DNA of 64,000 nt from Asanoa siamensis (GTDB lineage: Bacteria > Actinomycetota > Actinomycetes > Mycobacteriales > Micromonosporaceae), in NCBI RefSeq assembly GCF_016862555.1, contig NZ_BONE01000022.1, positions 1 through 64,000 of the forward strand, read 5' to 3'. Positions 1-64,000 of this stretch are shown here, in pieces. The position numbers and the translations under genes are program-made. Positions within the stretch are counted from its first letter, which is position 1. Every line of letters starts with the position of its first letter. The notes under the pieces were generated by a model. The model made no database searches. It was not told the DNA's origin and saw only the letters and a program-made list of their open reading frames with translations.

Positions 1-42
1 GCCGGCGGCGCCACCGAGCAGGGATCGACGAGCGAGGGGCAT
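1..42 (-). CDS. Tat-exported protein, N-terminus only
   Basis: Only the first 14 codons lie in the window. They read MPLARRSLLGGAAG, which is the start of a twin-arginine signal peptide: a short n-region, an RRSLL motif, then a small hydrophobic stretch. A good ribosome site (GGAGG, at plus 49-54 read in reverse) precedes the ATG at 42. The gene follows the SDR gene by about 15 bases on the same strand, so it is probably the last visible member of the sugar cluster. The function cannot be told. In such clusters Tat-exported proteins are often secreted glycosidases or oxidoreductases, but that is only context. Confidence 0.6.
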   Translation of the reverse strand, partial: MPLARRSLLGGAAG

Positions 43-57
43 GTGCGTTTCCTCCAT

Positions 58-837
58 CTACCGGGGGAGTGCGGCCGGGTTGACGGCGAGCAGGCCGCCG
101 TCCACCCGGTATTCGGCGCCCGTGACGAACGAGGCGCGGTCGCCGGCGAGGAAGGCGACGACCTCCGCCACCTCGGCGGCGCGGGCGACCCGGCCGAGCG
201 GATGCGTGCGGCCCCAGGTGGCCACCGTCTCCTCGACCGTCGCGTCGCCCTTGTAGAGGTCGGCCGCCCAGCGCAGCATGGGCGTGTCGACCGAGCCCGG
301 GCACACGGCGTTGACCCGGATGTTCTCGCGGGCGTGGTCCAGCGCCATCGAGCGGACCAGCGCGTTGATGCCGGCCTTGCTGACCGCGTACGCGGCCACG
401 CCCTGCTGCGACACGTACGCCTGCACGGACGAGACGGCGACGATCGCGCCGCCGCCGCGGGCCCGCAGGTGCGGCAGCGCCGCACGGCACGTCAGGAAGA
501 CGCCCTTGAGGTTGACGTCGAGCACCTCGGCCCAGAGCGCGTCCGAGGTCTCCTCGACCGTGCCGTAGCGCTGGACGCCGGCGCTGGTCACCACGATGTC
601 GAGGCCGCCGAACCGGTCGACCGCCCCGGCGACGAACCCCTCCACCGCCGCCGGGTCCGTCACGTCCGTGACGCTGCCGGCGGTGCCGGTCCGTTCGGCC
701 AGCGCGGCGACCGCGTCGGGTTCCCGCCCGCAGAACGCCACCTCGGCGCCGCCCGCGCGCAGCAACTCGACCACCGCCGCGCCGATGCCCAGCGAACCGC
801 CCGTGACCAGTGCCACCTTGCCGTTGAACTCACCCAT
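58..837 (-). CDS. SDR family oxidoreductase
   Basis: A classical short-chain dehydrogenase/reductase of 259 residues, the usual length. The cofactor loop TGGSLGIG is at residues 12-19, the catalytic Ser is near 137, and Tyr150 and Lys154 form the YxxxK motif (YAVSK). The C-terminal stretch with FVTGAEYRVDGG is typical of the family. It would oxidise or reduce a hydroxyl or keto group with NAD(P)H in the cytoplasm. Its ATG overlaps the end of the epimerase-like gene by eight bases, so the two are translationally coupled. Neighbouring mannosidase and glucarate-dehydratase-like genes suggest a sugar or sugar-acid substrate, but the sequence does not fix it. Confidence 0.9.
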   Translation of the reverse strand: MGEFNGKVALVTGGSLGIGAAVVELLRAGGAEVAFCGREPDAVAALAERTGTAGSVTDVTDPAAVEGFVAGAVDRFGGLDIVVTSAGVQRYGTVEETSDALWAEVLDVNLKGVFLTCRAALPHLRARGGGAIVAVSSVQAYVSQQGVAAYAVSKAGINALVRSMALDHARENIRVNAVCPGSVDTPMLRWAADLYKGDATVEETVATWGRTHPLGRVARAAEVAEVVAFLAGDRASFVTGAEYRVDGGLLAVNPAALPR

Positions 838-1867
838 CGAGCACCTCCGTCGACCAGTTGAGGCGAAGTGTCCCGTGTGGAGGGAGAGTCAGCGCGGTGC
901 CGTTCGCGACGGCCGCGGCGAGTCCCTCGGTCGGGTGGCTGGAGAACGGTTCGAGCCCGACCACGTAGGCCCGGCCCCACCATGGGTAGCCCGCCGTCGC
1001 GCCCAGCTCGTGCCAGAGCCACAGGTAGGGCAGTACCGTCGCGTCCCAGCTGACCCGGATGCCCGTGCCGTCGGCCGGCTCGCGCAGCTCGTACCAGCCG
1101 GTGTCACCGAAGCCGCTGAGATAGACGATCTCGCTCGGTCCACCGGCCGCCGGCACCACGCTCAGGTCGACCGTGCCGCCATCTGGAGTGGGAACGACGG
1201 GCCAGGCGTACGGCCCACCGGCCCGCACCGACCGCACCGGCGGGTTGATCGCGGACGGGTGCGGGTGCACCTGGATCCCGTCCGGCAGCGTGATCCGCTG
1301 CCCGGGCCGCAGGAACGGCCGTCCGTAGGCCAGGTGCTGGCCCCACATCGCCTCGACCGGCACCGGCGCGGCGTTGGTCAGCTCCTCGTCGACCCAGAGC
1401 GTCGGGTCGCCGGACCGCAGCCGGAGCACCTTGCTCAGCCGCAGCGGCGTGCGCCGGGTCGCGACCGACAGCCGCACCGCGACCTCGTCCGGCTCGTCGA
1501 CGAGCACATCGGCGTCCCAGGGCAGCGCGGTCAGCTCGGCGTGCTGGGCCAGCGCCGCGCCCCGGTGGCGGGCCGGCGCGCCGCCGTTGGGCAGCACCTC
1601 CTGCCAGCCACCGGGATAGCTGTCGAGGAACGCGGCGACGTCGTCACCGGCCGCGGCACCGGCGCCGGGCGGCCGCACCGCGTCCGGCGCCAGCCAGACG
1701 TGGTCGCGGTCGCGCGGCTTGTGGTTGAACTCCACCACGTGCCCGCCGGTCAGCAGCACGGTGACCCGCAGCAGCTCGTTCTCCAGCACCACGGCCGGAT
1801 GCCCGAAGACCGTCACCTCGTGCGCCCGGGCACCCCAGTTCCGGGCCGGGCGCCAGCGGGGGCTCAC
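830..1867 (-). CDS. aldose 1-epimerase-like / DUF4432-type protein
   Basis: About 345 residues with the galactose-mutarotase-like beta-sandwich pattern: [16 protein letters not shown] near the start, [11 protein letters not shown], a central [16 protein letters not shown] segment and [10 protein letters not shown]. These fit the aldose epimerase/DUF4432 group, which bind sugars and interconvert anomers. I choose the GTG at 1867 because it overlaps the stop of the preceding gene as GTGA; a longer in-frame ATG at 1891 would run into that gene. It is followed, with an eight-base overlap, by the SDR gene. Its likely role is handling the sugar released by the alpha-mannosidase or imported by the ABC transporter. 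The exact substrate is unknown. Confidence 0.75.
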
Positions 1868-3084
1868 GTCGCGATCGCGGGATCGGCCCAACGCTCGTTG
1901 GGCACCAGCGGATACCAGCCGGGCCGCGCCGGGTCCCGGTCGTACGGGTAGCCGCCGATCTCCTTGTAGAGCTCCGCGTACTCGTCCACCTTGTCCCGGT
2001 CGAGCCGCACGCCGAGGCCCGGCCCGGTCGGCACCGCGATCGCACCATCCACGTAGGACTTCTTGCCACCGGAGATGATGTCGTCGGTCAGGTGGTGGTA
2101 GTGCGCGTCAGCCGCGTACGACAGGTTCGGCAGCACCGCGCCCAGGTGCAGCATGGTGGCCAGCTGGATGCCCAGCTCGCCCGACGAGTGCACGGCGACG
2201 CCGAGCTGGAACGTCTCGCACACCGCCGCCGCCTTGACGCAGGCCCGGATCCCGCCCCAGAACGTGGTGTCCAGCAGCACCACGTCCACGGCGGGGTCAC
2301 GCACGTTGGTGGCGAGCTGTTCGAAGTTCACGACCACGGTGTTGGTCGCCAGCGGGATGCCGATGTCGCGTAGCTGCCGTACCCCGTTGAGGCCCCAGGT
2401 CGGGTCCTCGTAGTAGTCGTTGTGCAGGTCCCGGATCGCCTCGCCGAACCGCCGCGCCTGCGCCACCGAGAGCACGCCGTTGGGGTCGTAGCGGAACCGG
2501 TCGCCGGGCAGCGCCGCGGCCAGGGCCCGGTAGCCCTCGAGCTCGAACTCCGGCGGGAAGACGCCGCCCTTGAGCTTGTGCACGGTGAAACCGTGCTCGG
2601 CCTTGAGCGCCGTCGCGTGCGCGACGAGCTGCTCGGGCGTGCGCACCTCGCCGGTGCCGTCCGCGTTCGACGTCCGGTAGAACAGGTACGACGCGAACTC
2701 GACCTCGTCGCGGATCTTGCCGCCGAGCAGGTCGTAAACCGGCACGTTCAGGTGCTGCCCGACCAGGTCCAGGCAGGCGAACTCGATGGCCGCGAGCAGC
2801 TGGATCCGGTTGTTGTAGAGGCTCGCCGTCGGGTTGGCGATCGCGAACCGCAGGGCTTCCAGCGCGAACGGGTCGTGGCCGACAAGGTAGTCGCGGAGGC
2901 CGCGCACGGCGGCCTCCGCGCTCTCGCCGCCGCCACCGAGCTCGCCGAGGCCGACCAGGCCGTTGTCGGCCTCGACCTCGACGATCGTGCGCACGAACCG
3001 CCCCCAGTGCGCGCCGCTCGCGTGCCGCAACGGCGCCTCGAGCGGAACGGTGACGGTGGTGGCCCGGATGTCGACGATCTTCAT
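1864..3084 (-). CDS. glucarate dehydratase-like enolase-superfamily enzyme
   Basis: 406 residues of the mandelate racemase/enolase superfamily, closest by motif to the D-glucarate dehydratase branch. Visible active-site residues are Lys170 and Lys172 in HKLKGG (the KxK motif), metal ligands Asp200 (YDPNG), Glu226 (YYEDP) and Asn248 (LATNT), and the general-base His299 in AVHSSGELG. Such enzymes abstract the proton alpha to a carboxylate and eliminate water, giving 2-keto-3-deoxy acids. It sits five bases after the alpha-mannosidase gene and overlaps the epimerase-like gene by four bases. The combination suggests a sugar-acid dehydratase step. Whether the true substrate is glucarate or another aldarate or aldonate cannot be read from sequence. 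Confidence 0.85.
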
Positions 3085-3089
3085 ATGGG

Positions 3090-6000
3090 TCAGGCCTCCG
3101 CCCGGTCGATCGAGACGGCGACGAACCCACCCGGTGGTACGGGCACGCGGGCCGTGCCGCCCGCGACGTCCAGCGGCGCCTGGTCGCGTTCCAGGCTGGT
3201 GCCGACCTTCGCCGCCGTCATGCCGGGCACGCCCAGCGCGACACTGACCTGCTCGGGCGCCGTCGAGGACAGGTAGACCACGACGTCGTGGCCGCGCCGC
3301 GACGGGCCGAACCCGGCGACCCGGACCAGCGGGTGGTCGACGGTCGCCCAGCGGTGCACCGGCGGGGCCGGGACCACCTCGGCCCCGCCGGTGACCGGTG
3401 CGGCCACGAACGGGTCGGCCAGCCCCGCGGCGGCCGCCGCGCCGAGCTCGCGCGGGTCCGCGCCCGAGCGCGACGTGATCGCGTACTGGAAGGTGGTCTC
3501 GCCCTGCTGCTGCGCCGGGAAGTTGGTGTCCCAGATGTTGTTCAGCGCCCAGGAGTAGACGGTGCCCGGCTCACCCGGCTCCGGCTTGACCGTGGGCGGG
3601 AACGGCGCGTAGGGCAGGAACAGGTCGCCGATCATCGCCAGCGGCGCCTGCAGCGTCGCCCACGCCGCGGTGACCTCGCCGTCGTCGAAGGCGATCCAGT
3701 GCCGGATCGGCTTCATGTGCGCGGCCGCGCCCGGCACGGTCGCCACGTCGGGGCCCCCGACGCCGCCGGTCAGCTCCCACGCCACCGGCGCCGGCAGCGC
3801 GAACGGGAACGCGAAGAAGACGCTCTCCTTGGCCGCCGTGCCGGTCTTCTCCATCCGGTTGGTGATGTCGACCCGCGGCACGCCGTTGGTCACGCTGATC
3901 GTGGTGCGCAGCCAGCCGGTGCCCTCGGCGTCGAGCTCGATCTCCAACGTCTCACCGACCGCGGTCCGGACCGCCCGCACGATGGTCGGCCGCCGGCCGA
4001 TCGAGCGGCCGCCGAGCAGCGTCAGGTGCTCGTCGGTGGCCTCGATGTGGCCGGTCAGGTGGTTGATGTGCGGCGCCGTCGAGTACTTGTCGTAGACGTA
4101 CTGGTTCATGCCGGCGTACGCGTCGCGGTTGACCAGCTCCCGCCCGGCCCGCTTGTCGAAGACCGAGGCGATCGAGCCGTCCGCGGGGTTGACGTCGACC
4201 CGGTAGAACTCGTTCTGCACCTGCCAGGTCTGGCCGAGGTCCTCCGCAGCCGGAGCCTTGGCGTCGGCTGGCCGGACGTCGAAGCGCACGTGGCCCGTGG
4301 CCGGCACGTCGGTGGCCACGAAGCTGACCCAGCGCCCGCCCGGCCGGGTCGGCCAGTCCTTCGGGTGCTGCTCCTCCTCGTGGTGCGCCACCACCTCTCC
4401 GGTCCGGGAGTCCACGATGGACATCGCCGTCTCGAACGGCACCGTGCTGGCCGGCACGAACACCGTGGCCAGGTCGGTGCGGTCGGCCTGGCCGAGGTTG
4501 GTCACGAGGTACGCGGCCAGCGCGCCCCCGGGGGCGGCGTAGCGGGCGCCGAGCCGGTGCGCGCCGGCGCGCCGCAGGTCCTCGGCGTCGTCGGCGGCCG
4601 CGTACGCCATCTCGCACTTGCGGGCCCACTGCATGCCGCCCGAGTCGAAGCCGTCCTCGTGGTCGTGCCACGGGTTGGCCGCGCCCCAGGTGTGCTCGTC
4701 GAAGAGGCCGATCTTGTCGTAGATCGCCTCGACCGCGGGCGCCGCCTCCTCGGCCGCGCCGGCGAGCTGGTGCAGCGTCTCCGCGTGCCGCACGGCGTGC
4801 TGTGCGCGCCGCGCGTAGCCGAGCGGGCGGGCGCCCGAGCCCAGGCCGTCGGCCCACCAGTCGGTCCAGTCGCCCTCGTGCTCCTCGATCCGTTCGCCGA
4901 AGCGCTGCTGCGCCTCCTCGAAGAACTCGGTGTTCGTGGCCATCCGCAGCTTCGGGTACGCGTACGCCTCGTTCCACGCCCGCACGATCGACGGCGGCAG
5001 GATCGACGGGCCGGCGTTGTCGGCGTTGCCGCCCTGGACCCGCAGGTGCAGCAGGTCGTGCGGGTACGGCTGCTTGGACAGCCCCTCGACGTCGAGCACG
5101 CTCCAGCCGAACGCCTCCGAGCCGTAGGGGACCGGCCGGTGCGCGAGCTGGTGCAGGTAGCCGGGCAGGTAGTCGACGGCGGCGGCGAAGCTCTCCGCCA
5201 GGCCGACCACGTTGCCCTCCATGTAGGCCATGCCGTGCGAGCTGTCGGTGAACCAGACCAGCACCCGGTTGCCCGCCGGCGACCGCCACCAGAACGGCCG
5301 GCCGAGCTCCTGACCACCGGTCAGGAACGGCACGGACCGGCCGGCCCAGTTGTGCGCCGCCGACAGGTACCGCACGCCGCTGGCCGCGAGCGCGTCGACG
5401 AAGCCGACCACCGCGCCCGGCACGTCCGTGTGCATCGCCGAGGTGACCGGGATACCGTGCCGGTCCCGCAGCTCGTCGGTGAACCGCAGCATCCGGTGCA
5501 GCTCCTCCACGGAGCAGGCCTCGGTGTGCAGCTGGTACGGCATCGCCGTGACCTCGATCCGGCCCTGCTTGACCAGCTCGACGAACCGGGCCACGGCCGC
5601 GTCGTCGCGCGACTCGAGGAACCGCCGCACCGGCAGCGCGGACTCGACCGTCCAGCGGAACTGGGCGTCGTCCGGCCATTCGTCGGTCGCGGTCGACAGC
5701 TCGACCGCGGAGTCGAGGTATTCCAGGTGGTTGCGGAGCACCACGCCCTGGCGGTCGGTGTAACCGATGTCGAGGTGCGAGTGGTGTACGACGTGGACGG
5801 TGAACTTGCGCTGTGGCTCGACGGTGAACGGCCCGTCCAGACCGGCGGCGCTGACGGTCACCGTGCGGGGCGCCGTCACCTCCGGCAGCCACAGGTCGAT
5901 CCACCCGCTCTGCACGGCGCCGCTGTCGATGACGGTGTCGCCGTCGGTCAGGGCCGCGGTGCCACCGCTGCCGCCCTGGACGGTCACCCGGACCGCCTGG

Positions 6001-6152
6001 CGGCCGTCCTTGCGGAACAGCGGCAACGACGCCGCCGTCACCTTGACTCCGTCGCGCTCCGCGACGGTCGCGGTGCCCGCGGCCTTCAGGGTCGCGCGCA
6101 TGTCCTCGTAGCCCGGCGAGCCGAGTCGGGCCCGCAGCAAACGGCTGGTCAT
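3090..6152 (-). CDS. alpha-mannosidase, glycoside hydrolase family 38
   Basis: 1020 residues, a normal length for the family. The diagnostic GH38 zinc motif HHSHLDIGY spans residues 123-131 (His126 and Asp128 as zinc ligands). The expected nucleophile is Asp243 in HTDVPG, followed by a long middle domain and beta-sandwich C-terminal half. There is no signal peptide, so it should act in the cytoplasm on imported mannosides, as in actinobacterial importer-linked GH38 enzymes. It starts 19 bases after the permease gene stop and is followed by the dehydratase gene after five bases. Mannose linkage is the family norm; neighbouring acid-sugar genes leave room for an unusual substrate. Confidence 0.92.
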
Positions 6153-6171
6153 GCTGTCCTTCCTAAGGTTC

Positions 6172-7002
6172 TCAGAACTGGCCCAGGGCGAGGCCGCGGG
6201 CGAACATCCGTTGTGCGGCCAGGAAGACCGCGACGGTGGGCAACGACATGACCAGACCGGCGGCGAGCAGCACGGGCACGGAGCTTCCGGCGTACGCGCT
6301 GGACAGCGCCGACAGGGTGGTCATCACCGGCCGCACCGGGTCGCTCTGCGACAAGGTCAGGCCGAAGAGCAGGTCGTTCCAGATGAACGCGAACTCCAGG
6401 ATGAAGACCGCGCCCAGCGCCGGCAGGGCCAGCGGGAAATAGATCTTGCGGAAGATGAGCCAGGTCGACGCGCCCTCGACCCGCGCCGCCTCGAACATCT
6501 CGTACGCGACGCCGGTGAAGAAGTTGCGCATCACGAACGCGGCGAGCGGGATGCTGACCGCGGTGTAGATCAGCACGAGGCCGAACCGCCGGTCGTAGAG
6601 GTCGGCCCAGCTGTAGCCGAGGAACAGCGGGATCAGCAGCATCTGGGACGGGAACACGGTGCCGCCGAAGAGCAGCAGGAACCACCAGAAGCCCGCGCGC
6701 AGGCGGAGCACGACGATCGCGTACCCGGCCATCGCACCGATCACCACGGCCAGCGCCGGCCCCGTGACGCTGTAGAGCGCGGTGCTCGCGATGCTCTCGC
6801 CCAGCCCGACCGCTTCCCACGCCTCGCGCAGGTTGGCGAACAGCCCGAAGTTCGGGTCCGGCGTCCAGATCTTCTCCGCGTCGTAGCTTTCGGTCGGCTT
6901 GAACGCGTTGACCAGCAACAGGTAGACCGGGATCAGCCAGATCAGCCCGAGCACGGCCAGCGTGCCGCGGCGGGCCACCCAGCCCAGTCGGCTCTCCTTC
7001 AT
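6172..7002 (-). CDS. sugar ABC transporter permease (second subunit, MalG type)
   Basis: 276 residues from the ATG at 7002, which forms an ATGA overlap with the stop of the first permease. About six hydrophobic segments are visible. The conserved EAA loop is YEMFEAARVEGASTWLIFR, the contact site for the ATPase. This is the CUT1-type inner-membrane partner of the permease before it. No ATP-binding subunit lies in the cluster, so the transporter must borrow one, as many actinobacterial sugar importers do with an MsiK-type shared ATPase. A longer open frame upstream of 7002 is only the reverse-frame shadow of the first permease. Confidence 0.92.
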   Translation of the reverse strand: MKESRLGWVARRGTLAVLGLIWLIPVYLLLVNAFKPTESYDAEKIWTPDPNFGLFANLREAWEAVGLGESIASTALYSVTGPALAVVIGAMAGYAIVVLRLRAGFWWFLLLFGGTVFPSQMLLIPLFLGYSWADLYDRRFGLVLIYTAVSIPLAAFVMRNFFTGVAYEMFEAARVEGASTWLIFRKIYFPLALPALGAVFILEFAFIWNDLLFGLTLSQSDPVRPVMTTLSALSSAYAGSSVPVLLAAGLVMSLPTVAVFLAAQRMFARGLALGQF

Positions 7003-7907
7003 CGCAGCTTCTCCTGTCCGCGGATCTGGAAGCGCAGGTATGCGACCGTGACCGCGCCGGTGACCAGGGTGAGCACGAGGGCCACGGCCGAGCCGTACCC
7101 GTAGTCGCTGGAGACGAAGGCGTCGCGGTACATCGTCACGGCGAGCGTCTCCGAGGACCGGCCGGGACCGCCCTGCGTGGTCACCCAGACGATGTCGAAC
7201 GTCTTCAGGCTGGCCACCAGCGACAGCCCGATCACCACGGTGGTCAGCGGGGCGAGCAGCGGCCAGGTGATGTGCCGGAACATCCGGAAGCCGGAAGCGC
7301 CGTCGAGCCGGGCCGCCTCCAGCGGCGGCGTCGGTATCGACTGCAGGCCAACCAGGAACAGCAGCGCGTTGACGCCGCTCTGCTGCCAGGTCATCGCGAC
7401 GATCATCGCGATCGTGTTGTACGGCGACTGCTGCAGGAACGAGATGTCGGCACCCGGCAGGTGCAGCAGATGCAGCAGGTCGTTGGCGGCGCCGTCGCTC
7501 TGCAGGATGAAGCCCCAGATCACACCCAGACCCGCACCCGAGAGGGCGTACGGCAGCATGAACGGCAACCGCAGCAGCGTGCCGCCCTTGATGCCGAAGC
7601 TGAGCAGCGCGATCAGCAGGCCGATCGCGACCGGTACGACCGTGGTGCCGACCACCCAGAACAGCGTGTTGCGGACGGAGGTGGTCAGCGCCGGGTCGTC
7701 CAGGAACCTCTTGAAGTTGTCCAGCGCCACCCACTTCGGCGAGGTGAGCCCGTCGTAGTCGGTGAAGCTGTAGAAGATCGTGTAGAGGAAGGGCGCGTAG
7801 AGCAGGGCGGCGACGACGAGCACCGCGGGCGAGATGAACCCGAGTGCGCTCCAGCCGGTCGTGATGCCCCGGCCCCGCCGGCGACCGGTGCTCGTCGTCG
7901 CCGTCAT
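6999..7907 (-). CDS. sugar ABC transporter permease (first subunit, MalF type)
   Basis: 302 residues with six likely membrane segments. The cytoplasmic EAA motif reads EAARLDGASGFRMFRHI. The N-terminus is basic (GRRRGRG) and cytoplasmic. The start codon shares one base with the stop of the solute-binding protein gene and the end overlaps the second permease by four bases, so the three transport genes are translationally coupled. Together they form a CUT1-family importer for a mono- or oligosaccharide, plausibly a mannoside given the adjacent GH38 gene. Confidence 0.92.
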   Translation of the reverse strand: MTATTSTGRRRGRGITTGWSALGFISPAVLVVAALLYAPFLYTIFYSFTDYDGLTSPKWVALDNFKRFLDDPALTTSVRNTLFWVVGTTVVPVAIGLLIALLSFGIKGGTLLRLPFMLPYALSGAGLGVIWGFILQSDGAANDLLHLLHLPGADISFLQQSPYNTIAMIVAMTWQQSGVNALLFLVGLQSIPTPPLEAARLDGASGFRMFRHITWPLLAPLTTVVIGLSLVASLKTFDIVWVTTQGGPGRSSETLAVTMYRDAFVSSDYGYGSAVALVLTLVTGAVTVAYLRFQIRGQEKLR

Positions 7908-9166
7908 CAGTTCGACTTCCAGTACTCGTCGGACGCCTTCTGGATGTTCTCGAGCTGCTTCTGGTAGCTGCCCGGGTCCACCATGAAGGCGCCGAAGCCG
8001 TCCAGGGCCGCGGTCAGCACCGGCGGCGGCATGGCCTCGAAGAAGCGGTTGGCCAGCGCGTACTTGCCCTCACCGGCGTCCTTGTTGAGCTGGTTGAGGC
8101 TTGGGTCCTTGATCTGGACCTTCGGGTTGGCCGAGACGTCGCCGCGACTGTTGGCCCACTGGTCCTGCGCCTTCTCCTGCACCCACCACTTCATGAACTT
8201 CGTGCTGGCCTCGGGGTTGGGCGCCTTGGTCAGCGAGCACAGCGGGCCGCTCTCGAACGCGACCGTGGTGGTCGGCAGGCTCGGCGTCACGTTGGGCACG
8301 ACGAACATGCCGTAGTCGCTGTCCGGCTTCATGCCCTGGGTGGTCATGTTGGTGTTGAACCAGGTGCCGAAGAGCCCCATCGCGACCTTGCCGGACTTGA
8401 GCATCGCCTCGGGCTGGTCCTTGCTGCCCGGGTCGCTGAAGTAGCCCTTGTCCTCCATGTCCTTCCACTGCTGCATCACCGCGACGACCTTGGGGTCGGT
8501 GAACTTCGCCTTGCCCGTGGCCAGGTCGTTGTAGAGCTGCGGGTCGGTGCCGATCAGCAGCTGCTGGAACCAGACGAAGCTGAACAGCACGGAGGTCTGG
8601 TAGAAGGGCGCGACGCCCTTGGCCTTGAGCGTGTCGGCCGTCTTGATCAGGTCGGCCCAGCTCGTCGGCGGCTGCACGCCCGCGTCGCTGAAGACCTTCT
8701 TGTTGTAGAACATCACCCAGTACGAGACGTTCGCCGGTACGCAGTACTGCTTGCCGTCGATCGTGTAGTAGGGCTGCAGTTCCTCGGAGACGTCGCCGTT
8801 GGCGATCGCGTCCTTCCAGAGGTCGCTCGTGTCGGCCACCTGGCCCGAGTCGACGATCTCCTTCAGCCGCCCGCCGGTGCTCCAGGTGAACAGGTCGGGC
8901 TTGTTGTTGGTGCGGAAGGAGGCTTTGATGAACGCCTCGTACGTGGGCAGGTCGGTGTAGCCCACCGGGGTGACGCCGAGCCCGATCTGCTCCTTGGAGA
9001 GCTTGCCGACGCCTTCGAAGTAGGTCTTCCAGGCACCCTTGTCGTTGTAGAGCTTGACCTCCGTGGCGTTGCCGCCGGAGGAGCTGTCATCGCCGCCGCC
9101 ACCGCATCCGGTGAGGCCCAACGTGACCGCGGCGAGGGCCGCGATCGCCAGCTGGAAGCGTTTCAC
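7907..9166 (-). CDS. sugar ABC transporter substrate-binding lipoprotein
   Basis: 419 residues with a lipoprotein signal: basic MKRF start, hydrophobic stretch and lipobox LTGC with the modified Cys near residue 21, followed by a Gly/Ser linker. The body resembles family 1 extracellular solute-binding proteins: an early Lys-Gly-containing strand, TYEAFIKASFRTNNKPD, then aromatic-rich sugar-contact segments. It is tethered outside the membrane and hands sugar to the two permeases downstream. Its ATG overlaps the stop of the GntR regulator gene as ATGA, implying co-transcription with that regulator. Confidence 0.93.
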   Translation of the reverse strand: MKRFQLAIAALAAVTLGLTGCGGGGDDSSSGGNATEVKLYNDKGAWKTYFEGVGKLSKEQIGLGVTPVGYTDLPTYEAFIKASFRTNNKPDLFTWSTGGRLKEIVDSGQVADTSDLWKDAIANGDVSEELQPYYTIDGKQYCVPANVSYWVMFYNKKVFSDAGVQPPTSWADLIKTADTLKAKGVAPFYQTSVLFSFVWFQQLLIGTDPQLYNDLATGKAKFTDPKVVAVMQQWKDMEDKGYFSDPGSKDQPEAMLKSGKVAMGLFGTWFNTNMTTQGMKPDSDYGMFVVPNVTPSLPTTTVAFESGPLCSLTKAPNPEASTKFMKWWVQEKAQDQWANSRGDVSANPKVQIKDPSLNQLNKDAGEGKYALANRFFEAMPPPVLTAALDGFGAFMVDPGSYQKQLENIQKASDEYWKSN

Positions 9167-9924
9167 CGTTCCAACCTTTCGTCGATCTTCTTGGGGTCCG
9201 CCGACTGGCGTAGTGAGGGCAGCCGACGGTGTACGACGTCGGCCACGTCCTCGAGGTGTTGCCGCATCAGGCTCTGGGCGAGGGGTTCGTCGCCCGCGTC
9301 GATGGCGGCCAGGACGCTCCGGTGCTCCTCGTGATCGCGAGCCCGGTCGTCGAAGATGTGCAGGATCGCCCGCTGTTCGGCGGCGTGCACCGAGAGCAAC
9401 GAGTCGAGCACCTCGTGCAGGATCCCGTGGCCACTGGCCTGCGCGACCTGGAGGTGGAAGGTGGTGTTCGCGTTGTGCAGCAGGCCGTCGTCGCCGCTGA
9501 GGTGCCGCTCGGCCTGGTCGAGCGTCGCGTGCAGGGTCGCGCTCGACCGGGCGTTGCGGTGCCGGGCGGCGAGGCCGGCGAGGTAGGGCTCGATCAGCAG
9601 CCGCGCGTCGAGCAGTTGCGCGGCCTGGACGCCGCCGAGCGTCGGCGGATTGGGGTTGGCGATCACCACCCGGTCCAGCGCGGCCATCACGTACATGCCC
9701 GAGCCGTGCCGGATGTCGATCGCGCCGGTGGCCTGCAACTGGCGCAGGGCCTCCCGCATCGTGGGTTGCGCGACGGCGAAGCGTTCCGCGAGGACGCGCA
9801 CCGCGGGCAGCCGGTCACCGGGCCCGAGGCCGTCCGCGCGGATGAGCTCGACGATCCGGGCGATGAGCGCGTCGGAGAGGCTCGGCCGTAGGCCGGCGTC
9901 CGTTCGCGTTCCCTCGACCGTCAC
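9163..9924 (-). CDS. GntR/FadR-type transcriptional regulator (FCD domain)
   Basis: 253 residues. The N-terminal winged helix-turn-helix covers about residues 15-85, with PGDRLPAVRVLAERFAVAQP and the wing HGSGMYV. The C-terminal FCD ligand-binding domain carries metal-type His residues (FHLQVAQASGHGI, RDHEEHRSVL). It is the first gene of the sugar cluster and overlaps the binding-protein gene by four bases, so it likely represses its own operon and responds to a sugar-acid intermediate. A closely related GntR gene lies divergently at 10080, and an inverted repeat between them is a candidate shared operator. Confidence 0.9.
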   Translation of the reverse strand: MTVEGTRTDAGLRPSLSDALIARIVELIRADGLGPGDRLPAVRVLAERFAVAQPTMREALRQLQATGAIDIRHGSGMYVMAALDRVVIANPNPPTLGGVQAAQLLDARLLIEPYLAGLAARHRNARSSATLHATLDQAERHLSGDDGLLHNANTTFHLQVAQASGHGILHEVLDSLLSVHAAEQRAILHIFDDRARDHEEHRSVLAAIDAGDEPLAQSLMRQHLEDVADVVHRRLPSLRQSADPKKIDERLER

Positions 9925-9983
9925 GTCAAACGCTCCCTCATGTTTCCGTGGCGTTAAGTGGGCAAGAGACTAGATGACTTGCT

Positions 9984-9999
9984 CTCTAGCTGTCTAGAG
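9984..9999. promoter_or_regulatory. candidate operator between divergent GntR genes
   Basis: A perfect inverted repeat, CTCTAG-CTGT-CTAGAG, with six-base arms and a four-base centre. It sits roughly midway in the 155-base gap between the two divergent FCD regulators, 60 bases from one start and 81 from the other. Palindromes of this size in a divergent GntR promoter region are typical regulator sites. Which regulator binds is not shown by the sequence. Nearby copies of GACTAGA-like sequence at about 9968 could be a weaker second site. Confidence 0.45.
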
Positions 10000-10079
10000 G
10001 TCTGGTCGGTAGATGCTGACCCTTGTCCGGCCGGGAAAGTGCGTGACAATGTGGACCTGTCGAGGCGGTGGAGGTCCTG

Positions 10080-10790
10080 GTGTCCCTGAGCGCTACGCCC
10101 GTGTCCCGTCCTCGGCTCCTGGACGAGCTGACCGGCCGGATCCTGGCCCAGATCCGTGACGAAGGGTTGCGCCCCGGTGACCGTCTGCCGTCATCGCGCG
10201 CGCTGGCCGAGCGCTTCCTGGTTGCGGTGCCGACCGTGCGGGAGGCGCTGCGCCGGCTCGAGGCGACCGGCGCGGTCGAGCTGCGGCACGGCTCCGGCGT
10301 CTACGTGAAGGCCGACGTGGCCCGGCTGATCATGGTCAACCCCAACCGGCTGCCCCTGGACGCGGGCGCTATCCGCGACCTGCTGGAGGCCCGCGAGCTG
10401 ATCGAGCCGCACCTGGCCGCAGCGGCCGCCCGCAACGCCACCGACGCGCAGCTCGCGGAGCTGGCCGAGGCGTTCTCCCGGACCACCGCGGCCTTAGCGG
10501 AGGATCAGCGCCTGCATCTCGCCAACATGGGCTTCCACTCGACCATCGGCCGGCTCGGCGGCAACCGTGCGCTGGCCCAGGTGCTGGAGTCCCTGATCGA
10601 CCTGCACGACCAGGAGCAGCGGCACATCCTCGACCTTTACGGCGACCGCGACCACGACCACGAGGTGCACGGGGCGATACTGGCGGCCATCCGCGGCCGC
10701 CGGCCCGAGAAGGCGCGGCGGCTGATGACCGACCACCTGCGCGACGTCCGCGAGGTGGTGACCGCCGCGCTGTCCCCGGAGGCCCGATGA
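10080..10790 (+). CDS. GntR/FadR-type transcriptional regulator (FCD domain)
   Basis: 236 residues from the GTG at 10080, chosen because GGAGG lies at 10070-10074 with five bases of spacing; an in-frame GTG at 10068 has a poorer site. The winged helix (PGDRLPSSRALAERFLVAVP, wing HGSGVYV) and FCD domain (LHLANMGFHSTIG, DHDHEVHGAIL) closely parallel the divergent regulator at 9163, and the two look like paralogues from a local duplication. It overlaps the hydrolase gene by ATGA, so it probably controls the hydrolase and perhaps the opposite operon. Confidence 0.9.
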   Translation: MSLSATPVSRPRLLDELTGRILAQIRDEGLRPGDRLPSSRALAERFLVAVPTVREALRRLEATGAVELRHGSGVYVKADVARLIMVNPNRLPLDAGAIRDLLEARELIEPHLAAAAARNATDAQLAELAEAFSRTTAALAEDQRLHLANMGFHSTIGRLGGNRALAQVLESLIDLHDQEQRHILDLYGDRDHDHEVHGAILAAIRGRRPEKARRLMTDHLRDVREVVTAALSPEAR

Positions 10791-11728
10791 CGTTTCACCC
10801 CAACCTGGATCCGGAGCTCGCCGCTCTGCTGGGCTCGTTGGAGGCGCCCTTCGAAGAGCTGAGCGCGCGGCCGTACGCGGAGTTGCCGGCCGCACGCGAG
10901 CCATGGCTGGCGGAGCCGGCGGCGATGTCCGATCCGCGGGTCGTCATCTCCGACGAGCTGGCTGGGTCGGTCCCGGTGCGGATCTTCCGGCCGGCCGGCG
11001 TCACGGGCGTGCTGCCCGGTTTGCTGTGGATCCACGGCGGCGGGCTGCTCGTGGGCAGCGCGCGCAGCGACTCGGCACCGGTCGGCTACACCACGGACGT
11101 GCCGTGCGTGACCGTCTCGGTCGACTACCGGCTCGCGCCCGAGCATCCGTACCCGGCGCAGGTCGATGACTGTTTCGCGGCATTGGTCTGGTTCTTTGCG
11201 AACGCCGCCGAGCTGGGGGTCGACCCGGGGCGGATCGCGATCGGCGGCGGCTCGGCGGGCGGCGGACTGGCCGCGGCGACGGCGCTGCGCGCCAGCGACG
11301 CCGGTGGGCCGTCGGTGGTCTTCCAGCTGCTCGTCGCGCCGATGCTCGACGATCGCGCAGTGACCCCGTCCAGCTCCGCGTTCGACGATCCGCGGATGGG
11401 GTGGACCGCCTCGTCGAACCGCTACGCCTGGCGGGCGCTGCTCGGCGACCGGGCCGGCGGACCGGACGTGTCGCCCTACGCGGCCCCGGCGCGGGCCACG
11501 GACCTGTCGGGCCTGCCGCCAACGTACCTGTGCGTCGGCGAGTTGGAGGTGTTCCGCGACGAATGCGTCGACTACGCGGCCCGGCTCATGCGCGCCGGCG
11601 TTCCGACGGAGCTGCACGTGTTTCCCGGTGCTTTCCACGGGTGGGAGTTCTTCCCGTCGGCCGCGGTGAGTCGCCGGTCCGTCAGCGAACGGGTCGTCGC
11701 CCTGCGCCGGGCGTTCCACCGATCCTGA
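10787..11728 (+). CDS. alpha/beta hydrolase, hormone-sensitive lipase family
   Basis: 313 residues. The oxyanion-hole motif HGGG is at residues 83-86. The nucleophile Ser156 lies in IGGGSAGGG, a GxSAG elbow. The acid is in a segment with CVGELEVFRDE and the catalytic His is in FHGWE near residue 282. There is no signal peptide. This family cleaves short-chain esters, lactones or acylated sugars in the cytoplasm. It is translationally coupled to the GntR gene before it. A role in removing acyl groups or opening lactones of sugar-derived compounds would suit the context, but the substrate is not determined. Confidence 0.9.
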   Translation: MTFHPNLDPELAALLGSLEAPFEELSARPYAELPAAREPWLAEPAAMSDPRVVISDELAGSVPVRIFRPAGVTGVLPGLLWIHGGGLLVGSARSDSAPVGYTTDVPCVTVSVDYRLAPEHPYPAQVDDCFAALVWFFANAAELGVDPGRIAIGGGSAGGGLAAATALRASDAGGPSVVFQLLVAPMLDDRAVTPSSSAFDDPRMGWTASSNRYAWRALLGDRAGGPDVSPYAAPARATDLSGLPPTYLCVGELEVFRDECVDYAARLMRAGVPTELHVFPGAFHGWEFFPSAAVSRRSVSERVVALRRAFHRS

Positions 11729-11730
11729 GC

Positions 11731-11756
11731 TTGCATACAAGTGCACAAGTGTGCAA
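11731..11756. promoter_or_regulatory. candidate GntR operator (imperfect 26-bp palindrome)
   Basis: Centred on GTGCAC, the two 13-base arms begin TTGCATAC and end GTGTGCAA and match in 10 of 13 positions. The element fills most of the 38-base gap between the hydrolase stop and the GntR start at 11767. It contains a TTG-N4-CAA core, common in FadR-type operators. Its place directly upstream of a GntR gene argues for autoregulation of the five-gene operon. Confidence 0.5.
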
Positions 11757-11766
11757 GGGTCCTCGC

Positions 11767-12435
11767 ATGCTGATGCCGGTCGTGCGTACCCGTCGCCGGG
11801 CGTCTGACGAGGTCTACGCGGCGCTGGTGACCGCGATCCGCGACCTGCGGCTCGCCCCGGGCACCGCGCTCTCCGAGACCGACCTCGCCGAACAGCTGGG
11901 TGTGAGCCGCACGCCGTTACGCGAGGCTATCGCCCGGCTCGCCGACGCGGGCCTGGTCACGGTGGTGCCCCAGGTCGGCACGCGGGTCGCGCTGATCCGG
12001 CTGCGGGACGTGGAGGAGGCCCGGTTCGTCCGCGAGAACCTCGAGGCGGCGGCCTTCGCGGGTGCGTGCGGCGGTGACGTCGCCGAGCTGCGTGCGTTGC
12101 TCGACCGCCAGCGCCTGGCCGCGCGGGCCGGCGATCCCGACGGCTTCTTCGCCGCCGACGAGGCGTTGCACGAGCAAATCTTCGTGCTGAGCGGGCATCC
12201 CGGCGCCTGGCAGGCCGTCCAGCGGATGAAGGTGCAGCTCGACCGGTTGCGCCGGCTGAGCCTCCCGGACCCGCGGACGCTGCGCGAGTTGCTCGCCGAG
12301 CACCGGGCGATCGTCGACGCGCTGGAGCGGGGCGACGTGGCCGGCGGCAGCGACCTGGTCCGGGCGCACGCGCGCCGGGCCGCCGACCAGGCACCGGCGC
12401 TCCGGCGCGAGCACCCCGACTATTTCACCGACTGA
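11767..12435 (+). CDS. GntR-family transcriptional regulator (FCD domain)
   Basis: 222 residues starting MLMPVVRTRRR at the ATG at 11767, with an AAGGG ribosome site eight bases before it. The winged helix-turn-helix includes LSETDLAEQLGVSRTPLREA, the classical FadR recognition helix. The FCD domain follows (EARFVRENLEAAAF, DEALHEQIFVLSGH). Its stop and the next ATG share one base (TGATG). It heads an operon with a kinase-like protein, an enolase paralogue, an SDR and an FAH hydrolase, and probably represses it through the palindrome at 11731-11756. A longer open frame beginning at 11401 is a shadow of the hydrolase gene. Confidence 0.9.
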   Translation: MLMPVVRTRRRASDEVYAALVTAIRDLRLAPGTALSETDLAEQLGVSRTPLREAIARLADAGLVTVVPQVGTRVALIRLRDVEEARFVRENLEAAAFAGACGGDVAELRALLDRQRLAARAGDPDGFFAADEALHEQIFVLSGHPGAWQAVQRMKVQLDRLRRLSLPDPRTLRELLAEHRAIVDALERGDVAGGSDLVRAHARRAADQAPALRREHPDYFTD

Positions 12436-13406
12436 TGCTCACCGCCGAGACCGCGGTCGACCACCTGCGCAGCCGGGGCGTGCTGGCGGCGGGCGGCACG
12501 GCCACGCTGCTCGCCGGTGGCGTCAGCGGCGTGGTCGTGCTCGTCTCGGCCGGCGAGCGGCGCCTGGTGGTCAAACAGGCGCTCGACCGGCTGGGCGTCG
12601 CGACCGAATGGCGGGCGAAGCCCGAACGGTTGCTGACCGAGGCTGCGGCGCTGTCGCTGCTGCACTCCCTCACGCCGGCGCACACACCGTCCATGGTGGA
12701 CGTCGACCCGGCCGCGCTGGTGCTGACGATGACCGGTGCGCCGGCCGGCTGGCAGTCGTGGAAGAGCGTGCTGCTGGACGAGCCGCCGTCGGGCGCGCGG
12801 TTCGCCGGTGTGGCCGCGACGCTCGGCCGGATCCTGGGTGCGTGGCACCGCGCGACGGCCGGTGATGCGTCGGTGGCGGCCCGGTTCGCCGACTACGAGG
12901 CGTTCGAACAGCTGCGGGTGGCGCCGTTCCACCGGTTCGTGCGGTCCCGGCATCCGGCCCTCCGCGCCGCGATCGACGCGTGCGTCGACGACCTGACCTC
13001 GGCCCGCGAGTGCCTCGTGCACGGCGACTTCTCGCCCAAGAACGTGCTCGTCGGGCCCGACGGCGGGTTGTGGGTGCTGGACTTCGAGGTCGCGCACGTC
13101 GGCGCGGCGGTGTTCGACCTGGCGTTCCTGCAGTGCCACCTGCTGCTGAAGGCCGTGCACCGGCCCGCGGCGGCGACGGCGTTGCGGGGTGCGGCCGCCG
13201 CGTTCCTGGCGGCGTACGGGCCGGCGCCCGTCGACCGGCTCGGTTGGCACACCGCGTGCCTGCTGCTGTCCCGGGTCGACGGCAAGTCGCCGGCCGACTA
13301 CCTGACGGCGGACGGCCGGGCGCAGGTGCGCGTGTCGGCGGTGCGGGCGCTGGCGGCGTCGGCGAGCCCGACCATCGAGGAGCTGTGGGAAGAGGTGGGC
13401 GGGTGA
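12435..13406 (+). CDS. APH/choline kinase-family phosphotransferase
   Basis: 323 residues with the aminoglycoside-phosphotransferase/protein-kinase-like fold. The nucleotide-binding Lys47 is in LVVKQAL, the catalytic HGDFSPKN spans residues 196-203 (His196, Asp198, Asn203), and the metal-binding Asp216 lies in VLDFEVA. Such enzymes phosphorylate hydroxyls of small molecules with ATP. Here the gene is coupled on both sides, TGATG with the regulator and GTGA with the enolase paralogue. That suggests it phosphorylates a pathway intermediate, which would make sense if the enolase-like enzyme acts on a phosphorylated acid. There is no resistance-gene context, so antibiotic inactivation is not favoured. 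Confidence 0.82.
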   Translation: MLTAETAVDHLRSRGVLAAGGTATLLAGGVSGVVVLVSAGERRLVVKQALDRLGVATEWRAKPERLLTEAAALSLLHSLTPAHTPSMVDVDPAALVLTMTGAPAGWQSWKSVLLDEPPSGARFAGVAATLGRILGAWHRATAGDASVAARFADYEAFEQLRVAPFHRFVRSRHPALRAAIDACVDDLTSARECLVHGDFSPKNVLVGPDGGLWVLDFEVAHVGAAVFDLAFLQCHLLLKAVHRPAAATALRGAAAAFLAAYGPAPVDRLGWHTACLLLSRVDGKSPADYLTADGRAQVRVSAVRALAASASPTIEELWEEVGG

Positions 13407-14656
13407 CCCGGGTCCGGGAGGTGCGCGGCTGGGAGGCGCTCGACTCGCGCGGCCGGCCGACGGTCGCGTGCCGCGTTCTGCTCGACGGGGGAGCGGTGGG
13501 CCTCGCGACCGTGCCGTCGGGCGCCTCGGCGGGTTCGCACGAGGCCGTGGAGCTGCGGGACGGCGGTGCCCGCTACGGCGGCCGCGGCGTGCGTACCGCC
13601 GTGTCCCACGTGGAGGGTGTGCTCGCGGCCGCCGTCGCCGGTGTGGACGTCGCTGCGGTGGACGACGCGCTGCCGTCGGTCGCCTCGCCGCCGTACGCGT
13701 CCGTGGGCGCCAACGCGGTGCTCGCGGTGTCCGTCGCCGCCGCCCGGGCCGCCGCCGCGGACGCGGGTGTCTCGCTCGCGCGGCACCTGACGGGCGCCGG
13801 GCCGCTGCTGCTGCCCATGCCGATGGTCAACGTGGTCTCGGGCGGAGCACACGCGGGCAGCGCGATCGACATCCAGGACGTGTTGGTCGTCCCGCACGCC
13901 GCCGGCAGCTTCGCGGAGGCGATCGAGTGGGCCTCCGCGGTCCGCGCCGCCACCGCCCGCCTGGCCCTGGACGGCGGCCACGACGCGGCCGCGCTGGTCG
14001 CCGACGAAGGCGGGTTGGGTCTGCGGTTGCCGACCAACCGGGCGGCGCTGGAGCTGGTCGTCGACGGCATCGAGGCGGCGGGGCTGACCGGCCGGGTCGG
14101 TCTGGCGCTCGACCTCGCGGCCACGGAGTTCTTCGCCGACGGGGCCTACCAGCTGCGCCGGGAAGGCCGCCACCTGACCGCGGCCGAGCTGGTCGACGAG
14201 GTGGCGTCCTGGTGCGTCGACTATCCGGTGCTCTCCGTCGAGGACCCGCTGGCCGAGGACGACTGGGCCGGCTGGGCGGCGGTGACCGCGCGGCTGCCGG
14301 GCGTACAACTCGTCGGTGATGATCTTTTTGTGACCGATCTGTCGCGGCTCTCGCGCGGGGTTTCCGCCGGCGTCGCCAACGCCGTCCTCGTCAAGCCCAA
14401 CCAGAACGGGCTGGTCAGCGGGGCGGCCGCGGTGGTCGCGGCGGCGCGGTCGGCCGGCTACCGCACGATCGTCTCCGCCCGGTCGGGAGAGACCGAGGAC
14501 GCGTGGGTGGCCGACCTCGCGGTCGGGTGGCGGGCCGGGCAGATCAAGGTCGGCTCGACCCACCGGTCGGAACGCACCGCCAAGTGGAACAGGTTGCTGG
14601 AGTTCGAGGCGCTGGAGGACACGACGTTCGCCGGCCCGTGGGAGGACGTCACATGA
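13403..14656 (+). CDS. enolase paralogue with altered active-site loop
   Basis: 417 residues, recognisably enolase throughout: ALDSRGRPT near residue 13, GASAGSHEAVELRDGG at 40-55, His150 in GGAHAG, Glu202 in DEGG, metal ligands Asp237, Glu280 (VEDP) and Asp306 (VGDD), Lys331 in VKPNQNG and Lys382 in GQIKVG. The loop that in glycolytic enolases reads SHRSGETED is SARSGETED here, so the active-site His (yeast His373) is Ala359. The usual QEF metal-side Glu is Asp159. The GTG start overlaps the kinase stop. The operon setting and these changes suggest a specialised dehydratase or lyase rather than the glycolytic enzyme. The substrate is unknown. Confidence 0.85.
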   Translation: MTRVREVRGWEALDSRGRPTVACRVLLDGGAVGLATVPSGASAGSHEAVELRDGGARYGGRGVRTAVSHVEGVLAAAVAGVDVAAVDDALPSVASPPYASVGANAVLAVSVAAARAAAADAGVSLARHLTGAGPLLLPMPMVNVVSGGAHAGSAIDIQDVLVVPHAAGSFAEAIEWASAVRAATARLALDGGHDAAALVADEGGLGLRLPTNRAALELVVDGIEAAGLTGRVGLALDLAATEFFADGAYQLRREGRHLTAAELVDEVASWCVDYPVLSVEDPLAEDDWAGWAAVTARLPGVQLVGDDLFVTDLSRLSRGVSAGVANAVLVKPNQNGLVSGAAAVVAAARSAGYRTIVSARSGETEDAWVADLAVGWRAGQIKVGSTHRSERTAKWNRLLEFEALEDTTFAGPWEDVT

Positions 14657-15387
14657 ACAGGTTCGAGGGTCGCACCGTGCTGGTCACCGGGGCCGGCTCC
14701 GGCATCGGTTTCGCGATGGCCAGCCGGTTCCTGGCCGAGGGCGCGACGGTCTACGCCGCCGACCTCGCCCCGGCGGGGTGCCCGTCCGGTGCCGTGGCGG
14801 TGAAGGTCGACGTGACGGTCTCGGCCGACATCCAGGCCCTGGTCGACCAGGCGATGACGGAAACCGGGCGGATCGACGTGCTGTGCAACAACGCCGGCCT
14901 CTCGTCGACCACCGACCCGATCGCCTGCTCCGAGGAGGAGTGGGACGCGGTCTTCGCGGTCAACACCCGGGGCGTCTTCCTCGGCTGCAAGTACGCGCTG
15001 CCGCACATGCTGGCCGCCGGCCGGGGCGCGATCGTCAACACCGCGTCGGCGGCGGGACTGGTCGGGCTCAAGGACCGGGCCGCGTACTGCGCCAGCAAGG
15101 GTGCCGTCATCGCGTTCACCAAGCAGGTCGCCGTGCAGTACGCGGGTACCGGGGTGCGGGCCAACAGCGTGTGTCCGGGTACGGTCGACTCGCCCTGGGT
15201 GGGTCGGCTGCTGGCGGCGACCGACGACCCCGTGGCGACGCGCGCACAGCTCGTCGCCCGGCAGCCGATGGGCCGGCTGGCCACCCCGGGCGAGGTGGCC
15301 GCGGCCGCGCTGTACCTGGCGTCGGACGAGGCCGAGTTCGTCACCGGCACGGAGCTGGTGATCGACGGCGGCCTGGTCGCCGCCTGA
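14653..15387 (+). CDS. SDR family oxidoreductase
   Basis: 244 residues starting at the ATG at 14653, which overlaps the enolase-like stop (ATGA). It has cofactor motif TGAGSGIG at 12-19, NNAG at 79-82, Ser132, Tyr145 and Lys149 (YCASK), and the C-terminal TGTELVIDGG. The pairing of an SDR with an FAH-family hydrolase directly downstream is characteristic of non-phosphorylative sugar-acid pathways. There the SDR oxidises a 2-keto-3-deoxy acid to a 2,4-diketo acid and the hydrolase splits it to pyruvate and a small hydroxy acid. That role is inference from context. Confidence 0.9.
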   Translation: MNRFEGRTVLVTGAGSGIGFAMASRFLAEGATVYAADLAPAGCPSGAVAVKVDVTVSADIQALVDQAMTETGRIDVLCNNAGLSSTTDPIACSEEEWDAVFAVNTRGVFLGCKYALPHMLAAGRGAIVNTASAAGLVGLKDRAAYCASKGAVIAFTKQVAVQYAGTGVRANSVCPGTVDSPWVGRLLAATDDPVATRAQLVARQPMGRLATPGEVAAAALYLASDEAEFVTGTELVIDGGLVAA

Positions 15388-15403
15388 GTGAAGGAGAAGC
15401 GGC

Positions 15404-16190
15404 ATGCGACTGATGCGGATCGGCGCGGCCGGAGCGGAGCGTCCCGTCCTGCTCGACGCGTCGGGTCAGCATTTCGACCTGAGCGCCGTCACCGCCGACA
15501 TCGACCCGGCGTTCTTCGCCGGTGACGGCATCGAGCGGGTACGCGCGGCGCACGCCGCGGGTTCGCTGCCGCTCTTCGACGCGGCGGGCCAGCGGATCGG
15601 CGCCCCCATCGCCCGGCCGAGCGTGGTGCTCTGCATCGGGAATGAACTACGCGGCCCACGCGGCGGAGTCGGGCGCGGCCCCACCGGAACAGCCGGTGAT
15701 GTTCTACAAGGCCCCGAACACGGTCGTCGGCCCGGACGACGAGGTCCTGATCCCGCGCGCGTCGAAGGAGACGGACTGGGAGGTGGAGCTGGCGGTCGTG
15801 ATCGGCCGCCGGGCCCGCTACCTGTCGTCCCCGTCGGAGGCTCTTGATTACGTGGCCGGCTACGCGATCGCGAACGACGTCTCGGAGCGCGAGCTCCAGC
15901 TCCGCCAGAGCGGCGGCCAGTGGTCTAAGGGCAAGAGCTGCGAGACGTTCAACCCGCTGGGTCCGTGGCTGGTGACCGCGGACGAGATCGCGGACCCACA
16001 GACCCTGCGCCTCCGCTCCTGGGTCAACGGCGAGCCACGCCAGGACTCGTCGACCGCCGATGGTCTTCTCGGTGGCCACGCTGATCCACCAGCTGAGCCA
16101 GATCACGGTCCTGGAGCCAGGCGACCTGCTCAACACCGGCACCCCGGAAGGCGTGGCCCTGTCGGGCCGCCTCCCTTACCTCGCCGCGGG
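15404..16190 (+). pseudogene. FAH-family hydrolase, twice frameshifted and truncated
   Basis: The three reading frames together spell a fumarylacetoacetase-family protein resembling 2,4-diketo-3-deoxy-L-fuconate hydrolases. The first part (MRLMRIG to VLCIG) is in one frame. An extra A near 15641 shifts to the next (MNYAAHAAESG, metal-site region TDWEVELAVVIG, GGQWSKGKSCETF). A two-base loss near 16060 shifts again (MVFSVATLIHQLSQ, TGTPEGVAL). Coding resemblance stops at LPYLAAG near 16190, where an IS remnant begins, removing roughly the last 20-30 residues. An ATG 16 bases after the SDR stop with GGAG upstream is the original start. The pathway that ends here is therefore probably dead, unless the indels are sequencing errors; the IS truncation would stand regardless. 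Confidence 0.85.
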
Positions 16191-16441
16191 CAGATACCGC
16201 CACGGACAACCCGACCGCACCACGTACAAGATCGCGTTGACGACCTCCCGCCGCGGATGCTTCTCCCGCCGCCCCTCCGTGGCTGGTTCCGGCAGCAGCG
16301 GCTCGATCAGAGCCCACTGGGCATCGGTCAGATCAGACGGGTAACCACGACGCGGTGACGACACCGTGGCAGCCTGCCCTGCATCGCAGCCCATGTCATC
16401 CCGCCGCACCGACCACATGAGACGTTCTCAAACACGCTCTA
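16191..16441 (-). mobile_element. IS5-family (DUF4096-type) transposase remnant, 5' end
   Basis: On the minus strand the sequence begins with a likely terminal inverted repeat (AGAGCGTGTTTGAGAAC, near 16440-16424), as in IS5-group elements of streptomycetes. It continues into the start of a transposase: YPSDLTDAQWALIEPLL, then REVVNAILYVVRSGCPWRYLPA. That is the N-terminal DUF4096-type helix domain, about 60 residues of a roughly 270-residue protein. It breaks off at 16191, where the FAH gene begins, with a short shared CCGCGGG-like microhomology at the joint. The catalytic DDE region is absent, so the element is dead. Confidence 0.75.
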
Positions 16442-16471
16442 AGTGCCGTTGCAGTACTAAGAGGTCCTAAC

Positions 16472-16636
16472 ATGCCTCGTACCCCCGTTGTCTGTCTGCT
16501 GAGGACGGTCATCGATGACGATCACCTGCAGGTGATCTCGGCAGCCAACCCGGACTGGATCTTCCCGTTCACCGGGCTGCAGCCCGCCCAGTTCCGCAAG
16601 CTGGTCCGGCTGGTCGCGCAGCGATGCGGCCGTTGA
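16472..16636 (+). pseudogene. transposase N-terminal fragment
   Basis: A 54-residue frame starting at an ATG, with VISAANPDWIFPFTGLQPAQF and then KLVRLVAQRCGR before a stop. The FTGLxxAQFxKLV pattern resembles the N-terminal helical region of another DDE-type transposase subgroup. It stops abruptly where an oppositely oriented transposase fragment begins at about 16626, so two broken elements are joined head-on. No ribosome site of quality precedes it. Confidence 0.45.
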
Positions 16637-16785
16637 TTTTCTTGCCGTTGTCGAAGCCGCGTTTGGCGACGCCGACGGTGTCGGCGGCCTTGACCGTTTG
16701 CGAGTCCATGATCGCCGCGGTCGGGGTTGGACCTCGCGTTCCACACCGGTGCGTAGCCGGGCCCGGAGCCGGTCGAGGACCAGGT
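16626..16785 (-). pseudogene. transposase internal fragment (DDE region)
   Basis: Two minus-strand frames joined by a frameshift spell the middle of an IS5-family transposase: LVLDRLRARLRTGVER in one, then TPTAAIMDSQTVKAAD and RGFDNGKKINGR in the next. AAIxDSQ carries the first catalytic Asp of the DDE triad, and GKKINGR is its usual follow-on. Neither a start nor a C-terminus is present. This may be the displaced middle of the element whose 5' end is at 16191-16441. Confidence 0.65.
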
Positions 16786-17122
16786 GCGGCGGGCTCCGGA
16801 CCCTTCGGTGCCGGCGAGACCGTTGGATTGCTAGCGCTTCGGAGCACCTCACCGCGGCCCAGTCGAAACCGCGCGCGTGGCGCGGACACGGTGTCCTGAA
16901 AGAACTTGAAGCGACGCCTGTGGCCTCACCGACCCCGGCCGATGGTGTCGGTAGTGGGCGACTTAACGGCGGAACCAAACTTCTGCGACCTCGGCTGGCG
17001 ACACCCGATCCCTCATCCAGCTGCAGTCGTCGTCAGCGGGATGGCTGGCCGGTTGACGCCGTGACATCCCACAGTCCACCACCGGGGTCGGGAACTGCTT
17101 TGAGCTGTGTGGGCAATGACAG
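16786..17122. other. gap between IS debris and sigma-factor operon
   Basis: No gene with convincing codon bias is seen on either strand. The stretch mixes degenerate sequence beyond the transposase fragments with the promoter region of the ECF sigma-factor operon. I could not single out promoter boxes with confidence. Confidence 0.4.
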
Positions 17123-17788
17123 GTGTGTGAACCAATAGTCGAGAGGGCCAGAGATCACATGATCGAGCAGAGACTGGTCGCTGAATCTGGGCGTCGAGAA
17201 GGCGACGAGAGCGAGGCGGATGACGCCGTGATTGTCCGGCGATCCCATCTTGAGCCGGAAGTGTTCGCTGTGCTCTTCCGCCGGCACGCCAGCGTGATCA
17301 AACGTTACATCGCGCGACGCATCGGCCCGCACGACGCGGAGGACGTGCTGGCGGACACGTTCCTGGAGGCGTTTCGGCAGCGCCAGCGTTACGACAGCAG
17401 CCTGGTAGATGCTCGGCCCTGGCTGTACGGCATTGCGACGAACCGATTGGGCAGGTTCCGGCGTACCGAGCTCAAGCAGCTGCGGGCGATGGAGCGCACG
17501 GGCATCGATCCGGTGCTGGTCTGCTTTACCGATCGCAGCGACGCCCGTGTCGGCGCAAAGTTGATGAGCCAGCGGTTGGCCGGAGCACTTGGTCGCCTAT
17601 CGGCTGGTCAGCGAGACGCGCTGCTGCTGATCGCGTGGGCGGAGCTGACGTACGAGGAGACGGCCGCCGCGCTTGGCGTGCCGGTGGGGACGGTGCGGTC
17701 ACGAATCAGCAGGGCGCGGCGCGCGCTACGTGACGCACTCGGTGGGGTCGACCCGACCGCGATTCAGGAGGGATCATTCCATGGATGA
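17123..17788 (+). CDS. ECF RNA polymerase sigma factor
   Basis: 221 residues in the sigma-70 ECF pattern. Region 2 spans about residues 45-110 (VFAVLFRRHASVIKRYIARR, DAEDVLADTFLEAF, RPWLYGIATN). Region 4 spans about 150-205 (LSAGQRDALLLIAWAELTYEETAAALGV, then GTVRSRISRARRAL). The GTG at 17123 is the longest start; an ATG at 17159 is also possible. It ends with an eight-base overlap into the CU044_5270-type gene. In this family arrangement the partner usually acts as, or substitutes for, an anti-sigma factor. The operon also encodes a secreted propeller protein, so the sigma factor may report on the cell surface. Confidence 0.9.
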   Translation: MCEPIVERARDHMIEQRLVAESGRREGDESEADDAVIVRRSHLEPEVFAVLFRRHASVIKRYIARRIGPHDAEDVLADTFLEAFRQRQRYDSSLVDARPWLYGIATNRLGRFRRTELKQLRAMERTGIDPVLVCFTDRSDARVGAKLMSQRLAGALGRLSAGQRDALLLIAWAELTYEETAAALGVPVGTVRSRISRARRALRDALGGVDPTAIQEGSFHG

Positions 17789-18638
17789 AATGAGCTTGCT
17801 CAAGGCAATGCGCTCGGACATACCGAGGCCGGACCTTGAAGAACTCGCTGGAGCCGAGTCGCGACTGCGCGAGGCCGTGATTGCGCGCCGTGGGTCAATG
17901 GGGGATGGTCGGTTTGCGTTGCGGTCCTGGTGGCCACGACCGCTGCTGCGCTTGGCGTTACCGGCTGTCGTAGTCGCGGCGGTGGCGGTGGCCGGTGCGG
18001 GTGTCGGACTAGTCAGCAAACCAGCGGCCCTGAACCCCCCGGCTATGTCCGTTGCCGACGCGGCAAATCTTCGGCTCGCTGCCGCGGTGAACGCCACGGT
18101 GCATACCAGCTTCCGGCTCAAGGTGTCGACCTCGCTGCCTCAGGTGCTCGAAGGCGAATATGACCCGGCGGGTTCCAAGGGATATCTCCGGTCGACGTCT
18201 GCGGCCGGTGAGGTGTGGGAATTCAGGATCATCGGCGACGACGGCTACCTTCGATCGGGTCCGAGAAGCGGCAAGCCGACATTCCAGAAACTGACCGGTG
18301 TCACGGGCTTTCCGATTCGCGGAGGTGTGAATAACGCGAGAGGCGGGTCACCTACGGTTGACCCCGCCGAATTACTCCGGGCCTTGGAGTCACGGGGGCG
18401 AGTCAAAGATATGGGCCCTTCAGGCAGCGGGGCAAACGCGGTGAACACGTATGTGGTCTCGACGGACAGCGCTTCGCAGGACGGACAACGTACGGAATCG
18501 ACCACTGTCATGGTGGGAGTGGACTCCGGCAAGGTCAGCAAGATTGTCTTCAACGCGCAGGTCGCTGGGCACGATCCGCTTGAAATGACTCTGGAGTTCT
18601 CCGGATACGGATTGGTGGTCAATGTCGAACGACCGTAA
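17781..18638 (+). CDS. CU044_5270-type membrane protein, sigma-factor partner
   Basis: 285 residues. A short cytoplasmic N-terminus (MDEMSLLKAMRSDIPRPD) precedes one transmembrane helix at about residues 56-76 (LALPAVVVAAVAVAGAGVG). An extracytoplasmic domain of about 200 residues ends with FSGYGLVVNVERP. This layout follows ECF sigma genes in many actinomycetes. The outer domain resembles lipid- or polymer-binding LppX/LolA-like sheets, but that is only a loose likeness. Its start overlaps the sigma gene by eight bases (ATGGATGA), so the two are made together. A paralogue pair is encoded at 25049-26415. Confidence 0.75.
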   Translation: MDEMSLLKAMRSDIPRPDLEELAGAESRLREAVIARRGSMGDGRFALRSWWPRPLLRLALPAVVVAAVAVAGAGVGLVSKPAALNPPAMSVADAANLRLAAAVNATVHTSFRLKVSTSLPQVLEGEYDPAGSKGYLRSTSAAGEVWEFRIIGDDGYLRSGPRSGKPTFQKLTGVTGFPIRGGVNNARGGSPTVDPAELLRALESRGRVKDMGPSGSGANAVNTYVVSTDSASQDGQRTESTTVMVGVDSGKVSKIVFNAQVAGHDPLEMTLEFSGYGLVVNVERP

Positions 18639-18738
18639 TCCCTCGACAAGTTCCTCGGGGATCGCCGTCCGGGCGCCCTCGGGACGGCCTTGCCCAGCCC
18701 AGAAAGAAAGCACATCGGTCGAGCAAGGGAGTATCACA

Positions 18739-19788
18739 TTGGGCACGAGCAACTCTGTTCGTTGGTGGCGACTCGCCGGTTCGTTTTTCGGTGTCCTCGT
18801 TGTCGCGTCGGCTGCGATGATTATGCAGGCGCCCGCGACGGCGGCGCTGACGGTGCCCTCCGTGTGCGCGGTCGACAATCTGCCAGTACCCGACATGGTG
18901 CCGAGGTCAGTCGTTACGGCTGCCGACCCGACCGGGCGATTCATCTTCGGCCGGTCGTATCCAGAAGACGGCACACACCAGGTGCTCCTCTGGGACAACG
19001 GTCAGCCGTCGAAGATCGTGTTCAGCGGCATCGACCCCGCAATCGCATCGGTCAACTCGGCCGGCGTCGCGATCGGTTACAGCTACAACGACGAGGGTGC
19101 GCCGGTCGCCTACGTGTACCGCGGCGGCACCGTGACCGGACTTCCGGACGGCACAGGTGTATGGGCCAACAGCATCAATGCCGACGGGGTGATTGTCGGT
19201 ACACGCGACGACAATCAACCTTTGATCTGGCACACCCCGACGTCGACGCCCGCGAAGCTGAGGCTGCCGATCGGTTACGACCGCGGAGCAGCAAACGCGA
19301 TCGATGATGATGGCGTCGTGGTCGGCGAGGTATACAATTCGGCCAACCCGACGCGGGTGCCGTTTGTATGGGATTCGCGAGGGGTTGGGCACGCCTTGCC
19401 CCTGCCCTCCGGTGGTAACAGACGGTTCGGATCGGTGGCACTTCAAATCCGAAACGGTTGGATCATTGGAGTAGACCGTGACTGGTTCGATAGCCAGGAG
19501 AAAGGCGTGCGTTGGAACTTGCGCCTCAACATTCTCGAGAGAGTGCCGGGCATGTTCGGTCCCCCTCGCCGGGTCAACAATTCCGGTTGGATGGTCGGCA
19601 CCGACTCGGACGGCCACGGTGTCATGTCCGCAGGAGGTCGTATGGTCCGCCTCAAGGACGCGTTCTTCAGCGTACCCGAGACGTACGTCAATCTCCCCAT
19701 CTCCGTCAGTGACGACGGAAAGATCATCGCGGGCACAGCGGAGGATGAGAGCGGAACCGTCCACGCGGTTGTCTGGGAGTGCGGCTAA
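18739..19788 (+). CDS. secreted HAF-repeat beta-propeller protein
   Basis: 349 residues from the TTG at 18739, preferred because AAGGGAG lies seven bases upstream and the product then starts with a clean signal peptide (MGTSNSVRWWRLAG..., cleavage after APATAA). An upstream in-frame ATG at 18622 would add 39 unlikely residues. The mature protein holds about six repeats of a pattern like INxDGVIVGxxxxxxxPxxW, for example SINADGVIVGTRDDN, AIDDDGVVVGEVYN and VNNSGWMVGTDSD. These are HAF-type repeats that should fold as a six-bladed propeller. It probably binds a ligand outside the cell. No catalytic residues are recognisable. Confidence 0.78.
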   Translation: MGTSNSVRWWRLAGSFFGVLVVASAAMIMQAPATAALTVPSVCAVDNLPVPDMVPRSVVTAADPTGRFIFGRSYPEDGTHQVLLWDNGQPSKIVFSGIDPAIASVNSAGVAIGYSYNDEGAPVAYVYRGGTVTGLPDGTGVWANSINADGVIVGTRDDNQPLIWHTPTSTPAKLRLPIGYDRGAANAIDDDGVVVGEVYNSANPTRVPFVWDSRGVGHALPLPSGGNRRFGSVALQIRNGWIIGVDRDWFDSQEKGVRWNLRLNILERVPGMFGPPRRVNNSGWMVGTDSDGHGVMSAGGRMVRLKDAFFSVPETYVNLPISVSDDGKIIAGTAEDESGTVHAVVWECG

Positions 19789-19927
19789 GGCGTGCTCCGA
19801 TAGTGGGCACTTTCAACCTGATCCTGCGGGTCAGCACGAGTACATCGAGGCCGCAGATCGATAAGGGTGATGCTCCTGGTAGGCCGGCACATCGACCAAG
19901 GCCCGATGCCAACCGGGAGCTTCGCCT

Positions 19928-20728
19928 GTGCTGTCCTATCCGTCCACGATCGCGTTGTCCAGCCCAATCCTGAAGCACCTCGCCGAGCGCATCCGCAACC
20001 ACAGCAACCACCGCCGATCCCGATGGCGGCGTCTCGACGCGGGGACGGCAGGCACTCCTCTGCCTGGCGCACCTCCGCAATGGCGACACCTTTACCCGGC
20101 TGGCCGCCGGCTCCGGGGTCGGCGTGACCACCGCATGCCGGTACGCGCAGGAAGCTATAGGCCTGCTCGGGGCGGCCGCCGATGATCTGGCCACTGCCAT
20201 GGACCGGATCATCGGCGGGCCGCCCCCTGGCGTATGCGATCCTCGACGGCACCCTGATTCCCATCGACCGGGTCGCTGACCAGAAGCCGTACTACTCCGG
20301 GAAACACAAGCGTCACGGCGTGAATGTGCAGGTTATCGCCGATGCGGCTGGCCGTCTTGTCTGGGCTTCGCCGTCGCTGCCCGGCTCGGTTCACGACCTG
20401 ACCGCAGCCCGAACCCACGGCATCGTCGAGGCGCTGACCAGGGCAGACGTGATGACTTTGGCAGATAAGGGCTATCAAGGAGCCCCGCGGCAGCGTGTGG
20501 ACTCCGTTCAAGCGGAGCCGCTTCTGGCTGAAACTGTCACGCCGGCAGAAGGCCGTCAACTGGGCCAACGCGAAGATCCGCGTCCGCGGCGAGCGGGCGA
20601 TCGCCACCCTCAAGACCTGGAAAATCCTGGTCAAGCTGCGCTGCTGCCCACGCCGAGCGACCCGGATCGTCCAGGCCATTGTCGTGCTCCATCATGTCGA
20701 GAACCCGATCGACCGGGGGTTGAGACGA
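19928..20728 (+). pseudogene. IS5-type DDE_Tnp_4 transposase, multiply frameshifted
   Basis: Frames can be stitched into a full transposase. A GTG start gives LSYPSTIALSS and SRWRRLDAG. A shift gives CLAHLRNGDTFTRLAAG and the helix-turn-helix. Another gives AYAILDGTLIPIDRVADQ, KPYYSGKHKRHGVNVQV, GSVHDLTAARTHG and ADKGYQGA (catalytic Asp residues in LDGT and ADKGY). A last one gives TPFKRSRFWLKLSRRQKAVN and GERAIATLKTWKIL with the final Glu. At least three frameshifts make it inactive. A related remnant lies in opposite orientation at 27210-27857. Confidence 0.85.
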
Positions 20729-21312
20729 TGGGAAGAGCGGCGGCCTGTTCTACCAAACGGGATCATCGCCCCGATTTCTGTGGAAGCGCGGCACCGACAC
20801 GGTCCGAGCGAGGCAACGGACGGCGCGGTTCGCGGTCGCCGGCCAAGCCCTCGGGCACCTGTTCAACAGCCACTACCAAGGGACCGTTGCGGCGCATCGT
20901 CGTCCCAGCCGAAGGCTGTTGGGCGGTGATGAGCCAAATGCCGGAGGAGGTCAGCCGGCTCAGCGGCGGTCCGTCCGGATCACTGTGGGTCAGCTTGGAA
21001 AGGTGGGCCGCGCACCCGGCTTCGTCATCGACGGCACGTCGGTGTCCGGCCATCGCTCCCTCGACCTGGAGGCCCAGTTGCCGTGCCGGCGTGGCGCGGA
21101 TCAGCAGATCGGTCGTTGCCGCCTCCGACCGCACACTCGTGTCAAGCCGTTCGTCGAAAGCCACCACGCCGAGCGCCGAAAGGAGCTTCGGGCTGGGTCT
21201 GGCGCACTGCTTCTCGAAGGGCATAGGGTGCCGCACACCGGAGGCGCCCGGTGGCCCTACCGTGACGTGCGGCGGGGCTACCGGGCGGCATGGGTGCGAT
21301 TCCGGTCATCCG
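20729..21312. other. degenerate stretch, no supported gene
   Basis: Open frames exist on both strands (for example minus 20763-21236), but none has a good ribosome site, recognisable domain or consistent codon bias. It lies between a dead transposase and the 3' end of the subtilase gene, so it is probably decayed sequence. I see no clear hairpin with a T-run for the subtilase gene here. Confidence 0.35.
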
Positions 21313-24300
21313 TCAAGGCCGAGCCGGAATCGCTTGGCGGCGGCTACTGTGGAGGACCGTAGCGGTAGGCGCGGTGATGGTCTGGGTCACCGTGTTTCCA
21401 TTGCTGTCGGTGGCCTTGGCGCGTAGGGAGACGAAGCCGGCGCCGTTCGGGTGGGGTACGAGGGCGACGCCGTCCTTCACTTGTACCGGTTCCCAGGACG
21501 CGCCGTCGTCGCTCGACATCTCGACCCTGCGATTGACGACTGTGCCGCTTGGCCCGTCCGGCTGCGGTTCCACAATCATCGGTACGGCGTGCACGCTGTT
21601 TGCGGGTGCGGTGTTGTGCTGGTCGAGCTCGGGTGTGAACCGGATTGACCACAATGGAAGCGCGGCTGGGTTGCTGGGGTCGACATGCGTCGAGCGGAAT
21701 GTCCAAGCGACGTCGATCTTCGCGGACAGGGCGTAGGCTGTGTTGCGCTCGGCGCGCATTTCCAGCCGGAAGGACGCGTCGCCTGGCGGGACTTGGATGT
21801 CGCCCGACGGTCCGTCCAGGCTCGTGACCTTGGTCCCATCCCGGAACAGGGTCGTTTCTCCGGTGGCGATATAGCTTTCCCCGGGCCGGCCGGCTCCGTC
21901 GCTGAAAAGCGGCACGTTGATCGAAATGGTGTCGCCGGCTCGTGTCACGCCAGTGAACAGGCCATCCATCGGCGGAAGGGTTGGCGCGAAGACGCCCCGG
22001 TTCCACCGTTCGTGATATTTGCGGCCCTTGCGGTACTCGGTGTAGTTCGGCGCGTACGTACCGCCCAGCATCACCTCCCCCAGGATTTCTCGGAAGTCGC
22101 CCGCCGATCCGACGCCGGGGTCACTGTTGTAGAACTCCGTACGGGTGAACGGAAGGCGGAAGTCGACGGGTGGGCCGAAGGTGCCGGAATCAAGGTCGAG
22201 CACGGCGGACCGGATACTCTTCGCGCCGACCGCGCCGGGATGGGCGTGGGCGAAGTCGGCACGTACCTGAGCCAGGTCACGATCTGCCACGTTCCGTTGG
22301 TAGCCGTGCGTCATCCGGCCACGGACCGGGTAGGTCAGCACGTAGAAGTAGGGGCTGTTGTCGGTGTTGCCGTCCGCGTTCGCGTGCGCCCACTGGCCAC
22401 TGACGATGGAGGAGAAGCCCTCGACCATCTGATCCGGGCCGATCCGGCCGGCGTACATGTTCGCGAAAGAACGGCCCAGAAGCGTGATGCCCGCAGGGGT
22501 GCCGCGGTCGTTCCCTGCGCCCAGGTGAGCGTGGACCTGCCTGGCCGAGGGACGTGGCACGGTTACTGAGACCGGTTGTGCCAGCCGGGCGTCGAGGGTG
22601 ACGGTCACGGGCCGGTCGACGTGAAGTTCGGGTTGGGCGAGCAGAGTGGTGTTTAGCGGTTGTGGGTCCGGCCCGTCGCCCTTGCCCGGGCCGTCGGGGC
22701 TCTGCTCCGTGTCGATGCTGCTGATTAGACTGTAGTGCCCTGTCGGCACCCGGACCGTCACGACGCCGTCCTCGCCGCCACCCCATTGGCTGAACCGGAA
22801 GAATCCGCTGTCGCGCCTGCTCATGGCGGTGGTGAAGGACGATGTCGCCGAGCCGGCGCGGTCGAGGTGTGCCAATGTCACGTCGTAGCTCTCGACCTCT
22901 TTGTGCACTGCGATCGGTGTGTGTATCGCGAGGTCTGCGGCGGTGGCGGTCAGCCAGCCGCCGAGGTATCCGTCCGGTCCCGGTATCCGGGTGTCGGCGT
23001 TCACCGACACGGTCGCCTCACCGCCGGCTGGCACCCTTATCGTTGCCGGGCTGACGGTGAAGGTTCCGCTCGGGGTTGCTGTGCCGTCTGGATTGAACGT
23101 GTCAGTCCGCACCGTCAGAGTCACGTCCGCTGTTCCCTGGTTGCGGTAGGTGATGGTCCGGGTCAGGCGTGGGTCGTCGTCATGTGGCCAGATCTGCTTG
23201 CCGAAGCTGAGCCCGGCAGTAGCGCTTACCACGCTCTGCCGGACCGCCCGTGCCACGTCCACCCGCCCGGCGCCTTGGGCGTACACCCCATACGCCGGGT
23301 TCGGCTTCGCTGAGGACATCAACGCCGCCTTGAGTTGCTGGCCTGACCAGTCGGTGTGTCGCTGGGCCAAGATCGCTGCTGCGCCGGCAACGTGGGGGGC
23401 AGCCATCGACGTACCCGAGAGGGGGGCGTACGGGTCGCCAGGGTTGCCGGCGCAGCCAGCTCCGGCGTCCTTGCTCCGCGCCGCGTCGATGTTCACTCCA
23501 GGCGCCGTTATCTCCGGCTTCAGCGCGTCGTCGGGAGCCCGTGGACCGCGCCGGGAGAAGTCCGCCAGCTCATCCCTGTCGTTGACCGCGCCCACCGTGA
23601 GCGCGGACTCGGCGGTACCAGGGGAGGAGACCTCACCCTCGACGACACCCCCGTCGGTGTTTCCAGCGGAGATGACGAACAACGTGCCGTGGCGCTCGCT
23701 GAGCGTCTGTACCGCCTCTTCGACCGGGTCCAGTTGCTCGGGATCGTCCTGCCCGCCGAGACTCAGGTTGACCACCTTCGCCCGTTGTTCCTGGGCCGCC
23801 CAGGTCATGCCCGCGATGATCCATGACTCGGCGCAACCTTCGGTCACGCACACCTTGCCGTCGAGTAGTTTCGCCCCGGGAGCGGTACCTCGAATTTTGC
23901 CGTCCGATCCGGCTCCGGTGCCGGCCACGGTCGCCGCTACGTGTGTCCCGTGGCCGGTCAGGTCGCGATCATCTTCGAAGCCATCGGTGAAGTTGCCCCG
24001 ACCGATTACCCGCCCGGCCAGGTCCGGATGGGTGCCGTCGATGCCGCTGTCGAGCACCGCCACCGTGCTTCCGGCGCCGGTGTACCCCGCCTCCCAGGCG
24101 GCCGGCGCGCCGATCTGCGGCACGCTCACATCCAGCGTCGGCTGCCGCATCCCGTCCAGCCACACCTTCGCCACGCCGGCCCGCAGACCGCGGATGGCCT
24201 TACCTGCCTCGGTCAGCGCACGCCAGGACTGGGCCGCCTCGTCCCGCGTCTGACGCACCGCCACACCGTGGACCACCGGCAAATCCCGTGCCCCAGCGAA

Positions 24301-24750
24301 ACCGTCGACAGCGTCAACGCTCCGGCGGGTCGCGGTCACCGTGGCGGCACCGCCAGTCACGATCAACGGCAAGTGGTCCCGGCGGTCGTCGTATCCCAAT
24401 TCCACGAGCCCGGTCACGTCGAACAACCGCGGATCCAACCGCCCGGCGGCCAGCAACGGGCCGGCGTCGCTCGGGACGACCTGGACCCGATCCCCGGCCC
24501 TCGTGGTTACGAACGTCATGCCGGCCCGGCCCGGCCCGGCTTCGGCCGACACCTGACCGCCATCACTGGGCACCGTCACCCGGTCGCCGGTGATCAACGT
24601 GACCGTATGCTCCACGGCCGGCGCCGCCGCCGGTCGTGTCGAACCCGATGGCGGTGACGCTCCCGCCACCGCAGCCCCGGAGACGGCCGTCCCCGCCATC
24701 AACATTACGGCAGCCGCGAACCCTCCACCGATACGTCGTGATACATCCAC
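21313..24750 (-). CDS. secreted S8 family serine peptidase (subtilase)
   Basis: 1145 residues. A signal peptide (MDVSRRIGGGFAAAVMLMAG) is followed by a propeptide to about residue 200 and a subtilisin domain with catalytic Asp234 (AVLDSGIDGTHPDL), His267 (GHGTHVAATVAG), oxyanion Asn364 (SAGN) and Ser448 (LSGTSMAAPHVAG). A long C-terminal part, about 600 residues, is made of beta-rich modules, typical of the large actinobacterial S8 peptidases. It would be exported and self-activated. It stands alone between the transposase remnant and the sigma-factor pair. Class I lanthipeptide leader proteases are also S8 enzymes, but they are usually much smaller, so a role in the nearby lanthipeptide system is only a possibility. 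Confidence 0.93.
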   Translation of the reverse strand: MDVSRRIGGGFAAAVMLMAGTAVSGAAVAGASPPSGSTRPAAAPAVEHTVTLITGDRVTVPSDGGQVSAEAGPGRAGMTFVTTRAGDRVQVVPSDAGPLLAAGRLDPRLFDVTGLVELGYDDRRDHLPLIVTGGAATVTATRRSVDAVDGFAGARDLPVVHGVAVRQTRDEAAQSWRALTEAGKAIRGLRAGVAKVWLDGMRQPTLDVSVPQIGAPAAWEAGYTGAGSTVAVLDSGIDGTHPDLAGRVIGRGNFTDGFEDDRDLTGHGTHVAATVAGTGAGSDGKIRGTAPGAKLLDGKVCVTEGCAESWIIAGMTWAAQEQRAKVVNLSLGGQDDPEQLDPVEEAVQTLSERHGTLFVISAGNTDGGVVEGEVSSPGTAESALTVGAVNDRDELADFSRRGPRAPDDALKPEITAPGVNIDAARSKDAGAGCAGNPGDPYAPLSGTSMAAPHVAGAAAILAQRHTDWSGQQLKAALMSSAKPNPAYGVYAQGAGRVDVARAVRQSVVSATAGLSFGKQIWPHDDDPRLTRTITYRNQGTADVTLTVRTDTFNPDGTATPSGTFTVSPATIRVPAGGEATVSVNADTRIPGPDGYLGGWLTATAADLAIHTPIAVHKEVESYDVTLAHLDRAGSATSSFTTAMSRRDSGFFRFSQWGGGEDGVVTVRVPTGHYSLISSIDTEQSPDGPGKGDGPDPQPLNTTLLAQPELHVDRPVTVTLDARLAQPVSVTVPRPSARQVHAHLGAGNDRGTPAGITLLGRSFANMYAGRIGPDQMVEGFSSIVSGQWAHANADGNTDNSPYFYVLTYPVRGRMTHGYQRNVADRDLAQVRADFAHAHPGAVGAKSIRSAVLDLDSGTFGPPVDFRLPFTRTEFYNSDPGVGSAGDFREILGEVMLGGTYAPNYTEYRKGRKYHERWNRGVFAPTLPPMDGLFTGVTRAGDTISINVPLFSDGAGRPGESYIATGETTLFRDGTKVTSLDGPSGDIQVPPGDASFRLEMRAERNTAYALSAKIDVAWTFRSTHVDPSNPAALPLWSIRFTPELDQHNTAPANSVHAVPMIVEPQPDGPSGTVVNRRVEMSSDDGASWEPVQVKDGVALVPHPNGAGFVSLRAKATDSNGNTVTQTITAPTATVLHSSRRQAIPARP

Positions 24751-24782
24751 TCTTGCTTTCCTTCCCTCGCAGAAGACAGCAG

Positions 24783-24811
24783 CTGGCTGCGGCCTGGTCA
24801 GCCGCAGCCAG
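24783..24811. repeat. perfect 11-bp inverted repeat (hairpin)
   Basis: CTGGCTGCGGC and its complement flank a seven-base loop. It lies 33 bases upstream of the subtilase start and about 240 bases beyond the end of the CU044_5270-type gene at 25049, both read on the minus strand. It could terminate the upstream transcript or fold in the subtilase leader. There is no T-run, so the role is uncertain. Confidence 0.45.
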
Positions 24812-24939
24812 TCTCATTGGGTGACTCGACGACCGGACAAGGTCGCTGATCCAGTTCGGCGACATGGCACTGGGAATGGCGAGGCGACCGACGGTCATGT
24901 CACGACCGCGCCCACCTGGTCACCGCTACCGACACACGC

Positions 24940-25010
24940 CTACCTGACGACAGTCACGTCGGTCGGACGCTCGACCTTCACCGGCAGGCCGTAATCGGAT
25001 AACTCAACAC
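24940..25010 (-). pseudogene. C-terminal tail of a third CU044_5270-type paralogue
   Basis: On the minus strand, directly after the stop of the gene at 25049, a short frame ends with VELSDYGLPVKVERPT and a few more residues before TAG at 24942-24940. This matches the C-terminal signature of the two full paralogues in this window (EFSGYGLVVNVERP and EYSGYGAPVTVEAP). No start or upstream domain is present, so it is the stump of a deleted or recombined tandem copy. Confidence 0.55.
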
Positions 25011-25048
25011 CGTTGTCAATTGCGTTGTGCAAATGTCTGAAGTGCAGG

Positions 25049-25894
25049 TCAGTCGACCGGGACCGGGTTCGGTGGCGCTTCGACAGTCACCGGCGCGCCG
25101 TAGCCGGAGTACTCCAGGACAACCTTGGACCGCTGAATTTCGCCCTGCTTAGAGTCCAGCTGCCAGTCGTAGGTCACCTTCGCGACCCGCATGTCCGCGC
25201 CGACGACGATGTCGCCGGTGAAGGAAACGGTCCCCTGGTCCTTGCTGCTCGTCGCTGCGAAGCGGTAAGTGTCCGCGCCGGTCTTCTCAACCTTTCCGCC
25301 GCTGCGCAGCGCCACGAAAAGCTGTTGGGAGTCGGCGGCCTCGACGAACGCACCGCGCAGCTTGTCCTCATCCATGTTCAGTGACGTGTGGGTGCCGGGC
25401 TGACGCAGCCACTGCGCGCCGTTGCTCATGTAGAGCACCCCGTTGACGAGGCGGTACTCGGATCCGCCCCCGCAGCATCGGATGTACCCGGTCGCGGTGG
25501 CCGGGTCGAACGCCATCTCGGTAACCCACGTGGGCTCAGGGCCCGCCATCTTCGCCTCGCCGGTCGCCGTTGTCGTCAGCCGGAAGCTGATGTTCTGGCT
25601 GTTGGCAACGGCGGCGACCAGCTCCAGCCCAGCGTCGGTCACGGTGGCCGGCGTCGCCGCCGCACCCGGCTGGACCGACCCGCCGGGCACGGTGGACGGC
25701 GTCCCGGCGAACGCGACGGCCGCGACCGCGCCGAGCGCCACGACCGCGAAGGAGGTCCCGGCGAGTGTCGCGGCCCGGCGACGGCGTCCTCGTCGGCCGC
25801 GGTCGAGAACCTGCCGCGTCGGCGGAGCGGAATCCAGCTCGTCGTCGACCAGGTCGTGTAACCGGTTCGCCAACCGCGATTCAAATGCGTTCAT
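25049..25894 (-). CDS. CU044_5270-type membrane protein, sigma-factor partner
   Basis: 281 residues from the ATG at 25894. A 50-residue cytoplasmic start rich in Arg (DRGRRGRRRRAATLAG) precedes a transmembrane helix (TSFAVVALGAVAAVAFAG, about 59-76). An outer domain with a Cys-Cys pair (GYIRCCGGGSEY) ends EYSGYGAPVTVEAPPNPVPVD. It follows the SigE-type sigma gene by five bases, so the pair is co-translated. It resembles the protein at 17781 in layout and tail, though the rest has diverged. Likely role: membrane sensor or anti-sigma-like partner. Confidence 0.78.
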   Translation of the reverse strand: MNAFESRLANRLHDLVDDELDSAPPTRQVLDRGRRGRRRRAATLAGTSFAVVALGAVAAVAFAGTPSTVPGGSVQPGAAATPATVTDAGLELVAAVANSQNISFRLTTTATGEAKMAGPEPTWVTEMAFDPATATGYIRCCGGGSEYRLVNGVLYMSNGAQWLRQPGTHTSLNMDEDKLRGAFVEAADSQQLFVALRSGGKVEKTGADTYRFAATSSKDQGTVSFTGDIVVGADMRVAKVTYDWQLDSKQGEIQRSKVVLEYSGYGAPVTVEAPPNPVPVD

Positions 25895-25899
25895 CGGGT

Positions 25900-26415
25900 T
25901 CACCTGTTCCGTTCCATGATGGGTGCACGCATGAGAGTCCGGAGTTTCTCCAGGGCGCGCGAGTATTGACTTTTGACCGTGCCGACCGAGCAGCCGAGCA
26001 CCTGGGCAATCTGTCGCTCCGACAGGTCCTCGTAGAGCCGCAGCATGACCACCGCGCGCTGCCGGGGAGGCAACGACATCAGGACGCCGCGAAGGTCGTC
26101 GGCATCGGAGTCGGCCCTTTCGGCCGCGGGACGGTCTGGGAGGTCCCCGACGAGGCTCTCCCGTCGTAGCCGGCGCCACATCGAGACCCGGTTGTTCACC
26201 AGCACCCGCCGCAAGTATGCGTGCGGATCCTCGTGCTGGGACAGCTTGCGCCACCGTTCGTACATCTTGACAAGGCTGTCTTGAAGCAGCTCCTCGGCTT
26301 GCCACCGGTCGCCCGTCAGCAGCATCGCCAGCCGCAAATGGCGCTGCCAGGCCGACTCGACGAAGGCCACGAACGAGGTGTCGGCCGCCGACAGCGGCGC
26401 TGCTCGGTGCGTCAC
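25900..26415 (-). CDS. SigE-family RNA polymerase sigma factor
   Basis: 171 residues from the GTG at 26415; a longer frame to 26757 has no supporting site and the family is usually 160-190 residues. Region 2 reads FVAFVESAWQRHLRLAMLL, with the DNA-melting segment AEELLQDSLVKMYERW and AYLRRVLVNNRVSMWRR. Region 4 reads LPPRQRAVVMLRLYEDLSE with helix-turn-helix GCSVGTVKSQYSRALEKLR. Its target promoters are unknown. It is the first gene of a two-gene unit with the CU044_5270-type protein, mirroring the ECF operon at 17123 but with a different sigma subgroup. Confidence 0.9.
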   Translation of the reverse strand: MTHRAAPLSAADTSFVAFVESAWQRHLRLAMLLTGDRWQAEELLQDSLVKMYERWRKLSQHEDPHAYLRRVLVNNRVSMWRRLRRESLVGDLPDRPAAERADSDADDLRGVLMSLPPRQRAVVMLRLYEDLSERQIAQVLGCSVGTVKSQYSRALEKLRTLMRAPIMERNR

Positions 26416-26714
26416 GCCTCTTCCACGTCCCACCCGCGAAAAAGGTTGCTCGGGGAAACACAGAGTTCGACGGTGGGCCTGACCCGAGATCAGGAGCCTT
26501 CGCGATCCTGGTGGTGCCGAATATGGAGGCGCATCTCTGGGTGAAGCAGCGGGAGGCTTGCGCGCAGGGTATGCATGAGCCCTTTTCATCCTGAGTAGGT
26601 GCGCCCTCGGCGGTATGAAGGCGAGGACGGTCTGCGCGTGGCGATGGTGTGCTGGGGCATCAGGTTGGCGGAGAACGCGATGGGTCGTTACGGTCCCGGG
26701 GGAGGTCATGCCGC

Positions 26715-27188
26715 ATGGGCTACACCCATTACTTCGACTACGAGCCAACCGATCCACGGTTTCAGCGGGCGTGGCCGCAGATGGTGAGCGACACGCGGAA
26801 GATCGTTGCGCGGGTTCACGGTGCGGGCATCGTGCTCCGCAACCCGTTCGGCGCCGGGCCGCCGGTCGTGTCGGTCGAGGCCGCGATCGCCTTCAACGGC
26901 GATGAGACACAGGATCTGAGCTGCGAACCCTTGGTTCTCGTGCCCCGAGAAGTTCCGCCCTACCGCCAGTACGGCTTCTGCAAGACTGGACGCTTCCCCT
27001 ATGACGTGGCGGTGATGGCGGTCCTGCTCCGTTGTCACCTACTTGCGCCGGACGCGTTCACCTTCCACAGCGATGGTCGTTGGGATGAGGATTGGCAGGG
27101 GCCGTGGTACAACGGGCTCAGTGGTCGTGGCGTCGTGGCCGAGTTGTTCGGGTCAACGCCTACGGCTTCGCCGTTCGATAACGAGTAA
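26715..27188 (+). CDS. conserved hypothetical protein (MGYTHYF family)
   Basis: 157 residues from the ATG at 26715, supported by GGAGG at 26701-26705. It begins MGYTHYFDYEP, an opening I associate with a small family of uncharacterised bacterial and phage proteins. It contains CEPLVLVPREVPPY, GFCKTGRFPYDVAVMAVLL and a DEDWQGPWYNGL stretch. The YDVAVMAVLL helix and scattered acidic and aromatic residues suggest a globular cytoplasmic protein. No catalytic motif is recognised. It is transcribed away from the SigE unit and followed 21 bases later by the end of an oppositely oriented transposase remnant. Confidence 0.7.
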   Translation: MGYTHYFDYEPTDPRFQRAWPQMVSDTRKIVARVHGAGIVLRNPFGAGPPVVSVEAAIAFNGDETQDLSCEPLVLVPREVPPYRQYGFCKTGRFPYDVAVMAVLLRCHLLAPDAFTFHSDGRWDEDWQGPWYNGLSGRGVVAELFGSTPTASPFDNE

Positions 27189-27209
27189 GGGCACGCTCGC
27201 AGAGCCGTT

Positions 27210-27857
27210 TCATCCCGTGTGGTGTGGGTCCTCCATGGCCTGTAAGACGAGGATGGCCTGCACGATTGCGGTGGCGCGGCGTGGACAGCACCGCAGCTTG
27301 GCCAGGACCTTCCAGGTCTTCAAGGTGGCGATGGCACGTTCACCGAGGGCGCGGACGCGGGCGTGGGCACGGTTGACCTCCTTCTGCCGTCGAGAAAGGG
27401 GAAGCCGCTTCGGGTGGCGCTTGAACGGGGTCCGCACAATGCCGCTGACGCCCTGATAGCCCTTGTCCGCGAACGTTACAACGTTCGCGCTGTTCAGCGC
27501 GTCGATCACGCAGTGCTGGCGGGCCGCGGTCAGGTCGTGCGTAGCGCCGGGCAGGATCGCGTACACAAGCGCGGCCACCCGCAGCATGAACTGCTGCAGC
27601 GTCGGTGCAGCCGAGGCGAGCAGGTCGACACCCCCGAAGGTATCGCCACGCGGTGGCAGTCCCGACACCGAACCCGACCGCCAGACGGCAAGGGTGTCGC
27701 CGTTACGCAGATGAGCCAAGACCAGCAGCGCGCCTGCCTGCCAGCGGGCAGCTTGCGCCACCGCGAGCCGATCGCCTCACGGTGCGCGGGTTATCACCCT
27801 GGTCAAGTAGGTCAGGCTACGAGTGGACAGCGGGATGCTGGCACGATAGGTAAGCAC
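27210..27857 (-). pseudogene. IS5-type DDE_Tnp_4 transposase, internally deleted
   Basis: Starting at the GTG at 27857, the N-terminus LTYRASIPLSTRSLTYL is in one frame. A shift leads to LLVLAHLRNGDTLA. After that the helix-turn-helix and first catalytic Asp region are scrambled or missing. VYAILPGATHDLTAARQH shows an internal deletion of about 45 residues between YAIL and PGxTHDL. The end is intact: FADKGYQGVSG, TPFKRHPKRLPLSRRQKEVN, GERAIATLKTWKVLAKL. It is the same family as the remnant at 19928 but oppositely oriented, and the deletion makes it inactive. Confidence 0.85.
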
Positions 27858-28352
27858 CGGCTCATGGACAGACTGGCTGTTCTTGGTCGACTGCCGTCCT
27901 ACCAGGAAACTAGTCCTATGTAGATCGCCGACGCGCCGGCATCCTCCTGGCCCAAGCCCAGGATGAAAGGTTCAGGTCGCCTTCACTCAAGTTGAACCCC
28001 GATTGCCTGGTCCGACCGCCAGAGCCGTCCACTTTGGACAAATGCGGCGGGTCGGCGCTACGACTCTCCACCGCTCGAGCGCAATGCGCCGAGGCGTATC
28101 CCGACGGTGATCGGCGGGCACTTCACTGGGCGTCCTGAAGCGACATTTCCAGTCAACATTCCCGCCGAGGCGGCGTCTCGCAGGCGGACGACGGTCAAGA
28201 CGTCGATCTACACGTGGGGTGTATTGATCAGCTCGGCCATCCGTCAATTGCCAAACCTGAGGTTGCATTGTCTTTCGCCTGTCGGCTTGAAACTGATCTG
28301 AAGATGCTTATCAGTAGCCTCATCGCGAATGTTTCGAGCACGGAGGAGCTTC
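27858..28352. other. intergenic stretch beyond transposase remnant
   Basis: I find no gene here. It should contain the outer end of the dead IS element and the promoter for the secreted protein at 28353. Base composition is noticeably lower in GC than in the flanking core regions. No clear inverted repeat of the element could be paired. Confidence 0.35.
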
Positions 28353-28856
28353 ATGCCCAAGTTGCATCCCACAAGACTCGCCGGCGCCACGGTGCTTATT
28401 TCGGCGATGCTGGCGAGCGTCGCGGCGCCCGCGGCTCAGGCCGCGCCGGCGGCAGCGCCCAGATTGGAATTGCGAGCGGTGGCCGTCTCTCAGTCGCCAA
28501 TGGCGCCGCCGGAAGGCGAAATCGGCAAGCACGAAAGAGTGCTCGTGATTGAAGTAGACAACAAACTGCACATCCTCGGCTCCGTGGGGGTGTACGTCTA
28601 CCCCAACCGGAAGAAAGTTATAATCGTCTGCGATTCGAACGGCGACAATCTGGAGCCAGGCGTGCAGGTGGATCCTTCGGCGGGCGAACCGCTACTTTAC
28701 CAGGATCCCAATGGATCGCACGCCGGCTGCCTGAACCACGAGATCTACTATCCGGTCCGAAAGTTCCGATTCGCCGCACACCACGCCAACTCGGCAAGTG
28801 CGGTGGCATGGTGGGAGTGGTTCGGCGCACCGCCCCTGCCGCACCCGGACTACTGA
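28353..28856 (+). CDS. secreted hypothetical protein
   Basis: 167 residues from the ATG at 28353, with GGAGGAG at 28342-28348. A classical signal peptide (MPKLHPTRLAGATVLISAML, cleavage after AAQA) exports a mature protein of about 135 residues. The mature part has VLVIEVDNKLHILGSVGVYV, a VIIVCDSNGDNLEPG strand-turn and an aromatic C-terminus (AWWEWFGAPPLPH). Two Cys, one in VCDS and one in AGCLNH, could form a disulfide. I do not recognise the family. It is preceded by the transposase remnant and followed by a second unrelated secreted small protein on the same strand. Confidence 0.72.
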   Translation: MPKLHPTRLAGATVLISAMLASVAAPAAQAAPAAAPRLELRAVAVSQSPMAPPEGEIGKHERVLVIEVDNKLHILGSVGVYVYPNRKKVIIVCDSNGDNLEPGVQVDPSAGEPLLYQDPNGSHAGCLNHEIYYPVRKFRFAAHHANSASAVAWWEWFGAPPLPHPDY

Positions 28857-29077
28857 TCGACGGTCGCGTCGACCGCGAAACCCGCGCCTTTAGCTCATGT
28901 CCTGAGCCGAAGCGACCGAGGAGCGGTGACCACCACGACTCGCGTGAAGGCGATCTGCAACTGGCGACTGCGAGGCTGGCCGTCGGACGCTCTGATGAGC
29001 AAAAGCCCAGTCGTATGCCGCAAAGAAGACATGGTCGTCGTCGGCGGGCCACAGGATTCAGCTTGAAAAGGACAATC

Positions 29078-29530
29078 GTGAAGATCATCCCGAAAACCCT
29101 GGCACGATCCCTTGCTGTTGTGGCACTGGCCGCACCAGCCATCCTGATGGGTAGCGCGCAAGCCAGTGCCGCGGTCCGGATCTTTCCTGCCGATGGGGGC
29201 ACATGTGTCGGCACTCAAGTGATGCGCTGCCTGGAGCTGCGCTACGACGATGCCAGCGAGCGCTTCCGCGCGCGGGCCGAGATTACGGACGTCGCCGGCG
29301 GTAGCGACGCGACCGTCGACATCACCCGGGTGATTGCCGCCGGACAGCTGACTGGTGAATCTCCCGAGCCGAACCCGACGTGGGAGCGCCTGGAGTCTCC
29401 TTTCACGACCTGCACGCAGGGCCGCCAGGTATCGGTGGGCTTCTCCGCCGATTTTCGCTGGAAGAACAACGCGACCGGCGCGGTAGGTAGCGAAACGCGT
29501 TACGGATATGCCGTCTTCACGTGCAGCTGA
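29078..29530 (+). CDS. secreted hypothetical protein
   Basis: 150 residues from the GTG at 29078, chosen because AAAAGGA ends about five bases upstream and the product opens with a proper signal peptide (MKIIPKTLARSLAVVALAAP, cleavage near AQASA). The mature part of about 120 residues contains four Cys (GTCVGTQVMRCLELRY, TTCTQGR and the terminal FTCS), which could form two disulfides. DADVDI-like strands alternate with polar turns, suggesting a small beta-sandwich. I do not recognise the family. A strong terminator-like hairpin follows 15 bases after the stop. Confidence 0.7.
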   Translation: MKIIPKTLARSLAVVALAAPAILMGSAQASAAVRIFPADGGTCVGTQVMRCLELRYDDASERFRARAEITDVAGGSDATVDITRVIAAGQLTGESPEPNPTWERLESPFTTCTQGRQVSVGFSADFRWKNNATGAVGSETRYGYAVFTCS

Positions 29531-29545
29531 GGAAGCCAGCACCGC

Positions 29546-29581
29546 GCCCAGGCTCTAGACGCGAAAGCGCTGAGCCTGGGC
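29546..29581 (+). terminator. hairpin terminator after secreted-protein gene
   Basis: Perfect ten-base arms (GCCCAGGCTC and complement) enclose a 16-base loop that itself holds CGC-GAAA-GCG. It begins 15 bases after the stop at 29530. There is no T-run, as is common for actinomycete terminators. Confidence 0.7.
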
Positions 29582-30392
29582 GGGGCCTGCCGGCCACCAT
29601 CCGCCTGCGACCAACCTCATGACGGACTACACCTAGCCACAGGCCGATCGTGATTGTCGGGTCCCGACGCACGCGCAGCCGGGGGCGACGGCTGGGCTTG
29701 CTGCTGCACCGCCGGTGCGCTGTGGTGGTGCGCGCCGGGCCGTGTCGCCATGTCGATCATTCTCCCAGCGGTGAGCCCGCCCTCCAGCAATGACCTCGAA
29801 CCGATGAACCTTCTGGGGCGTCCGCCCAGTTACAAAGATCTGTGGCGATCGGCTAGCCACACCAAGTCAGGTACTCGGGTGCTGCCCGGCGGTGCACGCA
29901 CCTCACGCCGCCCACCTGCGCAGGTCCCTACGCTGACTGCCCACCCAGAACCCACGGCGCGGTTAACCGCCCACGTACACGTTGGCGTGGGCACACCTGC
30001 GTGTAGCTCGGTTGAGACGGCGCGTTCCGGGATGAGTACGGTCAGGCCGGCGTCGACGAGGTAGCGCGAGGTTAGGTTCAGCGAGGCCCACTGGTCCGGA
30101 CGTAGCCCGGCGTATTACAGGCAGCCGAGAAGGCGACTAGGCGTGACCCGCTGCGGGTTGCTCGCGTACGGCCTCCGGGAGGCGCGGGTCGCAACTAACC
30201 ACACTCTACCCGCGCTCACCTTGTACCAGCCCGAGGACGCTTTGCCCCCACGCCGGACCAGATTGGCCACCGTGTCCGCCGTAGTTACGCTCGTTGACGT
30301 ACAGATATCACCGTCCACGAGCGGACGACTCCTGCCCGGCATGACCGGCACGATCCTTCTCACAATGTGGTGGTACCGAGAAGGAGATGGTC
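29582..30392. other. long stretch without supported gene
   Basis: About 800 bases with no gene I can support. A minus-strand stretch at roughly 29960-30115 reads like degraded protein (GLRPDQWASLNL, then YLVDAGLTVLIPERAV) but has a stop just before it and no start codon, so it may be a decayed gene. The last 60 bases should contain the promoter of the small membrane protein at 30393. Confidence 0.4.
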
Positions 30393-30800
30393 ATGAGCTC
30401 ACCAACTGTCGGCAGCACATCTCGTGTGGTGACGTCGGTCGCCTTGGTCGCTGGTGCGGCGGGGATCTTCCTACAGGGCCTGGCCGGAGTTGACATGCCG
30501 GCCGTGCCCCCCGGTGCGGTGATGCTGATAGTCGCTGCCGCGCTGATAGCCCTGACCCGATGGGGATGGGCGCCGATACTGGGCGTCGTCGTCGCCTCGG
30601 CCGAGGTCGCCGCGCTGGCCGCGACAGGCGCACTGGCCGACCTGACCGACCCGAGCGCTATGGGTATCTGGCTAGCCACCTGGGTTCGGACGATCGGGGT
30701 GGCGTCCGCGTTGGTAGCCGGCGTTGTGGCGATCGTCTCCTGGCGACGAGCCGTCTCCCGTGCACGCGGTGGCTCGGTCGCGGTAGGTGCCAGCCGCTAG
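30393..30800 (+). CDS. small integral membrane protein
   Basis: 135 residues from the ATG at 30393, with AAGGAG six bases before it; an ATG six bases earlier lies inside the ribosome site. Four hydrophobic segments are visible: VVTSVALVAGAAGIFLQGLA, AVMLIVAAALIALT, APILGVVVASAEVAALAATG, and TIGVASALVAGVVAIVSW. A short basic tail follows (RRAVSRARGG). The family is not recognised. It is convergent with the lanthipeptide exporter gene. It could be an accessory or immunity protein of that system, but only the location argues for it. Confidence 0.65.
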   Translation: MSSPTVGSTSRVVTSVALVAGAAGIFLQGLAGVDMPAVPPGAVMLIVAAALIALTRWGWAPILGVVVASAEVAALAATGALADLTDPSAMGIWLATWVRTIGVASALVAGVVAIVSWRRAVSRARGGSVAVGASR

Positions 30801-30936
30801 CTGGCCGGCGAGCCGCGGCACGTCAGTCGAGCACCGGGTCGTCGCCGATCAGGCGACGGCCCGGGCCGTCGCACCACCGCGGGACCGAAGATCTATGTCT
30901 GCGCGGACCTCTATTAGTGATCGTTTGCAAGCTTGC

Positions 30937-32889
30937 CTACGTAGTCGACTCATGCTGGCGCATTTGGAGCCGGTAGAGGTCGGCGTAGCGGCCGTCCAGG
31001 GTCATGAGGGCACCATGGGTGCCGTGCTCGACCATCTGTCCGTCCGCGAGCACGTAAATACGGTCGGCGCAGCGGACCGACGCCAATCGATGAGTAACCA
31101 GGACGACGCTTCGGCCGTCATCGGCCAGGCGGCGCACCCGGTCGAACACCTCGATCTCGGTACGCGGGTCAAGCGCGGCGGTCGGCTCGTCGAAGATCAC
31201 CACCTGGGCGTTTCGAAAGTGGGCCCGGGCAAGGCCAATCCGCTGCCATTGACCGCCAGATAGCTCGGTGCCGCCCCAGAACTCCCGGGCGAGCAGCGTG
31301 TCCCAACCTTGCGCCAGCCGATCGATCACCTCGTCAGCGCGGCCGAATCTCGCGGCCTCGGCGAGCACGTCCGGCAGGGGTGGCCGCGTCGGCCGACCGA
31401 TCGTGACGTTGACTCGTGTGGTGAACGGCCATTGGACAAAGCCTTGGGAAACGAGCGCGACGTTTTGGAACATGCTCGCTCGGTTCAGTTCCCCAGTCGG
31501 GCAGCCGTCCCACAGAACCTGGCCTTCAGTGGGGAGGTACAGGCCGACCAGCAGCTTGGCCAGCGTGCTTTTGCCAGAGCCGTTGTCGCCGACCAGTGCC
31601 ACGACCTCGCCTTGGCGTACGACCACGTCGATTCCCTGCAGCGCCGGCTGCATCGCGTTCGGATATCCGAAAGTGAGATTACGGGCTTCGATGTGCTTAG
31701 GCGGGTTGGCGAGCTGGACGCTCCCGCTGCGCATGGCCTCCGCTTCAGCCCGCTCGCAGGCATGCTGCCAGTCGCGGACGAAGAGCCCATCCTCGTACAG
31801 GTCGTTCATCGCCGTTACCAGCGAGGTAAGACTTTGGGTGCCGGTACGGACCGCGAGCACGGCGGTGCCCGCGACGGCGAGTGGTACCGCCCCCGTGGCG
31901 AGCAACAGGCCGAGGGTGCCGTACGTTGCCACCCGGGCGACGCCCGCTGCGCCGTCAGCCACTAGCAGCGTGCCCGCTTCTCTGGTGGCCAGCCGCGCTT
32001 GTTCCCGCTCGGCGAGCTCGGACAGACGGCGGTAATGGCCAAGCAGGAAGTCCCCTGTTTGGTGGGCACGTACCTCCTCGGCCGCAGAGGGACTCGTCAG
32101 CAGATCGGAAAGCATTTCCAGCTGTCGGTTGAGCTCGGTCCAACGCTTGAACGACATGAAGCGGGCCCGGGCCGCACGCACCGCCCCCCATGCCGGTGGC
32201 AGGACGACAGCGATGAGGAGCGGCAACAATAATGGGTGTAGTACTGCCAGCACCGTGGCGGAGGCGATCAGGCCAGCGGCGGCCTCGGCCAGGCCCACAA
32301 TGCCGGCCGTTACTTGACGAGCCGACAGGGCGCCGCGATGAGCGGCTGCCAGCAGGTTGTGGAACTCGGCATCCTGCAGGACTGCCAACTCCACCCGGAT
32401 TGCCCGCTCGAGCAACCGCGTGTAGGCGAGCCGGTCGACTCGCGGCTCGAGCCGTCCGCTGGCCGCCCGGCCGGCCGACGAAAGGACGCTGCGGATCGCG
32501 CCCGCAGCCGCCACGGTTAGAAGCTCGGGCAGCGCAGCGATCAGCTGTGTGCGGGTCGGGGGTCCGGAAAGCAGCTCTGTCAATGCCTGGTTCGCGGCCA
32601 GCAGCAAGACCGCGGCAGTCGCGCCGGCGAGAACATTCGCGGCGAGGGCGAACGGCAACACCCAACGACCAGCGTCCCACGCGAGCTTGAACGTACCTCC
32701 GACCAGGCGAGGCAGCCGCAGGGCCACGGTCCAGAAGCCGAGGTCGACGCGGGCGCCGTCGTGCTGCACCCAGCCGCTCGCCGCTCGGACGCCGGCACCG
32801 AACAAGGGATCGGTGGTCGGTGGCCCCGCATCCGCCGAGTATCGGTGGCGGCCACGGTGGCGGTAGGTCGCAGTGTGATAGAGGGTCAC
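30937..32889 (-). CDS. lanT: lanthipeptide ABC exporter, fused membrane and ATPase domains
   Basis: About 650 residues from the GTG at 32889, five bases after the lanC1 stop. The N-terminal half has six hydrophobic helices of the ABC transporter type 1 domain. The C-terminal ATPase has Walker A GDNGSGKST near residue 433, signature ELSGGQWQRIG near 541, Walker B VVIFDEPTAALDP near 563 and the switch His in VTHRLAS near 598. There is no N-terminal C39 peptidase, so it exports but does not cleave the leader. It is the only transporter in the cluster and the third gene of the lanA1-lanC1-lanT unit, so it probably exports the products of both precursors. Confidence 0.88.
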   Translation of the reverse strand: MTLYHTATYRHRGRHRYSADAGPPTTDPLFGAGVRAASGWVQHDGARVDLGFWTVALRLPRLVGGTFKLAWDAGRWVLPFALAANVLAGATAAVLLLAANQALTELLSGPPTRTQLIAALPELLTVAAAGAIRSVLSSAGRAASGRLEPRVDRLAYTRLLERAIRVELAVLQDAEFHNLLAAAHRGALSARQVTAGIVGLAEAAAGLIASATVLAVLHPLLLPLLIAVVLPPAWGAVRAARARFMSFKRWTELNRQLEMLSDLLTSPSAAEEVRAHQTGDFLLGHYRRLSELAEREQARLATREAGTLLVADGAAGVARVATYGTLGLLLATGAVPLAVAGTAVLAVRTGTQSLTSLVTAMNDLYEDGLFVRDWQHACERAEAEAMRSGSVQLANPPKHIEARNLTFGYPNAMQPALQGIDVVVRQGEVVALVGDNGSGKSTLAKLLVGLYLPTEGQVLWDGCPTGELNRASMFQNVALVSQGFVQWPFTTRVNVTIGRPTRPPLPDVLAEAARFGRADEVIDRLAQGWDTLLAREFWGGTELSGGQWQRIGLARAHFRNAQVVIFDEPTAALDPRTEIEVFDRVRRLADDGRSVVLVTHRLASVRCADRIYVLADGQMVEHGTHGALMTLDGRYADLYRLQMRQHESTT

Positions 32890-32894
32890 GGCAT

Positions 32895-34025
32895 TCAGGC
32901 CAGCAGAAACAACCTGCTCCAGGCAGGCGGACGGTCGGCCGCCAACGCGAGTAGGACCAGCGCGACGCCGGCAGCCCCACACAGCAGGCCCGGGTTGTCA
33001 ACCGGGCTCCCGCCCTGCTCCCAGTCTTGATAGCCGAACAGCGTGTCCGGCGCGTGTCGCGCCAGGAGAAGGTCGCAGAGGTGCTGTGCCCCATCACGGA
33101 ACGCCGGATGAGCTGTGTCCCACCAGAACAGGGAGGTGGCCAGCAGGTGCCCGGCGATCCCGTGACAGAAGGTGGGGGTCGGATAGGTCGAGTCGTCGAT
33201 GGGTGGGCGCAGGCTTGCGATCGCCAAATCGATGCCCTTCCCTCGGTAACGGTCATCGTCAAGGGCTTCGCCGGCTAGCCAGAGCGCCCGGGCGACTCCT
33301 GGCGCCCCGCTGCACCATGCGAGGCTGACGTCGTCGACGCGCGCTGTGGCGCTCAACCGGTCCGCGATGCGGTGAATTGCCGCGTCCACGACCGGCAGCT
33401 CCACATCCGACCTTGATCGTGCCAAGGCAAGTGCCGCCAGTGGACCGGCTAGGCCATGAGCGAGCCCCGCGTCGGCGCTGCTATCCCTGGTTTGGGTGGC
33501 TAGTGCCGTGGCTGCCGTTCGCAGAGCCGCGGCGCACTCCGGCTCGGCGTCCCTGAACGTGAGGTAGGCGACCCAGCCTGACATGCCGTGGATGGCGTCG
33601 AACTCGAACTCGGATTCGTGAATCAGTGGGAGCACACGGGAATCGAGGCGTGCCCGCAAGCCGCGGTAGCGCCTGCCGCCGCGGCTGAGCATCCACACCG
33701 CCGAAGCAGCGCCACAGATGCCGCTGAACAACGACAACAGAACCTGGGGATCGGACAGGCTCGCTACGGCGTTGCTGAGGAACTGGTGGCCGACGCGGTC
33801 CCACCCAGCGGCGGGTGATCGTTGGTCGAGCACTGCGCAGACGGCCGCGGCGCCGGCGTCGCCAAGCGCAAGTGAGGCCGGATGCCAGCGCGCGACCGAG
33901 AAAACTGTCTGAGCATGGAGCGCGGCGACGCCCGCCTCGAGCCGTTCCGGGGACACCACGGACGCCGCCACGTCCATGCCGAGCGCCGCCGCGCGAGCGG
34001 ACTTCGCTGGATTGAGCAGACCCAA
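32895..34025 (-). CDS. lanC1: lanthionine synthetase C-type cyclase (LanC1)
   Basis: 376 residues from the TTG at 34025, which has AGGGG eight bases upstream and follows the lanA1 stop closely; a GTG at 34046 and an ATG at 34121 inside lanA1 are alternatives. The alpha-toroid cyclase pattern is intact. Zinc ligands are Cys238 (LAWCSGAPG), Cys287 and His288 (TFCHGIAGH). The conserved AHGLAGPL His is at 190 and the FDAIHGMSG Asp at 143. It should bind Zn and add Cys thiols of a precursor core to dehydrated Ser/Thr. It is transcribed after lanA1 and before lanT, and is the most divergent of the three cyclases. Confidence 0.85.
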   Translation of the reverse strand: MGLLNPAKSARAAALGMDVAASVVSPERLEAGVAALHAQTVFSVARWHPASLALGDAGAAAVCAVLDQRSPAAGWDRVGHQFLSNAVASLSDPQVLLSLFSGICGAASAVWMLSRGGRRYRGLRARLDSRVLPLIHESEFEFDAIHGMSGWVAYLTFRDAEPECAAALRTAATALATQTRDSSADAGLAHGLAGPLAALALARSRSDVELPVVDAAIHRIADRLSATARVDDVSLAWCSGAPGVARALWLAGEALDDDRYRGKGIDLAIASLRPPIDDSTYPTPTFCHGIAGHLLATSLFWWDTAHPAFRDGAQHLCDLLLARHAPDTLFGYQDWEQGGSPVDNPGLLCGAAGVALVLLALAADRPPAWSRLFLLA

Positions 34026-34036
34026 CGGGTTGGCCC

Positions 34037-34255
34037 CTAGATGCACATGTTCTGCTCGTGCGCCGCCCGCCGACAGGTGTAGCTGCAGCCGTACTTGCAC
34101 GTGCGAGCCCTCGTCGGGCACGTCTCGGTGTGGTAACTAGGGTGCACCGCCGCCTCCGGCGCGGTGACGTCCGACGGGTGGAGGGGCACGACGTGCAGGT
34201 CCAGATCGAACATCAGATCTTCGGCGGTCATCTGGGGGATCGTCGTAGCGGACAC
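34037..34255 (-). CDS. lanA1: class I lanthipeptide precursor LanA1 (FxLD-type leader)
   Basis: 72 residues from the GTG at 34255, chosen because GAGGAG (plus 34265-34270, read in reverse) lies nine bases upstream; an ATG at 34285 is further from any site. The leader has a TAEDLMFDLDLHVVPL segment whose FDLD matches the FxLD/FNLD-type box read by LanB enzymes. The core region, from about residue 38, has five Cys and seven Ser/Thr. Three are adjacent Thr-Cys pairs (ETC, RTC, YTC), plus KYGCS and a C-terminal NMCI. This gives potential for up to five (methyl)lanthionine rings. It is basic and aromatic. It heads the lanC1-lanT unit and lies back-to-back with lanB1. Confidence 0.85.
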   Translation of the reverse strand: MSATTIPQMTAEDLMFDLDLHVVPLHPSDVTAPEAAVHPSYHTETCPTRARTCKYGCSYTCRRAAHEQNMCI

Positions 34256-34423
34256 TGCTGAGTTCTCCTCTATCTGGAACAGCATGATTCACCGGCGAGC
34301 CGGCGACCGGACCAGGATGCCGCGTCGCTGCTTCATTTGAACTTCATGGTGGAGCAGGCGTTGGCGTTGGCACGCGACGCCTCGTTACCGTGCACTGCGT
34401 TTCAGGACGTAAGGAGAGACCAG
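34256..34423. promoter_or_regulatory. divergent promoter region of lanA1 and lanB1
   Basis: 168 bases separate the lanA1 and lanB1 starts, so both promoters must lie here. On the plus strand a strong ribosome site AAGGAGA is at 34411-34417 and fixes the lanB1 start at 34424. A GC-rich palindrome CCGGC-GA-GCCGG sits at 34292-34303 between the two starts. No regulator gene is in the cluster, and I could not assign -35/-10 boxes safely. Confidence 0.4.
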
Positions 34424-37400
34424 ATGGCCGACCCGCCAAGGTACGCAGCGGCCGGCGGAGCGCTGCTGCGCTTGCCGATGCGGCCATTCGCATCGCTCGC
34501 CGGTACCACGGTCGATCTCAAACCAGATCAGGACGGCTACCCTGAGCGCCTTGGCGGCCTCATCCGGTCATTGTTGGCTGACGCGTACCTCCGAGAAGCG
34601 GCTCTGGTATCCAGCGAGCCGTTACACAGAGCCTTGGGCCGGGTAGAGGCTGGCGAGACGGTTGGCTTGGCCAAGTTGCGCCGAGCGGCGCACACAGCCG
34701 CGCGCTATGGGATGAGAATTGGCAGTCGACCTACGCCGTTCGGCTTACTGGCGGGAGTCGCGGTAGCGGCCTTCGGTAGCGCGGCAAAAGTTCAGTTAGG
34801 TTCACAGCACAGGAAGGGGGTACGCCCCGACGCTCAATGGCTCACCGGATGGTTGGCCGGCATGGAGCGGGAACCAGCGGTTCGTCGCCATCTGCGTGTG
34901 GTGACCAACGACCTCTGCTTCATCCGCGCCGACCGGGTTGTCCTGCCCTACCTGTCGGGCACATCGAGCGATGAACCCGCACACACATATCGAGAATTGT
35001 CGATCAGGTTGATTCCGCCGGTCCGACTGGTTCTCGACCTGGCTGCGACCCCGCTGGCCTACCGTGATCTGGTACGGAAACTGGGCGAGGAGTTTCCGAA
35101 CGCGACCGAGCAGGCGATAGAGGCAATGACCGGGCAGCTCGTGGAGCGGGAGATCCTTCTGACCGATCTGCGTCCACCGTTGACCACGACTGACCCGTTG
35201 GGATACCTGATCGATCGCCTGCGCGGAACCGACCTGCCGCAGCTGGAGATTATGCGCCAGACGGCCGACAGGTTGGCGCACTACGCCGCACAGCCGCTCG
35301 GTGAAGGCTCCGCCGCCTGGCACGCGGCTGTCGACGCCATGCGTGCCGTACACCCTTCCGACAAGCCCCCGATTCAGGTGGACCTGCGGTTCGACGCGGA
35401 CGTCACCCTTCCTCAAGCCGTCGCCGTCGAGACCGCGAGGGCAGCCGAGGTGCTATGGCGGCTCTCGTCGACGCAGCCGGCGCCACCTCATCTCCGCCAG
35501 TACCATGCTGCGTTTATCGAGCGGTACGGAACGGACCGGCTGGTCCCGGTGCTCGAGCTGCTCGACCCCGAGCGGGGCCTCGGGGTGCCGAGCGGATACA
35601 ACGCACCACCGGGCGATCGCCGATCAGATCCGGACGAGCGGGCCGAACGGCGACCATGGGAAGACGGCCTCGCGGCGCTGGCGGAGCGCGCGCTGCTGGA
35701 CGGCGCCAATGAGGTCGTCCTCGATGACGAGCTAGTGGACATGCTGACCGCTGGCGCTCCGTCTCTCCCGCCATCGCCGGACACAATGGAACTCGCCGTG
35801 CAGGTTCTGGCTCAGTCGCAAGCGGCGCTGGACAGAGACGACTTTCGCCTGGTCGTCGCACCGAGTGCAAGCTCGACGTTCGCGGGCTCCGTCTTCGGAC
35901 GGTTCGCTTATCTGTTCGCTGACGCCGGGTACGCGATCGGACCCGCAGTCGCGTCACCCGACCGCGACGCGTTGACGGCGCAGCTTCTGTTCAGCCCGCG
36001 GCATCCTCGCTCCGCGAACGTGCTGCGGGTGCCACGAGTCTGCGACCACATCCTCGCCGTCGGGACATTCGCCGAGAGGGCCGATCCGTCAGTGCTGGGG
36101 ATCACCGATCTCGCCGTCGGAGCGGACGCGCACCGGCTGATTCTGGTGTCCCGCAGGGACGGCCGTGAGGTAGTGCCCGTTTCCCCGCACATGCTCAACG
36201 TCGACTCCTCGACCGGGAACGCGGTCCGCTTGATCCGTGAGATCGGCATGAGCCGCTACCGAAACAATTTCACTTGGTCGTGGGGTGACATCCGCGCGCT
36301 GCCGCGGCTTCCTCGAGTCCGTTATCGATCGACGATTCTAGAGCCTGCGACGTGGCGCGTCGGTGGCGCGCTGCGAGATCGGGAGAAGCCCTGGCCCGAG
36401 TGGCGCACCGAACTGGCCGCGTGGCGTGACCGATGGCAGGTTCCCGACCGCGTACACGCCACGGTCATGGACAATCGTCTGGAGCTGAACCTCACCGTGC
36501 CACTGCACCAGCAGCTCCTGCGCGAGGAGCTGGGCCGTCGACCTGAGACGTTCGTACAGGAGGCGATCGCGACCTACGCGGACAACGGTTGGCTCAACGG
36601 GTATGCGAACGAGGTCGTTGTTCCTTTGACCCGCATCGATGGCCGCGTCGCGAGCGCGAAGGTTCGCCGACGCCCGTGCGCCTCGCGGCGGCCGCACCTG
36701 CCCGGTGGCGAATGGCTGTACGCCAAGCTCTACAGCTCGTCGGCCCGCCACGACGAGCTCCTGGCCGACTATGTCAGCCTTCTGGCCGGGCAGAGACCAT
36801 CCGCGGTGGACCGCTGGCATTTCGTCCGTTACGCCGACCCCGATCCCCACCTGCGGCTGCGGTTCCACGGGCCCTCGACTGTTCTTCACGAGCAGTTGTT
36901 ACCTCGACTGCACGATTGGGCAGCGACGCTGTGCGATGCGGGCTTGGCCAGCCGGATGATCCTGGATGCCTACGATCCAGAGGTAGAGCGGTACGGCGGC
37001 CCGGCTGCGATCGCAGCGGCCGAAAGGGCATTCGCCGCCGACAGCGAGGCGGTTCTCACCCAGCTTCGGCTAGATGACGACGACTGGCCAACCGATCTTC
37101 TCGCCGCGGCCAACTATGTCGACCTGCTAAGTAGTTTCGGGAGGGCGGACTGGTGCGATTGGCTGCTCGGCGATCCGCGCGACGAGCACCATCAGGCTTT
37201 CCAGAAGGTCCGTCGGCAGGCTCTCCGACTTATCGACCCGTTCGACAACTGGCAACACCTATCGTCATCGGACAAGGGAAAGCAGGTGCTCGACGCCTGG
37301 CGTCGGCGCAGGCCGGCGATCGCCGAGTACGGGGCGGCCGTACGCCACCTGGATATCGCGGACTCCATAATGGCTTCGCTGCTGCACATGCACCACAATC

Positions 37401-37498
37401 GCCTTGCCGGCGCTGACCGGAGCGCCGAGGCTCGCTCGATGGCAATCGCCCGGGGGGCGGTCCGGGCGCATCTCGACCGCGCGAAGGCTCGCTCGTGA
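34424..37498 (+). CDS. lanB1: class I lanthipeptide dehydratase (LanB1), full length
   Basis: 1024 residues from the ATG at 34424 (AAGGAGA seven bases upstream). It opens with the usual LLRLPMRPF strand. The large N-terminal glutamylation domain contains RSRATPFG-like IGSRPTPFGLLAGVAVA and MEREPAVRRHL. A C-terminal SpaB_C elimination domain runs from about residue 755 (GGEWLYAKLYSSSARHDELL-like region, then WHFVRYADPDPHLRLRFHG). Having both domains in one chain is class I LanB. It would use glutamyl-tRNA to activate core Ser/Thr and then eliminate glutamate. It overlaps lanC2 by GTGA and is divergent from lanA1. Confidence 0.92.
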   Translation: MADPPRYAAAGGALLRLPMRPFASLAGTTVDLKPDQDGYPERLGGLIRSLLADAYLREAALVSSEPLHRALGRVEAGETVGLAKLRRAAHTAARYGMRIGSRPTPFGLLAGVAVAAFGSAAKVQLGSQHRKGVRPDAQWLTGWLAGMEREPAVRRHLRVVTNDLCFIRADRVVLPYLSGTSSDEPAHTYRELSIRLIPPVRLVLDLAATPLAYRDLVRKLGEEFPNATEQAIEAMTGQLVEREILLTDLRPPLTTTDPLGYLIDRLRGTDLPQLEIMRQTADRLAHYAAQPLGEGSAAWHAAVDAMRAVHPSDKPPIQVDLRFDADVTLPQAVAVETARAAEVLWRLSSTQPAPPHLRQYHAAFIERYGTDRLVPVLELLDPERGLGVPSGYNAPPGDRRSDPDERAERRPWEDGLAALAERALLDGANEVVLDDELVDMLTAGAPSLPPSPDTMELAVQVLAQSQAALDRDDFRLVVAPSASSTFAGSVFGRFAYLFADAGYAIGPAVASPDRDALTAQLLFSPRHPRSANVLRVPRVCDHILAVGTFAERADPSVLGITDLAVGADAHRLILVSRRDGREVVPVSPHMLNVDSSTGNAVRLIREIGMSRYRNNFTWSWGDIRALPRLPRVRYRSTILEPATWRVGGALRDREKPWPEWRTELAAWRDRWQVPDRVHATVMDNRLELNLTVPLHQQLLREELGRRPETFVQEAIATYADNGWLNGYANEVVVPLTRIDGRVASAKVRRRPCASRRPHLPGGEWLYAKLYSSSARHDELLADYVSLLAGQRPSAVDRWHFVRYADPDPHLRLRFHGPSTVLHEQLLPRLHDWAATLCDAGLASRMILDAYDPEVERYGGPAAIAAAERAFAADSEAVLTQLRLDDDDWPTDLLAAANYVDLLSSFGRADWCDWLLGDPRDEHHQAFQKVRRQALRLIDPFDNWQHLSSSDKGKQVLDAWRRRRPAIAEYGAAVRHLDIADSIMASLLHMHHNRLAGADRSAEARSMAIARGAVRAHLDRAKARS

Positions 37499-38811
37499 CC
37501 ACGTCCTTCCCACACCATACCGAATTAGCAGCGGCCGCCATCGTCTCGGATCTCGCCGCGCGCCTGGCTGACCACGAAGCCGTGGCGACGGTCATGACCG
37601 CCCAGGACAACGCGAGAAAGTTGGTCGACGGTTCGGCGCCCGTCTTCTGGTCGGACCTATCTCTTGCGGATGGCTATCCAGCACTCGCGTTGCTGTACGC
37701 CGAACTCGGGCATCTGGATCCTGGGTACCGACGCGTGGCACACGCGTACCTCGAGCAAGCGGCGACCCGGTTGACGGAGGCGCCGCCGGGCGGCCTCTAC
37801 GCGGGATCCGTCGCGCTCGCTTTCGCGGCGTCCTGCGCCGCTCAGCGGCCGACTGACTACGCCGGAATTCTTGAGCCGCTGGACCGTAGCCTCGCGGCAT
37901 GGGTACCGGCGCGAGTTGGGGTCGAACGCGTGCGAATCGAGGCAGGACTGCCGGGAACGACGTTCGCGTCATACGACGTGATCGGCGGGATGACCGGGGT
38001 CGGCCGTTATCTCCTCAACCGAGGACCCGAAACTCGGCCTGCACTAACCGAGATTCTGACCTATCTCTGTGCCTTGACCAAACCTTTCGCTGATGATCTG
38101 CCAGGCTGGTGGGTCACCCATGCACCCGACAGCGACGTCGAGCATGGCGGACATCTGAACCTTGGTTTGGCTCATGGAATCCCCGGCCCCTTAGCCCTGC
38201 TGGCACTGGCTTGGCAGGCGGGGATACGGGTACCGGACCAGGACGCGGCGATCGCCCGCATAGTGGGCTGGCTTTTGGATTGGCGCATCACGGACTCGGC
38301 CGGCGTCGGGTGGCCGGCGACGGTCGAACCAGGTGACCTCGCCGGCCCACCTGACCAGTTGTGTATGTCCCGCAGCAGCTGGTGCTACGGGGTGCCGGGT
38401 GTGGCGCGCGCTCTGCAGCTGGCCGGGCAGGCTTTGGGCGAGTCGAGCTGGACTTCGGCAGCGGTCGCGTCGATCCGGGACATGTTGAACCGACCGAACG
38501 GTTTCTTCGGCATCGAAGATCCGGGGTTGTGCCACGGATGGGCGGGACTGCTGCACCTGGTTCGGCTGATCGGGATCGACGCTGACGACGCGGCGATCAG
38601 CGGGGCCGCAACGGGGCTAGCCGCCAGCGTGGTAGGTCGCTACGACGATAACGCGCCATTCGGATTCCGAGCGACCAATCCGCCGGCTCTCGAAACAGTC
38701 GACCTGGCGGGCTTCCTGGAAGGCGCCGCCGGCGTGGCTTTGGCTCTGGCGTCCTATGTGCATGGCGGGCGGCCCGCAAGTGGGTGGGACGCCGCATTAC
38801 TGGCTCGTTGA
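37495..38811 (+). CDS. lanC2: lanthionine synthetase C-type cyclase (LanC2)
   Basis: 438 residues. The GTG start overlaps the lanB1 stop. Zinc ligands are Cys297 (SSWCYGVPG), Cys346 and His347 (GLCHGWAG). Conserved His227 is in LAHGIPGPL and Asp161 in YDVIGGMTG. It is a complete cyclase of normal length. Its N-terminal layout (FWSDLSLADGYPALALLYAEL) matches LanC3 (YLSLSDPIPSTALLFAEL) better than LanC1. Co-translation with lanB1 and the downstream jmjC and lanA2 suggests it handles LanA2. That is inference, since three cyclases share two precursors. Confidence 0.9.
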   Translation: MTTSFPHHTELAAAAIVSDLAARLADHEAVATVMTAQDNARKLVDGSAPVFWSDLSLADGYPALALLYAELGHLDPGYRRVAHAYLEQAATRLTEAPPGGLYAGSVALAFAASCAAQRPTDYAGILEPLDRSLAAWVPARVGVERVRIEAGLPGTTFASYDVIGGMTGVGRYLLNRGPETRPALTEILTYLCALTKPFADDLPGWWVTHAPDSDVEHGGHLNLGLAHGIPGPLALLALAWQAGIRVPDQDAAIARIVGWLLDWRITDSAGVGWPATVEPGDLAGPPDQLCMSRSSWCYGVPGVARALQLAGQALGESSWTSAAVASIRDMLNRPNGFFGIEDPGLCHGWAGLLHLVRLIGIDADDAAISGAATGLAASVVGRYDDNAPFGFRATNPPALETVDLAGFLEGAAGVALALASYVHGGRPASGWDAALLAR

Positions 38812-38823
38812 CCTAGGAGAAGA

Positions 38824-39711
38824 ATGACGCACGACCAGTACCTGTCAGACTCGGTGTGGGCGGATCTGTTCGCCAAGCAGGAGCAGGTCCACGATCTCGG
38901 TTGGTTCTCTCGGCCTACGAGGTTCGTCGCCGGCGACCGGATCCGGGCCATGATCAGCCGTCAGGCGATCGAGCACTGGGTAGCCTACGGAAATCTGCGA
39001 TATCCCCAGATCAGTCTCAATTTCGCTGGGCACGCTGCTCCGCCCACCTCGTTCACGTGGACCCGCCGGCTGGGTGACCGCCAACTGGTCGGTTGCGCCG
39101 ATCCGCCCAAGATCGAGGCGCAGTTGGCCGAGGGAGCGACCATGGTGCTGATCAATGTCGAGCATTGGCACGAGCCGCTGGGGCTGTTCTGCACCAGACT
39201 GGGCGACGCGACGGGTGCTGCGGTCGAGACATACGGGTACCTCACCGCCCCGGACCAGTTCGGCAGTCAACCGCATCGGGACACCGCGCACGTATTCGTC
39301 GTCCAGATCGAAGGCAACAAGCGCTGGACGCTCTACGACATCCCGGACGACGACGATTGGGAACGCGGCATCATCCCCGGGAGCACCCCGGTCTCCGAGC
39401 AACTCGAGTTGGAGCCTGGTGACGGTCTCTACCTCCCGCCCGGTCTCGGGCACCGCGCGCAGGCGGGAAGTGAGGGGTCGCTCCACCTGACGATCTCGGT
39501 GCAGCCGCCGGCGGTGAGCGATGTCGTCGCAGCGTGGGCGCGGCTGATGGGCCGACGGCAACTGCCGCAGTCCCGACTTCCGCTGGGTTCGGCCGCGCGG
39601 GTCGCAGCGGTACGGAGCACACTCGCCTCACTTGGGGTGGAGATAACTGGCACCACGGCCGCCGAGGTCGCCTCCCTCGTTGCGTCATGGCAACGCCAAG
39701 ACCGCGACTAG
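38824..39711 (+). CDS. JmjC/cupin Fe(II)/2-oxoglutarate oxygenase
   Basis: 295 residues from an ATG with TAGGAGAAG directly upstream, 12 bases after lanC2. The cupin core shows the metal triad His151 and Asp153 (QPHRDTAHVFVVQ) and His210 (YLPPGLGHRAQ). GNKRWTLYDIP between them is typical of JmjC-like ribosomal-oxygenase/cupin_4 enzymes. Such enzymes hydroxylate side chains of proteins or peptides using Fe(II), O2 and 2-oxoglutarate. Its position between lanC2 and lanA2 points to a tailoring step on the precursor core, for example hydroxylation of the Arg, Pro or Asp residues of LanA2. The target residue is not known. Confidence 0.85.
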   Translation: MTHDQYLSDSVWADLFAKQEQVHDLGWFSRPTRFVAGDRIRAMISRQAIEHWVAYGNLRYPQISLNFAGHAAPPTSFTWTRRLGDRQLVGCADPPKIEAQLAEGATMVLINVEHWHEPLGLFCTRLGDATGAAVETYGYLTAPDQFGSQPHRDTAHVFVVQIEGNKRWTLYDIPDDDDWERGIIPGSTPVSEQLELEPGDGLYLPPGLGHRAQAGSEGSLHLTISVQPPAVSDVVAAWARLMGRRQLPQSRLPLGSAARVAAVRSTLASLGVEITGTTAAEVASLVASWQRQDRD

Positions 39712-39815
39712 GAGAGGTGCCGAGGAACGATGAAACGAGAATGAAGATTCCCCTTGGTAGCGTGGCCAGTAGCCAGATCGCGATCGGCGAAGGTCATCCT
39801 ACGAAAGGCGGTACT

Positions 39816-39953
39816 GTGCTTCCAATCTCGTTCGACCAGGACAGCGCGAGTGAGCTCATTGACCTCGATCTCGAGATCGTAACGCTCGCGGAGCCCACGG
39901 ATAGCGACCACGACCGCTACGCCAGCACCCGACCGATTCCGGGCTGCCCGTAA
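39816..39953 (+). CDS. lanA2: class I lanthipeptide precursor LanA2 (short, one Cys)
   Basis: 45 residues from the GTG at 39816, preferred because AAAGG at 39804-39808 is well spaced; the in-frame ATG at 39741 would give 70 residues but lacks a good site. The leader box is ELIDLDLEIVTLAEP, the LanA1 box FDLDLHVV with Ile in place of Phe. The tail ASTRPIPGCP is the likely core: one Ser and one Thr that could be dehydrated, and one Cys, so at most one lanthionine or methyllanthionine ring. It is the last gene of lanB1-lanC2-jmjC-lanA2, and a strong terminator follows 24 bases later. Easily missed in annotation because of its length. Confidence 0.72.
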   Translation: MLPISFDQDSASELIDLDLEIVTLAEPTDSDHDRYASTRPIPGCP

Positions 39954-39977
39954 CAGCTGCAGGCAAGCATCGTAATT

Positions 39978-40019
39978 GTTTGGCGGTGGGCTCGCCTGCC
40001 GCCAAACTTTACTTTCTTT
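39978..40019 (+). terminator. rho-independent terminator after lanA2
   Basis: Perfect nine-base arms GTTTGGCGG and CCGCCAAAC with further pairing inside (GGGC/GCCT side), followed by the T-rich run TTTACTTTCTTT at 40008-40019. It begins 24 bases after the lanA2 stop and 50 bases before the convergent lanC3 end. It probably ends the lanB1 operon. The stem could also stop transcripts from the other side, less efficiently. Confidence 0.85.
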
Positions 40020-40056
40020 CGCTGAAGCCGGGGCCTGCCGGCAACTGCACTTTTCC

Positions 40057-41325
40057 CTATGCCAGAAGGAGTGCAGCGTCCCACGGCGTGGCAGGGGGTT
40101 TACCGCTCCCGAACCGATGCAGTGAAAGACATACTCCAACAGCGCCCTCGATAAAACCATAGTCGTCTGTTCGAGTGGTCTCATCGGGCCGTGACCAGGC
40201 GCGATACCCTGCCTCTGGATTCCCGTCAAAACGAGCGATGATCTCACTAGAAATGGCGTTAAGCCGACCATGGGGCAGTAAGCCCGGAGAATCAGCTGCG
40301 TATCTCCACACCGCATGCAATGTGCCGGCCAATCCGTGACAAAGGCCGTATTCAAACGGTGACCGCGCAGGATTCCTCCTCGCGATGATGGCCCGCATGG
40401 CGTCATCGGCCGATGACGACCGCGCCGCGCCACCAATAGTCAAATTGGCGAGCTGCAGGGCCCGAGCTATCCCAGGCGTTCCATAGCACCATCCGGCGAC
40501 ATGGGTAGCCGCCTTTCCAGTTTTCTGATGGACGGCGAAATATGCCGGCCAGGCTGTTCCGCGAACGTCATCTGTCTTCGCTGCCACGAGCCAGTCAGCC
40601 AACGTGCTGATTGCCTTTTCATGTCCTGGCACCTCGACGCCCTTCTCCGCGGCCAGTGACAAGCCGGCTAGAATACCGGCCGCGCCGTGCGCCATTCCGA
40701 CATTGATGTGTCCCCGGGGGAATTTTGTCGGGTCAGTCCCCACAACCGGTGGATTCACCGCGGTCCAACCGGGCCGGTCAGGCCGCCCAGCGCAGACGAT
40801 GTCCACGAGCGCCGCAGACAGGCGGGCGATCGCGTCCGCGTGCCGGATCGGATCCAGCAGAAAGTACCGCAATATACCGGTCAAGCCGGAGACCACGTCA
40901 TAGTCGGGGAGGTCGAGCCTGCCCGTCGTGAGCCGTCTCGCTATTTCTCCCCTATCCAGCCTGTCCAGCACACGCCCGCTCATCTCCGCATCCAGGCGAG
41001 AGATGGCCGAACGATATCCGCCAGTGACGATGCTGGCCATATGGAGGGCGAACCCGAGGGACATTGGCCCCGCGAACAGTCCGGCGCCAGGCGCTGAACG
41101 CAACTGGGAGGCCGCAGAGGTCAGCACGGAGTGCAGGCGCGGCTCCCATTCGCGATCGTAAGCTGCGAGTTCGGCGAACAGCAGTGCCGTCGAAGGAATA
41201 GGGTCGGAAAGTGACAGGTATATGCGTCCCGGCGGAAAGTCCGTCGACATTCGGCGCCACAGGTCGAAGGCGACTGCCGTTGCGACGTCGCGGGCCTTGC
41301 GACGAAGGTCTCCATCCTGCGACAT
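40057..41325 (-). CDS. lanC3: lanthionine synthetase C-type cyclase (LanC3)
   Basis: 422 residues. Zinc ligands are Cys280 (AGWCYGTPG), Cys329 and His330 (YGLCHGLAG). Conserved His213 is in MAHGAAGI and Asp143 in YDVVSGLTG. All are intact, so it should be active. The ATG shares one base with the lanB2 stop (TGATG), so lanB2 and lanC3 form a translationally coupled dehydratase-cyclase pair. The base composition is visibly less GC-rich than in LanC1 or the flanking core genes. No precursor is coded in this unit. Confidence 0.9.
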   Translation of the reverse strand: MSQDGDLRRKARDVATAVAFDLWRRMSTDFPPGRIYLSLSDPIPSTALLFAELAAYDREWEPRLHSVLTSAASQLRSAPGAGLFAGPMSLGFALHMASIVTGGYRSAISRLDAEMSGRVLDRLDRGEIARRLTTGRLDLPDYDVVSGLTGILRYFLLDPIRHADAIARLSAALVDIVCAGRPDRPGWTAVNPPVVGTDPTKFPRGHINVGMAHGAAGILAGLSLAAEKGVEVPGHEKAISTLADWLVAAKTDDVRGTAWPAYFAVHQKTGKAATHVAGWCYGTPGIARALQLANLTIGGAARSSSADDAMRAIIARRNPARSPFEYGLCHGLAGTLHAVWRYAADSPGLLPHGRLNAISSEIIARFDGNPEAGYRAWSRPDETTRTDDYGFIEGAVGVCLSLHRFGSGKPPATPWDAALLLA

Positions 41326-44300
41326 CAGCGACTTGTTTCCGTCGCGAGCTGGGAGTGGACGAGTTCGCGGAGAAGTGACAGTGACTGCCGTTCAGCCAAA
41401 TCGGAGGTTGCCGAGGACCGGTTGAAATGCATGTGAAGGAGTGACATCACCGCCTCCACCGTAACGTCCGACCGACCCTGCGCCCGACTTCGCAGTTGTT
41501 TACCATAGTTGGCAGCAGATACCGATCTTTGGCGCCAACTAGCCATGAGATCCCGACCAGCGGCGTGCATCGCCAGCCTAGCCCAAGCGTCCGCTCCACC
41601 TGCCAGAGCGGCTAACCTTCGGCGCTGTTCTCGAGATATTCCGTCTGGCCGGCCCTGAGGTATGCCATCGCAGATCATCTCCCGCCACGACGGCAGCCCG
41701 AGGGACATCATGATGTTGAGGTAATTGATCGCCGCCAGTTCGGGTGTTGTGACACCGAGCCGCTTAGCGATCCGTCCGCCCAGTTGAGCTAACGTTGCCT
41801 GACTGTCCCGCCAGAACAGAGCCTCTGCGGATCGCATGACCGACCCCGGCCCATAACGCCATGTCTCAGGCACGTATGTGGCTAGGTCAAAATCGCGCAG
41901 GCCTCCGCGGGCCCATTGCCTTCGTCCCCACTCGGCCACCTTGGTGAGAATCAGTGGATCCGACTGTATCCGCAGTCGAATGTGTTCGGATGGGACGTTG
42001 TATCTGACGAAGAACCATTGAGTGGGCACATCCAGCAGACTGGACACCAGTTGTGCCAGCGACTCGGTCAGGAAGGCGTCCGTGCTACCGCTGGAAACAT
42101 ACAGTCGAAAGTATGCCCAGCCTTCGCCTGGAAAATGAACCGCCGTGCGGCGTTCCGTCGCACCGGCCCAGCAATCTCGGCCCTTGACCGCGATTCGGGG
42201 ACGGGCCGGCCGCCGCGCCTCAGGTGTGGCGAACAAAGGCACCGTCAACTCGTGCTCTCGCCCGGCCAGCCAGTCGGTGGCTCCGAGCGTCTTGCTGAGA
42301 TCCTCGAAAATCAGAGTCGATGGCGTCCGCTCCAGCTGTCTTCGCAGCATTGACCGATCGCCAGGAGTCGAGAGATTGAGCGACGTGCGGGTGCCGTCGT
42401 GGCTAACGACGATGTCATCCGGCACTCTCAGCCGGCGCTGCCAGGACGCGACCGTCGTGGTCCACTCCGCCTCGCGAGCGCGCACGCCATCACGCAGTTC
42501 GAGCGGATGCCAGCGTGCGGGGTAGAGGACCGACCGCCCGTATCGAACCCGCGGCAAGCGCGGCCAAGCGTCCAATGTCCGCCAGCTCCACGTTCTGAAC
42601 GGCCGGGAGTTCAGTTCCTCGATCCGATCCAGGAGGCGAACCAGGTTCGGCGCAAGGTCCGCTGCCAGCATATGGGGCGACGTCACGCTTATTTCGTGGC
42701 CGTCGACCAGGTCGACCACGTGGAGCCCTTCGTTGCTGGCATAGAGACCAAGCTTGTCGGCACTCAGATACGTGGCTTTCGGGTCCGGCCCAGAGGGCCA
42801 GATGTCCGAACGTATAGGGCCGTCGAGCCATAGGCAACGGCGAGTCTGCGCCGGCGCACGGGCCACATTGAAGTGACGGGCAACCGATGGTCGAAACTGA
42901 AGTTGAACCCGCTCCGGCCCGTCCTCTCGGTCATGCTGGGCGATCATCGCGGACATTGTTTCGGTCACGCCGATCCCGTCAAGGAACCGGCCGAACGTCC
43001 GTCCGGCCTGCAACGCGGCGCCGTGCGGCAACACCGATAACATATACTCGCCATGATCGATTGCTTCAACGCCCGACGCGTGGATCTGGATCGTCACGTC
43101 GGCCGAGGGCCAGACAGGCGCATCAGGCTCGTCGTTCAGGTGATCGATGAGCCGTTCGCCAAGTTCTAGCTCGTTGCTCTCGGACGACAGCGCTGAGTTC
43201 GCCGCATCGGCAAGCCGGGTCAGCCCCTCGACGGGATGGGCGGACGGGGGTCGCAACGACCGGCTACTCGGAGGACGGACAAACTCCGCGGGAACGCCGA
43301 TGCCTCGGTTCGGGTCAATGACCTGCATCACGGGCACAGGGTTCATCAGCCCGAATTGCTCCACAAAGTCTCGGTGATAGTCGACGAGGCTCGTGACGCG
43401 GGAACGGGCGGGGCTGACCCGCCCGAGCGCCGAAACAGCGCTTTCCACATGGCGCAGGACGTGCCGTGGGAGGCGAAAGTCGATGTCCATCGTCAGATCG
43501 ACCTGCACCGAGTTGATCCCCATGTGGTCTCCACCGCCACGCGTGAGAGCAGCGACTTCTGCCAGCTGGGCCCCTCCGGCGCCGAGCTTCGAGGTCTCGT
43601 ATGCCGTCACAGCGGACCGTACGGCCCGGAGGTGCGCGGCGGACGGCGCCGTGGCGCTTGGGTTCAATGACAGCAGTCGGGCGATCGGGTCAGCCACTTG
43701 TAGCGCGGTCCAGAGCTCGCTCACCAGGAATCCGTAGTCGAGAAGGTGTTGCACAGCTGACCACACGTCAGCTTCGGATGTCTTGGGGAATGCCGAGCGT
43801 GTTTCGCTGACAACTTGCCCGATCGGCGTCGCGGTGCAACAGAGGTCAACCAAGAATACGATTGGAGCCGTCAGGCGGACCGAGGCCTCCTGATGCCCTC
43901 CGGTGACGCGGCTCGAAGGGCCGTAATAATCCTCGATGGTCGGCAGGACAAGGCGTTCACCGCGTTGATGGCAGGAGGGATGAAGCCAGACGCGGACCTG
44001 GGGGATGTCTGCCGCATTCTTCTCCCAGGCACGGATGGTGCTGGCCACCCATTCTCCGTCAGGCCGAACCACCTTGCGATGATCGTTGCCGTATCGAAGG
44101 TGTGTCCGGTCCGCGACATGCGCGAGCGCAACTCCCGCCATGAGGCCGAATGGCGTGGCTCGTGACCGGATGCGAGCGACATAACGCGAGACTCCCAGTG
44201 CGATCCGCTTAAGGGCTGCCCATTCCACCAGGCCATTCCTGGCCTGGTCGAGTTCAGCGCTGAGCGAAGGGCTGGCGAGGGCGATCGCCTCGGACAACAG

Positions 44301-44462
44301 AGGATCGGATGTTACGTCTGCGAGGAATCGGGTGATCTCTCGACGTGACTGCGGTGTAGGCTGCTCAAACGAGTCCATGGGTCGCGGCAGCGCGTCCTTC
44401 GCGAACATGGAGAGCCGGGCAAGCACGACATCTCCAGCAGTGAAGAGTTCTCTGCGCCCCAT
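41325..44462 (-). CDS. lanB2: class I lanthipeptide dehydratase (LanB2), full length
   Basis: 1045 residues from the ATG at 44462, which has GGAGAGAC directly upstream; a longer frame to 44582 is not supported. It shows the LanB N-terminal region (VSRYVARIRSRATPFGLMAG, DRTHLRYGNDHRKVVRPD) and a C-terminal SpaB_C elimination domain from about residue 775 (GEGWAYFRLYVSSGSTDAF, WFFVRYNVPSEHIRLRI). It has the same architecture as LanB1 but is clearly diverged, not a recent duplicate. It is coupled to lanC3. Which precursor it modifies is open: LanA1, LanA2, or one elsewhere in the genome. Confidence 0.92.
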   Translation of the reverse strand: MGRRELFTAGDVVLARLSMFAKDALPRPMDSFEQPTPQSRREITRFLADVTSDPLLSEAIALASPSLSAELDQARNGLVEWAALKRIALGVSRYVARIRSRATPFGLMAGVALAHVADRTHLRYGNDHRKVVRPDGEWVASTIRAWEKNAADIPQVRVWLHPSCHQRGERLVLPTIEDYYGPSSRVTGGHQEASVRLTAPIVFLVDLCCTATPIGQVVSETRSAFPKTSEADVWSAVQHLLDYGFLVSELWTALQVADPIARLLSLNPSATAPSAAHLRAVRSAVTAYETSKLGAGGAQLAEVAALTRGGGDHMGINSVQVDLTMDIDFRLPRHVLRHVESAVSALGRVSPARSRVTSLVDYHRDFVEQFGLMNPVPVMQVIDPNRGIGVPAEFVRPPSSRSLRPPSAHPVEGLTRLADAANSALSSESNELELGERLIDHLNDEPDAPVWPSADVTIQIHASGVEAIDHGEYMLSVLPHGAALQAGRTFGRFLDGIGVTETMSAMIAQHDREDGPERVQLQFRPSVARHFNVARAPAQTRRCLWLDGPIRSDIWPSGPDPKATYLSADKLGLYASNEGLHVVDLVDGHEISVTSPHMLAADLAPNLVRLLDRIEELNSRPFRTWSWRTLDAWPRLPRVRYGRSVLYPARWHPLELRDGVRAREAEWTTTVASWQRRLRVPDDIVVSHDGTRTSLNLSTPGDRSMLRRQLERTPSTLIFEDLSKTLGATDWLAGREHELTVPLFATPEARRPARPRIAVKGRDCWAGATERRTAVHFPGEGWAYFRLYVSSGSTDAFLTESLAQLVSSLLDVPTQWFFVRYNVPSEHIRLRIQSDPLILTKVAEWGRRQWARGGLRDFDLATYVPETWRYGPGSVMRSAEALFWRDSQATLAQLGGRIAKRLGVTTPELAAINYLNIMMSLGLPSWREMICDGIPQGRPDGISREQRRRLAALAGGADAWARLAMHAAGRDLMASWRQRSVSAANYGKQLRSRAQGRSDVTVEAVMSLLHMHFNRSSATSDLAERQSLSLLRELVHSQLATETSR

Positions 44463-44636
44463 GTCTCTCCGCTTCTTCGACCTGGAAGATCGGCATGGAT
44501 CCGCCCGGAGCTGGCGCGACCAATACTCTTCTTGCTCGCGATGTCGCCGTTGCGGCAACAGCATAACGGTTGCCGTCTTCACATCAGCTTCTCCGACGGT
44601 CGACGCTACTTTCGTTGTGGTCGAGCGGGCGTCGCG

Positions 44637-44987
44637 TCAGGCATGGTGGGCCAGGTGCAGCACCAAAGTGGACGTCGCCGTGACGAAGAAGACCGCCCAA
44701 CCCACCAGGTCGCGGGAGCCCACCCGTAGGTGGGCGATGAGTGCGCCGACGAAGTACAGCACGAGGCCGATCGCCGCTGCGATGCCGAGTGCCGGCACGG
44801 CGAAGCCCGCCAGCAGGCCCAGGGAGCCGGCGGCGAGGAACGTGCCCAGCATCGGCATCCAGGACAACGGCAGGCGCTTCATCCGCATCTGGGCCTTCGG
44901 GAAATCATGACCGATGAAGTACGTGACAGCGGCCGCGGCCGTGAGGACCGAGGCGATGACGTTGACCGTGACGTAGGCTGCGAACAC
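44637..44987 (-). CDS. DoxX-like small membrane protein
   Basis: 116 residues from the GTG at 44987, which has AAGGAGG six bases upstream; the longer ATG frame to 45044 lacks a site. Four hydrophobic segments are seen (VNVIASVLTAAAAVTYFIG, WMPMLGTFLAAGSLGLLAG, LGIAAAIGLVLYFVGALIAH, LVGWAVFFVTATSTLVLHLA). The arrangement and GHDFPKAQ loop fit the DoxX-like family. Function is undefined; family members are sometimes linked to redox or quinone processes. This gene marks the return to the very high GC of the core chromosome after the lanthipeptide island. Confidence 0.75.
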   Translation of the reverse strand: MFAAYVTVNVIASVLTAAAAVTYFIGHDFPKAQMRMKRLPLSWMPMLGTFLAAGSLGLLAGFAVPALGIAAAIGLVLYFVGALIAHLRVGSRDLVGWAVFFVTATSTLVLHLAHHA

Positions 44988-45074
44988 AGGCCCTCCTTGG
45001 TGTCTGTTCCACCCGGGACGGCGCGGCCGCTGCGGATGTGCCACGCCATGACCTAGGTCACAGGACGCCGTCGG

Positions 45075-46125
45075 TCACCGGGCCACCACGACCAGGCCCG
45101 GGGCCGAGACGCGTCGCGCGGTGCGGCGCCAGGACACCTGGCAGTCCCGGCGTAGAGCGGTGGAGGTTCGGGCCGCGCAGCGGGCCGCGTTCAGGACCCG
45201 CGGCGGGCCGCCGCCCAGGCGCATCCACGTCGGGATCGCCTCCGCCCGCGTGACCGCGAAGATGCCGGGTGCCGTCTCCGTAATCGTGAACCGGGCGATC
45301 ACCCCGTCGCGGGTGTCGAGCGAGAAGTCCTGGAACGAGACGTGGTTGCCCAGGCCGTACGCCACCCACTTTCCGCCCACGCGGTCGAACGGCTGCACCA
45401 CGTGCGCGTGGTGGCCGATGATCAGGTCGATGTCCGGTGAGCGGAGCAGTTCCCTCGCCACCCGTCGCTGCAGGGCGTCCGGGGCGTGGGCGTACTCCGT
45501 GCCCCAGTGGATCGACGCGATCACGAACTCGGCGCCCGCCGCGCGGGTGGCGCGGGCCTCGCGGCGCAGGGCCGCCACGTTCAACTCGTTCGCCAGCCAC
45601 GGTTTGCCCGCGGGCTCGGGCAGACCGTTGAAGCTGAACGTCTGCGACACGTGGCCGACCCGCACGCCGGCGACGGCGTAGACGGTCGGGCGGGCCGCCT
45701 CCGCCGCGGACCGGGCGGTGCCCGTGTGGGCGAGACCCGCGCGGTCCAGGGCGCCCGACCGGCGTCTCCAGGTGGCAGATCGCCAGGTCGGCGGCCTCGA
45801 TCACCGGCGCGACGTCCGCGAACATGGGCCCGAAGTCGTATCCGCGCCCGCGCGCGGCGCCGCGCCACAGTCCAGAGTGGAGCAGCACGTCCCCGCTGGC
45901 CGCCACCGTAAACGTCCGGGGCACCCAGACGGGCGCCCGGGTCGTGGGCCACCCCGTGAGCCGCACCACCGAGTCCGACACACCGACCACGGGCGGCGCG
46001 GGCTGAGCGGCCCGCGGAGCCGTCGCGACGCCGGCGAGCAGGGCGGGACCGACGATCAGCAGCGCCGCGAGGACGCGCCGGGCGGTCACGAACGCGCGCG
46101 GGTCGACGCGACCGATGCCTGCCAT
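45075..46125 (-). pseudogene. CapA-family metallophosphoesterase-like gene with internal deletion
   Basis: The first part, from the ATG at 46125, has a signal/anchor (RRVLAALLIVGPALLAGVAT) and the start of a CapA/poly-gamma-glutamate-type domain: FTVAASGDVLLHSGLW, YDFGPMFADVAPVI and LAICHLETPVG. The rest is in another frame: ALDRAGLAHTGTARSAA, VGHVSQTFSFNGLP, FVIASIHWGTEY, IIGHHAHVVQPF and GLGNHVSFQDF. Between them about 40 residues are missing near 45760, including the region where related proteins have an Asn-His metal motif. The deletion is not a multiple of three. The gene should be non-functional. Confidence 0.8.
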
Positions 46126-46205
46126 CGACAGTCGTCCACGGCCCGAAACTAGCCGACAGGCCCGGAATCCGTTGCCCCGCCGGCATCAGCCGCAAAAGAA
46201 CCCCG

Positions 46206-46886
46206 TCAGGCCGGTTGCGCCACGTCCCCCAGCGCCGCCTGGACCAGCGGGTCCAGCGCCTGCCAGTTGGCCCGCGCGACCGCTCCCGCGCCCTCGCTGT
46301 CGCGGCGCTCGCACAGCGCGATGATGCGGTCATGCAGGTCGACCGACTCCCGGCCGCGCAGCGACGAGAAGCGCAACCGCTCGAGCCGCCGCAGCACCGG
46401 GGTGAACTGGTCGAGCACCGCCGCGAGCGCGGGGTTGCCCGAGGCGGTCACGGCCACCTCGTGGAACTCGTCGTCGGCCGCGATCGCGGCTTCGACGTCG
46501 TCGGCCCGTAGCGCCGCCGCGAACCGCGCGTTCGCCGCCCGCATGGCCTCGATCTCGGCCGGCGACATGGTGGGGACGGCCTCGCGCACGGCCAACTCGT
46601 GCATCGCGGCGACGACCGACTGCGCCGCCCGCACCGCGCGCGGGTCCAGCGGGCTGACCATCGTGTAGCGGCCGGGCTTGGTCTGCACCAGCCCCGCCTC
46701 CTCCAGCCGGGCCAGCGCCTCCCGGACCGGCGTGCGGCTGACGCCCAGCCACTGGGCCAGGTCGCCGTCGTTGATGCGCTCGCCGGGAGCCAGGGTGCCG
46801 TCCACGATCGCGCTCCGGATCGAGCGGAACGCGTCGTCGCGCAGCAGGGAACGGGCGATCAGTCCACCACGCTCGGGAATCGGCAT
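46206..46886 (-). CDS. GntR-family transcriptional regulator (FCD domain)
   Basis: 226 residues from the ATG at 46886 (MPIPERGGLIARS); further in-frame starts upstream lack support. The winged helix has LAPGERINDGDLAQWLGVSR and TPVREALARLEEAGLV. The FCD domain follows (IAADDEFHEVAVTASGNPAL). The start is preceded by AT-rich sequence with GGAATATGTTGC and no classical ribosome site, so it may be weakly translated or leaderless. The neighbouring cupin gene is on the same strand 102 bases upstream. The target is unknown. Confidence 0.88.
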   Translation of the reverse strand: MPIPERGGLIARSLLRDDAFRSIRSAIVDGTLAPGERINDGDLAQWLGVSRTPVREALARLEEAGLVQTKPGRYTMVSPLDPRAVRAAQSVVAAMHELAVREAVPTMSPAEIEAMRAANARFAAALRADDVEAAIAADDEFHEVAVTASGNPALAAVLDQFTPVLRRLERLRFSSLRGRESVDLHDRIIALCERRDSEGAGAVARANWQALDPLVQAALGDVAQPA

Positions 46887-46988
46887 GCAACATATTCCAC
46901 ACTGCACGCGAATGGCCGTCAACCTGTGATCCGTGCCCGGTGCCCCTTACGGCTCGGCGGTCACCCTACGCGGCAGAACCGCAAGCGT

Positions 46989-47501
46989 TCATTCCGGGTC
47001 GGGAGCGGCGGCCACCCCGTATTTGTCGAAAAGGCCGAGAATACGATCGTCGAATCGCTCCGGACCCCAATTCTCGACCTGTACGCCCGGCCGCGGTTCG
47101 TCGCCGCCTTCGAGGAAAAGGCCCTCGGCGCCGCCCGGGGTGTAGATGAAAAGCAGCTTGGCCGTGTGGAATCCGACATTGAGGAAACGGTGCCGCACGC
47201 CGCGCGGGATGTGCACGAGGTCGCCCGTACCCGCGATGAACGTCTGGTCGCCGTTGAGGAACTCCAACTCGCCGCCGAGCACGTAGAAGGTCTCCTCCTC
47301 CGTGGCGTGGGTGTGCGGGATCGGCCCGCCACCGGGCGGCACGCTGGCCTCCACGATGCCGATCGCGCCACCGGTCTGCGCGGCGCGCAGGCCCACCGTG
47401 TAGACGTCACCGGAAAACCATTTCGTCGGACCCTGGCCGGCCGGGACATGAAGACCGGCGGTAGCCGGCCGCGAATCGGTCCCCATCAACGAGAAACTCA
47501 C
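46989..47501 (-). CDS. cupin domain protein
   Basis: 170 residues from a GTG. A single double-stranded beta-helix cupin is visible: GGPIPHTHATEEETFYVLGG carries His-His-Glu metal ligands, and the second motif is GDLVHIPRGVRHRFLN. ASVPPGG precedes the first motif. Such small cupins bind a metal and act as isomerases, dioxygenases or sensors. The substrate cannot be told. It lies upstream of the GntR gene on the same strand, so the regulator may control it, though a 102-base gap leaves room for separate transcription. Confidence 0.85.
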   Translation of the reverse strand: MSFSLMGTDSRPATAGLHVPAGQGPTKWFSGDVYTVGLRAAQTGGAIGIVEASVPPGGGPIPHTHATEEETFYVLGGELEFLNGDQTFIAGTGDLVHIPRGVRHRFLNVGFHTAKLLFIYTPGGAEGLFLEGGDEPRPGVQVENWGPERFDDRILGLFDKYGVAAAPDPE

Positions 47502-47771
47502 AGGGCTCCCCTATCAGCGAATAGAAACGTCGGAATGGCGGCCGGCCGGAGATCACGATAGTGGCCCGCCCGTTCCCCGCGAACACCGAAAACGGTGACG
47601 AGGCACACCGCTATCGGGGTTGAACCGACCGCGGCGGAAATGCGTACGCGGCGGGAGCGCTCTCGACCGGGCTGGCGGCCGGGCGAAGGCGAGCGAGCCG
47701 ACGACATGCAAAATATTGGATGTGACACCCTGGTGCGGCCCCGGGACCACGGGGGAAGGAAGGACGCACCC

Positions 47772-49142
47772 ATGTTCGTCTCCCGCAGCGCGCGTCTCCT
47801 GGCGACCGCCATGTCCGCCGCGCTCGTGCTGACCGTCGCCGCGTGCGGCGACGACGCCCCGCCGCGTACGACGGACGGCGAGGCCACCACCGGCACGCCG
47901 GCCAGGCTCTACGGCACCGACGGCAACATGATCAACTCGTTCGCGGACGAGTTCAAGGGCGAGGCGGGCATGCTGTCCGGGATGAAGGGGACGACGCCCC
48001 TCACCCCGCTGACGGCGGACTTCAAGCGGCGCCTCGACGAGGTGCACCCCGACCTGTCCGACTACCTGTTCGCGGGCGAGACCTACGACGCCGTCGTGAT
48101 CAGCGCGCTCGCCGCGGCGCAGGCGGGCAGCAACGACCCGGGCGCGATCGCCAAGCAGATCAACTCGGTCACCGCCGGCGGCACCGACTGCACGACCGTG
48201 GCCGACTGCCTGGCGCTCGCCCGCGCGGGCACGAACCTGAACTACCGCGGCATCTCGCTGACCCGCGGCGGGTTCACCGACGCCGGCGAGCCGTCCACGG
48301 CCAGCTACGCGACCCTCCACTTCGGAGTCGGGGATCGCCTCGACGACAGCAAGACGGAGTACGTGGGCGCGGGCGACGAGTCGACCACCACGACGAAGGC
48401 CAGCCCGGGGAAGGGCTCCGGCACGGCGAAGGACGCCCTGAAGATCGGCGGCCTGCTGCCCGAGACCGGCGACCTGGCGCTGGCGAACCCGCCGATGGAG
48501 GCCGGCGCCGCGCTCGCCATCAAGGAGCTCAACGCGGCCGGCGGCGTCTTCGACAAGGACGTGGTCTGGGTGCCCGGCGACGACGGCACCAGCAGCGAGG
48601 TCGCGAAGCTGACGGTACACAAGCACATCGCCGACAAGGTCAGCGTCATCATCGGCGCCGGCGCGTCGAGCATCTCCCGCGACGTGCTGCCGGACGTGGT
48701 CAAGGCCGGTCTGGTGCTGTTCTCGCCGTGCAACACCGACGCCGGGCTGACCACGATCGACGACAAGGGCCTGTTCTTCCGCACGTCGCCGTCCGACATC
48801 CTGCAGGGCCGCGCGCTCGCCGACGTGATCCTCCGCGACGGCCCGCAGAAGATCGCGATCGTCGCGCGCGACGACTCCTACGGCACGGGCCTCCAGGACA
48901 ACGTGATCACCGAACTGGAGCGGGCCGGCTTCCCGAAGGACAACATCCAGACGCACGTGTACGAGCCACCGACGCCGGGCGCGCCCGACATCGACTTCAC
49001 GGCCGGCGCGAACCAGATCAAGACCACCGGCCCGGACGGCGTACTGCTGATCGGCTTCGGCGAATCCGCGCAGATCATCAAAGCGCTGGCGAAGGCGGGC
49101 GTAGAGATCCGACACGCGGCGGCCCAGGGCTCCGAGGAGTAG
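47772..49142 (+). CDS. LIV-type ABC substrate-binding lipoprotein, apparently circularly permuted
   Basis: 456 residues from the ATG at 47772 (GAAGGAAGGA upstream), with lipobox VAAC near residue 25. The two halves of a type 1 periplasmic binding protein are in swapped order. First come segments normally found at the C-terminus: RLYGTDGNMINSFADEF, YLFAGETYDAVVISALAAA, the Cys pair GGTDCTTVADCLAL and SLTRGGFTDAGEPSTASY. Then a Thr-rich linker (GDESTTTTKASPGKGSG) leads into the normal N-terminal part: ALKIGGLLPETGDLALANPP, KELNAAGG, VSVIIGAGASS, FFRTSPSDILQGRALAD and VLLIGFGESAQIIKAL. It stops just after KAGVEI, about where the usual order would continue into LYGTDGN. No ABC permease or ATPase is nearby. 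Confidence 0.75.
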   Translation: MFVSRSARLLATAMSAALVLTVAACGDDAPPRTTDGEATTGTPARLYGTDGNMINSFADEFKGEAGMLSGMKGTTPLTPLTADFKRRLDEVHPDLSDYLFAGETYDAVVISALAAAQAGSNDPGAIAKQINSVTAGGTDCTTVADCLALARAGTNLNYRGISLTRGGFTDAGEPSTASYATLHFGVGDRLDDSKTEYVGAGDESTTTTKASPGKGSGTAKDALKIGGLLPETGDLALANPPMEAGAALAIKELNAAGGVFDKDVVWVPGDDGTSSEVAKLTVHKHIADKVSVIIGAGASSISRDVLPDVVKAGLVLFSPCNTDAGLTTIDDKGLFFRTSPSDILQGRALADVILRDGPQKIAIVARDDSYGTGLQDNVITELERAGFPKDNIQTHVYEPPTPGAPDIDFTAGANQIKTTGPDGVLLIGFGESAQIIKALAKAGVEIRHAAAQGSEE

Positions 49143-49212
49143 GCACCCGACCGAGCCACGCCCGGGCGGATGGCGATCAGCGGCACCGCTGAGCTCAGGC
49201 GCCGCTGCCGGC

Positions 49213-50202
49213 CTAGCCCTCTACGTCGACAACGAGGTGACCGGTGCCGGGCACCGCATGCGTTCCCGGCACCAGGACGTCGACGAGGCCGGCGACGACC
49301 GGCGCGGGAAGATCCAGTTCCAGCAGGTCGTCGCCCGATCGCCGGCTTCCGAAGGTCGTGGCGCTGCGCAGGACGACGCGGGTCCCGTCGCCCTCGAGCA
49401 CCAGGTTCCGGCCGAACGGCAGCCGGTCGCGGACCGCCTGCGCCACCGAGGCGGTGGTGACCTCCTTGAAAGACAGGCGGACGGTGTCGCCCTCGGCGGC
49501 CCAGCCGAAGCCGCCGACCAGGAGCAGACCCGTCGACGAGCCGTCGCGGGCGCGCCCGGCCTCGATCTCGGCCCGCACGGCCGGGTCGTCCGTGATCGAC
49601 GGCCGGTCCGGATCGGTGACCAGCAGCGGATGCCGCCGGGCCAGCAAGCCCAGCACGCCGTCGGTGTCCCACTGCCGGACCGCCGCGTACTCGTCGCCGG
49701 TCAACCCCACCACCTGCAGGAACCGCAGCCGCCCGTGTGGGGTGTCGATGGCGCCCAGCTCGGGGTCCTCGACGAAGGCCAGCGCGGTCATCGACGTCGC
49801 GTACCCGTGCTGGATCGGTCCGCCCGCGTTCATGTGGTGGCCCGGCTCGAACCAGTTGTTCGTCGAGAACACGTAGCGGGCCAGGTTCTGCAACAGGCTG
49901 GCCGCCCACAACGGCGGTTCGTCGTCGGCGGCCGCCCGGGCGACGCGGAAGGTGAGCTCGAAGCCCCAGCCCGACTCCGCGGGGTCGTCAGTCTCCTTTG
50001 TGTACAGTTCGCTCAGGCCGTAGCCCACGAGGTGCCAGTGCGGCACCGGCTCGACCCGCGCGTAGAAGCTGACGCCGTCCAGTGGGTCCGGACCACCGAG
50101 GGCGAACGTGTGCAACGTGCCGTAGTGCTTCGGCGCGACACCGGGGTAGAGCTCCCCCAGCCGGGCGTCGATGGCATCCCAGCCGGGTGCGTCCGAGGTC
50201 AT
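49213..50202 (-). CDS. suppressor-of-fused (SUFU) domain protein
   Basis: 329 residues from the ATG at 50202 (MTSDAPGWDAIDARLGELYP). The SUFU-like region covers the first half: PKHYGTLHTFALGGPDPLDG, PHWHLVGYGLSELYTKE, GWGFELTFRVAR and ASLLQNLARYVFSTNNWFEPG. Bacterial SUFU-domain proteins are cytoplasmic and poorly characterised; some are immunity or anti-toxin-like proteins. The C-terminal third (RLPFGRNLVLEGDGTRVVLR, LDLPAPVVAGLVDVLVPG) is an added domain of unknown role. It converges with the permuted binding-protein gene and is divergent from the oxidoreductase at 50279. Confidence 0.85.
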   Translation of the reverse strand: MTSDAPGWDAIDARLGELYPGVAPKHYGTLHTFALGGPDPLDGVSFYARVEPVPHWHLVGYGLSELYTKETDDPAESGWGFELTFRVARAAADDEPPLWAASLLQNLARYVFSTNNWFEPGHHMNAGGPIQHGYATSMTALAFVEDPELGAIDTPHGRLRFLQVVGLTGDEYAAVRQWDTDGVLGLLARRHPLLVTDPDRPSITDDPAVRAEIEAGRARDGSSTGLLLVGGFGWAAEGDTVRLSFKEVTTASVAQAVRDRLPFGRNLVLEGDGTRVVLRSATTFGSRRSGDDLLELDLPAPVVAGLVDVLVPGTHAVPGTGHLVVDVEG

Positions 50203-50278
50203 CGCACGATCAGAGCACGTGCGCGCCGGTACGTCGCGCGGGGTCGCGAAGTCGTGCGGTGCTCTCCATACTGGACCG

Positions 50279-51193
50279 ATGTATGGCGTAGTCGTTGCGG
50301 AGCTTGGCGGACCCGATGGGCTGCGGGTGACCGAGTTGCCCGATCCGGTGGCCGAGGCCGGGCAGGTCGTGGTCCGGGTCCGGGCCGTCTGCGTGCAGCC
50401 GGCCGACATCGCGGCCCGGGTCGGGATGATTCCCGGCGGCCCGGTGCCACCGCCGTTCCTGTGCGGCTGGGACGTCGCGGGCGAGGTCGCCTCGGTCGGT
50501 CCCGAGGTCACCGACCTCCAGGTCGGCGACCGGGTCGTCGGGATGATCCCGTGGTACCTGACGCGCGGCACACCCGGCGGCTACGCCGAGCTCGTCGCCG
50601 CCGACGCCCAGTGGCTCGTCCCGCTGCCCGACGGTCTCGACCTCGCGGCCGCGGCCACCCTGCCGCTCAACGGGCTCACCGCGCACCAGGCGCTGGCGAT
50701 GCTCTCGCTCGAGCGCGGCGAGCCCGTGCTCGTCACCGGTGCCAGCGGCGGCGTCGGCGGGTTCGCCACCCAGCTCGCGACCCGCCGCGGTCACCAGGTG
50801 CTGGCGCAGGCCACCACCGGCGACGAGGCGTGGGTCGGCGGCCTCGGCGCGGCCGAGGTCCTCCCCCGCGCGGCCGACCTGGCGAAGCACACGGTGCGCG
50901 CGGTCGTCGACGCGATCCCGCTCGGCGACGCGGCGGCCGCGGCTGTCGCCGACGGCGGCGCCGTGGTCACCACGCGGCCGACGCCGCCCCTCGACACGGC
51001 CCGCGGGATCCGCCAGCACCTCCAGCTCATCCACCTCGACCGCGACCTGCTGGCCGACCTCGTCAGCCAGCTCGCCGCCGGCGACCTGCGCACCCGGGTC
51101 GCGACCACGATGCCGCTCACCGAGGCGGCGGAGGCCCACCGCCTGGCCGAGGCGGGCGGTCTGCGCGGCAAGATCGTGCTGACGACCGGGTGA
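50279..51193 (+). CDS. MDR/quinone oxidoreductase-like zinc-independent dehydrogenase
   Basis: 304 residues, MYGVVVAELGGPDGLRV at the start. The GroES-like N-terminal fold (GWDVAGEVASVGPEVTDLQVGDRVVG) and the nucleotide-binding motif TGASGGVGG near residue 155 place it in the medium-chain dehydrogenase/quinone oxidoreductase group. No structural-zinc Cys cluster is present. It would reduce quinones or activated alkenes with NADPH. Its TGA overlaps the GTG of the DUF1152 gene. The substrate is unknown. Confidence 0.9.
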   Translation: MYGVVVAELGGPDGLRVTELPDPVAEAGQVVVRVRAVCVQPADIAARVGMIPGGPVPPPFLCGWDVAGEVASVGPEVTDLQVGDRVVGMIPWYLTRGTPGGYAELVAADAQWLVPLPDGLDLAAAATLPLNGLTAHQALAMLSLERGEPVLVTGASGGVGGFATQLATRRGHQVLAQATTGDEAWVGGLGAAEVLPRAADLAKHTVRAVVDAIPLGDAAAAAVADGGAVVTTRPTPPLDTARGIRQHLQLIHLDRDLLADLVSQLAAGDLRTRVATTMPLTEAAEAHRLAEAGGLRGKIVLTTG

Positions 51194-52117
51194 CGGTGCG
51201 GACCAACGCCTTCTTCGAAGCCCTGGACGACTCGCGCGGCATCCTGATCGCCGGTGCCGGCGGTGGGTTCGACATCTACGCCGGCCTGCCGCTCGCGCTC
51301 GCGCTGATGGCCGAGGGCAAACGGGTCCACCTGGCCAACATGTCGTTCACCGAGCTGCACCTCCTCGGCACCGACGCGTGGCTCGAGCCGAACGTCGCCG
51401 CGATCACCGCCGCGCAACCCGGGCCGGACGACTACTTTCCCGAGCGGACACTCGCGGTGTGGCTGGAAACCAACGGATTCCCGGCCACCGTGTACGCGTT
51501 CCCGCAGGTCGGCGTGCAGCCGTTGCGCGCCGCCTACCGCACCCTGGTCGACCGCCTCGACGTCGACGCCGTCGTGCTGGTCGACGGCGGCACCGACATC
51601 CTGATGCGCGGCGACGAGGCCGCCCTGGGCACCCCCGCGGAGGACATGACCAGCCTCGCCGCGGTCGCCGGGCTCGACAGCGTACCCGTGCGGTTGGTGG
51701 CCTGCATCGGCTTCGGCATCGACGCCTACCACGGCGTCAACCACGTGCAGGTGCTGGAGAACATCGCCGACCTCGACGCCGCCGGTGCCTATCTGGGCGC
51801 CTTCTCCGTGTCGAGCCGTTCCCGCGAGGCCGGCCTCTACCGCGCCGCGGTCGCCCACGCGCAGGCGGCGACCCCGATGCGGCCGAGCATCGTCAACGGC
51901 CACATCGCGGCGGCGCTCGAGGGTAAGCAGCGACGTCCGGTTCACCACCCGCACGGCCAACTCGCCGCTGTTCGTCAACCCGCTGATGGCCATGTATTTC
52001 ACCTTCGACCTGCCCGGCCTCGCTTCCCGCACTGACGAAGGCCATCAGCGCACGAAGTGGGTCACGGGCCGCTCCAGCGGCACGCCGTCCAGCGCGATGT
52101 CGACCTTCTCGTTGTAG
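51190..52117 (+). pseudogene. DUF1152 domain protein, frameshifted near its C-terminus
   Basis: From the GTG at 51190 the DUF1152 fold is clear: ILIAGAGGGFDIYAGLPLAL, NMSFTELHLLG, VVLVDGGTDILMRGDEA, ACIGFGIDAYHGVNH and SIVNGHIAAALEG. Near 51921-51926 an extra A appears to shift the frame. The expected ending (SSDVRFTTRTANSPLFVNP, then LMAMYFTFDLPGLA) is in the next frame and runs to a stop at 52117, while the original frame ends at 52035. The last 50 or so residues are therefore lost or altered. A single-base sequencing error is possible. The 3' end overlaps the opposing DUF427 gene. Confidence 0.75.
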
Positions 52118-52788
52118 AAGGCGACCAGGTCCGCGACCGCCGCGACAGCCGCCGTGGGAAAGGTGTAGGACCACGCGACGTCCTCGACACCCGTGGCCGA
52201 CCAGTAGTCGCTGGTGACGCCCTTGTAGGGACAGGCCGTCTCGGTCGCCGACGCGGTCAGGCGGGTGAAGTCGACGTCCCGCCGCGGCAGGTAGTAGCGG
52301 GTGGGCAGGCCGGTCTCGAACAACAGCACCGGCGTACGCGTCTCGGCCAGCAGCACGCCGTCCAGCGAGACCCGGACGTGCCGGCGGGACCGCAGCGCGT
52401 CGACCCGCACGTACGGGTTCCGGGGGTGCACGAAGATCCGCTCGTCCTCCTCGTACCACGCGTCCAGGGCGTCCCAGTCGAAGCGCGCGTAACCGGCGAG
52501 CGCGCCGTCGTCGAACACCCGCACGCAGGCCGGCCGCTCGACACCGCCCGCCCGCAGCCCGTGCCGCCGGGCCGTGCCGCGTTTCAGCCGCTGCTCGTGC
52601 CGCTCGTCCACGAGCACCGCGGCGTCCACGTCGCCGACGGGGATGTAGTACTGCGGGTAGTACGGCCATTCCCACACGTACCGCGCCGCCGTGGTGTCGA
52701 AGACCTGGACATCGCCGAGGGTCCCGCTGACCCGGCGCGGGGCCGGCTCGACGCGGTCGGTGTCGGCCGCCATCCGCGGATAGTCCAT
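52045..52788 (-). CDS. DUF427 domain protein
   Basis: 247 residues with two tandem DUF427 modules. The first, about residues 30-120, has VQVFDTTAARYVWEWPYYPQ, YIPVGDVDAAVL and FDWDALDAWYEEDERIF. The second, about 140-235, has VRVSLDGVLLAETRTPVLLF, TRYYLPRRDVDF and TACPYKGVTSDYWSA. DUF427 proteins are small beta-barrels of unknown function, common in actinobacteria. It converges with the DUF1152 gene, whose frameshifted 3' end overlaps it, and is divergent from the first LysR gene with 76 bases between. Confidence 0.88.
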   Translation of the reverse strand: MDYPRMAADTDRVEPAPRRVSGTLGDVQVFDTTAARYVWEWPYYPQYYIPVGDVDAAVLVDERHEQRLKRGTARRHGLRAGGVERPACVRVFDDGALAGYARFDWDALDAWYEEDERIFVHPRNPYVRVDALRSRRHVRVSLDGVLLAETRTPVLLFETGLPTRYYLPRRDVDFTRLTASATETACPYKGVTSDYWSATGVEDVAWSYTFPTAAVAAVADLVAFYNEKVDIALDGVPLERPVTHFVR

Positions 52789-52864
52789 CCGCCCATCGTA
52801 GGAAGGCGATCCGGGCGAAGGTGGGGGTTTCGGTGACCCGCCGCGCGGCGTAAGACTGATCGGG

Positions 52865-53713
52865 ATGGATCCGCGTCAGGTGCGCAACTTCCTCGCCGTC
52901 GTCGAGCACGGCGGGTTCGGCCGGGCGGCCGCGGCGCTCGGGCTCGCGCAGCCGACCCTGTCCCAGTCGGTCAAGGCGCTGGAGCGCGAGCTGGGCGTCG
53001 CGCTGTTCCGCCGCGTCGCCCACGGGGTCGTGCCCTCCGGTGCCGGGCGCCGGTTTCTCGGGCCCGCCCGCCAGCTCATGCACGACGTCGCCCGGCTCGA
53101 CGCGTCCGTCGGCGGCCATCAGCGGCCCGTGCTGGAGCTGGTCGCCGCCGCGCCCCTGGCCGCCCACCCCGGTGCGGCGCTCGTGGGTTCGTTCGTCGCC
53201 GCCCATCCCGACGTGCTGGTGCACCTCGACCGCGGCGCCGTGCTGACCCGCGTCCGCGACGGCGCCGGCGAGCTCGGGCTGACGTACCTGTCGACGGTCG
53301 ACGACCTGCGCACCGTCGAGCTCGGCCGGCACACCTTCGTGCTCGCCTTCCCGCCCGGGACCAGGCTGCCCGGTACGGGCGACCGGGTGCCGCTGCGGAT
53401 CCTCGACGACCGCCCACTCATCGGTGTGCCGCACGGGTCGAGCCAACGCCGGCTCGTCGAGGCGGCCCTGCGCGCCGCCGACGTCCATCCCCGCCTGATT
53501 GTCGAGAATGGACAGCGCGACCTGTCCGCCGCGCTCGTGCTCAACGGGGTCGGGGCGGCGTTCGTGCCCGACGTGGCCGCGGCCGCCCTGACCGCCCGTG
53601 GCGCCGTGGTCCGGGCCGTCGACCCGCCCCTGCACCTGGCCTACGGCCTCGTGCACCGGCCGATCGCCCTCACCGCCATCGCCGAGGCCTTCCTGCACCA
53701 CGTGGCGGGCTGA
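52865..53713 (+). CDS. LysR-family transcriptional regulator
   Basis: 282 residues. The winged helix-turn-helix is at residues 1-60 (VRNFLAVVEHGGFGRAAAAL, GLAQPTLSQSVKALERELGV), then the effector-binding periplasmic-protein-like domain (VLELVAAAPLAAHPGAALVG, HGSSQRRLVEAALRAA). It is transcribed away from the DUF427 gene, a classical LysR arrangement, and is followed after two bases by a second LysR gene. The effector is unknown. Confidence 0.9.
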   Translation: MDPRQVRNFLAVVEHGGFGRAAAALGLAQPTLSQSVKALERELGVALFRRVAHGVVPSGAGRRFLGPARQLMHDVARLDASVGGHQRPVLELVAAAPLAAHPGAALVGSFVAAHPDVLVHLDRGAVLTRVRDGAGELGLTYLSTVDDLRTVELGRHTFVLAFPPGTRLPGTGDRVPLRILDDRPLIGVPHGSSQRRLVEAALRAADVHPRLIVENGQRDLSAALVLNGVGAAFVPDVAAAALTARGAVVRAVDPPLHLAYGLVHRPIALTAIAEAFLHHVAG

Positions 53714-53715
53714 CC

Positions 53716-54579
53716 GTGGACTTCCAGCGACTGGCCTACTTCGTCGCCGTCGCCGAGCACGGCAGCGTCAGCGGTGCGGCGGCGGCACTGCACGTCGCGC
53801 AACCCTCGCTCTCGCAGTCGATCCGCGCGCTCGAACGCGACCTCGGCGTGACGCTCTTCGACCGGCGGCACCGCGGCCTCGCGCTCACGCCCGACGGCAA
53901 GGCCCTCCTCGACCCCGCCCGCCGGGTGCTCGACGACCTCGCCACCGCCCGGGCCGCCGTGCGCGACAAGGACGTGCTCACCCTGGCCGTGCACGACATG
54001 CTCGCGATGGATCTCGGCGACGTGCTGGCCGGCCTCCGGACGGCCCACCCGGACCTGTCCGTGCGGCTCGTCGCACCCAGGAACGAGGACGAGATCGTCC
54101 GCCTGCTGGCCGACGGGCAGTGCGCGGCCGGCCTGACCTACCTGCCGGTGCGGCACCCGGAGTTGCGCGGTCACCCGCTCGGCGCGCGGAGCGTGGCCCT
54201 GATCCTGCCGCCGGCGGAGCACGACAGGCCCGACCCGGTGCCGCTGCGGGACCTCGCTGGCATGGCGGTCGTCGACACACTGCGGGTATCCAGCGCCGCC
54301 CGCACGACCATCCGCGCGGCGCTCGCCGCGCACGACGTGGTCATGCGCCCGGCCGTCCGCAGCGCGCACCGCGAGGCGATCGTCCCGCTGGTGCTGGCGG
54401 GCGCGGGCGCGGCATTCGTCTCGGGACCGTACGCGGACGAGGCCGCCCGGCAGGGGGCCGTGGTCCGCCGGCTCGACCCGCCGATCGACGTCACCTACGG
54501 TCTGCTGTTCCGCGCCGGCCCTCGGCCGGGCACGGCGAGCCTCCTCCTCCACCACATGGCGCGCCGCCGGCGCCGATAG
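53716..54579 (+). CDS. LysR-family transcriptional regulator
   Basis: 287 residues from a GTG two bases after the previous LysR stop. DNA-binding region: FQRLAYFVAVAEHGSVSGAA and HVAQPSLSQSIRALERDLGV. The effector domain includes LTLAVHDMLAMDLGDVLAGL and VLAGAGAAFVSGPYADEAA. It shares residues and layout with the upstream LysR (for instance the YGLL/YGLV ending), so the two are probably tandem paralogues. The DUF3311/symporter pair starts 99 bases downstream and is a plausible target. Confidence 0.9.
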   Translation: MDFQRLAYFVAVAEHGSVSGAAAALHVAQPSLSQSIRALERDLGVTLFDRRHRGLALTPDGKALLDPARRVLDDLATARAAVRDKDVLTLAVHDMLAMDLGDVLAGLRTAHPDLSVRLVAPRNEDEIVRLLADGQCAAGLTYLPVRHPELRGHPLGARSVALILPPAEHDRPDPVPLRDLAGMAVVDTLRVSSAARTTIRAALAAHDVVMRPAVRSAHREAIVPLVLAGAGAAFVSGPYADEAARQGAVVRRLDPPIDVTYGLLFRAGPRPGTASLLLHHMARRRRR

Positions 54580-54677
54580 GTCCACCGCGCACCACCCACC
54601 TATGGGGACAGTGACGTTTCGTCTTTGCTTTCTCGGTGCCCACCGTTTGTGATCGACCGGACACCGAGGAGGAGATC

Positions 54678-54893
54678 ATGACCCGGCGCGCTCGGCCCTC
54701 CCGGGCCTGGCACCTGCTGTTGGTGCCGCCGACGGTCGCTCCGCTGCTGACGCCGCTCTACAACCGGATCGAGCCGACGCTCTGGGGCCTGCCGTTCTTC
54801 TACTGGTACCAACTGATGTGCGCGGTCCTCGCGATCGTCCTCATCATGATCGTGCACCTAGCGACGCGAGACCGGCGGCCCGGATGGCGGTGA
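54678..54893 (+). CDS. DUF3311 small membrane protein
   Basis: 71 residues from the ATG at 54678, with GAGGAG just upstream. Two membrane helices: HLLLVPPTVAPLLTPLYNRI and FYWYQLMCAVLAIVLIMIVHLA, with conserved PLYNRxEPTLxGxPFFYWYQ between them, the DUF3311 signature. It overlaps the sodium:solute symporter gene by 10 bases. DUF3311 proteins regularly accompany such symporters and are thought to be accessory subunits. Confidence 0.88.
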   Translation: MTRRARPSRAWHLLLVPPTVAPLLTPLYNRIEPTLWGLPFFYWYQLMCAVLAIVLIMIVHLATRDRRPGWR

Positions 54894-56512
54894 CGGTCTT
54901 CGCGTCACTGCTCGGCGCGATGCTGCTGCTCGGTTTCGCGGCGGCCCGCTGGCGGCGCCCGGAAAGCATCCACACCCTCGAGGAGTGGGGCGTCGGCGGG
55001 CGGGCCTTCGGCAACTGGGTCACGTGGTTCCTGCTCGGCGGCACCATGTACACCGCCTACACGTTCGTCGCCGTCCCGGCGCTGACCTACGGCGTGGGCG
55101 CGGTCGGCTGGTTCGCGGTGCCGTTCGCCATCATCACCACCCCGCTGGCCTTCGTCTTCACGGCGCGGATCTGGTCGGTGGCGCACCGGCACGGCTTCCT
55201 GACGCCGGGGGAGTTCGCGGGAGCCCGGTTCGGCTCGCCGGGACTGGGCGCCCTCGTGGCGCTGACCGGCATCGTCGCCACCATGCCCTACGTCGCGGTC
55301 CAGTTGCTGGCGTTGCAGGCGGTCCTGCGTACCGTGGGCGTCACCGGCGAATGGCCGCTGCTCGCCGCCGTCGGCGTCGTGTCGCTGAGCACCTTCCGCT
55401 CCGGCCTGCGCGCGCCCGCGCTGCTCTCCATCGCCAAGGACGTGCTGCTCGCCTGGGTCGTCGTCTCGGCCCTGCTGGTGGTGACGATGTCGAGCGGCTG
55501 GGACGCCATCTTCCGCCGGGCCGAGGGCTGGTTCGCGACCACTCCCTCGCCGGGCGACGGCCTGCTGCTCCCCGACGCGGGCCAACTCGGCTTCGTCACC
55601 CTGGTGATCGGCTCGGTGCTCTCGGTCTTCGCATACCCGCACGCCGTGACCGGGATGCTCGCGGCGAAGGACCGCGCGACGGTACGCCGTAACATCGCCG
55701 CCGCGCCCGTCTACTGCCTGGTGCTCGGGCTGATGGGGCTGCTGGGCTTCTTCGCCCTGGCCGAGGGCATCCGGCCGATCGACGGCGACCTCAACACCGT
55801 GATGCCGCGGATGTTCCAGCAGCTCTTCCCGGCGTGGTCGGCGGGCATCGCGTACGCGGCCCTGGCGGTCGCGGCGCTCATCCCCGCGGCTGTCATGTCC
55901 ATCTCGGCCGCCAACGCGTTCACCCGCTCCATCTACCGCACCTACCTGCGGCCGGACGCGCCGCCGGCGGAGGAGGCCCGGGTGAGCCGGTGGACTTCGC
56001 TCGTGGTCAAGTTCGGCGCGGTGGCGTTCATCGTGCTGCTGCGACCGTCGTACGCCGTCGACCTGCAACTCATCGGCGGGGTGGTGATCCTGCAGACGAT
56101 CCCGGCGGTCTTCCTCGGCCTGCTCACGGCCTGGTTCGACCGGCGGGCCCTGATCGCCGGCCTGGGGACCGGCCTCGCGGTGGGCGTCGCCCTGCTCTGG
56201 GACGTCCAGCAGGTCGGCGCCGGCGGCCGCGTCGTCAAGGCGCACTTCGGCGGCTCCAGCATGCCGCTCGGCGACACCGGTGCGACCGTCTACGTCGGGC
56301 TCGTGGCGCTGGCGGTCAACCTGCTCGTGGTGACGGTGCTGACCCTGTTGCTGCGCCTGTTGCGGGTGCCGCGGGGCCGGGACGCGACCAGCCCGGCCGA
56401 CTACACCGCCGACGCGGACGATCCGATGATCAAGCGGCTCGACGAGATCCTCGACGGGCTGCCGGCCCGGCCGGGCGGCGCCCACGCCGCGGTCAGCCGA
56501 AGCGGCCGGTGA
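54884..56512 (+). CDS. sodium:solute symporter (SSS family)
   Basis: 542 residues from the ATG at 54884 with about 13 membrane helices. Family features: [20 protein letters not shown] near the N-terminus, then [15 protein letters not shown] and [20 protein letters not shown] proteins take up organic acids, sugars or amino acids with sodium. The DUF3311 partner resembles those of acetate/pyruvate or monocarboxylate carriers, but the substrate is not fixed here. It overlaps the convergent pstB gene by 20 bases at its 3' end, and could be controlled by the two LysR proteins upstream. Confidence 0.9.
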
Positions 56513-57269
56513 TGTAGTCCTCGGTCTTCTTCTCGGACGGGCTGCTGAACATCTTCTGCGTCGTGTCGTACTCGACGAGCCGGCCCGGGTCACCGGTGCG
56601 GTCGATCGTGAAGAACGCGGTGCGGTCGCTGACGCGGGCGGCCTGCTGCATGTTGTGGGTGACGATGATGATCGTGTAGCTGTCCTTCAGCTTGAACATC
56701 AGGTCCTCGATCGCCAGCGTCGAGATCGGGTCGAGCGCCGAGCACGGCTCGTCCATGAGCACGACCTGGGGCTCGACCGCGATCGTCCGCGCGATGCAGA
56801 GCCGCTGCTGCTGGCCGCCCGACAGGCCCGCGCCGGGCTTGCCGAGGCGGTCCTTGACCTCGTCCCACAGGTTCGCGGAGACCAGGGCCTTCTCGGCGGC
56901 CTCCTGCAGCACCGACTTGCGGCGCACCCCGTTCAACCGGAGACCGGCGACCACGTTGTCGAAGATCGACATCGTCGGAAAGGGGTTCGGCCGCTGGAAC
57001 ACCATGCCGATCATCCGGCGTACGGCGGTGACGTCGACGTCCTTGGCGTAGATGTCCTCGTCGTCGACCGTCAGCCTGCCCTCCACCCGGGCGCCCGGGA
57101 GCACCTCGTGCATCCGGTTGATCGTGCGCAAAAACGTCGACTTGCCGCACCCCGACGGACCGATCAGCGCGGTCACCGACTTGGGCTCCACGTTCAGGTT
57201 GATGTCGTCGATCGCCTTGAATGACCCGTAATAGGCGGTGACCCCGGTCGCCTCGACACGCTTGGCCAT
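56493..57269 (-). CDS. pstB: phosphate ABC transporter ATP-binding protein PstB
   Basis: 258 residues from the ATG at 57269, the usual PstB length; an ATG nine bases earlier is less likely. Walker [10 protein letters not shown] at residues 37-45, signature [13 protein letters not shown], Walker [14 protein letters not shown] and switch His in VTHNMQQA. The RLNGVRRK and [11 protein letters not shown] stretches are typical of PstB rather than other importers. It drives the PstA/PstC channel. It is the last gene of pstSCAB, and no phoU follows on this strand since the symporter gene converges. Confidence 0.95.
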
Positions 57270-57296
57270 TGCTCTCAACCATTTCCGTGGCGGATG

Positions 57297-58379
57297 TCAA
57301 CGAGAGATGCGGTTGCGCCTGGCGAAAAGCTTGGCGACGACGGTGAGGATGAGCACGAGTGCCACCAGAGTGAGCGCCGCTGTCCAGGCACGGGGTGGTG
57401 CGAATCTGGAGGCGTCGCTCGCCTGCTGGAAAACGAACAGGGAGAGCGACGACTGGTTGTTGTTGAAAGGATTGATGTTGACGGCAGCGGTGCCGCCTGC
57501 CACCAAAAGTACCGGTGCCGTCTCACCCGCGGCACGTGCTATGGACAACATGATGCCCGTGATGATGCCGGGTAGGGCGGTGGGGATCACCACCCGCAGG
57601 ATCGTCTTCCATTTGGGTACGCCCAGCGCGTAGGCGCCCTCCCGCAGCGGCGCGGGCACCAGCCGGAGCATCTCCTCGGTCGACCGCACGATCGTCGGCA
57701 GCATCAGCACGCTTAGCGCGAGCGCCGCCGCGAAGCCGGAGAACTGCGGCTGGCCGTTGTTGTAGATCGGCGAGACCAGCAGGACCCAGAACGACAGGAT
57801 GAACAGGCCGGCGACGATCGACGGGATGCCGGTCATGACGTCGACGAAGAACCGGATCAGGGTCGTGAACTTGCCGCGGCCGTACTCGACGATATAGATG
57901 GCCGCCGCCACACCGAGCGGGATGGTGATCGCCGCGGCGATGGCCACCTGCTCCAGCGTGCCGATGATCGCGTGCACGGCGCCGCCGTCCGGGTCCCGGG
58001 CACCGATGTTGTTGAGCGAGGTGGAGAAGAAGTTCGCGTCGAACCGCTCGGCGCCCTTGGAGATCAGGGTCCAGACGACCGAGACCAGCGGCACCAGGGC
58101 GAGGATGAACGCCGATGCGATCAGCGTGCTCCAGGTGCGGTCCCGGGCCGCCCGGCGCCCCTCGATCCGGTTGACCACCGCGAAGGCCCCGACGAGGTAG
58201 AGGAACGCGGCCATGACCAGCATCAGGACCCAGCCGCCGATGCCGGCGCCGTAGCAGACGGCGGCCGCCACCCCGAGCGCGACAGCGGCGACGCCGACGA
58301 GCGCGACGAGGGGCGTACGCCGCCGGCGCAGCATGGGGTCCTGACCCGGCGCGAACGACGGCGACGTCACCGTGCTCAT
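57297..58379 (-). CDS. pstA: phosphate ABC transporter permease PstA
   Basis: 360 residues, longer than the E. coli protein because of two extra N-terminal helices, as in other actinomycetes. The inner-membrane domain shows GKFTTLIRFFVDVMTGIPSI, the loop EGAYALGVPKWKTILRVVIP and ARAAGETAPVLLVAGG. It pairs with PstC to form the phosphate channel. The start overlaps the pstC stop by ATGA and pstB follows after 27 bases. Confidence 0.95.
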   Translation of the reverse strand: MSTVTSPSFAPGQDPMLRRRRTPLVALVGVAAVALGVAAAVCYGAGIGGWVLMLVMAAFLYLVGAFAVVNRIEGRRAARDRTWSTLIASAFILALVPLVSVVWTLISKGAERFDANFFSTSLNNIGARDPDGGAVHAIIGTLEQVAIAAAITIPLGVAAAIYIVEYGRGKFTTLIRFFVDVMTGIPSIVAGLFILSFWVLLVSPIYNNGQPQFSGFAAALALSVLMLPTIVRSTEEMLRLVPAPLREGAYALGVPKWKTILRVVIPTALPGIITGIMLSIARAAGETAPVLLVAGGTAAVNINPFNNNQSSLSLFVFQQASDASRFAPPRAWTAALTLVALVLILTVVAKLFARRNRISR

Positions 58380-59359
58380 GCCGCCGACTCGGTGAACTCG
58401 CGGCGCCGATAGATGATCACGCGGGCCGCCATGTTGACCACGAGCGTGATGGCGAACAGCACCAGGCCCGACGCGATCAACGCGCCGCGGCCGATCTCGC
58501 CCGCCTCACCGAAGCCGTTGGCGATGTTGGCGGCGATCGAGTTGCCGCCGTTCTCGATGATGTTGAAGGTGATCTCGTTGATGAAGCCGAGCGTCAGCGC
58601 GAGCGCGATCGTCTCGCCCAGCGCGCGGCCCAGGCCCAGCATGATCGAGGCGATCACGCCGGCCCGCCCGTACGGCAGCACCGAGGTCCGGATCATCTCC
58701 CACCGCGTCGCGCCGAGCGAGAGCGCCGCCTCCTGGTCGGGAACCGGGGTCTGCAGGAAGACCTCGCGCGACAGCGACGTGATGATCGGCAGGACCATGA
58801 TGGCCAGCACGAGGCCGCCGAGCAGGAACGACCGGCCGAACGGCCCGTCGCCGCCGAAGAACGGCAGCCAACTGAAGTAGTCGTTGAGCCAGATCGAGAA
58901 GGTCCGGACCGGCCGGATGAAGACGGTGAACCCCCACAGCCCGAAGACCACGCTCGGCACGGCCGCCAGCAGGTCGATCAGGAACCCGAACGTCGTGGCG
59001 ACGCGGCGGTGGGCGTAGTGCGACAGGTAGAGCGCGATCCCGAGCGCGATCGGCACCGCGACGACCAGCGCGATCACCGAGGTGACCAGGGTGCCCCAGG
59101 CGATCGCGGCGATGCCGAAGACCGGCGGGGTCTGGTTCGGGAACCATTCGGTCTCGGTGATGAAGTTGGCGGTGTCGGCCCGCAGCGCCGGCACCGCTTC
59201 GTTGATCAGGAAGGCCGTGATCGCGACGATGATCACGAGCACCAGCGTGCCCGCGGCGAGGGTTCCGGTGCGGAAGACGGTCTCCGCACCGAAACCCTTG
59301 CGCCGCGGCAGTTGCCCACCGCCGGACGGGGCGGGCGTGTCCACGCCCGGGTCGGACAT
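58376..59359 (-). CDS. pstC: phosphate ABC transporter permease PstC
   Basis: 327 residues. Six hydrophobic segments; cytoplasmic loop EAALSLGATRWEMIRTSVLP and GRALGETIALALTLGF, the PstC signatures. The N-terminus is soluble and Gly/Pro-rich before the first helix. It is the second gene of the operon, starting 18 bases after pstS and overlapping pstA by four bases. Confidence 0.95.
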   Translation of the reverse strand: MSDPGVDTPAPSGGGQLPRRKGFGAETVFRTGTLAAGTLVLVIIVAITAFLINEAVPALRADTANFITETEWFPNQTPPVFGIAAIAWGTLVTSVIALVVAVPIALGIALYLSHYAHRRVATTFGFLIDLLAAVPSVVFGLWGFTVFIRPVRTFSIWLNDYFSWLPFFGGDGPFGRSFLLGGLVLAIMVLPIITSLSREVFLQTPVPDQEAALSLGATRWEMIRTSVLPYGRAGVIASIMLGLGRALGETIALALTLGFINEITFNIIENGGNSIAANIANGFGEAGEIGRGALIASGLVLFAITLVVNMAARVIIYRRREFTESAA

Positions 59360-59377
59360 CTGGGTGCCGGCCCGGGG

Positions 59378-60475
59378 TCAGGAGATGCTGTTGGCGGCGG
59401 CCTGGACCCGCGGCTGCAGGCTGCCCGGCAGCGGCGCGTAGCCGAGGCCGTTGAGCACGCCCTGGCCCTCACCGCTCGCCGTGTAGTCCAGGAAGCCCTT
59501 GATCAGCGGGGTCTTCCCCGCCGGGCCGCCCGCGCTGCAGGCGATCTCGTAGGTGACCAGCACGATCGGGTACGCACCCGCGGTGTTGGTCGTGTAGTTG
59601 ATCGTGAGCGGGAGGTTGTTGCCCGAGCCGGTGACCTGGGCGCCCTCGATGGTCTTGCTCGCGGCCTCCGGGGTCAGCTCCTGGAACTGTCCGGCACCGT
59701 TCTGGATCTTCGCCATGTTGAGGCCGGCGTTCTCGGCGAACGACAGTTCCATGTAGCCGATGGACCCGTCGGTGGAGCTCACCGACTGCGCGACGCCGTC
59801 GGAGCCCTTCGAGCCGGTGCCACCGGGCGCCTTCCACGCCTGGCCCGCACCGAAGGTCCAACTCGACCCGGCGGCGGCGGTCAGGTAGTTGGTGAAGTTG
59901 CCGGTCGTACCCGACTCGTCGGAGCGGTGCACGGTCTGGATCGTCTCGGACGGCAACGAGGCGCCGGGGTTGTCGGCCTTGATGGCGTCGTCGTCCCACT
60001 GCGTGATGGAGCCACCGAAGATCCCGGCCAGCGTCTGCGGCTTGAGCTGCAGATTGTCGACACCCGAGAGGTTGTACGCGACGGCGATCGGGCCGACCAC
60101 CATGGGCAGGTTGATCGCGGGGTTGCCACCGCACCGGGCGTTCGCCTGGGGCTGCTGCGCGGAGGTCAGCGCCGTGTCCGAGCCGGCGAAGTCGGCCGTG
60201 CCGGAGATGAACGCCTGCACGCCCGCGCCGGAGCCGGACGGCTCGTAGTTGATGGTCGCGCCGCTGCATTGCTGCTGGTAGTTCTTGCGCCACTCGTCCA
60301 TGGCGTTCTTCTGCGCGGAGGAACCCTGGGCGTTGAGCGTGCCGGTCGCACAGTTGATCTTCCAGACCGCCGCCACGGTCGCGCCGGTGTCGTTGCTGTC
60401 CACTCCGCACGCGCTGAGGGCGAGAGCCGCCGTCAGCGCGACACAGGCGACGGTGCCGTGCCGCTGGACCTTCAC
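59378..60475 (-). CDS. pstS: phosphate-binding lipoprotein PstS
   Basis: 365 residues from the GTG at 60475 (AAGGGA nine bases upstream), giving a lipoprotein signal with lipobox LSAC. An ATG 57 bases earlier would add residues before the signal. Phosphate-binding motifs are visible: GSSAQKNAMDEW, EPSGSGAGVQAFISG, DFAGSDTALT and HRSDESGTTGNFTNY, with Ser/Thr and Arg/Asp ligands. It binds phosphate outside the membrane and starts the pst operon. Expression is expected under phosphate limitation, but I find no clear PHO box upstream. Confidence 0.95.
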   Translation of the reverse strand: MKVQRHGTVACVALTAALALSACGVDSNDTGATVAAVWKINCATGTLNAQGSSAQKNAMDEWRKNYQQQCSGATINYEPSGSGAGVQAFISGTADFAGSDTALTSAQQPQANARCGGNPAINLPMVVGPIAVAYNLSGVDNLQLKPQTLAGIFGGSITQWDDDAIKADNPGASLPSETIQTVHRSDESGTTGNFTNYLTAAAGSSWTFGAGQAWKAPGGTGSKGSDGVAQSVSSTDGSIGYMELSFAENAGLNMAKIQNGAGQFQELTPEAASKTIEGAQVTGSGNNLPLTINYTTNTAGAYPIVLVTYEIACSAGGPAGKTPLIKGFLDYTASGEGQGVLNGLGYAPLPGSLQPRVQAAANSIS

Positions 60476-60652
60476 CTGACAGGATCCCTTCGAAGCTGTT
60501 GCTCCTGCTGGCGGACGAGTTTTCGCCGCCAAGCAGAGTTAAGAACAGCTCTACCGGAGTCCGCGGGAAGATCCGACAAAACACATTTGATTGCCGAAAC
60601 CGGCCTAGACTGACCGGAAGGCCCGCATCAGATCACGCGCCCCGGATACGCG

Positions 60653-60684
60653 ACGGCCGCCGGGGCAGGGTGCCCGGCGGCCGT
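60653..60684 (-). terminator. hairpin terminator after the lipoprotein gene
   Basis: Perfect 12-base arms (ACGGCCGCCGGG and complement) with an eight-base loop, starting 12 bases after the stop of the lipoprotein gene read on the minus strand. There is no T-run. It separates that gene from the pstS leader. Confidence 0.75.
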
Positions 60685-60695
60685 GTGCTGGTGCG

Positions 60696-61445
60696 TCAGT
60701 TGCCGGTCAGCTTGTCGAAGTCGACGACGTCCTTCGCGGCCGGGGCCTTGATGCCCTGGTCCTTGCCGAAGTCGCTGAACGCCAGCGAGCCGCCCTCGGT
60801 CTCGCTCTCCAGGAGCACCGGGTACGGCTCGCCCGTCGTCGCGATCCAGAGCTTGTCCTTGGTGCTGCCGCCGTCCAGCAGGGCGATCGCCTCGACGCCG
60901 TTGACCTGCTTGGTCTCACCCTTGGTCACGGTGCCGCCGGCGTCGAGCAGTTCGTCGAGGTTGGCCAGCGCGAACAGGTCCGACAGGTCCTGGTCCTTGG
61001 CGGAGATCTTGGCCCACTTCTTGCCCATCATCTGGACGAGCGTCTTACCGGCCTCACCGCCCGCGTTCACGGTCCAGAACTTCGCGTCGGGGCGGATGAA
61101 CTGCAGGCCGTCGACGGCGAGGATCTCGACCGTGCCCTGGTCCTTGCCCACCGAGACCTTGCCCATCACCTCGTTGCCGTTGAGCTTGAGGTCCATCGTG
61201 ATGGTCTCGCCCTCTTCGACGAGGCTGCCCTTGAGCCGGTACGACTTCGCTTCCTTGATCGCCGCGCGCGAGTCCGCCAGGATCTCGTCGGCCGGCTTGT
61301 CGGCGATGCCCGCGGCCGCGGTCGGCGACGCGGAGGTCGCGGCCGCCGCCGGGGTGGCCCCGCCGTCGTCCTTGGCGCCACAGCCCGCGAGCAGCGCGGC
61401 CGCCACAGCGACCGGAATCACCCATTTGATCGGAACGGTCCTCAT
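60696..61445 (-). CDS. LppX/LprG-like lipoprotein
   Basis: 249 residues from the ATG at 61445 (MRTVPIKWVIPVAVAAALLA) with lipobox LAGC. The mature part has KSYRLKGSLVEEGETITMDL, GKVSVGKDQGTVEILAVDG and KLWIATTGEPYPVLLESE, the curved antiparallel sheet of LppX/LprG or LolA-like proteins. Such proteins bind lipids in the cell wall of mycolata, and in other actinomycetes have unknown roles. A longer frame to 61826 is not used: it overlaps the divergent methyltransferase gene and has no site. It lies between pstS and the methyltransferase and is transcribed alone. Confidence 0.82.
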   Translation of the reverse strand: MRTVPIKWVIPVAVAAALLAGCGAKDDGGATPAAAATSASPTAAAGIADKPADEILADSRAAIKEAKSYRLKGSLVEEGETITMDLKLNGNEVMGKVSVGKDQGTVEILAVDGLQFIRPDAKFWTVNAGGEAGKTLVQMMGKKWAKISAKDQDLSDLFALANLDELLDAGGTVTKGETKQVNGVEAIALLDGGSTKDKLWIATTGEPYPVLLESETEGGSLAFSDFGKDQGIKAPAAKDVVDFDKLTGN

Positions 61446-61641
61446 CAGAGCCTGTGCCCTTCTACCCCCGTTCGGGACCACGTCTCGAACGTCTCTGGAT
61501 GGTGCGTGCGCGCGCAGGCTAGGGCGCGCGGGGTTCACAGCACAAATCCAGTTCACGTTCAGCCGGTACGCCAGATGTGCGGCGTCCCGTCGCGAATGAC
61601 TAGATTGGTGGGCGTCGTTGCCGAGAAGGGGAGGCGTGGTC

Positions 61642-62454
61642 ATGTCGCAGGAGCCCGCGGAGTGGGCACCACCGGGGATCGACGTGACGGTCCCGCACTC
61701 CGCCCGCATGTACGACTGGTGGATCGGCGGTAAGGACAACTTCGCCGCCGACCGGGCGATGGGCGCGGCGTTCGCGGAGGCGATCCCGAGCATCCGCACG
61801 ATGGCGCGGGCCAACCGGGCGTTCATGCACCGCGCGGTCCGTCACCTGGCCGCGGCCGGGGTGCGGCAGTTCCTCGACATCGGCACGGGCATCCCGACGC
61901 AGCCCAACGTCCACCAGATCGCCGAGGAGACCGGCGCGCCGACCCGGGTGGTCTACGTGGACAACGACCCGATCGTGCTGGCCCACGCGCGCGCGTTGCA
62001 GGTCAGCGGCGAGCACGGGCGCACCGCCTACATCGACGCCGACCTGCGCGAGCCCGACAAGATCCTGGCCCACCCGGAGTTGCGCGGGACGCTCGACCTC
62101 GACCAGCCGGTCGGGCTGCTGCTGATCGCGGTGCTGATGCTGCTGTCCGACGAGGACGACCCGTACGCCGTGGTCCGCACGCTCTTCGACGCCCTGCCCT
62201 CCGGCAGTTACGTCGCGATCACCCACCCCGGCCAGGATTTCGACCCGGCGGCGATGGCGGCGGTCGTCGCGGCCGCGACGCAGGGCGGGCTGACCCTCGT
62301 GCCGCGCGACCGCGCCGCGGTGACCCGCTTCCTCGACGGCGCGGAGCCGGTCGACCCGGGCGTGGTCCCGGTCCTGTCGTGGCGCCCCGACGGCCCGCCG
62401 CCCGAGGACCCGAACGCGGCCTATTACTGGGCGGGCATCGCCCGCAAGCCCTGA
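61642..62454 (+). CDS. S-adenosylmethionine-dependent methyltransferase (Methyltransf_19/DUF574 type)
   Basis: 270 residues from the ATG at 61642, with GAAGGGGAGG upstream. Opening PPGIDVTVPHSARMYDWWIG is typical of this actinobacterial family. The SAM motif is FLDIGTGIPTQPNVHQIA near residue 88, with VVYVDNDPIVLAHARAL after it. It probably methylates a small molecule. The substrate is unknown. A hydrolase follows eight bases later, so the two may form an operon. Confidence 0.88.
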   Translation: MSQEPAEWAPPGIDVTVPHSARMYDWWIGGKDNFAADRAMGAAFAEAIPSIRTMARANRAFMHRAVRHLAAAGVRQFLDIGTGIPTQPNVHQIAEETGAPTRVVYVDNDPIVLAHARALQVSGEHGRTAYIDADLREPDKILAHPELRGTLDLDQPVGLLLIAVLMLLSDEDDPYAVVRTLFDALPSGSYVAITHPGQDFDPAAMAAVVAAATQGGLTLVPRDRAAVTRFLDGAEPVDPGVVPVLSWRPDGPPPEDPNAAYYWAGIARKP

Positions 62455-62461
62455 CGCTCCC

Positions 62462-63073
62462 GTGCGGCCCCTGCTGCTCGTCCCCGGCGGGTTCTGGGAC
62501 GGGATGGACGGCGCGCTCTTCTGGGAACGGCCAGGTGTGGCCCCGTCGTTGCGCGGACACGGCTTCGAGGTGATCGTCGCGGAGCGCCTGGCCCGCGCGC
62601 GGAGGTGGGCCGACGAGGCCGCACACCTCGCGCGCGCGTTGCCCGACGGGCCCGTCACGGTGGTGGCCGGTTCCAACGGCTGCTCCGCCGCGGTGCGGCT
62701 GGTGCTGTCCCGGCCCGGCCGGGTGGCGCGGCTGCTGCTCGCCTGGCCGGCCACCGCCGGTGACGCCGAGGTCGACGGGCGCACCCGGTCGGGCCTTGCC
62801 GGGTCGGGCGCGCCGCCGTCGACGGTGGACGCACTGCTCGCGGGCGGCACGCTGCGCGGCGTCGACGACGAGGAGTTGGCCGGGCTGACGCTTCCGGTCG
62901 GCGTGCTGCCGTCGGTGCCGGACAACCCGACGCACCAGCGGCGTACGGTCGACGCCCTGCTGCGGCTCGTGCCGGGAGCGCGGGAGTTGCCCGGCTGCCC
63001 GGAGCCGCCGCGGCCGGAGTTCGCCGGACACCTCGCGGCGTTCACCGCCACGGTGGCCGCGTTCGCTTCCTAG
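62462..63073 (+). CDS. small alpha/beta-fold hydrolase
   Basis: 203 residues from a GTG. An oxyanion-type start (LLLVPGGFWDGMDG) is followed by the nucleophile elbow VVAGSNGCSAAVRL, in which Ser68 is in AGSNG. LLAWPATAGD follows on the next strand. It lacks a clear cap domain and is shorter than typical hydrolases. The catalytic His may be in the segment with PDNPTHQRR. A strong bidirectional hairpin lies directly after its stop. The substrate is unknown. Confidence 0.7.
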   Translation: MRPLLLVPGGFWDGMDGALFWERPGVAPSLRGHGFEVIVAERLARARRWADEAAHLARALPDGPVTVVAGSNGCSAAVRLVLSRPGRVARLLLAWPATAGDAEVDGRTRSGLAGSGAPPSTVDALLAGGTLRGVDDEELAGLTLPVGVLPSVPDNPTHQRRTVDALLRLVPGARELPGCPEPPRPEFAGHLAAFTATVAAFAS

Positions 63074-63081
63074 CGACAACG

Positions 63082-63127
63082 CCGCGAGGGCTCCCGACCG
63101 GCGTGGTGCCGGCGGGAGCCCTCGCGG
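63082..63127. terminator. bidirectional hairpin between convergent genes
   Basis: Perfect 15-base arms (CCGCGAGGGCTCCCG and complement) enclose an inner stem CCGGC-GTGGT-GCCGG, giving a near-continuous 20-pair hairpin. It lies in the 68-base gap between the convergent hydrolase and lamin-tail genes and should terminate both. Confidence 0.85.
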
Positions 63128-63141
63128 CTCGGTGCGATGGG

Positions 63142-63639
63142 TCAGCAGCGGACGAAGCCGTTGCCGCGCACGCTCCCGCGGTACGCGCAGGTGTCGAGCC
63201 GCGCGCCGCGCGGGCCGCTCAGCGTGGCCACGTCGCCCTCGTTGTTCCAGATGTGGGTACGGCTGCCCCAGAAGGCCTGGTTGTCGTTGGCCCGACCGAA
63301 CCCGGTGTGCACCCGGATCCGCTCCCCGCCGCCGAGCCAGGTGTTGTTGTTGAAGCGGAACACGTGGTTGGCCCGGTCCTTGATCGTGTAACCCCGGAGG
63401 TTCACGGCCCGCCGGCCGTTGTTGACGATCGAGATCCACTCGCCGTTCAGGCTCGAGTTGGCGCGGCTGTCGCGGCCCGGTGCGTCGTACTGGATGCCCG
63501 AGATCTGGACGTTCGCCTGCGGGGCCCGGCCGGGGCCACGGCCACGGTCGCCCGGGTCTGCCGAAGCGGACGCGGCGCCGGCGAGAACGGCCCCGAACGC
63601 GATGGCGGCGGCGCAGGTGAGGCCAAGAAGCTTTCGCAC
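63142..63639 (-). CDS. secreted lamin-tail-domain protein
   Basis: 165 residues. A signal peptide (MRKLLGLTCAAAIAFGAVLA, cleavage after ASASA) precedes a short Pro/Gly/Arg linker and one lamin tail domain, about residues 42-163: VQISGIQYDAPGRDS, LNGEWISIVNNGRRAVNLRG, YTIKDRANHVFRFNNNTWLG and WNNEGDVATLSGPRG. In bacteria this Ig-like domain is found in exported proteins and binds surfaces or DNA. The Cys pair near the end (DTCAYRG, FVRC) may form a disulfide. Confidence 0.88.
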   Translation of the reverse strand: MRKLLGLTCAAAIAFGAVLAGAASASADPGDRGRGPGRAPQANVQISGIQYDAPGRDSRANSSLNGEWISIVNNGRRAVNLRGYTIKDRANHVFRFNNNTWLGGGERIRVHTGFGRANDNQAFWGSRTHIWNNEGDVATLSGPRGARLDTCAYRGSVRGNGFVRC

Positions 63640-63890
63640 GATTTCCTCCGGTGAATCACTGTTCCAACAGGGATGTCTAGATAAAACAGGACATCCGGCG
63701 CCCTGTCATCAGGCAATACGTGTCTCGGTGTCCGAATCGTCGGTTTCATCCCAATGCGGTCGCCGCAGCGGTCGAGGGCCCCTGCCCGGTCGGCACCCCC
63801 CGTCAGCCGTTCGGCCAACGGCGGCTCAACCCGGCCGTCAACCGGCAGCGCACCAGCGCCATTTGATATGTGCGCTGTAGACTATGGGAC

Positions 63891-64000
63891 ATGTCCCTCA
63901 AGCACGCCATCCTCGGTCTGCTGGACCTCCGGCCCAGGACGGGCTACGACCTCAAGAAGGCCTTCGACGACACGGCCCGGCACTTCTGGGCGGCGGACCG
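63891..64000 (+). CDS. PadR-family transcriptional regulator, N-terminus only
   Basis: Only 36 codons are in the window: MSLKHAILGLLDLRPRTGYDL, then KKAFDDTARHFWAADR, the first helices of a PadR winged helix. A -10-like TAGACT at 63878-63883 lies seven bases before the ATG and no ribosome site is visible, so the mRNA is probably leaderless. The segment around 63866-63895 has TATGTGCG and GGGACATGT, a possible autoregulatory site. Confidence 0.8.
   Translation, partial: MSLKHAILGLLDLRPRTGYDLKKAFDDTARHFWAAD

Follow-up and report, generated by a model that had tools for sequence, protein, structure and literature searches.

Analysis of positions 30937-44462 in the window (the whole 64,000-nt stretch of Asanoa siamensis DNA that was analysed) reveals two LanB dehydratases, both of full length, along with three LanC cyclases, a single exporter, a single JmjC oxygenase and a pair of short ORFs bearing LanA-type leaders, a content best explained, with a probability of roughly two in three, by two adjacent class I lanthipeptide pathways, one of them of a two-cyclase type, rather than by one obligate three-unit system. 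The genes (Table 1) lie in three units: lanA1-lanC1-lanT (unit 1), lanB1-lanC2-jmjC-lanA2 (unit 2) and lanB2-lanC3. The first pathway would comprise unit 1 and lanB1-lanC2, perhaps with jmjC, reading outward from one intergenic region. LanB1 would bind the FDLDL leader of LanA1 and dehydrate Ser/Thr by glutamylation and then elimination, LanC2 and LanC1, zinc cyclases of different lineages, would form the thioether rings, the JmjC enzyme would probably hydroxylate one core residue, and LanT would export the product. Leader removal would fall to another protease, perhaps the subtilase encoded nearby. The second pathway would be the pair lanB2-lanC3, with lanA2 as its most likely substrate here. 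The host of the locus is a soil actinomycete.

Table 1. Features of the locus and its surroundings (positions in the window)
Feature	Positions	Strand	Description
lanT	30937..32889	-	ABC exporter, permease and ATPase; GTG start inferred 5 nt beyond lanC1
lanC1	32895..34046	-	C1-type LanC cyclase; D/H and zinc C, C-H kept; WCSG for WCYG; two short spacers; inferred GTG start at 34046, overlapping lanA1 end
lanA1	34037..34285	-	Class I precursor of 82 aa with FDLDL leader motif; C-terminal core has five Cys, includes CxxTC and ends MCI
lanB1	34424..37498	+	Full-length LanB dehydratase; inferred ATG preceded by AAGGAGAG Shine-Dalgarno
lanC2	37495..38811	+	C2-type LanC cyclase; overlaps lanB1 stop
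jmjC	38824..39711	+	PF08007 oxygenase with HxD...H metal motif
lanA2	39741..39953	+	70-aa candidate precursor; leader motif IDLDL; one Cys in core; 29 nt past jmjC
lanC3	40057..41325	-	LanC cyclase, lanB2-associated lineage
lanB2	41325..44462	-	Full-length LanB dehydratase from a distinct lineage, in one clade with L084 and L176; ATG start inferred at 44462
S8 subtilase	21313..24750	-	1145 aa; candidate leader protease, 6 kb from lanT, same strand
Mostly lower-G+C stretch containing the locus	16190..44600		Left border at ~16.19 kb, the end of synteny with Asanoa-group genome G003, near a repeated element; no defined right border

The gene inventory given in the initial annotation is borne out by Pfam searches and a motif scan, lanA2 being retained as a candidate. 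Both LanBs match PF04738 (glutamylation) and PF14028 (elimination) across nearly the full length of the models, and the best solved structure for lanB1 is 5ehk ('Lantibiotic dehydratase'). The 28 near-invariant columns of 33 other LanBs are all kept in lanB1, and 26 of them in lanB2. The LANC_like model is matched by three proteins at 118, 176 and 143 bits (cut-off 23.2), and all three cyclases retain the catalytic Asp and His together with the Cys, Cys-His zinc ligands, in agreement with the earlier description of intact cyclases and full-length dehydratases. The jmjC product matches JmjC_2 at 67.5 bits with the metal motif inside the match, its solved relatives being histidyl/arginyl hydroxylases; lanT matches ABC_tran and other ATPase models, and no Pfam peptidase model matched it. 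Two-domain LanBs, separate LanCs with zinc and catalytic residues, and the leader and core of lanA1 place the locus in class I. The view that it is not a simple decayed duplication holds, since the enzymes are intact and identities are low (32-33% for lanB1/lanB2, 35% for lanC2/lanC3); with these values of 32-35% and membership of different clades, recent duplication of a single lan cluster is rejected as well.

Precursors were sought in six frames of the 64 kb with the motif [FIL][DN]LD[LIV], a start codon ahead and a Cys and a stop behind, which returned two ORFs only, lanA1 and lanA2; the background was 0.07 matches per window in first-order Markov sequences (2 matches in 30) and 0 in seven other loci (122 kb). 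lanA1 presents an F(N/D)LD-type leader and a Ser/Thr/Cys core, and the leader motif and position of lanA2 make it a candidate second precursor.

The initial annotation regarded precursors and enzymes as unpaired, which is contradicted by comparison with other genomes. The layout lanA-lanC1-lanT on the minus strand facing lanB1-lanC2 on the plus strand is also found in L068 (same-family genome G217), L099 (Nonomuraea basaltis) and L103 (N. glycinis), each with one LanB and two LanCs of differing lineages, and in L103 a JmjC gene also follows lanC2. As this layout recurs, lanB1 would pair with lanA1 and act as its natural dehydratase across the divergent promoter region. One LanB with two LanCs is likewise found in N. 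guangzhouensis, in G040 and in G652, whose LanB is spread across two frames. Among the named loci, whose flanks reach at most 10 kb and in some cases stop at contig ends, so that gene counts are lower bounds, five show one LanB and two LanCs; the second LanCs of L161 and L143 being weak or frame-split, three (L096, L099 and L103) were accepted as real. A LanA, one LanB and a LanC of each type (C1 and C2) occur together in units 1 and 2 and in L033, L068, L069, L096, L099 and L103. The LanC1s of five of these seven two-cyclase loci, the Asanoa locus included, form one clade, with support of 98/99 and 97/92 in two trees (minimum lengths were 800 aa for the LanB tree, from which the frame-split L069 LanB is therefore missing, and 330 aa for the LanC tree); the LanC1s of N. 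basaltis and N. glycinis fall outside it. A CxxTC core occurs in each of the five clade loci and in neither the N. basaltis nor the N. glycinis LanA. In a survey of 102 loci (12 skipped by name as overlapping copies or lacking a LanB), 61 had a LanA candidate and 41 did not, the latter including L084 and L103, where LanA overlaps a LanB frame and was read separately. CxxTC was found in 5/5 LanC1-clade loci vs 9/56 other loci with a candidate (Fisher p 3.4e-4), a value to be read with the motif having been picked after the sequences were seen and the loci not being independent. Because the LanC1-clade loci carry CxxTC, we infer that LanC1 may serve the C-terminal CxxTC rings.

That LanC1 is instead a scaffold or a leftover, LanC2 alone closing the rings of LanA1, is a rather unlikely alternative. 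The D-H (47) and H-C (48) spacings of LanC1 are the shortest of 44 LanCs, the others having at least 60 and at least 62, so that the two spacers are 13 and 14 residues below the next-shortest (some lanC1 comparisons began at 34049, one codon ahead of the proposed GTG at 34046). Given these spacers and the lost WCYG tyrosine, LanC1 may be weak or non-catalytic. Moreover, lanB1 and lanT have their closest relatives in Virgisporangium aurantiacum, and the stretch around its lan locus contains no lanC1, which argues that LanC1 is not indispensable. Against this reading, five of five catalytic and zinc residues are retained, and a C1-type LanC is kept beside LanB-LanC2 in six other loci, four of which share the clade of lanC1. 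Since two LanC lineages repeatedly accompany one LanB, it can be asked directly whether separate cyclases close separate rings.

The third unit belongs to a separate lineage. lanB2 groups with the LanBs of L084 and L176 (support 100/100) and lanC3 with the corresponding LanCs (98/93), the searches having scored two LanB2 candidates per genome, so that a nearer relative in a LanB-rich genome could be missed; judged from these sequences, lanB2 and lanC3 have been inherited together. In L176, lanA, lanB and lanC form a complete set, and units 1 and 2 are missing. L084, which lacks these units too and is probably also a stand-alone lanA-lanB-lanC set, carries lanB-lanC next to a divergently oriented ORF; this ORF has a leader-like motif (DLDFDL) and ends in a region rich in Ser, Thr and Cys, but fails the stricter LanA motif filter. 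Conversely, no lanB2-lanC3 was found in the genomic stretches around L068, L099 and L103. The initial annotation had named isolated homologues of lanB2-lanC3 or of lanA1-lanC1-lanT as the evidence that would count against a joint system, and such evidence was obtained in part: relatives of the former do occur alone and, in the stretches compared, units 1 and 2 occur without them; lanA1-lanC1-lanT recurs together with lanB1-lanC2.

These distributions bear on the proposal of one integrated pathway, in which the two dehydratases, the three cyclases and the exporter would all serve both precursors and give a two-component lantibiotic. A single exporter was recognised in the locus, the convergent units are 103 nt apart (39953 to 40057), and G040 likewise has 2 LanB, 3 LanC and 1 LanT inside 16.5 kb, with unrelated genes between. 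Neither LanB of this G040 locus, however, belongs to the lanB2 clade, so that the matching gene counts would have arisen separately; 2 LanB with 3 LanC was seen in 0/80 named loci, and both parts of the system exist without each other, which makes an integrated pathway quite improbable. Descriptions of class I pathways usually feature a single cyclase, and the ring pattern is credited to the peptide and that one enzyme. A JmjC-hydroxylated two-component lantibiotic, with three cyclase lineages dividing ring closure of two peptides and LanC1 specialised for CxxTC, is likewise improbable; were it true, class I ring topology would be set by the acting LanC and not by one cyclase alone.

It is also conceivable, if unlikely, that lanB2-lanC3 is a passenger whose own LanA was lost, lanA2 then being a second, JmjC-coupled substrate of the first pathway or a chance ORF. 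Besides lanA2, on the opposite strand, the six-frame motif scan found no LanA-motif ORF adjoining lanB2-lanC3, and lanB2 deviates at 2/28 near-invariant columns and in letter make-up. The lanA2 leader ranks the L176 LanA third-closest of 72, two precursors from loci lacking a lanB2-clade LanB ranking higher; with so ambiguous a comparison, lanA2 is not upheld as a proven lanB2 substrate. Against a passenger speak two full-length genes in which the catalytic motifs examined are present and there is no internal stop or frameshift. We retain a second pathway, in which lanA2 may tentatively be assigned to lanB2-lanC3.

JmjC genes near LanB-LanC, found in the Asanoa locus and 4/80 named loci, point to hydroxylated class I lanthipeptides, of which the accessible portions of the literature searched gave no description. 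The jmjC product is 25% identical to that of L103. Searching the genomes of the order gave matches at E <= 1e-10 in 238/397; of the two best outside matches, L085 has no RiPP gene recognised in its locus, and in L086 two JmjC genes adjoin a gene whose product, inspected by eye, is YcaO-like. As to leader removal, the earlier statement that LanP is absent is not secure, in view of the subtilase (Table 1) and of another near lanT in V. aurantiacum. The subtilase was rejected as a proven LanP: it scores higher against lan-distant copies (G217, G669) than against the lan-linked G669 copy. Proof of an empty insertion site was also sought; synteny of the left flank with G003 extends as far as the border, the right flank matches scattered places, and a clean empty site was not shown.

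The paired LanBs of the same-genus genomes G001-G003 were rejected as the same system, having no LanC by tblastn or HMM, other precursors and a separate LanB clade; a DUF692/MNIO-like gene was noted by eye alongside them. A pattern scan of genome contigs with lanC2 gave 39 matches, none a relative. Among actinobacterial class I systems, clusters like those for microbisporicin (NAI-107) and planosporicin resemble the Asanoa locus in their two-domain LanB, LanC, ABC exporter and FDLD leader. The pattern TSxSxCTPGC...CC, which we take to be their core type, was seen in nine candidate precursors of the LanA survey and is absent from the cores of lanA1 and lanA2, and the Asanoa locus adds a second-lineage cyclase and a JmjC oxygenase. 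The loci of N. glycinis and N. basaltis share the divergent arrangement and differ from the Asanoa locus by the missing lanB2-lanC3 in the surrounding stretch, the lack of lanA2 and the position of LanC1 in the tree. BipG, described in the available text as a JmjC enzyme that gamma-hydroxylates ornithine in the RiPP pathway to biphenomycin (PMC12707348), is comparable by description, not by sequence, as a JmjC oxygenase whose substrate is a RiPP precursor, in another RiPP class. Class I clusters with two LanCs have been in print since 2010, as far as the consulted sections of these papers tell: Frankia EAN1pec I has two LanC genes in one cluster (Franean1_1333, _1336; PMC3091789) and Merdimonas faecis a class I cluster with two LanC (PMC6768957), both called unusual and likened here by description, not by LanC lineage. 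The Asanoa locus thus adds a new variant to an existing class and does not found one of its own.

Screening of the window, which covers the start of contig 22 (64 kb) in an assembly of 8.78 Mb, reveals that the parts listed by the initial annotation (two LanB, three LanC, an exporter, a JmjC protein and two LanA-type ORFs) are all borne out by Pfam, Protein Data Bank matches, the retained LanC residues and a six-frame ORF scan. In Pfam, lanB1 and lanB2 each match both LanB domains, and the locus holds three LANC_like proteins, one ABC transporter and one JmjC_2 oxygenase. The best Protein Data Bank match of both dehydratases is 5ehk (461 bits for lanB1, 232 bits for lanB2); the three cyclases retrieve 8byk followed by NisC (2g02), and jmjC retrieves the NO66/MINA histidyl hydroxylases and the ribosomal L16 arginine hydroxylase. 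All 43 aligned LanCs retain the five catalytic and zinc residues (Asp, His, Cys, Cys, His). The scan yielded two LanA-type ORFs, as compared with 0.07 per Markov sequence of equal length. Within lanA1-lanC1-lanT (unit 1), lanB1-lanC2-jmjC-lanA2 (unit 2) and lanB2-lanC3 (unit 3), genes overlap or are separated by 5 to 29 nt when inferred starts are used.

Coordinates of the features in the window
Feature	Position	Strand	Remark
repeat at left border	16187-16453		also present on contigs C75 and C152 of the same genome and in G001
large S8 subtilase	21313-24750		same strand as lanT
transposase fragment	27210-27761		
lanT	30937-32889	-	
lanC1	32895-34046	-	
lanA1	34037-34285	-	
lanB1	34424-37498	+	
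lanC2	37495-38811	+	
jmjC	38824-39711	+	
lanA2	39741-39953	+	
lanC3	40057-41325	-	
lanB2	41325-44462	-	

The best reading of the locus is a pair of neighbouring class I pathways, the first being a recurring two-cyclase variant. The divergent layout lanT(-)-lanC1(-)/lanB(+)-lanC2(+) is found again in genome G217 (locus L068), Nonomuraea basaltis (L099) and N. glycinis (L103); in all three, the lanC1 side also bears a LanA-type ORF, and in N. glycinis a JmjC ORF starts 32 nt past lanC2. Thus, the view that the units are unpaired is not sustained, and gene order points to units 1 and 2 belonging together. In N. guangzhouensis (L096), lanC1 and a pair of LanA-type ORFs lie opposite lanB-lanC2, and the ABC match, at 191 bits, is weaker and falls on the far side. 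The genes lie in line in G652 (L069), in the order lanA, LanB (split over two frames), lanC2, ABC gene and lanC1, and in G040 (L033), as lanA-lanB-lanC-lanC1. Virgisporangium aurantiacum, the closest relative of lanB1 (54%) and lanT (68%), has a LanA and lanC2 (52%); lanC1 was not found in the stretch examined. At E <= 1e-12 the lanC1 query finds a match in 13 of the 354 genomes of the family, Asanoa siamensis itself counted, the number of C1-type LanCs being lower since some weaker matches are C2-type (e.g. G661, G342). The lanC2 relative of G661 (55%) lies near tandem LanM-like and ABC/peptidase-like ORFs, as judged by eye, and no LanB occurs within the 20 kb examined around it.

Unit 3, on the other hand, appears to be a separate pathway. 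Both lanB2 (support 100/100) and lanC3 (98/93) group with the genes of the same two loci, one in G665 (L084) and one in G040 (L176), and therefore travel as a pair. The G040 locus is a full lanA-lanB-lanC set; in G665, lanB-lanC stands beside a divergent ORF that resembles a LanA but does not pass the strict motif filter. With two candidates scored per genome, searches of 354 genomes of the family and 397 of the order listed no lanB2 relative above 39% identity. In comparisons with the lanA2 leader, loci L097 and L178 score above L176, which is third of 72. The compound locus originally proposed is retained as a real class I locus, and its interpretation is supported in part: units 1 and 2 recur together, relatives of lanB2-lanC3 lying without them in the G665 and G040 loci.

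Among 80 named LanB loci, kept out of at least 492 relatives, a single LanB is paired with one LanC in 66, with two LanC in 5 (two of them doubtful) and with none in 4; two LanB occur with two LanC in 3 and without a LanC in 2, and the combination of two LanB and three LanC is not seen. Outside this set, G040 holds two LanB, three LanC and one LanT in 16.5 kb with unrelated genes interspersed, neither LanB being in the lanB2 clade. A JmjC gene occurs in 4/80 (L103, L114, L115, L117), the proteins showing 25% identity to jmjC with HxD...H kept; the last three are Streptomyces loci in which LanB and LanC are joined by a short LanA with the ending SISC(E/D)GSC(H/T)RP(Y/F)CI. In G178, a tandem JmjC pair adjoins a YcaO-like gene (judged by eye), likely a RiPP cluster with two oxygenases. 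In loci L026-L031 of the Asanoa group (G001, G002, G003), LanBs occur in pairs together with SARP-like regulators, Cys-rich precursors (TCNCFGSC/TCNCYGSC), a DUF692/MNIO-like protein (judged by eye) and an ABC transporter, which in G002/G003 is 42% identical to lanT; neither tblastn nor HMM found a LanC, and they would encode LanB RiPPs made without a cyclase.

C1-type and C2-type LanCs form two deep groups. The lanC1 clade comprises lanC1 and the LanCs of L096, L068, L033 and L069 (support 98/99 and 97/92 in two trees); L099 and L103 also have C1-type LanCs, which fall outside it. A CxxTC motif is present in the LanA core of 5/5 lanC1-clade loci versus 9/56 other loci with a LanA candidate (in the window, in lanA1 and not lanA2); p = 3.4e-4 is a guide only, because the motif was picked post hoc and the loci share kinship. 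WCYG occurs in 41/43 LanCs, the exceptions being lanC1 (WCSG) and N. guangzhouensis LanC1 (WCHG). The spacings of lanC1 from catalytic Asp to His (47; others 60-81) and from His to the first zinc Cys (48; others 62-109) are the shortest of 44 LanCs, and in sequence lanC1 is intact yet trimmed. In N. glycinis LanC1 (8339-9568 of its locus), the interval from the catalytic His to the first zinc Cys holds a long repeat of the GTGGAETGGAE type.

Synteny with G003 on the left ends at ~16.19 kb, close to a repeated element; matches to the right flank are scattered. G+C per 2-kb bin is 0.61-0.69 at 16-44 kb versus 0.67-0.76 in flanking bins, a real but not sharp contrast. This stretch also encodes two sigma-70-family factors and the S8 subtilase, which is a candidate leader protease. 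Relatives of the window's subtilase (39%) and sigma factor (44%) lie near V. aurantiacum lanT, and the subtilase is closer to copies elsewhere in G217 and G669.

Beyond the papers cited here, neither a two-cyclase class I pathway nor a JmjC-modified lanthipeptide was recognised among the papers listed from a literature that included few subscription journals. A mining study of 2020 (PMC7268733) does not use the terms JmjC, cupin, dioxygenase or 'multiple LanC' in its main text. RiPP-like contexts with JmjC (PF08007) are on record (PMC12710340), and the residue hydroxylated by BipG is ornithine (PMC12707348). Two short LanBs occur in one cluster of Ktedonobacteria (PMC6497799) and two lanC genes in Merdimonas (2019; PMC6768957), and a 2010 survey (PMC3091789) records a pair of LanBs in Pedobacter heparinus, a pair of LanC genes in Frankia EAN1pec I and one cluster that has two LanCs but lacks a precursor.
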